DNA from: a virus
IMG/VR virus record: IMGVR_UViG_3300033141_000040
Location: 1-27,465 of that record
DNA: 27,465 nucleotides
Strand: one strand, 5' to 3'
A model generated the notes under the pieces. That model was not told where the DNA came from and did not search any database. It worked only from the letters and a program-made list of their open reading frames with translations. Shown piece by piece: positions 1-27,465 of the stretch; within the stretch, counting starts at the first letter, position 1; each line of letters opens with the position of its first letter. The translations under genes were made by a program, and so were the position numbers.

Positions 1-2248
1 ACATGTCTTTTTCATACATGTCATTCCAGACATTCTTCATTGATATCTCTGCAATTTGTTGTAGACCACCTGTCTCTGCTTCTGCCAAGGTAGCACCAGC
101 TACTCTAAATACACCTTGAGAAATTTTGTTCTGAACTACTTTATTCAAAGCCGCTCTAAACATAGAAGGAGTTGCTCCTTTAGGTAGCATTTTAGTAACC
201 TGGCCCATTAGACCAGAGATAATTGTTTTATTAGTAGCTATGTTTCTTAAACCATATCTTTCTAATACAGCTGTTGTCATAGCTAATGGAAGTATGATAG
301 CTTTCTTTTCTGTCTCTGTAACTTGTGCAAAGTCTGGATCGTTCTCCATCTCTTCCATCAAAGCATCTGTTTGCAGTAAACTAAACCCTACTGTTTGAGC
401 TACTGCACCTCTATTGGTAATATAGTTTTTAAAACTTTGCTGAAGTTTTTTAACCACACCCTTTACTTGTTGTTGAGATGCTTTAGATTTACCTCTACCA
501 AGAAGACCTAACATAATAGATGGGCCTGATTGAGCTAAACCAAATAGTCCTTCATATATAAATGAACGCTCTTTCATGTCTGCCATCAACTCATCAGATA
601 CACCTTCAGCTGCGGCAAAGTTCAGCATGTTTCTTACAAACTCCTTTTGAGGGTTTTTAGTTTCCTTAACCTCACGATCTAACACAAGTCTTCTTAACTT
701 GTCATCTATTGATTTATCAAAAATATCTACAGGAACTTCTTCATACCCACCTTTACCAAGAATACCTCCGTCCTTCTTCCACATCAACATGTCACCATCT
801 GCATTTAAAATTCTACTGGTGTCATATCCTTGTGCTTGTAAGTCAGCCTTAACTTTTTCTTGATACTCTGCGTCTATCTCATCTCTGTTTAAAGATTGAT
901 ACCATTTATTATAAACAGCTTCATCCTCTATATTATCAGGCAGAACATACCCTAATTCTTTAGCAACCTCTATGTATCTATCTTTCTTTTCTTCAGTACT
1001 CATACCGAAGTCCTCATCAATCTTTTGGGCTATACCATAGAAGGTGTCAACAAGTCCACCCCAACCAGCAGCTAAAGGTTTAGTGATACCTCTTGTAACG
1101 AATTCATTATACATTCCTTTTACAACAGCACTAACAGGGTTTCCTATCTCCTCTTTCATTAAGGTGTAATCACCAACAGCTGAGTTTATTTGAGCTTCAT
1201 AAGATTGAAAATCTTTAAACTCATTTTGTAGCTGAACCTTTATTGTGTTAAGAGATTGTTTATCTTTAAGTAACTGATTGTATTGAGCTACTTGTTCAGG
1301 GTTTAATTCAGGAAGTGTAGCTAACGCATCTATCTTTGCATCAACAGCTGTGTTATTACTTAAATAACTTTTGTACCTCTCAGTAAGTGTAGCTGCTTTT
1401 TGTTTGACATTCTTGATGTCAGCCATCATAGCTGCTGAACTAAAATATTTTTTTCTACTCTGGTCGTATTCGTCTATCAGTAAATCCATTTCAGGAGTTA
1501 CTATTTTATTCTTTTCTAAAAAGTTTTTTAATTCTTGAGCCTTCTCTTCACTACGAAAACCAAAGTTAGGATCTAAGTTTACTATTAACTTTTCTCCATT
1601 CTCAGCCTCAACGACCATGCTATCCCCAATACCTCTTTCAGTAAATTCAAAACCATAATCTTTAAAATGATATTTCATTTTAGCAACTACTTCCTCCTCT
1701 TCTCTCTCTATCATTTCACCAGTTATGTAGGCTAATGATCTTTCAAAAGGAGATGCGTTTGCATCATACTCTACAGTGGCATCTACACCACGCTCCAAAG
1801 GATCGTATTGTACATCTTCTGTAATAGTCTGGTCTTCTACAATCTCTTCCCCTTCAGGAGTATCTTGTATAGACTCACTATCAAACTGAGAAGTAACAAC
1901 ATCTTCTGTAGCTTCAGGAGTATCTTGATTATTATCTAAGGGGTTTGTTGGATCTGAAGACTCCGATGAGCCAGGTACTTCCTCTTGAACTTGAGTATTT
2001 GATTCCGTAAGCTCCTCTTCTCCAGTAGGTTGAGCAATGTCTTTTTTTTTTACTTTCACCATCCACTGTTCGAATGGTTCTCTTTCCTCAAAAGTATTAT
2101 CAGTGGAGGCAATCCACTCATACAGTTCTTTAGAATATTCTTTATCCTGTCCAACCTTTACAGACCACTCTTCAAAAGGTTCTCTTTCTGCAAATGTAGG
2201 ATCTGTTTCTGAAATCCAATCGTATAATAATTGTGGGTAATCTTCCAT
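1..2248 (-). CDS. Large internal virion/ejection-type protein, 3' end beyond the window
   Basis: The frame is open from ATG at 2248 to the left edge, giving at least 749 residues with no stop. The ATG shares its A with the TAA of the preceding gene (TAATG), which fixes the start. Residues 8-32 and 42-66 are two copies of one motif (LYDWISETDPTF and LYEWIASTDNTF, each followed by EREPFE.W). An acidic, low-complexity linker follows at about 70-150. The rest is mostly charged and helical, with hydrophobic Gly-rich stretches near residues 566-584 (GLFGLAQSGPSIMLGLLG) and 630-650. Being the last and largest gene after two smaller internal-protein candidates, it occupies the place of T7 gene 16 or the crAss cargo proteins. 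I see no lytic transglycosylase motif in the visible part. The role rests on position and composition only. Confidence 0.6.
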   Translation of the reverse strand, partial: MEDYPQLLYDWISETDPTFAEREPFEEWSVKVGQDKEYSKELYEWIASTDNTFEEREPFEQWMVKVKKKDIAQPTGEEELTESNTQVQEEVPGSSESSDPTNPLDNNQDTPEATEDVVTSQFDSESIQDTPEGEEIVEDQTITEDVQYDPLERGVDATVEYDANASPFERSLAYITGEMIEREEEEVVAKMKYHFKDYGFEFTERGIGDSMVVEAENGEKLIVNLDPNFGFRSEEKAQELKNFLEKNKIVTPEMDLLIDEYDQSRKKYFSSAAMMADIKNVKQKAATLTERYKSYLSNNTAVDAKIDALATLPELNPEQVAQYNQLLKDKQSLNTIKVQLQNEFKDFQSYEAQINSAVGDYTLMKEEIGNPVSAVVKGMYNEFVTRGITKPLAAGWGGLVDTFYGIAQKIDEDFGMSTEEKKDRYIEVAKELGYVLPDNIEDEAVYNKWYQSLNRDEIDAEYQEKVKADLQAQGYDTSRILNADGDMLMWKKDGGILGKGGYEEVPVDIFDKSIDDKLRRLVLDREVKETKNPQKEFVRNMLNFAAAEGVSDELMADMKERSFIYEGLFGLAQSGPSIMLGLLGRGKSKASQQQVKGVVKKLQQSFKNYITNRGAVAQTVGFSLLQTDALMEEMENDPDFAQVTETEKKAIILPLAMTTAVLERYGLRNIATNKTIISGLMGQVTKMLPKGATPSMFRAALNKVVQNKISQGVFRVAGATLAEAETGGLQQIAEISMKNVWNDMYEKDM
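2051..2227 (-). repeat. Two-copy 25-residue repeat at the N-terminus of the large virion protein
   Basis: The gene encodes two similar segments 34 residues apart, residues 8-32 and 42-66. Shared positions include L-Y-[DE]-W-I, T-D-x-T-F, E-R-E-P-F-E and W-x-V-K-V. The second copy ends next to a run of ten A residues on the coding strand. The pattern suggests an internal duplication of a small helical unit, perhaps a docking element. No function can be assigned from sequence alone. Confidence 0.75.
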
Positions 2249-4407
2249 TAAGATATTTGTTTAAAGGTTACATCAACTTTACTATAATCAACATGATAGT
2301 AATCACCAACTTTTACTTGAGCGTCTGGAACTTCTTGTGCCATTACACCTTGATATACACCTGAGCCATAAGACTTCTTATCTCTATATTCAAAGGTATA
2401 AATATTATGACCGTTTTTAGAAACACCAATTTTATTTATATTGGTTTTTAATCTTCTGTCTGATGGAGCTTGATTGCCTGTCTTCTTTTTATTCCTTTGA
2501 GTCTTCTTATAGTTATTGATTACTTTTTGAAGTTCACTTTGGAATTTTTGAGGTTCTTTCCTTGAATCAAACTCAATCCTTGTCTTATTACCGTCAATAG
2601 TAACTTCTACTGCGTTTTTGTCTCCAGTGCCTGTAAAAATGTCATCACTGTTTACACTATAATTAGTTGTCAGATCTTTCAATTCTTCAGCTAAAAGACT
2701 TGATGTTACAGTTGTATATTCGTTTAATAGAAGCTCATCTGCACCTTCCATCTTAGCTATAGTATTAAATCTATCTGCTAATTTTACAGGAGATCCCTCT
2801 ACCAATACCATTTTTGTTCCAAGGTTAGTATCTTTAATTACTTTATCACCAATACCTGTATAGTTAACTGTCTTACCTGAGCCGCCATAATCTTTTAATC
2901 CACCAGGATTAGCTTTGTTGTACTCTTTATATATTTGATCAGTTGAACCTTCTACTGGAGACATATATGACATTACTTCAGAGTTCATTAACTGTTGTGA
3001 TCTTGGTATCTTTTTACCATTAGAATCTAACTTAGGATTCCCTGAAGAATCTACTTCAAAACGAGCTACTTTTCTTGTGTCTCCATCTGCGTAAGTAATA
3101 ACAATATTATTTGGATCGCTGTTTCTATCTACTGGGTTATCTGCCAAAGGTTTTATTTTACCTTTATTTGATGCGTTATAAGAGTTTGCAAGTGTGGTAA
3201 CACCAGCGTTAAAGTCTTCTTGATCACCTGATATAATTTGTTGTGCTTGATTTACATAACTAAAGTTATCTTGCTGTAATTTTTCATTACCAAGTGTAGT
3301 TGCTGACTTTTGTTGCCACTGGAAACTACTTTCTTTCATGTCTTCTTTTCGACCTAACTTAGCTTTCATACTTCTTACGAAGTAATCTTCAGCAGCCTTT
3401 TGTTGTCCTTCAGTAATAGTTGGCTCTACGATAACACCGTTTTCTTTGTAGCCCATAACAATAATAGGATTCTGATCCTCCATACCTGGGTTAGCTGCAT
3501 TCCATTCATCGAAGTCTTTTTGATCTCCACCTCTAAACTTCTCACCCTTACTATTAGTAACACCATTATCAGCAAGTACACTACCTGTAGAAAAAGGACT
3601 TGATGTTACTGCTTTAGCTTTATCTCTTAAATAAGTTTCAGCCTCTGGTGTCTGCATAAAGTCATCAATAGTAACAACCGCTCTTGCACTTCCGTCTTTA
3701 CCCATAGTACTTGCATTACCAGCTGTAATATAATCACCAAGTTCAGTGGCAGTAGTATTAACTATTTCACCTACATTTACATTATCAATCTCTTGCTTAC
3801 TAATAGCAGTCATTCTATTGATACTAATCAAGTCATCTGGCCCATCAAGTAGGTTTCCATTTTCATCTATTCTACCAAAAGCTAAATTACCTGTTACTGG
3901 ATTAGTAACTAACTGTAAGTTTTTAAGATTACCAAAAGCCTCCATACGCTCACCAAGGTATGCTTCAAGAGAACTACCCTCACCATCTTTTAATCTTTTA
4001 GTGTATCGAGCAAAGTCCGTATCCCAGCTCTTTGCATTTTTCTGAAACTGAGTAAACCCTGAGCTAATGTTTTGTTTTAGTTTTTGAAAGTCTTGAGGTC
4101 TTAATTCACCTCTTTTCATTTTTTGTTCTGCCTCATAAATTGCATTGGCTGCACCATTAGCTCCATCGATAGTCATATTCATGAGCGTTGGATTATCCAT
4201 CGCATCAAGATTATTTAACTTATCTAAATTAGTTTTGGTATCAGCATCAATCTCGTCTTTTCTTCTTTGACGATCTTCAGCTACATCAGAAAAAGCTGTA
4301 GCAACTGACGAAAGTTGTTCTTGCCAATTTACATTCTGACTTGGATCAGGCTTTTCATAGACATTAAAGTCTATATTTCTTTTTGCTTTAGTAGGATCTA
4401 CTGCCAT
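2248..4407 (-). CDS. Internal virion/cargo-like protein with C-terminal S74 chaperone domain
   Basis: This 719-residue protein is hydrophilic and mostly helical over residues 1-640, with no beta-helix or collagen repeats of a receptor-binding fibre. The last 71 residues, from S649, match the Peptidase_S74 (endosialidase-type intramolecular chaperone) pattern: SDRRLKTNINKIGV, then NIYTFEY, then YQGVMAQEVP. In this family the domain promotes trimer folding and then cuts itself off just before the Ser of the S-D-R motif, so the predicted mature protein is about 648 residues. It starts 3 bases after the preceding gene, which ends in the same domain. Its place among small-to-large ejection proteins is like T7 gp15 or a crAss cargo protein, but a fibre or appendage role cannot be excluded. 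The S74 call is strong; the ejection role is inferred. Confidence 0.7.
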   Translation of the reverse strand: MAVDPTKAKRNIDFNVYEKPDPSQNVNWQEQLSSVATAFSDVAEDRQRRKDEIDADTKTNLDKLNNLDAMDNPTLMNMTIDGANGAANAIYEAEQKMKRGELRPQDFQKLKQNISSGFTQFQKNAKSWDTDFARYTKRLKDGEGSSLEAYLGERMEAFGNLKNLQLVTNPVTGNLAFGRIDENGNLLDGPDDLISINRMTAISKQEIDNVNVGEIVNTTATELGDYITAGNASTMGKDGSARAVVTIDDFMQTPEAETYLRDKAKAVTSSPFSTGSVLADNGVTNSKGEKFRGGDQKDFDEWNAANPGMEDQNPIIVMGYKENGVIVEPTITEGQQKAAEDYFVRSMKAKLGRKEDMKESSFQWQQKSATTLGNEKLQQDNFSYVNQAQQIISGDQEDFNAGVTTLANSYNASNKGKIKPLADNPVDRNSDPNNIVITYADGDTRKVARFEVDSSGNPKLDSNGKKIPRSQQLMNSEVMSYMSPVEGSTDQIYKEYNKANPGGLKDYGGSGKTVNYTGIGDKVIKDTNLGTKMVLVEGSPVKLADRFNTIAKMEGADELLLNEYTTVTSSLLAEELKDLTTNYSVNSDDIFTGTGDKNAVEVTIDGNKTRIEFDSRKEPQKFQSELQKVINNYKKTQRNKKKTGNQAPSDRRLKTNINKIGVSKNGHNIYTFEYRDKKSYGSGVYQGVMAQEVPDAQVKVGDYYHVDYSKVDVTFKQIS
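2251..2463 (-). other. S74-type intramolecular chaperone domain, copy 1
   Basis: This is the 3' end of the 719-residue gene, residues 649-719. The expected autocleavage point is just before S649 in the SDRRLK motif. The core positions NIY-x-F-x-Y and YQGVM-x-x-EVP match those of copy 2 at 4414-4614. Confidence 0.8.
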
Positions 4408-4410
4408 GTT

Positions 4411-5400
4411 TTATAATTCTTTAAATTCTACATCTATCATAGCGTAGTTAACCATATCATAAACCCCTGATCTAACAACCGCTTCTTTTGGAACTTCGTC
4501 AGACATAACTCCTTGGTATGTACCTTCTTGGTCTTTATACTTAAAACTATATATATTTAATCCGCTTGGGGAAACCCCTATCTTCTTAATGTTTTCTTTC
4601 AGCCTTCTGTCTGATCCAAATAAATTTGGATCTAATCCTAATGCGTTGCCTCCAAATTGATAGTTTTGATTTGTTAAACTAAATTTAGGCTTAGGTGAAA
4701 AAGAATTTAAACTTAAACCACCTGGCTGATTCATTTTTAAACTACCACTTAATGATGCTGGTGGTTGGAATCCGCCACTGGAAAAGCTATTACTACCAAA
4801 AGAAGACTTAGCAGCTGTATCACCAAGAGATTTACCAACACCCTTACTCTTTCCGAACAATGGTGCAGCAGCTCCTATAGCAGTAACAGTAGAACCTATA
4901 CCTTGTATACCCTGTTGAATAGACTCTGCTCTGGCAGCTTCAGCTGCATTCTTACGCTGGTTTTGTTCCTTTGCATAAGCCACATCCATTTCTAAAAGTT
5001 GTTGATTGACAGCGTCTTTAGATTGAGCTTTAGTTGCCTGAAGGTCAGATAGTTCTTGCCCCATAGCAATACGAGTATTCTCCGCATTCTCTGCTGAAGA
5101 AGCACCTATTCTACCTACACCAGCAGCTAATGCTCTGGCATCACCTTCTTGTAATGCTTCTGTATTTTGTTGAGCTACTGCTAAATTGTTTTCAAATTCT
5201 GCTTCATACGCATCAAGAGGTACATTAAGACCTTCGTAAAAATCTTTTGATGCTTTTGTTTTAGCATCTAACATTGCTTGTTTTGCTGCTTTATCAGCTT
5301 CTTCAGCTGCTCTCTTTTGCTTTGCGGCATTGGCGAAACTCATACCTGTACTGGCTACTGCTGTTCCTATTCCTACAACCGCTGATGTTACTGCTGCCAT
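4411..5400 (-). CDS. Gp14-like internal virion protein with C-terminal S74 chaperone domain
   Basis: The 329-residue protein opens with a hydrophobic Ala/Gly/Val-rich segment (residues about 3-26). A long Ala/Glu/Gln/Lys-rich coiled-coil region follows (about 27-165), then a second hydrophobic segment (about 168-190) and a Ser/Gly/Asn-rich linker. This layout resembles small membrane-active ejection proteins such as T7 gp14 and P22 gp7. From S263 to the end are 67 residues of S74 type: SDRRLKENIKKIGVSPSG, then NIYSFKYKD, then YQGVMSDEVP. Cutting at S263 would release a mature protein of about 262 residues. It lies between the GNAT-fold gene and the 719-residue protein, with gaps of 1 and 3 bases. 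A chaperone tail on a membrane-type helical protein is unusual. Confidence 0.65.
   Translation of the reverse strand: MAAVTSAVVGIGTAVASTGMSFANAAKQKRAAEEADKAAKQAMLDAKTKASKDFYEGLNVPLDAYEAEFENNLAVAQQNTEALQEGDARALAAGVGRIGASSAENAENTRIAMGQELSDLQATKAQSKDAVNQQLLEMDVAYAKEQNQRKNAAEAARAESIQQGIQGIGSTVTAIGAAAPLFGKSKGVGKSLGDTAAKSSFGSNSFSSGGFQPPASLSGSLKMNQPGGLSLNSFSPKPKFSLTNQNYQFGGNALGLDPNLFGSDRRLKENIKKIGVSPSGLNIYSFKYKDQEGTYQGVMSDEVPKEAVVRSGVYDMVNYAMIDVEFKEL
4414..4614 (-). other. S74-type intramolecular chaperone domain, copy 2
   Basis: This is the 3' end of the 329-residue gene, residues 263-329, with the expected cleavage before S263. It is 4 residues shorter than copy 1, lacking part of the loop before YQGVM. 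By eye, roughly half the protein positions match copy 1. Confidence 0.8.
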
Positions 5401-5401
5401 A

Positions 5402-5812
5402 TTATATTGTTTTAATCATTTCGTGAGTGTAAGTACTGCCTTCAACAAAACCTACTTTTTTATATACATTAATTAAAGGTTTGTTTTTAATTAATGCGTA
5501 TATATATTTTTTACCCATTCTCTCCGCATCATCGCTGATGGTTTGTACCAAAAGTTCTAATGCTTCTTTTCTTTTTTGTCTGTCTTTATATTTGAGATTA
5601 GATATAATCCAATCACACCATACTGCCTTAGAGTTAGTTACATACATAAACCCAGCACATATTGGGGTATCTTTATCATAAACAATGTAACCACCCATTC
5701 CGTCTTCTGGTAAAAACTCTTTTGAAGGAGGAGTCCACCTCCAATCTTTCCACCATCCACACAGAATATCTTTATAATCATTTTCTCTAAGCGGTATTAT
5801 ACTTAATTCCAT
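5402..5812 (-). CDS. GNAT-fold protein, T7 gp13-like virion assembly factor
   Basis: I choose the ATG at 5812 (136 residues) over an in-frame TTG at 5821. The C-terminal half has a GNAT signature: a helix followed by a strand (KKYIYALIKN) and the characteristic N-x-x-x-I-N-V-Y-K-K-V-G-F segment. The acetyl-CoA pyrophosphate loop (R/Q-x-x-G-x-G/A) is not recognisable; the place where it should be reads RQKRKEA, without glycine. The length is close to that of T7 gp13 (138 residues), a GNAT-related protein encoded just before the internal core proteins, and the position here is the same. I infer a non-catalytic assembly role; a true acetyltransferase of a small phage substrate is the alternative. 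Confidence 0.6.
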   Translation of the reverse strand: MELSIIPLRENDYKDILCGWWKDWRWTPPSKEFLPEDGMGGYIVYDKDTPICAGFMYVTNSKAVWCDWIISNLKYKDRQKRKEALELLVQTISDDAERMGKKYIYALIKNKPLINVYKKVGFVEGSTYTHEMIKTI

Positions 5813-5818
5813 TACTCG

Positions 5819-5826
5819 CAAAGATA
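5819..5826 (-). promoter_or_regulatory. Bacteroidetes-type -7 box (TATCTTTG) before the ejection genes
   Basis: On the minus strand this reads TATCTTTG, an exact match to the Bacteroidetes -7 consensus TAnnTTTG. It lies in the short gap between the hub-like protein and the GNAT-fold gene. I see no TTG at the -33 position. The box is only 6 bases from the ATG at 5812, so a transcript from it would be leaderless or nearly so. With such an AT-rich genome a chance match is possible. Confidence 0.35.
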
Positions 5827-5834
5827 ATAAAAAT

Positions 5835-6614
5835 CTATGGATATGATTTCATCACACTACTACCGACAGAAAACAGCTCAACCGCTTGAGTGTTTGTGTT
5901 TTCAAGCGTATACTGCATAAAGTAACCACGAGCACCATGAGATTCGGCAACTGGGTTCTTGTAATAAAATATATATGATCCGTTTGGAGGAATAATACCA
6001 GCCTGTCCAATAGGATCAGGAACTGATTCGTCTACTGTTAATACATTATTTACTTGATCTATACCTGTTACCTGACCAAAGTAAAGAGAGTTAGCACCAG
6101 CATATATATAGTCTCCTATACTTATTATACTTCCAAGATCAACATTGAATGAAATTGTAAATGCACCAGGGATACCTCCAATAAGTAAACAAGATCCTAT
6201 TCCGTTAGCTGACCTTAGATTGAAGTTGACATTAGTACTATTGTCTCTAAGGAATGTAAACCATTCTCTTTCCTTCTGTACAAAATAAGTATCCAACATT
6301 GATCCTCCACTTAACTCTGTAAACAAAGCTGTACAAGCCCAAGCGTCATCACTTTCGTAAGACATTGTTTTAAACAACTTAATGGTTTGAGGTTCAGTAT
6401 TAAAGACAGATGTTATTCGAGAGTTATATTGAACACCATAATAATTGTTTCTTAATACATTGGTATTGTGTCTATAGAGATTTCCATTTCTAAATGTATA
6501 GAAATAACTATTCATCCCAATCATAAAATCAGGAATGTATGAATAGAAAGAAGGCCAACCTTTAGCCTCTTCGCTATATGATAATGTATACTCTTCTGCT
6601 GTTTGTACCGCCAT
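5835..6614 (-). CDS. Tail hub-like domain protein
   Basis: The 259-residue protein has an N-terminal region (about 20-90) rich in aromatic residues: GWPSFYSYIPDFMIGMNSYF, then TFRNGNLYRHN, then NNYYGVQYNS. This style of sequence is, from memory, found at the C-terminal end of hub/stabilization proteins in crAss-like phages. Here it is a separate gene, with the 312-residue Cys-rich gene between it and the nozzle gene. Residues about 163-196 carry the GDYI...GQVTGID...LTVDES beta module that also occurs in the capsid and connector proteins. It starts 1 base after the preceding stop, so it belongs to the tail operon. The structural role is well supported by context; the exact position in the tail is not. 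Confidence 0.5.
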   Translation of the reverse strand: MAVQTAEEYTLSYSEEAKGWPSFYSYIPDFMIGMNSYFYTFRNGNLYRHNTNVLRNNYYGVQYNSRITSVFNTEPQTIKLFKTMSYESDDAWACTALFTELSGGSMLDTYFVQKEREWFTFLRDNSTNVNFNLRSANGIGSCLLIGGIPGAFTISFNVDLGSIISIGDYIYAGANSLYFGQVTGIDQVNNVLTVDESVPDPIGQAGIIPPNGSYIFYYKNPVAESHGARGYFMQYTLENTNTQAVELFSVGSSVMKSYP

Positions 6615-6615
6615 A

Positions 6616-7554
6616 TTAACAAATACTTAATTGTTTAACTACTCCGTTCTCTACTTGCATACACTGATTAATACCAGCTACTACCGCTCTATAATATCCA
6701 TCAGCCATTTCAGTAACTCCATTTGAATCTATAAATACCCAGTCATGTAATTGTACTAAACCACCAGCTTGTCCACTAACTGGGTAATGGTATTTTGTTA
6801 CTGGATCATTTACATTTTGACATGCACTTATACAGTCTGTAAGTGATGCAATATCATCTACAGTAAATGGGGATAATGAAGTAGGACATTCTACTTGAAA
6901 AGTCCAAGGAATAATACCACTAACATTAGGAGCCATGTCTATTTCAAATGTAGCTGTCGAAGGTGCTGCATTTGGTTTTGGTATAATCATAGTTGTTACA
7001 CCATATCCACCAGCTGGATTCAAAGTTACATCGTTGGCTGTATAAGGGCCCCAGTTAGCAACACCATTGTTTACCCATCCAGTTGGATCTAACTGATATT
7101 CAGTTCCATTATAAGCAACACCATTACTACCGTTTATATTATCTACACCACAACATACTTCAGAACCTATTAAACCTTGAGCATATCCCCAGTTAGGAGA
7201 AGAGTATTCAGAAGCAGTTGTTCCGTCATATGTCCATGTGCATCTCACTGCTGAGTCAACACCTACAAAAAACTTAACCGCAACAGCACCAGTTGCTGAT
7301 CCTAAATCTACAGTAATTTTGTATTTACCAAAAGCACCTGTCCCTTCGCCTGATAAAGCTGGATCATTACAAGCAAACCCACAGGAAGCACAAGTTTGAG
7401 GGTTGCCCAATATGCCACCAGCCATTTGTCTATATATTCCACCTTGAGAATACCAGCCATTTGGTGCTACTTGAGTTAAACCAGAGTCTGTACAAAGTGT
7501 AGTTGCACTTGCAAAGCTCGTTCCGTCATAATAATAAGTTCCTAATGTTGCCAT
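6616..7554 (-). CDS. Cys-rich tail structural protein with duplicated end modules
   Basis: The 312-residue protein is beta-rich and unusually rich in Cys, Gly, Asn, Thr and Tyr. Its first 62 residues run from a YYYDGTSFASATTLC segment through PNGWYS...IYRQ to a CASCGFAC cluster (C55, C58, C62). The last 48 residues (about 265-312) show a related arrangement: a dGYYR segment, NQCMQVENGVV and a final Cys. The same unit ends the 1603-residue nozzle protein encoded just upstream. I do not recognise a named family. The position suggests an accessory tail or adhesion component attached to the hub; disulfides or a bound metal could stabilise the Cys clusters. Confidence 0.5.
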   Translation of the reverse strand: MATLGTYYYDGTSFASATTLCTDSGLTQVAPNGWYSQGGIYRQMAGGILGNPQTCASCGFACNDPALSGEGTGAFGKYKITVDLGSATGAVAVKFFVGVDSAVRCTWTYDGTTASEYSSPNWGYAQGLIGSEVCCGVDNINGSNGVAYNGTEYQLDPTGWVNNGVANWGPYTANDVTLNPAGGYGVTTMIIPKPNAAPSTATFEIDMAPNVSGIIPWTFQVECPTSLSPFTVDDIASLTDCISACQNVNDPVTKYHYPVSGQAGGLVQLHDWVFIDSNGVTEMADGYYRAVVAGINQCMQVENGVVKQLSIC

Positions 7555-7567
7555 ATTTATTTAATTT

Positions 7568-10500
7568 TTAACATGTTCCTCCATCTATTACTGCACCGTT
7601 ATTACCAATTTCAATCCAAGTTTTAGGGAAAGGCCCTGGATTAGCATTAGCTACAATGTAGAATCCTGATGGAAGAGGATCATTGAAATTGCAATTGTTA
7701 TTGTTAAAGCAAACCTCTCCAATCTGAGGAACAGATCCAGTACCATGGAATGTATTTTTTATACTTCCAGGATCTCCAACATTTGTTGTACAAGCTAATG
7801 ATTGAGTAGATTGCATTGGCCCAAACCATGCTTCAGTACAAGTAAAGTTACAACCACAACACGCATCAGCTGGAGTTGTAGCGGAGTAACATAATTGTGA
7901 CTGAGTAGTTTCTCGTAAATCCCAAACTAAGTACAAGTACTGATTAGCTGGAGGCATAGTTGCCGCAGTTGTAGTTACAGATGCCTCATAATTTCCACTG
8001 CTTGGATTTAGAATTGGTACAATCTCTGCAATATTTGGATCTTGTAACAATAAATTCATACCAGCTGGAGTGTTAGGATATAAAGAATTCGATGATAACC
8101 ATTTGAAACTATCCTGTAAAGGATTAAAGTCAAAGTCATCAAAGTTCTGTTTTAAACTACGCATAGTAATTGTAGCTCCAGAATAAGGGAAAACCCCAAC
8201 TGAAGAATTACCAGTTTGCGATATATACTCTGCTGGAGTATTGGTAGATAAAGAAGCTAAGTCATTTACATTTGGACTAACCGTAGTGGTATCATTCCAG
8301 TTATATTCATAGTGAATAAACTTCCCAGTATCACTTGGTGAGTTTAGTACTACTCTAACAATAGTAAGCTCGTTAGATGGAATACAATTAACTGTAACCC
8401 CATAACTTGCACTACCTTGTGGCTGTACTGTTATCTCAACTTCATTTGGAATACCAACTCCTTTATTAAAAGTAAGAGTTCCTGAAGAATTTACAACACC
8501 AGTTGAATAAGCTACACCGTTATATACAGCAGTAACTATAATAGATCCAGAGGTTATGGTGTATGGTATATCTACATCCCCAATAGACTCTCCTAAATTT
8601 ACTATATAGTTTAAATCAGAGACTGCGTTTACTTGAGTGATAGTAGTTCCACATGGAGTTCCAACTTGAGGAGTTGGTATCTCTCTATTGTTTGTACTCA
8701 GTACATACTCATTCATGTACGGATCAAATCCACCTAACTTTTGAGTACTAAGCTGAGTAACAAATTGGTCTCTAAACCAAGAACGCATACCATATGAAGA
8801 TACAATTTGTATCTGATCATTACCTCTTGATGTTCCTCTTAAATTAATTACTGAAGACCTTTTAGTGTCCGTAAAGAACATGTCAGCTCCCCAAGCAGCA
8901 AAACTCTCAGGATTAAAACTAATACCATATTCTTCAATACGAGCTACTTGCGTTCCTAAAACTTCTGGCACAGATGCAATTGCTCCACCACCAGTAGAAT
9001 CTGTTATAACATTTTTAGATGATAACACATAAGATATTCTGTCTTCTTGTAAAGTAAGTATATCTGTTTCTCTTGAATGTAATAATTGTATAGGGCCAAA
9101 TGATGGCTCACAATCTTTGTAGTTAACTAATCCTAAATTAAACTCATTTAAGTTATTTGAATTAGCAGCTCCACTAAACACACCACTATATGTCATACCA
9201 GCAAAACGATCTGCTTCTTTGTAATCTTGATTAGATACAGCTAAAACTCTTTGCCCCATAACCATAGACTTGGTTGTTGGAGAATCAGTTATTCTAAAAC
9301 TTTCTACACCATTACCAAAAGTATAACAGTTAGCAAACTTTAAAGTCTGTATTAAAGGTTGAGCAGCGTTTTGATTTTGATCTGATGAGCCTCCAGCTGA
9401 TTGATGATATCTTTTACCATCAGCTGGATCTACCACGATATCCATCATTTCTGAAGCATCATAAAATAAATTTGGATCTGCTTCTTGTGGTTCAGTTTCC
9501 CATACAATTAATTGTCCACCACGAGTGATTTCAATTCTTGTTCCAACATGTCCTGGTCTTTTATCGTAGAAAGGCCCACATCTTGGAATACCACATCTAT
9601 TTCTAAAAAATAACTCTCCACCTTGTTCGTATACAAATAGCTTTGTTACGAAACAAGAAGATCCAATAGCATTAGATGAGTTGTAAGGCCCTAATCCATT
9701 ATTTAAAAATTGCTGACACGACACCCCATTACTACTACCTGTAGTAAAGTCTTGCCCATCACCATTCCACCATAGATAAAAGTTAGGGTAATCTTGACTG
9801 GCTACAAAAGACTCGTCATATCTGTAATGTTTCTTATTACAATTATTTCCTTTACTACCTCTCCAGTTATCTATTTGAACTCTAATAGTAGAACCAGCTG
9901 GTAGGTCATATGGGTTTCCAGCGTTAGGTGATGTAGAAGGAAAGTTTAAACTATAACTTTTTGAAAGACTACAACCTGTACTATTAGAAGAACCACTCTT
10001 CATACCATAGTTTATAGTGGCATCTTCTCCTATCTCCGTATTAAACCCACCAGGTTTTATAGACATATATAAACCAGGTAAACTACTCGCTGGAGCATTA
10101 GCTAACTCATCTTTACCGTAGGCTTTTATTTCTAATATCTTACAAATCTCTTGAGTGTTAGTAGGCCCTAAAGTATCCATTTTGATAATTAGGTTCATTC
10201 CTGTTTGAGCAATACTTGTATTGTCTCCTTCAAGTTTAAACCAAAATACCGAAGCATCTTGTGGATCTTCATAATAAGTACTTGCGTATATTGTATTGTA
10301 ACTTCCTTCACTTGGCTTAACAACAAACTTATATTTAGTTGCCCAGTATGGAGGTAGGTTACTTAAAGTAACTTGAATAGCATTTTTATCAGGTGCTGAA
10401 GATGGTGGAACAAATATGGTATTTGAATTAGAAACCAAAGCTGTTGATGCTCTACCAAAATCATCCATATAAACAATAGCGGTTTCATAATCTCTATTAC

Positions 10501-12379
10501 TATGAAGACTTTGAGTGTCTGATAACAATAAAAAAGCACCGCTACTTGCGTAATCTAAAAATGTAAAAAACTCCCACTGCTCAGAAACATCTACACCAGG
10601 TGCTGTTTCTGAATAATATCTTACAGCTGGTGCTTGAAGCTGAAACCCAGTAGCAGTAGGGGTGTACGCAAATCCTTGTTGAGTACATATACTTGTGGCT
10701 GGAGGGCCTGGAGCGGCACAACCTGTAGTGATAGAACTATTTATAATCTCCATATTAGTTGCTGGAGGTGCTATAATATAGTTGTTAAATTTATCTGTTA
10801 ATGTTCCTCCGTTACCTGATAAGTTTACAGGTGTTAAGGGTTGGAAGTTGCCAAGAGGTGTTGTCCCTATTGGTGTTTCAAACTCTACAGAGTTAACTAA
10901 ATCATTTAGAGAGTTATATTGTTGTGTAGCAATAAAACTCCATTGTAAATCAAATGGGCCTGTTTGCTTAAATGTTGGATCAACATCAACTCCACCGTTA
11001 TCCTGTGGGTTGTTACCACCTGGTGCAGACTGCATGGAGACCTCAAAGTTTAATGTAAAACCAGCGTATATAGGAAAAGTAATATTACTTAAATCAAAAG
11101 TAATTAACGACTCGTTAAAAGTTCCAGTCCCTGGTTGTCCAACTGTATAGTTAACACCATTCCCAGAAACAGGAGCTGCTAACTCTTCAGCACCAATATC
11201 CTGAATAAGATGATTAGTAATATAATCAATAGGAATTTTAGCTCCGTTTTCATTTACAATATCATAACCATCTACATAGTTTCCGTATACCAACCTATTA
11301 CCCTGAATGGTTTGAGCTTTAGCTATTCGAGGAACATTATCATACTGTCTTAGTAATTCATCTGATCCTAAAGTTGTGTATATTTTACTATTAGTAAAAG
11401 TTAAACTTTTTTGAATATTATCAGCCCAACCTAAATCAGATTTGTTATATCTTTCAATAACATATATAACATTAGTATTAGAGTCTTTATATAATAAGTC
11501 AACTTGAGTAACTCTTTTAGATCCAGTGGAAAAGGTAATGGTAGCTCCATTATACCTGTTTATCATACCACCATTATTATATTTATCTAAATCAAACCTA
11601 AATGCTTTAGGCTGAAAAGCTGCATTACTAAATAAAGAAGTGGCACTATATCCGCCATCGGTGTATCTATATCTATACGCAAAAGATAAGAATCTTGTTT
11701 CCATATAATTCTCATCCCCAGGAAAGTTTTCAAGTTTTACATTTGGAACTGGTAAAGGAATATTACCACCAATAGGTGTTTCAAACCCAGGGGGCTTGAC
11801 AATAACCGTCAAGTCTTCAGGAACTATTTGATCTACACCAGCCGCTGGATCTAAATAATTTCTTTTTACATTAATTGTTCTCGGAGGATTTAAATCATCC
11901 GTAAAAAATAATAAGTCTTCTATTTTATTGACTCCTGTTATTAAATACTTAGGATCAAAATTCAAAGTAGTTTTACCAGAACCGCTACCATCATCTATTG
12001 ATACCACATGATATTGCGTAATCTCTGTATTAGTATTAAATGATACTATTAAATCTACCTTACCAGAAGGAGATAATGGGTTGTTAGAATCATGAACAAA
12101 CCAGTATATGGTTTCATTCATACCATCTTCAAACGCACCAATACAAAATGTAGTAGGAGGTTGACCAGGTAATGCTGGGGTTGATAAAGGGCTTCCACCA
12201 TACTGCAAAAAACTTAATTGAGTATTACCCTTAGAGTTTTCTACCGCACCAATCTCAGTAGTTTCGGTAGATCCTAAACGAACATTTAATGCATCAACAT
12301 ACTCGCCTGGAGGAACTAATCGTTCATCCACACTCTTGTTCATTTTACCAGCTATAAAATTTGATCTAATATCCGCCAT
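7568..12379 (-). CDS. Tail nozzle/hub (muzzle or stabilization) protein
   Basis: At 1603 residues this is the largest complete gene. The N-terminus reads MADIRSNFIAGKMNKSVDER, then LVPPGEYVDALNVR and TEIGAVENSKGN. That opening is typical, as I recall it, of the P22 gp10/T7 gp12-like nozzle proteins and the crAss-like stabilization or muzzle protein that closes the tail tip. The middle is long, beta-rich and aromatic, consistent with propeller domains. A later segment (MFFTDTKRSSVINLRGTSRG, then GGFDPYMNEYVLS) has the propeller-blade look of these hubs. The last ~97 residues are Cys-rich, with C1507/C1510/C1514 in CxxCxFxC spacing and a terminal Cys, shared with the next gene. It follows two ring/adaptor genes, which supports the role. 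Confidence 0.7.
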   Translation of the reverse strand: MADIRSNFIAGKMNKSVDERLVPPGEYVDALNVRLGSTETTEIGAVENSKGNTQLSFLQYGGSPLSTPALPGQPPTTFCIGAFEDGMNETIYWFVHDSNNPLSPSGKVDLIVSFNTNTEITQYHVVSIDDGSGSGKTTLNFDPKYLITGVNKIEDLLFFTDDLNPPRTINVKRNYLDPAAGVDQIVPEDLTVIVKPPGFETPIGGNIPLPVPNVKLENFPGDENYMETRFLSFAYRYRYTDGGYSATSLFSNAAFQPKAFRFDLDKYNNGGMINRYNGATITFSTGSKRVTQVDLLYKDSNTNVIYVIERYNKSDLGWADNIQKSLTFTNSKIYTTLGSDELLRQYDNVPRIAKAQTIQGNRLVYGNYVDGYDIVNENGAKIPIDYITNHLIQDIGAEELAAPVSGNGVNYTVGQPGTGTFNESLITFDLSNITFPIYAGFTLNFEVSMQSAPGGNNPQDNGGVDVDPTFKQTGPFDLQWSFIATQQYNSLNDLVNSVEFETPIGTTPLGNFQPLTPVNLSGNGGTLTDKFNNYIIAPPATNMEIINSSITTGCAAPGPPATSICTQQGFAYTPTATGFQLQAPAVRYYSETAPGVDVSEQWEFFTFLDYASSGAFLLLSDTQSLHSNRDYETAIVYMDDFGRASTALVSNSNTIFVPPSSAPDKNAIQVTLSNLPPYWATKYKFVVKPSEGSYNTIYASTYYEDPQDASVFWFKLEGDNTSIAQTGMNLIIKMDTLGPTNTQEICKILEIKAYGKDELANAPASSLPGLYMSIKPGGFNTEIGEDATINYGMKSGSSNSTGCSLSKSYSLNFPSTSPNAGNPYDLPAGSTIRVQIDNWRGSKGNNCNKKHYRYDESFVASQDYPNFYLWWNGDGQDFTTGSSNGVSCQQFLNNGLGPYNSSNAIGSSCFVTKLFVYEQGGELFFRNRCGIPRCGPFYDKRPGHVGTRIEITRGGQLIVWETEPQEADPNLFYDASEMMDIVVDPADGKRYHQSAGGSSDQNQNAAQPLIQTLKFANCYTFGNGVESFRITDSPTTKSMVMGQRVLAVSNQDYKEADRFAGMTYSGVFSGAANSNNLNEFNLGLVNYKDCEPSFGPIQLLHSRETDILTLQEDRISYVLSSKNVITDSTGGGAIASVPEVLGTQVARIEEYGISFNPESFAAWGADMFFTDTKRSSVINLRGTSRGNDQIQIVSSYGMRSWFRDQFVTQLSTQKLGGFDPYMNEYVLSTNNREIPTPQVGTPCGTTITQVNAVSDLNYIVNLGESIGDVDIPYTITSGSIIVTAVYNGVAYSTGVVNSSGTLTFNKGVGIPNEVEITVQPQGSASYGVTVNCIPSNELTIVRVVLNSPSDTGKFIHYEYNWNDTTTVSPNVNDLASLSTNTPAEYISQTGNSSVGVFPYSGATITMRSLKQNFDDFDFNPLQDSFKWLSSNSLYPNTPAGMNLLLQDPNIAEIVPILNPSSGNYEASVTTTAATMPPANQYLYLVWDLRETTQSQLCYSATTPADACCGCNFTCTEAWFGPMQSTQSLACTTNVGDPGSIKNTFHGTGSVPQIGEVCFNNNNCNFNDPLPSGFYIVANANPGPFPKTWIEIGNNGAVIDGGTC

Positions 12380-13300
12380 CTATTTTATCCATTTATCCTG
12401 GCCTCTTAAATTCTGTAAAAGTCTACCAGGGTGTATGTTACTTAATCTTAGTTTAGCATTTCTTAGCAAAGAAGATTTATCTTTTCTTGCTCTGTTTACT
12501 ATATATTCCTGGACTCCTAACTTGCCATTCAAAATAGAATATCTAATATATGCATATAGAAATTCTTCAAACAATTTGTTTACTTGCACACGAGAGTCAT
12601 TACCATTTTCCATACCATCAGAAACATACTCAAGAATTACAAACTCTCCAGCCATCTCTGAATTAAAAGTGATTAAACCATCTCTCTTATTAATACTAAA
12701 TGTAGGATTAATATTAGCTGTTTCAGTATTGAGTCCGAAGCGTCCTCCAATTTGATAATCAAAACACCACTCTCCATTTACACACCAGCCCATCTTACCA
12801 TTGTAAGGGCCTGTACCCATGTACATATTTTTTTGTGTTCCTTCAAGTCTTTTTATATCAAAGAAAGAATCTTTTGGTTTTAAAACATTCCCATCTATAT
12901 CAAACAATATTCTACATTCATGGTCTTGCAAATAAGCTCCACTCCAGTTGGTTTGTATGTTTTGAGTCATAGGATATAGCATCCCATTCTTCATTAAATT
13001 TACCCTAACCCAGTTAACATAATCAGGTGGCAATACAAACCTTAATGTATCACAAACTTTTAATTCTAATATTTTTATTTCTTTCATTGCATCATAATGC
13101 AATTCTTGTATTCCTCTTTTAGCGTGGAATAAAACTTGGTATCTATTGAGATTGTTTACTAATTCATGGTTTCCTTGATATATTAGCATAAAGTTATTTA
13201 CAATATCTTCCAGGCTAACATATTGATATGAACCCCAATTCTCATCAGTAGGTATTATCCCACTGTTTTCGTAATACTGATAATCTGTTATATAACTCAT
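12380..13300 (-). CDS. Head-tail ring/adaptor protein (T7 gp11-like)
   Basis: The 306-residue protein has an N-terminal helical region with RYQVLFHAKRGIQELHYDAM, followed by a strand-rich segment (LRFVLPPDYVNWVRVNL). A C-terminal helical part follows LEYVSDG and contains KLFEEFLYAYIRYSILNGK. This helix, beta-sandwich, helix plan, and the P-P-D-Y-V segment, resemble tail tubular A/ring proteins that dock under the portal in podoviruses and crAss-like phages. It begins 2 bases after the other ring gene and ends directly before the nozzle ATG, the expected order for connector genes. The exact ring layer cannot be told from sequence. Confidence 0.6.
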   Translation of the reverse strand: MSYITDYQYYENSGIIPTDENWGSYQYVSLEDIVNNFMLIYQGNHELVNNLNRYQVLFHAKRGIQELHYDAMKEIKILELKVCDTLRFVLPPDYVNWVRVNLMKNGMLYPMTQNIQTNWSGAYLQDHECRILFDIDGNVLKPKDSFFDIKRLEGTQKNMYMGTGPYNGKMGWCVNGEWCFDYQIGGRFGLNTETANINPTFSINKRDGLITFNSEMAGEFVILEYVSDGMENGNDSRVQVNKLFEEFLYAYIRYSILNGKLGVQEYIVNRARKDKSSLLRNAKLRLSNIHPGRLLQNLRGQDKWIK

Positions 13301-13302
13301 AA

Positions 13303-14256
13303 TTAACTACTTTCTTGGGTTTCTGTTTGTTCTAATGTATTTCCAAATCCATACACCATTTCTTCTCTAATCTCTATACCTATGTACTGACATATCTTAG
13401 CAATTAATGTAGGCTCGTCAGAGTCTGGTAATTCAAACTCTTGAAAGTCAGGCTGAGTCTGATCAAACATCGGTTCTCCTCCAGCTAAGTTTAACCAAGT
13501 CCACTTTGGATCACGAGGATATCTTATATACTGAGACATCACATCTCCAGGATTCATTATAGTGGTTGGATATACAGTAATTGAATTACCATCCAATACA
13601 TATGCTGGATATGTTGTGCTTGGCTGAGTAAGCATAGAGTTTGTTAAGTAAAACATTTTACTCTGACTAACTCTTTCTACTTCTCTAATATTAGTAGGCG
13701 AATACATTGCATAAGACATCATTGGTGCAGTAAATATATCTGCACTTAATGTTACTGTATTTGCATTTAAAACCCCTGTTACATAAGCCTCATCAAATGT
13801 AGATGTGTTTACCACTAAAGTGCCTATATGTGGTGTAGGATTTGAAGCTGGTATAGTAGTCCAACCTACAGCCAAAGGATCTATTAATTGATTAGCTACT
13901 GGCCCAGCTGCATTACCAGAAAATAAAAGAGTAGAATAATAGTAAACTTTATTTATTAAATAATAATCATTAGGCAAAGAATATACATTAGCATTAACTT
14001 GATTAAGGTGTACTTGAGTTGAAAAACTATCTATAACCTCAGCTAACCCTTTAACAATGTTTGCATATTCTGTTCCTGACGATCTATTGTTCTCTCTATT
14101 AATCCAGTTATTATACTGATAAAAATAGTCCTCAAACATATCCATCTGGGCTTGTTTAGCATATAGATTAAAATCTTGAGGAGAAATGTATCCGTAATTA
14201 TTTTTATTCGCTATAGCTAATACAGTATTTCGTACTTCATTTATTGATGCCGCCAT
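13303..14256 (-). CDS. Ring/head-tail connector protein with inserted beta module
   Basis: The 317-residue protein starts with a helical domain (INEVRNTVLAIANKNN, GYISPQDFN, AKQAQMDMFEDYF) typical, from memory, of the first ring or adaptor protein of crAss-like and related marine phages. Residues about 90-110 (VYSLPNDYYLINKVYYYS) continue the adaptor fold. Residues about 142-175 are a small beta insertion (GTLVVN...AYVTGVLNANTVTLS) that recurs in other virion proteins of this window. The C-terminus is acidic and helical. It is the first gene after the terminator at 14294-14318 and has a -7 box 18 bases before its ATG, so it probably starts a tail transcript. Confidence 0.55.
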   Translation of the reverse strand: MAASINEVRNTVLAIANKNNYGYISPQDFNLYAKQAQMDMFEDYFYQYNNWINRENNRSSGTEYANIVKGLAEVIDSFSTQVHLNQVNANVYSLPNDYYLINKVYYYSTLLFSGNAAGPVANQLIDPLAVGWTTIPASNPTPHIGTLVVNTSTFDEAYVTGVLNANTVTLSADIFTAPMMSYAMYSPTNIREVERVSQSKMFYLTNSMLTQPSTTYPAYVLDGNSITVYPTTIMNPGDVMSQYIRYPRDPKWTWLNLAGGEPMFDQTQPDFQEFELPDSDEPTLIAKICQYIGIEIREEMVYGFGNTLEQTETQESS

Positions 14257-14274
14257 ATTATAAAATGATTTCTA

Positions 14275-14282
14275 CAAAGATA
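14275..14282 (-). promoter_or_regulatory. Bacteroidetes-type -7 box (TATCTTTG) before the connector genes
   Basis: The minus strand reads TATCTTTG followed by TA, matching TAnnTTTG. It lies directly downstream of the terminator at 14294-14318 and 18 bases before the ATG at 14256, leaving a leader of roughly ten bases. The terminator occupies the place where a -33 element would be, and no TTG is visible there. Its position after a terminator makes it the best placed of the promoter-like boxes here. Confidence 0.45.
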
Positions 14283-14284
14283 AC

Positions 14285-14318
14285 AAAAAAAAAGAGGCCT
14301 ACTTTTTTTGTAGACCTC
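14285..14318 (-). terminator. Rho-independent terminator after the 256-residue minor structural gene
   Basis: On the minus strand the arms GAGGTCTAC (14318-14310) and GTAGGCCTC (14302-14294) pair over nine bases with one G-U, closing a loop of seven A residues. Nine T residues follow (14293-14285). It sits 22 bases past the stop codon of the gene that ends at 14341. Confidence 0.85.
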
Positions 14319-14340
14319 CTTTAAATTTAGTGAAATAAGG

Positions 14341-15111
14341 TTACGACCAAACAACACCAGTAGCGTAAAGTACTGGAGATGTACTGCCTGACGGAGAAGG
14401 AATTAGTGGCATTTCATTTACCACATGTGTCCACTCCGATGCCATAGTTTCTTCCATTAGATTTAACCATGCTTTGGAATAACTATAGTCTGCTTGAGGT
14501 TCGTTTATCTCTATCTGAACTTTCTTAGTACCGTTAGATTCTTTGTACTCTATTTCAAGAGGTGTAGTACCAGCTCCACCAGCTGTTACTCCTGGCATTA
14601 AGATATCTTTTAGATTTACTAAATGACATCCAAATCCATTACGAGAAATAATTACTGCTGTATCAGAAGCGTTATCATCAAAGATCAAAGTATCCATCAT
14701 GATTTCAGTTGCACTTGTAATAGAAGTTACCGTAGCGTGTCTGCCAGTGTCTGAGTTTAAAACAAAGTCACCAGGTCTAACACTACCAAAAGATCCACTT
14801 CCACCTTTCTTTAAAGAGTAAGCATCACTTCTTGGCCAAATCTTAAAGTTTGCACCACTTAATTCTAATGTTTTGTTTCCAGCTCCAGAAATACTAAGTT
14901 CTGTATCACTATCAATTGCAGTTACTATAGAAGTAACCCAATTGTCTGTGTCTAATACTATATCCCCTACAGATACTGCTCCTTCAAATCCTCCTGTTCC
15001 ATAAGTCAAATGACCTATGAGAGTTGCTGAAGTTGCTCCACCTATAATGGGATTAGCCATGTCCGCCTGTTGTTGGTACAGGGGGGTTGGCACACTAATA
15101 AACTTCCCCAT
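14341..15111 (-). CDS. Minor virion protein with two beta modules, paralog of the preceding gene
   Basis: I place the start at the ATG at 15111 (256 residues), which shares its A with the TAA of the preceding gene; a longer frame to 15174 only overlaps that gene. The N-terminus (MGKFISVP) and the C-terminal ~77 residues (EIEYKESNG, then YSKAWLNLMEETMASEWTHV, ending in ATGVVWS) parallel the whole of the 92-residue neighbour. Between them, residues about 45-76 and 110-141 are two copies of a module: VGDIVLDTD...SIVTAIDSDTELSIS and PGDFVLNSD...ATVTSITSATEIMMD. Neighbours suggest a capsid decoration, head-fibre or minor head component. No named family is recognised. Confidence 0.55.
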   Translation of the reverse strand: MGKFISVPTPLYQQQADMANPIIGGATSATLIGHLTYGTGGFEGAVSVGDIVLDTDNWVTSIVTAIDSDTELSISGAGNKTLELSGANFKIWPRSDAYSLKKGGSGSFGSVRPGDFVLNSDTGRHATVTSITSATEIMMDTLIFDDNASDTAVIISRNGFGCHLVNLKDILMPGVTAGGAGTTPLEIEYKESNGTKKVQIEINEPQADYSYSKAWLNLMEETMASEWTHVVNEMPLIPSPSGSTSPVLYATGVVWS

Positions 15112-15389
15112 TAGGCGATTACGATTCCAGATACCGCTTGTGGAGGTACTACTGAGTAAGTTACACGAGTCCAAGAAGTTGATAGTGCTGCCACCATTGC
15201 GTCTTGAATTGCTTTTCTCATACTGAAGTCTACTTGAGCATCAGATGTAATTGTCGCTGTATTACCGTTTAGGTAAGCGATTACTGTATCAGTTGCAGTT
15301 GCACTTCCAGCTGAAACTGATATTACTTCATTGACATTCAAAAGAATGTCCCCAGATCCTGTCACTGGGATAGATAAAAATTTTTCCAT
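15111..15389 (-). CDS. Small minor virion protein, short paralog
   Basis: The start is the ATG at 15389 (92 residues), in the usual ATAAAATGG context; an upstream start near 15425 would run through the promoter-like box. The protein starts MEKFLSIPVTGSG and ends with TSDAQVDFSMRKAIQDAMVA, STSWTRVTY and GIVIA. Its two ends match those of the 256-residue protein encoded next, so the two appear to be tandem paralogs differing by the inserted beta modules. It probably lies in the head or head surface, given the location between capsid and connector genes. The function is unknown. Confidence 0.5.
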   Translation of the reverse strand: MEKFLSIPVTGSGDILLNVNEVISVSAGSATATDTVIAYLNGNTATITSDAQVDFSMRKAIQDAMVAALSTSWTRVTYSVVPPQAVSGIVIA

Positions 15390-15422
15390 TTTATAAATAG
15401 TTTTTAATGGGTTAATAAAGTA

Positions 15423-15430
15423 CAAATATA
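15423..15430 (-). promoter_or_regulatory. Bacteroidetes-type -7 box (TATATTTG) before the paralog pair
   Basis: The minus strand reads TATATTTG followed by TA, an exact match to TAnnTTTG. It starts 3 bases after the T tract of the terminator at 15434-15460 and precedes the ATG at 15389 by 33 bases. No TTG at suitable -33 spacing is visible, because that space is taken by the terminator hairpin. Confidence 0.4.
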
Positions 15431-15433
15431 ACC

Positions 15434-15460
15434 AAAAAAAAACACCCCTTTCGGAGTGTT
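15434..15460 (-). terminator. Rho-independent terminator after the 250-residue protein gene
   Basis: On the minus strand the arms AACACTCC (15460-15453) and GGGGTGTT (15448-15441) pair over eight bases with one G-U. The loop is GAAA, a stable GNRA tetraloop. The last two T of the stem run into seven more T (15440-15434). It lies 9 bases after the stop codon at 15470. Confidence 0.88.
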
Positions 15461-15469
15461 CTTAAATTG

Positions 15470-16222
15470 TTAATCTTTTAATAGTTTCTTGAGTGTTTTA
15501 TAAACCTCAATTCCATCATCACTTTGCAAGAATGATGCTACCATATATTCAGGTTCTTCTCCAAAAGGAACAGACAACATTTTCTTTTTATTGTTTTTCA
15601 AATTAAAGTAAATATCTTTTCCGTTGTTTCTAAGCATTAGTTTCCCAGTTTGGAAAAGCATAACAACATCCTCTTGTACTTGTAATGTAGGATCATTTAA
15701 TACCTCCATAAAATCATGAGGGTAGTTTTTAGCATAAACTAAAACATCTCTTTTTAGTTCGGCTGTACTCATATTCTCTACATTAGATCCTAATAGAACT
15801 CTACCTACTGTAACAAGTTTTTCTACAGATAAAGAACGAGCTTCAATCTGAGCGTCAAGCTCAATGTTAGCCATTTCTAAATCTTCTTGTGCATCTCTTT
15901 GATCATTTACTTCCTCAAAGACTTGTCCATTCCCTGGATGTAATGCTAAAAAGTGTTGTAGTACTTGATTGTTTTTAGGTACATGTAAAAAACCATCTTC
16001 AAAAATAATAGGCTCCATGATAACATTACCATCTTGCTCATCTTCAAAAGGTGATTTTTGATTTCTTGCGTAACGCAAAGCTCTGTTTTCTCCTGTGCTA
16101 TCATCGAAGTGTAGAAGACTACTTCTTTTAGAATTGTGTGATGATAACATGTATGCTAACGGTGTGTTGTTAGACATTAGTCTGTAGTTCTTAGCTACAA
16201 ATTGTTTTGATTTTTTTGCCAT
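15470..16222 (-). CDS. Conserved hypothetical virion-associated protein after the capsid gene
   Basis: The 250-residue protein has a basic N-terminus (MAKKSKQFVAKNYRLMSNN), then PLAYMLSSHNSKRSSLLHFD and ENRALRYARNQKSPFEDEQD. Later come FEDGFLHVPKNN and a helical, acidic middle (residues about 105-135). The C-terminus (about 205-250) is Lys-rich followed by an acidic helix. I recall similar proteins following capsid genes in uncultured marine phages but know no function. Terminators on both sides (after the capsid gene and after this one) and the lack of a clear promoter box suggest read-through from the capsid transcript. A head auxiliary or DNA-binding role is possible but not shown. Confidence 0.5.
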   Translation of the reverse strand: MAKKSKQFVAKNYRLMSNNTPLAYMLSSHNSKRSSLLHFDDSTGENRALRYARNQKSPFEDEQDGNVIMEPIIFEDGFLHVPKNNQVLQHFLALHPGNGQVFEEVNDQRDAQEDLEMANIELDAQIEARSLSVEKLVTVGRVLLGSNVENMSTAELKRDVLVYAKNYPHDFMEVLNDPTLQVQEDVVMLFQTGKLMLRNNGKDIYFNLKNNKKKMLSVPFGEEPEYMVASFLQSDDGIEVYKTLKKLLKD

Positions 16223-16246
16223 TTTATTATATATTAAATTAAAATT

Positions 16247-16276
16247 AAAAAAAAGGGGAGGAGTTTAACCCTCCCC
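16247..16276 (-). terminator. Rho-independent terminator after the major capsid gene
   Basis: On the minus strand the arms GGGGAGG (16276-16270) and CCTCCCC (16261-16255) form a perfect seven-base GC-rich stem with an eight-base loop. Eight T residues follow (16254-16247). It starts 12 bases after the capsid stop codon. It is the GC-richest local element in an otherwise AT-rich region. Confidence 0.88.
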
Positions 16277-16288
16277 CTAATTACTTAC

Positions 16289-17704
16289 TTAGTCTTGGAA
16301 TAAGAAGAAGTTGTTAGCACCTAAAGTACAACAAGCTCTCTCACTCAAGAAGTTTACTTGCATTGCATCCAAGTCAGAAGTTCTTGCTCCACCAGCAGAA
16401 CCAGTGATCCAAGTTTTGTATCTTCTGTCTTCAGCTTCTGAAGCTCTATATCTAACATGCAAGAATGGTCTTTTAGCATTCTTACCTAAGATTTGGTCAT
16501 ATACAGAAGTAGATCCAGCTGGAACTAATAGTCCGCTAATTCCACCACCTACGATATCACCTCTCATAGTTGCATCGTTTAGATACTTCCAGTCAGACTT
16601 GTAGAAGTCATAACCTCTTCTGAAACCTGTGAATCCAAGATTCAAAGCCATATCCTCATCATTGTCAAATAGACCATATGAAGTACCACCAGCTCCGTAA
16701 GAGTTTTGAGCAGCTAACATATCATCAATATCAAATGAGAACTGACGGTCTACGAAAAGAACATTCTCTTCGATAGCACCTTGCTTATCTAATCTCTGAA
16801 TAACTGTATCGAATCCAGCAAGTGTTGTTGGGTTACCACCGCCCCATACATTTCCTCGTGTACCTACTACATAGAATACACCTTCAGAACCAGCGTTGAT
16901 TGTACCAGCGGCTGGAGCTGATGTAGAAAGAGCAGCTTCTGCACCAGAACCTGGAGCAGCTGGAACAGCTTCGATCATTGCAGTTTCAAGATAATCTTCG
17001 AATCTCAATCTTGTTTCATGCTCAGACTTCAAATACCATAGGTATCCTGATCCGCCATTTTCTGTAGAGATTTCTACCCAACCAATTTGAGCCATGTCAG
17101 AACCACTTACTTCGTAAGTATCCTTAATGATAATTGGTTTGTTGTCAAAGAATACATCGTTTGCTTCTAATGAATCATTCATTCCTGGAGTTCCTTTTGC
17201 AAATTCAGATCCGTAAATCATTACAGATAAGTTTGTTGCAGCTGGAACAACACCAGCGATTTCATAATAAGAAGCAGTAAATGTGTTCTGAGTCACAGCA
17301 GTTACTACAGCTTTATTGCTAAGTGCAGATCCTGGAGTGTTGTCAGAAATGAAAACCGTTTGTCCAATTCTAACTGCAATGTTAGAACCAGCTGGAGTAA
17401 GCGGATCATTTACTGTAAATACACCAGCAGTACCACCAGCCGCAGCTACTGTTACTTGTGTGTATTTTGTGTGTAGTCTACCTTGTTCAGCCCATTTAAT
17501 CATGTCTGAGTTTGAAGGCATTTCAGCACCCACCATTCTTAAGAATGATGCTACTGTTCTGTTACCATATCTTTCGAATTCTTTCTCGTAAGTATCAGGA
17601 AGATACTGATTCAAGAAGTCGAAGTTGGTAATGTAATTTGTAGGAAGTGCAACTCTTTCCGATGAAGGTTGTAGTTGAAATCCTGGGTTTGCTAATACTG
17701 GCAT
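16289..17704 (-). CDS. Major capsid protein
   Basis: The 471-residue protein follows the scaffold-like gene and is followed by a strong terminator, as expected for the most expressed head protein. The N-terminal part (NYITNFDFLNQYLPDTYEKE, FERYGNRTVASFLRMVGAEM) resembles the N-arm region of crAss-like and related HK97-fold capsid proteins. Residues about 82-165 form a beta-rich insertion containing VRIGQTVFIS...AVVTAVTQNTFTAS, the module seen in other virion proteins here. The remainder (residues about 170-471) has mixed alpha/beta segments such as IIIKDTYEVSGSDMAQIGW and ends in FFLFQD. Codon choice is more balanced than in the tail genes. Assignment rests on context, size and remembered similarity. 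Confidence 0.7.
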   Translation of the reverse strand: MPVLANPGFQLQPSSERVALPTNYITNFDFLNQYLPDTYEKEFERYGNRTVASFLRMVGAEMPSNSDMIKWAEQGRLHTKYTQVTVAAAGGTAGVFTVNDPLTPAGSNIAVRIGQTVFISDNTPGSALSNKAVVTAVTQNTFTASYYEIAGVVPAATNLSVMIYGSEFAKGTPGMNDSLEANDVFFDNKPIIIKDTYEVSGSDMAQIGWVEISTENGGSGYLWYLKSEHETRLRFEDYLETAMIEAVPAAPGSGAEAALSTSAPAAGTINAGSEGVFYVVGTRGNVWGGGNPTTLAGFDTVIQRLDKQGAIEENVLFVDRQFSFDIDDMLAAQNSYGAGGTSYGLFDNDEDMALNLGFTGFRRGYDFYKSDWKYLNDATMRGDIVGGGISGLLVPAGSTSVYDQILGKNAKRPFLHVRYRASEAEDRRYKTWITGSAGGARTSDLDAMQVNFLSERACCTLGANNFFLFQD

Positions 17705-17724
17705 TTCTTTTAATTTTTAAATTA

Positions 17725-18864
17725 TCAACTTTTTTTAATACTTCTAATCTTGAGTCCTCGTCCACTACTCGTGTCACCTACCGCTCTGATTTTTAATCCA
17801 TCTTTGCTCATTGTGGTTGGTGTCTTTCTCATCTCCATATTTATGTTCTTAGATTTTTTACTTACTTCATCTACAGTGGATGTTACTCCTTGATTGTAGA
17901 AGAACTCTGCAAACTTATCTAAGTTCATAGCAACAGACATAGCTCGATGGTATCCTTCAGCATCTTTAATCATTCCTGTCTCCTCATCCATGTATTTACC
18001 CACGAAATTGTTGACATCAGATTGTCGACTCTTCAATTCATTTCCATCACCAGGTTTGAATGTAAACTTTTTCTCTCCGACATTGAACTCAAAACCTTTG
18101 AACTCATCGTTAAAAACCTCATTGGTTTTATCCAAGAAATAATCATACCTTCTTTTCTGTGCTTCTTGAGCAGTCTTTGATTCCTCAATATAACTTCTAT
18201 AACTTTCGAATTTCTCTTTGTCTTCAGATGATAACCCACCCCCACTTGACTCAAGAGGAGTTTTATACTTATCTCGTTGTTCATTAAGATACTTCTTAGC
18301 TTTAACAAGTTCTCTTTTTTTGGCTAATTGCTTTTTCTTAATATCTTTCGGATCATCTAACTCTTCGTCAAAGCTAAACTTATCCTCCATAATACTTTGA
18401 ATATCATCACTATCCAAACCTTCTTCGGTTGAATTGTAATAAGCTCTTAGCACTTGGTCACTGTCCATTTCATCATAGTCCTTTTGCAATTTGTAAAAGT
18501 CCTCAATTCCACGACCAGTGTCTTTCTTGTATTTTAAATATGCAGCAACATCTTCTGGTAAATCTTCATTTGATTCTTTAGCGTCAAATAATTGATCTAC
18601 TGATTCAATGTTTTTGTCATATCTATTTTTAATATATGAAAGAACATCTGCATCATTTAACTCTGATGCTGGAGTTTTATCTTCATTAGAAGTTTCTTTC
18701 AGCTCTACCTTTTCTGCTTCTTCTTCTTTTGGTTTAGCGTCATCAAACTTCTCTTCATGTTTATCTAACAACTCTTGCTCAACTTCTGCACGAGATTTCT
18801 CTTCTCCAGATACTTCTCTTACAGTGAACTGTTGTTCTTGTGTTTCTTTTTTATTCTCTTCCAT
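17725..18864 (-). CDS. Putative scaffolding protein
   Basis: The 379-residue protein is strongly charged and helical, with no hydrophobic core pattern. The N-terminus (residues 1-75) is very acidic. Residues about 165-250 form Lys/Glu-rich coiled coils. The C-terminus turns basic and contains two GLKIR motifs (DGLKIRAV and GRGLKIRSIKKS) within the last 30 residues. Its position between portal and major capsid gene is that of T7 gene 9 and P22 gene 8, whose scaffolds also have a basic C-terminal capsid-binding end. The gap to the portal gene carries a -7 box, so this gene and the capsid gene may form one late transcript. Confidence 0.6.
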   Translation of the reverse strand: MEENKKETQEQQFTVREVSGEEKSRAEVEQELLDKHEEKFDDAKPKEEEAEKVELKETSNEDKTPASELNDADVLSYIKNRYDKNIESVDQLFDAKESNEDLPEDVAAYLKYKKDTGRGIEDFYKLQKDYDEMDSDQVLRAYYNSTEEGLDSDDIQSIMEDKFSFDEELDDPKDIKKKQLAKKRELVKAKKYLNEQRDKYKTPLESSGGGLSSEDKEKFESYRSYIEESKTAQEAQKRRYDYFLDKTNEVFNDEFKGFEFNVGEKKFTFKPGDGNELKSRQSDVNNFVGKYMDEETGMIKDAEGYHRAMSVAMNLDKFAEFFYNQGVTSTVDEVSKKSKNINMEMRKTPTTMSKDGLKIRAVGDTSSGRGLKIRSIKKS

Positions 18865-18884
18865 TTTATTTAATTTAATTTGTA

Positions 18885-18892
18885 CAAAGTTA
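18885..18892 (-). promoter_or_regulatory. Bacteroidetes-type -7 box (TAACTTTG) before the scaffold and capsid genes
   Basis: The minus strand reads TAACTTTG followed by TA, matching TAnnTTTG, 20 bases before the ATG at 18864. It lies in the 55-base gap after the portal gene, the widest gap in the packaging and head region. No TTG is present at -33 spacing. A promoter here would let scaffold and capsid be made in excess over portal. Confidence 0.45.
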
Positions 18893-18919
18893 ATATATTA
18901 TTTCTTGTTTATTTAAGGT

Positions 18920-21355
18920 CTACCTTGGGTTAAATTCAGCAAGATCAAAACCATCTAAACTGTCTTCGTTAGACTCAAAGTTTATTGGAGGGCCTCCAGT
19001 TTTTCTTTGAGTAATCATTTTAGATTGTTGAGTGTTGGCTTCAGCTATTCTTTTAGATTTACCATCTTCTCTTTGTTTCTCTCGCATATCTACTTGCTGC
19101 TGCTCCATACCCCTTAACTGCATATTGTAGTTAAACTCAACATCCATTAATCTTCTTTTTAGTTCAGCTTCATTGTTTTGCTTTTCCATCTCAAACTGTA
19201 TCTCTGCTTGTTTGATTTGAATCTTAGCTTGTATCTCAGCTTGAGTTTGTTGCATCTTAGCTTGAGCAGCTTGTTGCTGAACTTGCATTTGTTGCTGACC
19301 TTGCATAGCTTGAGCTTGTTGTTTTTGTTGTTGCTCTTGCTCTTGCTTTTGTTTTCTCTTAACTTTTAATAGCTGGTTAGCCATCTTTAAATTATTAAGA
19401 GTTCTAATATCAATAGCGTCTTCTAAATCAATGCCACCCTTTTGTAAAGCCATTTGAATGTTTTGTTCAAGTTGTGCTTTCTCTTCTTCATCAGGTGTCA
19501 TTTCAATATATATACCAAAATCATATAGGTAAAGGTTTTTAATCTCTTCTAAAATACCTAAGTTATACTTACCTATTTGCATTGCAAACTCATCTCTAAA
19601 GTCTGCATACTCTAAAATATCCGCAGTTCTTATAGATAATGCTTCAGCTAAAGTTCTTGTTATATATAAACTTGATTGGAGAATATGTCTTGTAGCTACA
19701 TTAGAATTAAGTGCAGCTAATTTTTGTACACCAACTAATGAATTAGGATCTGGTGTAGAAGCATCTCTGGCTTCATTAAGCCCTGTTACTTGTCGTAACA
19801 TATTTAGATAGTGATTATAGTTACCTATAAGCATTTGCATTTTGCTACCACCACTATTAGATGTTAACTGAGAGATAGGAACTTTAGCATTATTAAATTC
19901 ACCATCTTGTGTATACGACCTACCCACAACACTACCTGTTTGGAAATAAAGTCTTAATGCATCTGAAGGATCATAAGCATTACCTGTACCTAAATCTACT
20001 TCACTTAATCCATCCGCATCTATAAATACACCATCAGGTACAACTTTAGAAACTACTTGTTGTATTTTTAAGTGAGTCATTTGAATTAAATCAGCAAAAG
20101 GTATCATCCTTCTAACTAAAGAATCTAATGCTCCTTTATACATTCTTGGTGCACATGCTACATAATTAGGCATAGCAAATTGATTAGCAGAATTAGGGCG
20201 AACCATATTCTCCATCAATTCCCACTTCAATAAAAGGTTACTACCCATAACCATTACACCATCATACCAAACATCTATTCTCTTTTCAACTCTTTCAAAG
20301 TTTCCTTCATCCATCATTTCTTGTGGTGGATTAAACTCATCGGTTTTTTCTACAGTCTTAAATGTTCCTTCAGCTAATTGTTTCTTTTTGTAAACAAAAC
20401 TGTTTGTGCTTTTGTAATTAAAAAACAATAATGTACAAGTATCTCTTGCAAACATACTGTTCTCATACATTGCAGCTACATTATAATAATCATACCACGA
20501 CTGACTGTACTTAGATATTTCATCTAAATCCTCTTCTGTTAAGTCTGGGTTTATTTTTAAAACTTCTGTAATTGGAACTGTTTTAATTTCACCCCAATAA
20601 AAACAATCCTTAAAGTAAGGATCTTCAGTATAACTATAAACAACATTAGCTGGATCAACATACTCTACACGAATACCATCACCTTGCTGAAACATATGTT
20701 TAGTCATACCTATACCTAAAGTAGCTAAATCCATATCCACTCTTTTACGAGTATCTTGATAATGGTTTTCTTCAAGCATAGTATTAATAGCAATCTCATT
20801 AGCAATTTCTATAGATGGCTTATAATTTAATTGCATATAAAGCTCCATCTCAGAATCACTTTGTGGTAATGTTTTAGGATCAACCTGAAACACTTCCATT
20901 TGAAAATCCTTTTCTACTTGATGAAATAAATCTTGAGCAGCAACATTAACCTCAACCATCTTTTGGAATTGGTTTCTTTTCTCGGCTGACATAGCATCTG
21001 AAGCTACACAGTTTACTTTGAATAATCTATCAGCCATACCGTTAACAACGATATCTACAAACTTGGGAATAATAGGTATAGGAGTCCAATCTAAATTTAA
21101 GTAAGACAAATCACCGTCTACTGCTAATTCTTCTTTGTATTTTGCTATTGACTGCTCTCCTCTTGCGTATAACCTGAGTCGGTTAAATTCCGTCCATTGA
21201 TTGTAGAATCTACAACTCATGCCATCCTTTCTGAACCACTCGTATTGTATAGCTTGACCTACCTGTAATCCGAACTCTTTTGTAGCTTTCGTAGAATCAG
21301 ACACAAATTGATCAGGAAATGCAGCAGACTGTATATCTATTTGGACTGCTTTCAT
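18920..21355 (-). CDS. Portal protein
   Basis: This 811-residue protein directly follows the large terminase gene, overlapping it by four bases (ATGA). The core (residues about 30-640) contains portal-like segments: a wing region with EYVDPANVVYSYTEDPYFKD, and a long-helix region near MIPFADLIQMTHLKIQQVV followed by QMLIGNYNHYLNMLRQVTGL. Residues about 664-770 form a Gln/Lys/Glu-rich coiled coil that probably builds an extended barrel pointing into the head, as in P22-type portals. The end is acidic. Length, neighbours and the helical barrel are consistent with crAss-like portals (roughly 800 residues). Confidence 0.75.
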   Translation of the reverse strand: MKAVQIDIQSAAFPDQFVSDSTKATKEFGLQVGQAIQYEWFRKDGMSCRFYNQWTEFNRLRLYARGEQSIAKYKEELAVDGDLSYLNLDWTPIPIIPKFVDIVVNGMADRLFKVNCVASDAMSAEKRNQFQKMVEVNVAAQDLFHQVEKDFQMEVFQVDPKTLPQSDSEMELYMQLNYKPSIEIANEIAINTMLEENHYQDTRKRVDMDLATLGIGMTKHMFQQGDGIRVEYVDPANVVYSYTEDPYFKDCFYWGEIKTVPITEVLKINPDLTEEDLDEISKYSQSWYDYYNVAAMYENSMFARDTCTLLFFNYKSTNSFVYKKKQLAEGTFKTVEKTDEFNPPQEMMDEGNFERVEKRIDVWYDGVMVMGSNLLLKWELMENMVRPNSANQFAMPNYVACAPRMYKGALDSLVRRMIPFADLIQMTHLKIQQVVSKVVPDGVFIDADGLSEVDLGTGNAYDPSDALRLYFQTGSVVGRSYTQDGEFNNAKVPISQLTSNSGGSKMQMLIGNYNHYLNMLRQVTGLNEARDASTPDPNSLVGVQKLAALNSNVATRHILQSSLYITRTLAEALSIRTADILEYADFRDEFAMQIGKYNLGILEEIKNLYLYDFGIYIEMTPDEEEKAQLEQNIQMALQKGGIDLEDAIDIRTLNNLKMANQLLKVKRKQKQEQEQQQKQQAQAMQGQQQMQVQQQAAQAKMQQTQAEIQAKIQIKQAEIQFEMEKQNNEAELKRRLMDVEFNYNMQLRGMEQQQVDMREKQREDGKSKRIAEANTQQSKMITQRKTGGPPINFESNEDSLDGFDLAEFNPR

Positions 21356-23598
21356 GTAATTATTTTACTTTGAGTACTCTTATTATTATATCTCGCAAAG
21401 TTAATACTTATTTTTGATTTTGGTTTAGACGGTGTGTATAAGTGCTTTTGTGTAGCCATTATCGCTAAACCTGAACTAATAGCGGCATCAAACTTTGTTC
21501 TCTTTGTTATATCGAATTTTGCCCAGTCCTCTAATGTTCTACCAAAATACATAGAACCCATATCTCCTGAATCTCTATAAGTACCTTCAAAATCAATACC
21601 AACATATTTTTCTATATACGATTCTATGGCAGATGCGTGAGACTGTTTTACATCTTCTGAACTGTTAGGTATTCCCCCAAGTTCTCTTTCTGTTTTAGAA
21701 AGTTTATTATATACTTTGTCAGGCCTATTCATTGAATAACCTCTATATCCTCTATTCTTTAAATGATATAGTAATCTTGGTTTATTGTTCTCACACAATA
21801 TAGGCATACCGTAAAAAACCAAAGCCATTAAAACTTCTTCAAAAAATATCTCTGCTGTTTGTGGTCTTGCTATGTATTCTAAAAAGAATTCATTACTTGG
21901 TGCTTCATCCATATTAAATTTAGTTAGACCATGTAATGCACCATTAGATCCTTTACCAACAACAACACCAGATATATCATAACTATCACATCCAAATGCA
22001 CCCAGATGTTCGTTGCCTGGTTTCTTCATACCACGCTCAACAACCTGTCTATTTTGTAAATGAGCTGGAGGCATCCATGTACAAAGAAACCTACCGTTTT
22101 TATTTGGTGTCCAAATTACTTTAGTATCCTTTATACCATCTTTCCAGTGAAACGATCCTCTGGTTACATGGTGTGACATAATTAAAGAATCATTGTAATC
22201 TATTTGCTGATATATCTTAGTTAGATTAAATAAAGATTGTTTACTTTCATCTCTAAATGCGTGTGATTCTGTTCTTGGGAATTGTCTATAAAACTCATTT
22301 AAAGCATCAGGATCTTGTGATAAAGACTCTACTTCATTTTCCCAATAATCTATAGCCCCCATTGTTATATCTTCTCCATCAATTCCTATGATAGTTTTAA
22401 TAGGTGTTTTTAATACAGGCATACCATACCTATCTATATAACCCTCAAAGTTCCATTCCATAGGAATGAACAGGCAATATAATCCGCTTTTAGTTTGACC
22501 GTTAGCGTTTCTCTCACTCGGCATAGAGTCATTGTATAATTTTTTAAAATTATCACCACCCTTATCCAAAGCATTAGATGTAGATCCCATCATACACTTA
22601 CCGATAATCTTACTACCTAATCTTAAACAAGTCTTTGTAACTCTCCAGTTGTTTAATATATTATCTGGCTTTTCCCATTTACCACTTTCATCATGTAATA
22701 GTAGTTGTAGTTTCTCACCATCATAACTATTATCTCCAGTGTTCTTCCAGTCAATAGTAGTGTCTAATCCTTCAAGCTCCTCATCAGCAATACTATGCAT
22801 ATTCTTTTTAGTAATCTTAGATGCTGGAACTCTATATGCTAATTCTGTTTTAGGTTTATCCATACCATCTTGTATGGGTTTAAAAAAGAAAGGGTAGTTA
22901 TTAGATATAGGAACTACCTTATCAGTAAACATTTTTTTAGCATCCGAACCTGTCTTAGATAATATACCTATACGAGCATCCTTAGTAATAGTTGCTTGGT
23001 TGACTCCTTCAGAAGAACTCATAAAAGAAAATCCAGATCGTCTTATCTTTAAATAACACATTCCAAAACTTCTTTTATCTGCTTTACATGCTTCCCAAAA
23101 AATATAGAACACTCTATTTGCTTCTCTAAAATCAGGATTACCTACATCAATCTTTGTCCATTGTAAATACATATAGTGTGTTCCTGTAATGTATGTAGGA
23201 ACTCCTTTATTCATGAACCAATGTCCCTGTTCTCTTCTGTCAAACTCTTCTTCAATATACTCTACCCATTGAGACTTAAATACATCAGGAGTATCGTGCC
23301 ATTGAAATATAGATTTTATCCTACTTAATTCTTTTGATATAGGTGTGGATTCCCAGTATTGGTCTTCCTTTTTATTAGCCCTACTATATACATTTTTAGG
23401 GGGTTTAGGTAAAGCAATCTTTAAACCATTGACATCAATAATAGTTTCAATCTGACCTGTTTTAGATATTACAACAATGTCATACTTTTCATTATAACCA
23501 TACACCCAACTTCTTGCTCTATTTTTATTTGTTAAAACAGATTTAGGTATATGATTATTTATTGTTTTGTATAAACTATTTTGATCTTGATTCTGCAA
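21352..23598 (-). CDS. terL: Terminase large subunit (packaging ATPase-nuclease)
   Basis: The 748-residue protein has the two-domain plan of TerL. The ATPase part shows a deviant Walker A (KIRRSGFSFMSS, residues about 184-195, without the usual G-K), a Walker B with catalytic acid (LLLHDE, 299-304) and a coupling motif GSTS (338-341). The nuclease part shows D538 (GCDSYDISG), E603 (ILCENN) and D704 (FDAAISSGLA), spaced as in RNase H-fold terminase nucleases. The start must be TTG at 23598: an in-frame TAA lies two codons upstream and no ATG follows for about 120 codons. It overlaps the upstream small gene by 23 bases and the portal gene by 4. Confidence 0.88.
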   Translation of the reverse strand: MQNQDQNSLYKTINNHIPKSVLTNKNRARSWVYGYNEKYDIVVISKTGQIETIIDVNGLKIALPKPPKNVYSRANKKEDQYWESTPISKELSRIKSIFQWHDTPDVFKSQWVEYIEEEFDRREQGHWFMNKGVPTYITGTHYMYLQWTKIDVGNPDFREANRVFYIFWEACKADKRSFGMCYLKIRRSGFSFMSSSEGVNQATITKDARIGILSKTGSDAKKMFTDKVVPISNNYPFFFKPIQDGMDKPKTELAYRVPASKITKKNMHSIADEELEGLDTTIDWKNTGDNSYDGEKLQLLLHDESGKWEKPDNILNNWRVTKTCLRLGSKIIGKCMMGSTSNALDKGGDNFKKLYNDSMPSERNANGQTKSGLYCLFIPMEWNFEGYIDRYGMPVLKTPIKTIIGIDGEDITMGAIDYWENEVESLSQDPDALNEFYRQFPRTESHAFRDESKQSLFNLTKIYQQIDYNDSLIMSHHVTRGSFHWKDGIKDTKVIWTPNKNGRFLCTWMPPAHLQNRQVVERGMKKPGNEHLGAFGCDSYDISGVVVGKGSNGALHGLTKFNMDEAPSNEFFLEYIARPQTAEIFFEEVLMALVFYGMPILCENNKPRLLYHLKNRGYRGYSMNRPDKVYNKLSKTERELGGIPNSSEDVKQSHASAIESYIEKYVGIDFEGTYRDSGDMGSMYFGRTLEDWAKFDITKRTKFDAAISSGLAIMATQKHLYTPSKPKSKISINFARYNNKSTQSKIIT
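21396..21403 (-). promoter_or_regulatory. Possible -7 box (TAACTTTG) inside the end of terL
   Basis: The minus strand reads TAACTTTG, the same octamer as the box before the scaffold gene, 40 bases before the portal ATG at 21355. It lies within coding sequence for the terL C-terminus, so it may be a chance match. No -33 TTG is obvious. Confidence 0.2.
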
Positions 23599-23854
23599 AT
23601 CCTTTTAATGTATTAGTTTTCTTTTCAGCTACATCTCCATTTAACATAGCTCTTTCTTCATCTATTTTTTTTATAATTTCAAACGCATCCATTATGCAAA
23701 GTTTTTTAGTAGCAGCAGCGTTCTTTAATCTATCAGCAGCAAGTTCATCATCTTTTTCATATTTAATAATATCTTCTTTAGCCACCTTTATAAGTTGTTG
23801 AACAGCTTTCTCTCCAGCTTCTATAATACTTTCTTTTAATTTCTTCGTATCCAT
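23576..23854 (-). CDS. Putative terminase small subunit
   Basis: The 92-residue protein is entirely helical and charged (KKLKESIIEAGEKAVQQLIK, then ELAADRLKNAAATKKLCIMD and AFEIIKKIDEERAML). It lies immediately before and overlapping terL, and its ATG shares the A of the upstream TAA. Small terminase subunits are short helical oligomers encoded just before TerL, which is the main reason for the call. I see no clear helix-turn-helix; residues about 38-60 could form one helix of such a motif. A generic small helical phage protein is the alternative. Confidence 0.45.
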   Translation of the reverse strand: MDTKKLKESIIEAGEKAVQQLIKVAKEDIIKYEKDDELAADRLKNAAATKKLCIMDAFEIIKKIDEERAMLNGDVAEKKTNTLKGFAESRSK

Positions 23855-24426
23855 TATTTAAATTTATAAAACATTACATATACTTCCCTTCCCTCTTTCC
23901 AAGATCTATTAGGATATTTACTATGGAAATAGTTAGAAGGATAAGATACAAGTCTGTTTTGTTCATAACCAAGTACAGATGTTAGTCTCCACTTATTTAA
24001 CATTTCAGCATCTTCCGTAAGCAATAAATCAAATTCTTTATCGCTAATATCCATGGGTAGTTTATCACCATATATATCATGTTCCCACAAAGCAGTTCCA
24101 TTTAACTCTTCTAATTCTCTTGGTGACATATAAAGAACTAAAGCTCTATCTGGCTGTTCTCCATTTATTTTTGCGTCTGCATGTATTCTCCAGCTTGTAT
24201 CTAAATCATCATTAGACATTCTAAAGAAACTTAATATATTGTATAACTCTTTTCCTTCAAAGTTAGACAGCTTACTTAATACATAATCATCAAATGCTTT
24301 CGGTGACTCTTGAGTATAGAAGTGTTTTTCACCCACCTTTCTATCAAGCCATTTACCTTTTTTTAAATAGTCAGTAGCTATTTTAAATAAATCTTTATCT
24401 ACGAAATCATCTAATATATATATCAT
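23854..24426 (-). CDS. 2-oxoglutarate/Fe(II)-dependent oxygenase
   Basis: The 190-residue protein shows the facial triad of the family: H82 and D84 in RIHADAKINGE and H168 in NYFHSKYPNRSW, followed by R180, likely the 2-oxoglutarate-binding residue. Between them, ALVLYMS and NGTALWEHDIYGD fit the double-stranded beta-helix core. The size matches compact prolyl-4-hydroxylase-like enzymes common in marine phages. The substrate is unknown; candidates include virion protein residues, host proteins or nucleobases. The gene overlaps the GroES-like gene by four bases (ATGA) and touches the next through TAATG, so it is co-translated with the packaging genes. Confidence 0.75.
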   Translation of the reverse strand: MIYILDDFVDKDLFKIATDYLKKGKWLDRKVGEKHFYTQESPKAFDDYVLSKLSNFEGKELYNILSFFRMSNDDLDTSWRIHADAKINGEQPDRALVLYMSPRELEELNGTALWEHDIYGDKLPMDISDKEFDLLLTEDAEMLNKWRLTSVLGYEQNRLVSYPSNYFHSKYPNRSWKEGREVYVMFYKFK

Positions 24427-24986
24427 AAAGTCATGGTTATATTATTAGTAAACATTCGATATAGCTTTTCCCCTTCCACTTGAAAAGGATATTCACTACC
24501 AGGAGTGAATGATATCTCATCTCCTTGTTTTACACCTAAATCCAACAACTCTTGATTAATATATTTTATTTTACCAAACAGAGGTTCTTCTCCTCCTGGT
24601 TTAAATATGTATGAGTCCTTTATATCTACAGGTTCAACAAAACAATACTTTCCCCAAGCATTCCATTCTTTACCATTATGATACATATAAAATTGTTCTT
24701 GGTCTACTAAGAACAAATTTTCTTTTAAATAACTTCTTCCGCTTTTTCTTCTACCCTTCATATCGTTGTAGAATTTAAAAACATTGTGATGCACTAATAA
24801 AGTATCACCCTTTTTAATAGGGCCTTTATATCCAATAGGAGTTTCAACAACTATTGCAAAACGATTAGATGCGGTATGATCTTCCTCAGAAACACTGGTA
24901 ATAAAATTAACTCCACCAATCTCTTTCTGATTATCATACCTCCTGTCGTTAACTGGAGTTACAATAAAGCAGTATGGAGATTTCAT
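24423..24986 (-). CDS. Protein with two GroES-like (co-chaperonin fold) halves
   Basis: The 187-residue protein divides into two similar halves. The first (about 7-95) has FIVTPVNDRRYDN, then GGVNFIT, AIVVETPIG and IKKGDTLLVHH. The second (about 113-187) has YCFVEPVDIKDS, GKIKYIN, GVKQGDEISFTPGSEYPF and GEKLYRMFTNNI. The pattern (strand with P-V, a loop, G-x-[IV], K-x-G-D before a strand, then a last strand ending in the x-N-D/N-I type) resembles GroES. Each half is shorter than GroES (about 97), and the mobile loop is not obvious. Phages including T4 (gp31) encode GroES-like partners for capsid folding. The fold call is moderate; chaperonin partnership is inferred. Confidence 0.45.
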   Translation of the reverse strand: MKSPYCFIVTPVNDRRYDNQKEIGGVNFITSVSEEDHTASNRFAIVVETPIGYKGPIKKGDTLLVHHNVFKFYNDMKGRRKSGRSYLKENLFLVDQEQFYMYHNGKEWNAWGKYCFVEPVDIKDSYIFKPGGEEPLFGKIKYINQELLDLGVKQGDEISFTPGSEYPFQVEGEKLYRMFTNNITMTL

Positions 24987-25201
24987 TAGAAGTTTATATT
25001 ATATTCTACAGATATTGGTAGGGTATTTAAAAACTCTTTCCACACAAAAACTTTTTCGTCTTTCTGTACCCAGATTCTAAAAGATTCTTTTTGTGCTTGT
25101 ATAAGGTGTATGGTGTGAGAACCTCCTAAGACCTCTTGTCCTTTAATGTAGTGCATTCCTGTTTTGTAGTCTGCACCAACTGATATTTTTCTAATGTCCA
25201 T
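24986..25201 (-). CDS. Small hypothetical protein
   Basis: The 71-residue protein (start MDIRKISVGADYKTGMHY, end PISVEYNINF) is beta-rich, with VLGGSHTIHLI, FRIWVQKDEKVFVWKEF and no membrane segment. I recall similar small proteins in uncultured marine phage contigs but know no function. The ATG at 25201 is in an A-rich TAAAATGAA context, 19 bases after the fibre-like gene. The TAA shares its A with the next ATG, so translation of this gene and the GroES-like gene is coupled. Confidence 0.5.
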   Translation of the reverse strand: MDIRKISVGADYKTGMHYIKGQEVLGGSHTIHLIQAQKESFRIWVQKDEKVFVWKEFLNTLPISVEYNINF

Positions 25202-25220
25202 TTCATTTTATTTAATTATT

Positions 25221-27465
25221 TTATACTACATATAGCCTCTCCAATTCAATATCAATCTGTCCTGAGAACTTAAATAAAGAAGTTGCAGTTGTCGTTACAG
25301 CCATCATAATAGCCTCATCTTGTCCTAATCTCTTATCTGATGTAGGTATTCCTGATAAATCCATTTGACAACAATTCATATCATTATATAAACCAGCTGT
25401 TTGTATAAGAGTACAACTACCCATTAATGTCCATGTTACAACATCTGCTTCATTATTACATATGGCTCTTTTATAAAGATTTACAGTTAGATTTTTTATA
25501 TCCATAGCTAACCGTACATTAACCGTACACAACTCATAAAACTCATTAGATGTACATGGGCCATTTGATCCAGGTGAAGCCCACAAGATTGAGTTCATAA
25601 TTCTTCCTCCATTGCTTGGATTAGTTATTGTAGGATCAAAAATATTATAACCTATCAAATCGTTAGACATTATTGTGTTAGGAGGAAGAGGGGCTGTAGG
25701 ATCGCAAGGATCTTCGAAAAGCCAAAAGTCTTTGTTTGGATCTTGTTTTGTTAGACCAGCATTAGGACTATAAAACTTTCTACTTCTAAAAATAGTATTA
25801 TTTCCACTACCACCACCAGAAGCTGCGATAGTAACTGAACCAGTGCTTTGATTTATATTAATTCCAGCACCAGCAACAATTTCTGTTACACCAGTGTTGG
25901 TGATTGTAAGAGTATCAACATTACTTGTTGTGGTTTGTATACCAGTTCCTCCTAAGACATCAAGTTTATCCTGATCACTAATAGTTTGAGTTGGGCCTCC
26001 ATCAGCTGTAACATCAAAAGATGTCATACCACCACCACCGCCACCAGAAGATGCGATAGTTATTTCATTAGAACCATTGTCTGTTAAGGTAATATTAGCA
26101 CCAGCTACTAATTTTACTATATCAGTATTAGCTGGATTACTTTGTAGATAAGTCATATCTACATTAGAACCGTTTTGTGCACTGGTAAATGTTGCAGATC
26201 CACCTACTGTTCCGTTAGAAGCAGCGGTAATCTGTCCTTGAGCATTTACTGTGATATCAGCATTTGTGTAAGCCCCAGCCACTACCCCTGTATTAGCTAA
26301 AGTATAAGTAACAGTATCTACCGCTGTAACAGCAGATGTTAATCCTGTTCCAGCTAAGAAGAAAACACTATCACCATCAGTAACACCTTGGGTTGCTCCA
26401 GCACCATCTTCTATCTTAAATGAACTCATAGATCCACCACCACCAGTAGCGTCAAGTGTTATTGAACTTCCAGTATCAGTAATGGTAATATTAGTACCAG
26501 CAATAATCTGAACATTATCTATTGTGCCATCACTACCTATTAAACTTAGGGTTGAATTGTTTCCGTTCTGTTGTGATGATAAATCATATGTTGTGTCTGT
26601 TGGAGTAGCTCCACTACTAATAGCAGATACATGGCCATACTGATCAACTGTAACGGTTGCATAAGTAAATTGTCCAGCTGGGCCTGTACCAAGAGCGTGG
26701 TGTATCTCTACGGTATCTACCGCCATTGCCTTAGTGTAAATAGGATTGTTACCTACTTGACCTGTAAAAGTAAGTATATCATTATTTACTATTGGTAGGT
26801 TAGCACCACTATCAGCTCTTACATCAAAAGTACTCATTCCTCCAGGTGCATTCACCCATGTTATAGAGTTACCATTTGATTGTAGTATTTGACCAGCAGC
26901 TCCTGTTCCATTGTTAGCTACTATGAATCCAGGAGTCATAGAAGGTGCGGTTATATTTGCTGCACCTGTTAATATGATATTATTATTTGAGGTATTACCA
27001 ACAGTTAAGGTATCATCTAAATCACAACACTTTAGAGAAGGTGTAGTCCACTCAACTCCTGTTGCTGTTGCTGTTAAATAATCACCCACATTACCTACTG
27101 ATGCATTTGCACTAATTGTAGTGTTCGTTCCTAAAACTAAACTTCCTGATAAATCAATAAGACCTGTTAGATTAATATCTTGTACAGCTGTATTACCAGC
27201 ATCTAAAACCTCTTGAAGTGTCGATGCTCCTGTATTATTTATCCAAGCAACTCCAGCTCCAGTTGAGCTAAGGATTTGACCAGCAACTCCAACTAATCCG
27301 TTGTTGTCTTCTATTGGCCCATCAACATCTAAAGTTCCAGAGAAAGTATTTGTTCCACTCCATGTATTTGCACCTGAAGATTGGATTAATGCATTAGCAT
27401 CAAAGGTTGTGCTACTCGGCCCTTCAAAGTTAATACCTACACCTATAGCGGTATTACCAGCTGTT
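25221..27465 (-). CDS. Modular tail-fibre-like protein, 5' end beyond the window
   Basis: The frame remains open to the right edge, so the apparent GTG start at 27089 is internal and at least 747 residues are encoded. The N-terminal visible part is a string of short strands with three related units: AGQILSSTGAGVAW, VGDYLTATATGVEW and AGQILQSNGNSITW. Next, three A/B module pairs follow with Gly-rich hinges. The C-terminal ~190 residues (from about NNTIFRSRKFYSPNAG) form a distinct domain with several Cys (in PCDP, PCTS, LCTV, ICNN, SCTL and NCCQ), ending in ELERLYVV. This layout of a repetitive stalk with a globular tip fits a fibre or adhesin. No chaperone tail is present. Confidence 0.6.
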   Translation of the reverse strand, partial: TAGNTAIGVGINFEGPSSTTFDANALIQSSGANTWSGTNTFSGTLDVDGPIEDNNGLVGVAGQILSSTGAGVAWINNTGASTLQEVLDAGNTAVQDINLTGLIDLSGSLVLGTNTTISANASVGNVGDYLTATATGVEWTTPSLKCCDLDDTLTVGNTSNNNIILTGAANITAPSMTPGFIVANNGTGAAGQILQSNGNSITWVNAPGGMSTFDVRADSGANLPIVNNDILTFTGQVGNNPIYTKAMAVDTVEIHHALGTGPAGQFTYATVTVDQYGHVSAISSGATPTDTTYDLSSQQNGNNSTLSLIGSDGTIDNVQIIAGTNITITDTGSSITLDATGGGGSMSSFKIEDGAGATQGVTDGDSVFFLAGTGLTSAVTAVDTVTYTLANTGVVAGAYTNADITVNAQGQITAASNGTVGGSATFTSAQNGSNVDMTYLQSNPANTDIVKLVAGANITLTDNGSNEITIASSGGGGGGMTSFDVTADGGPTQTISDQDKLDVLGGTGIQTTTSNVDTLTITNTGVTEIVAGAGININQSTGSVTIAASGGGSGNNTIFRSRKFYSPNAGLTKQDPNKDFWLFEDPCDPTAPLPPNTIMSNDLIGYNIFDPTITNPSNGGRIMNSILWASPGSNGPCTSNEFYELCTVNVRLAMDIKNLTVNLYKRAICNNEADVVTWTLMGSCTLIQTAGLYNDMNCCQMDLSGIPTSDKRLGQDEAIMMAVTTTATSLFKFSGQIDIELERLYVV
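25790..26840 (-). repeat. Three A/B module pairs in the fibre-like gene, about 400 bases each
   Basis: Module A starts at about 26837, 26429 and 26027 (GGMSTFDVRADSG, GSMSSFKIEDGAG, GGMTSFDVTADGG) and continues through a VDTV/VDTL strand. Module B follows with QNG...IIAGTNITITDTGSS, QNG...LVAGANITLTDNGSN and a shorter third copy with IVAGAGININQSTGS. Each pair ends in a Gly-rich hinge. The period is 408 then 402 bases. The copies are diverged in sequence. Confidence 0.75.

Follow-up and report, generated by a model that had tools for sequence, protein, structure and literature searches.

Short Peptidase_S74 domains at the C-termini of two putative phage ejection proteins as possible removable assembly tags

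Phages have to manage ejection proteins that are insoluble and membrane-active until these are packaged; T7 gp14, for instance, does not dissolve in water by itself and depends on gp15 for its solubility in the core, according to PMC8954989. A locus in the viral record IMGVR_UViG_3300033141_000040 (positions 1 to 27,465; this 27,465-nt stretch is the window referred to below) bears on this problem. Two adjacent minus-strand genes there, P329 (4411..5400; 329 aa) and P719 (2248..4407; 719 aa), each end in a short domain of the Peptidase_S74 type (S74), which is self-cleaving in other settings, and we asked what proteins these are and what such a domain might do on them.

By gene order, P329 and P719 are the first two genes of a small-medium-giant trio of the ejection type. 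The giant third gene (2..2248, minus strand) contributes 749 aa inside the window and continues beyond its edge; its counterpart in MW202828 is annotated across 11.5 kb. Directly upstream of P329 lies a GNAT-like gene (5402..5821, minus strand), identified by phrog_17252 (E 1.8e-41) and by weak matches to GNAT in Pfam, and beyond it are genes for a muzzle C-terminal-like structural protein (5835..6614, minus strand; crAss_MUZ_C, E 3e-12) and a large muzzle/nozzle-like structural protein (7568..12379, minus strand; phrog_14478, E 8.6e-222). A gene of this GNAT-like kind recurs next to the small ejection gene, similar neighbours being present at other loci. The genes for crAss001 cargo proteins C1 (gp45) and C2 (gp46), described as ejection cargo in PMC10172136, likewise come directly after the muzzle gene; their products, however, have no S74 match, and neither these two proteins nor T7 gp14-16 gave a significant match to the P329 or P719 profile. 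We consider that P329 and P719 probably encode proteins injected along with the viral DNA.

Leading a three-gene ejection operon and being its smallest member, P329 stands where the operon rule given in PMC8954989 places the small ejection protein of the T7 gp14 / P22 gp7 kind, and like these proteins it is mostly helical. Its assignment draws on the ORF, gene order, homologues and a sub-threshold match to the Pfam T7_gp14 profile (15.1 bits, under the cut-off of 27), which also matched 4 of 20 relatives at E <= 0.1 (best 0.0047). The likeness to gp14 and gp7 proposed in a sequence-only reading of the locus holds for gene position, but falls short of the T7_gp14 profile cut-off. Alignments and the AlphaFold2 model delimit a conserved body (residues 1-181; 4858..5400, minus strand) with helices at 16-57, 62-85 and 88-178, followed by a variable linker (residues 182-262; 4615..4857, minus strand) of low model confidence (pLDDT < 50 across nearly all of 182-252) that ends at the predicted scissile bond. 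Linker and S74 tail are additions relative to gp14 and gp7. The same reading had noted two hydrophobic segments: in a simple hydropathy scan, the one at residues 1-19 is clear (Kyte-Doolittle mean 1.44) and the one at 164-182 weak (1.19), and T7-type gp14s have four or five predicted transmembrane helices according to PMC8954989. Chou-Fasman averages served for orientation only.

P719 occupies the middle, gp15-like position, its ORF and an alpha/beta model being at hand and its place in the trio following from gene order alone. Up to the predicted scissile bond (residues 1-648; 2464..4407, minus strand), AlphaFold2 models a helical N-terminus (28-159) and then an alpha/beta region, and close to the S74 domain the single-chain model has a helix at 619-643 and then a low-confidence stretch. 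The expectation that both upstream parts would be helical fits the model of P329, but that of P719 only at the N-terminus. P719 had no sequence match to T7 gp15, which was also absent among the fold matches listed; in a viral structure library it had 15 matches at E <= 0.001, all nameless, followed by Tenacibaculum phage Gundel_1 at 0.0084. Against solved structures, the P719 profile hit two major capsid proteins, at best with E 0.01 and across a portion of its middle, and the P329 profile matched nothing below E 0.4. Neither model had a Foldseek match at E 0.001 or a VIA-align Z >= 8 in the PDB, and S74 and ejection proteins were absent among the Foldseek and VIA-align matches listed; weak kinase, ribosome and capping-protein fold rows were not taken as relatives.

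The C-terminal tails, correctly delimited by the sequence-only reading at exactly 71 and 67 residues on ORFs that also proved to be as described, are matched by Pfam PF13884 (Peptidase_S74) above its curated cut-off of 22 bits, in P719 with 25.6 bits from residue 649 and in P329 with 22.9 bits from residue 263. The domain of P329 (S74a, residues 263-329; 4414..4614, minus strand) has Ser263 (4612-4614) as its predicted nucleophile and Lys268 (4597-4599) as partner; that of P719 (S74b, residues 649-719; 2251..2463, minus strand) has Ser649 (2461-2463) and Lys654 (2446-2448). A profile of 12 such tails listed five PDB sequences at E <= 10, among them the neck appendage 3gud (0.0095), MyRF 7dc3 (0.073) and the long tail fibre 6f45 (0.22), whose alignments retain the S74 motif; a de novo TIM barrel (0.022) and CT253 (0.34) were taken as chance. 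As E-values these are weak, and we base the identification on Pfam and the motif. Serine at the cut and lysine five residues on, present in both window proteins, were found in 12/12, 50/50 and 98/98 domains of overlapping sets. In the 98 distinct domains Ser1, Asp2 and Lys6 are invariant while positions 3, 5 and 7 vary, and this invariance also holds for the 42 domains outside the pattern SDRRLKx[ND]I, which was one of two employed to collect S74 loci. Ser1 and Lys6 correspond to the known S911/K916 and S587/K592 dyads, as given in PMC8326128. Six S74 domains of the P329 group show dN of 0.03-0.18 against dS of 0.6-2.1 over 15 pairs, and S74a is under purifying selection. It is also modelled as a compact, confident unit (ten-residue pLDDT means of 85-97 over 261-329); S74b is poorly modelled in the P719 prediction.

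With canonical S74 or intramolecular chaperone autocleavage domains (endosialidase NF, neck appendage gp12, MyRF) these short domains share the core sequence and the Ser1/Lys6 dyad, and their aromatic positions 24 and 26 align with MyRF Y615 and Y617. They measure, however, 60-85 residues, compared with 129 in the 3gud chain and 119 (S587-K705) in MyRF, keeping in mind that our searches were built from short domains and hence favour short ones. What is missing is the C-terminal coiled-coil helix; in MyRF this helix (N670-K705) drives trimerisation, and single mutations in it block cleavage. The P329 model contains no such alpha4 helix, S74b is assigned to the helix-less group by length only, and most of MyRF helix alpha1 is missing from P329, where a five-residue turn (277-281) takes its place. 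The sequence-only idea of an ordinary trimerising S74 chaperone is not supported by this comparison, and canonical activation may be impossible for short domains that lack the trimerising helix and, in P329, most of alpha1.

Among other viral contigs (the best 80 of 344 relatives), a gene with a C-terminal short S74 heads a trio in 22 of 30 decidable cases, compared with 1 of 39 control ORFs; 9 S74 and 15 control ORFs were undecidable, ORFs open at the start and repeats sharing the first 50 residues were excluded, and at least two S74 ORFs, L177 and L188, dropped out because longer ORFs overlapped them. Since the contigs are related, the Fisher value of 1.9e-10 makes the evidence look stronger than it is. 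Nine named phages agree with the pattern. Short C-terminal S74s are carried by phiGT1_17 of Sulfitobacter phage phiGT1, phiM5_27 of Sinorhizobium phage phiM5, EVB56_081 of RHph_Y1_10 and gp17 of H6/1, each encoded before injection or internal virion genes, and by PAE2_13, whose gene precedes large unnamed genes; upstream of the S74, the PHROG 'DNA ejection' family phrog_598 matches in PAE2 (E 5.7e-30) and H6/1 (E 3.7e-16). The S74-bearing phiM5_27 is annotated in the particle proteome, and its gene lies just before three annotated internal virion protein genes. These five phages, whose hosts are Pseudomonadota, have one S74 place per record (E 0.001), unlike the window with its two neighbours, and in H6/1, PAE2 and RHph_Y1_10 the window proteins match over the S74 end only, or from a few residues ahead of it. 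In Cellulophaga phage phi18:3, the syntenic S74-less gp120, gp121 and gp123 are annotated as structural from MS/MS; in the profile comparison with this phage, MW202828 proteins match by construction, being alignment rows. S74 domains thus recur on ejection-position genes across distant podoviruses, a wider pattern than the sequence-only reading could know; overall, that reading is partly supported.

Within the P329 family the domain is patchy. It is present in 7 and absent in 46 of 53 distinct homologues, which makes it non-essential to ejection, and the best tree of the 53 rows requires five changes in S74, four of them forced by well-supported branches; the domain has been both gained and lost. 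Of five close relatives lacking S74, two stop exactly at the predicted cut and one stops 1 residue past it, while a fourth runs nine residues past it and the fifth is unplaceable; these ends were picked by eye in a variable-linker alignment with no statistical test, and since the serine is the first residue of the domain, its wholesale gain or loss would produce a junction there too.

We judge it an even call that the small and middle ejection proteins carry the short S74 as a removable, self-cutting assembly tag. As members of the trio, P329 and P719 would each bear a C-terminal cassette that holds or guides the newly made protein during oligomerisation at the portal; the S74 would then cleave itself off immediately ahead of Ser263 or Ser649 via the Ser-Lys dyad and depart, leaving a packaged protein that resembles the product encoded directly by S74-less relatives. 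Self-cleavage, its timing and the role of the tag before leaving are what we infer here; the invariant dyad and the relatives ending at the predicted cut support cleavage indirectly. We regard as rather improbable, though worth stating, an extended reading in which three points hold jointly: that the helix-less S74 cuts only once its helical partner gathers copies, and so serves as a check on the ejection complex before the membrane-active part is released; that short S74s form a distinct class in which self-assembly was lost along with the trimerising helix; and that phages repeatedly gain and lose this check, shuttling it among small and middle ejection proteins and fibres.

The missing helix, needed for cleavage in MyRF, favours an uncut domain that stays in the virion as a small folded unit aiding oligomerisation of the proteins or their docking to one another, to the portal or to the tail. 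The compact, confident prediction of S74a fits such a role, as does phiM5_27, whose annotation places it in particles and says nothing of a lost tail. A purely structural function would, however, hardly account for a strictly conserved Ser1 and Lys6 alongside variable positions 3, 5 and 7, and three S74-less relatives end at the cut; we give this explanation a minor, if real, chance. Somewhat less probable still, in our estimate, is a passenger cassette that spreads by gene-end recombination among fibre and structural genes and is tolerated on ejection proteins with no needed function there. Its patchy gain and loss would suit this, and between the window and L027 S74b is 71% identical, as against 30% for the aligned rest of P719; L017 and L011 nearly share a linker, yet only one has S74 and their bodies group apart; and in a weakly resolved domain tree S74a falls amid the fibre-like L120, L121 and L131 and the ejection-position L115, L117 and L128. 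Purifying selection, the invariant dyad and the repeated occurrence of S74 on the leading trio gene of distant podoviruses argue against a mere passenger.

S74 is usual on trimeric fibres, so that P329 and P719 might instead be parts of a trimeric external appendage folded by S74 in the manner of tail fibres. Matches to several PHROG tail-fibre families occur in S74-bearing proteins, two of these families matching in 12 of the 50 scanned (for the proteins shown singly, the S74 end lies within the matches), and the annotation of phiM5_27 itself reads putative tailspike. Gene order and homologues are, however, those of ejection-type proteins, and in place of an upstream triple beta-helix stalk the models have helices and a low-confidence linker in P329 and an alpha/beta fold in P719. 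No beta-helix appears in either, in line with the earlier expectation that these are not beta-helical fibres, the models being of single chains and an intertwined trimer outside their reach. With the domains' partners predicted to be helical and alpha/beta rather than beta-helical, the appendage is disfavoured and, to us, very unlikely.

Recent duplication of S74 between the neighbouring genes was considered and rejected, S74a and S74b falling in different tree groups (few columns, weak support). The 20 residues that precede S74 rank, by hydrophobicity, at or above the 95th percentile of the protein's inner windows in 23 of 41 short proteins; a hydrophobic segment directly before S74 was not seen in P329 or P719, and this feature is therefore left out of the explanation.

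Among the titles and abstract openings listed in a search of open-licence PMC literature, no paper concerned S74 on ejection proteins, and the print record may hold more; the terms S74, endosialidase and peptidase do not occur in the text of the phiGT1 paper. NCBIfam gave S74-bearing proteins just transglycosylase and collagen-like matches, in single proteins. If true, the removable tag would be a simple answer to the handling of ejection proteins in many marine and soil podoviruses, and it would change what an S74 annotation means. GenBank records already hold the combination: phiGT1_17 carries an S74 note and others are named S74-domain structural proteins, while S74-bearing genes of this kind now go by tail fiber domain-containing protein, putative tailspike or chaperone of endosialidase.

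Both proteins under study, the 329-residue P329 (4411–5400, minus strand) and the 719-residue P719 (2248–4407, minus strand), were claimed in the sequence-only reading to end in S74 domains, and Pfam Peptidase_S74 indeed scored above its curated cut-off in each, with tails running from Ser263 (67 residues) and Ser649 (71 residues), respectively. A profile of 12 such tails matched solved S74 domains weakly (neck appendage protein 3gud, E 0.0095; MyRF 7dc3, 0.073; long tail fibre 6f45, 0.22), each alignment starting at the Ser or beside it with the motif kept; two further rows of that search were chance-like. Because these matches are weak, the family identity rests on the Pfam score and the motif. 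Published work assigns the S74 cut to a Ser and the Lys five positions after it (S911/K916 in endosialidase NF, S587/K592 in MyRF; PMC8326128, PMC3742440). Ser1, Asp2 and Lys6 were invariant across the 98 distinct domains collected. One of two patterns in our IMG/VR short-S74 scan was SDRRLKx[ND]I; the 42 domains outside it likewise all keep these three residues, and their positions 3, 5 and 7 vary. Among six P329-type S74s compared, dN was 0.03–0.18 and dS 0.6–2.1.

On the minus strand of the window, an IMG/VR virus record of 27,465 bases, genes for terminase, portal, major virion structural protein and a muzzle-like protein and a GNAT-like gene are followed by three adjoining genes, those of P329 and P719 and a giant one of which the window covers the start. 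Cultured relatives have a small, a middle and a giant gene at the corresponding position behind the muzzle-like gene, and MS/MS underlies the structural annotation of all three (gp120, gp121 and gp123) in Cellulophaga phage phi18:3. Against a 23-protein set, the P329 profile matched phi38:1 gp099 (E 4e-9), elemo86 (8e-6) and phi18:3 gp120 (0.0015), and the S74 profile matched none of the 23. In the same set the P719 profile found only the counterpart in the relative MW202828, itself a row of the P719 alignment, so that the assignment of P719 to the middle position rests on position. The Pfam T7_gp14 match to P329 fell below threshold. Since the relatives of the window's terminase are MW202828 (74% identity), Flavobacterium elemoviruses (about 45%) and phages of Cellulophaga, Tenacibaculum and Maribacter, the host, judged from sequence, is most likely a Bacteroidota bacterium. 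The GNAT-like gene (5402–5821) adjoins the small ejection gene; its position is held by acetyltransferases in pCB2047-C and vB_OspP_OH, and a note to phiGT1_16 ties such genes to P22 gp14 and T7 IVPA. Upstream of the terminase gene lies a GroES-like co-chaperonin gene (24423–24986; phrog_13932, E 3e-19), with a chaperonin cpn10 gene at a similar position in an elemovirus record, and a fibre-like repetitive open frame with no significant PHROG match (25221–27464) runs off the window edge.

The arrangement recurs elsewhere. In an IMG/VR scan with the short-S74 alignment, from which the best 80 of 344 relatives were kept, we scored ORFs with a C-terminal S74 and up to 450 upstream residues for a trio, defined as the ORF followed by a 300–950-aa gene and then a gene of at least 600 aa; 240–450-aa ORFs of the same loci served as controls. 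The trio was present after 22 of 39 S74 ORFs (absent in 8, cut off too early in 9) and after 1 of 54 controls (38 without, 15 undecidable). Beta-rich fibre-like proteins occurred among the non-trio S74 ORFs, and within the same 80 relatives a further 24 S74 ORFs had longer upstream regions, including a group of 19 proteins of 729–912 aa; all 22 decidable cases among the 24 lacked the trio. PHROG matches of 50 S74-bearing proteins were mixed ('DNA ejection protein' family, 13; 'DNA ejection', 3; tail-fibre families, up to 12 each), the tail-fibre matches arising partly via the S74 end itself. Ten named records with S74 were inspected. In nine of them (H6/1, PAE2, RHph_Y1_10, pCB2047-C, Mwe-JY13, phiGT1, phiM5, vB_OspP_OH and NYA-2014a; the three Sulfitobacter phages among them being near relatives in the S74 domain), S74 ends a 303–468-aa gene, and the genes after it carry injection, ejection, internal virion or peptidoglycan-hydrolase-type annotations or are large and unnamed. 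In PAE2 and H6/1 the region upstream of S74 matches PHROG 'DNA ejection', and phiM5_27 is annotated as present in particles; in the tenth record, MW202675, S74 is internal to 'internal virion protein D'.

The upstream parts had been described as helical in appearance, which fits the P329 model (helices 16–57, 62–85 and 88–178; mean pLDDT 70.5, pTM 0.31) and fits P719 in part, modelled as alpha/beta with a helical N-terminus and a poorly modelled S74 part (mean pLDDT 76.0, pTM 0.40). Neither single-chain model contains a beta-helix, and PDB fold searches with both models gave no match at E 0.001. In P329 a linker with pLDDT below 50 over nearly all of 182–252 precedes a confidently modelled S74. 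The tails are short, 60–85 residues in 80 of 85 complete distinct tails (median 68), the other five being internal domains. MyRF cuts only as a trimer (PMC8326128); the triple coiled coil of its C-terminal helix alpha4 (N670–K705) is the main trimerisation force, single mutations in this helix abolish trimerisation and cleavage, and alpha1 forms a supporting collar. The P329 model has no C-terminal helix of this kind, and its alpha1 counterpart is a predicted five-residue turn (277–281). By Pfam score these short S74s belong to the family, but they fall outside the definition of the canonical trimeric chaperone.

In a tree of P329 homologues (53 distinct rows kept from 73 loci), S74 was present in 7 rows and absent from 46, requiring five changes, four forced by well-supported branches. 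The window's clade comprises six rows with S74 and five without, and three of the latter end at the predicted cut directly before the Ser: L013 (LFG-stop versus LFG/SDRR in the window), L017 (NYFK-stop versus NYFG/SDRR in L011) and L036 (SIFG-stop versus SIF/SDRR in L039). Of the other two, L038 extends nine residues past the cut and the end of L024 has no confident placement. L017 shares its linker with L011 and its body groups elsewhere; therefore recombination has shuffled these ends. Among P719 homologues, S74 occurs in 3 of 51 complete ORFs (repeats included), two of them from the window's virus, on nearly identical contigs, and the third in L084, which is the same contig as L027. Compared with the window, L027 is 71% identical in the P719-type S74 and 30% in the aligned remainder, and the window's P329 and P719 S74 domains fall in separate groups of a weakly supported domain tree. 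A further S74-bearing P719 homologue is probably L106, its gene split over two frames; at 4001–6778 of that locus the small and middle ejection genes each occupy two overlapping frames, from sequencing error or real change, and the middle gene's second piece bears S74 and extends to the locus end. L130 (3288–6210), where a 735-aa middle-position gene bears S74 and the preceding 232-aa gene does not, is a possible independent case of S74 on the middle protein.

The simplest account is that S74 on ejection proteins would act as a tag that removes itself by cutting at the Ser; this would explain the invariant dyad, a junction lying at the Ser, the repeated gain and loss of the domain, and relatives lacking S74 that end at this junction. 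The main arguments against it are that gain or loss of a whole cassette would place the junction at the Ser regardless, and that there may be no cleavage at all, owing to the missing helix. On a more speculative reading, should a short S74 be unable to trimerise by itself, its cleavage would hinge on assembly of the partner. A holding role of the tag before removal is plausible, since T7 gp14 is insoluble in water by itself and gains solubility from gp15 in the core (PMC8954989), and MyRF S74 cuts only as a trimer. The S74 domain and ejection proteins are already known, and S74 on such genes is recorded in GenBank notes; among the titles and abstract openings listed in searches of open-licence literature, none dealt with the combination.

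S74 also lies inside longer proteins in seven loci (L003, 5179–8736; L168, L176, L178, L180, L184 and L185, the last with two S74 domains); the layout is about 190–420 aa, S74 and several hundred more residues. Self-cutting there, if it occurs, would divide a fused ejection protein. At least one protein of the 50 in the Pfam scan, which included L003 and L168, carries an SLT transglycosylase domain. Baseplate hub or tail lysozyme families matched 2 of the 50, presumably this set's two members of the group of nineteen 729–912-aa proteins with a short C-terminal S74 (L137–L167), in which S74 possibly sits on the hub of pelagic myoviruses.
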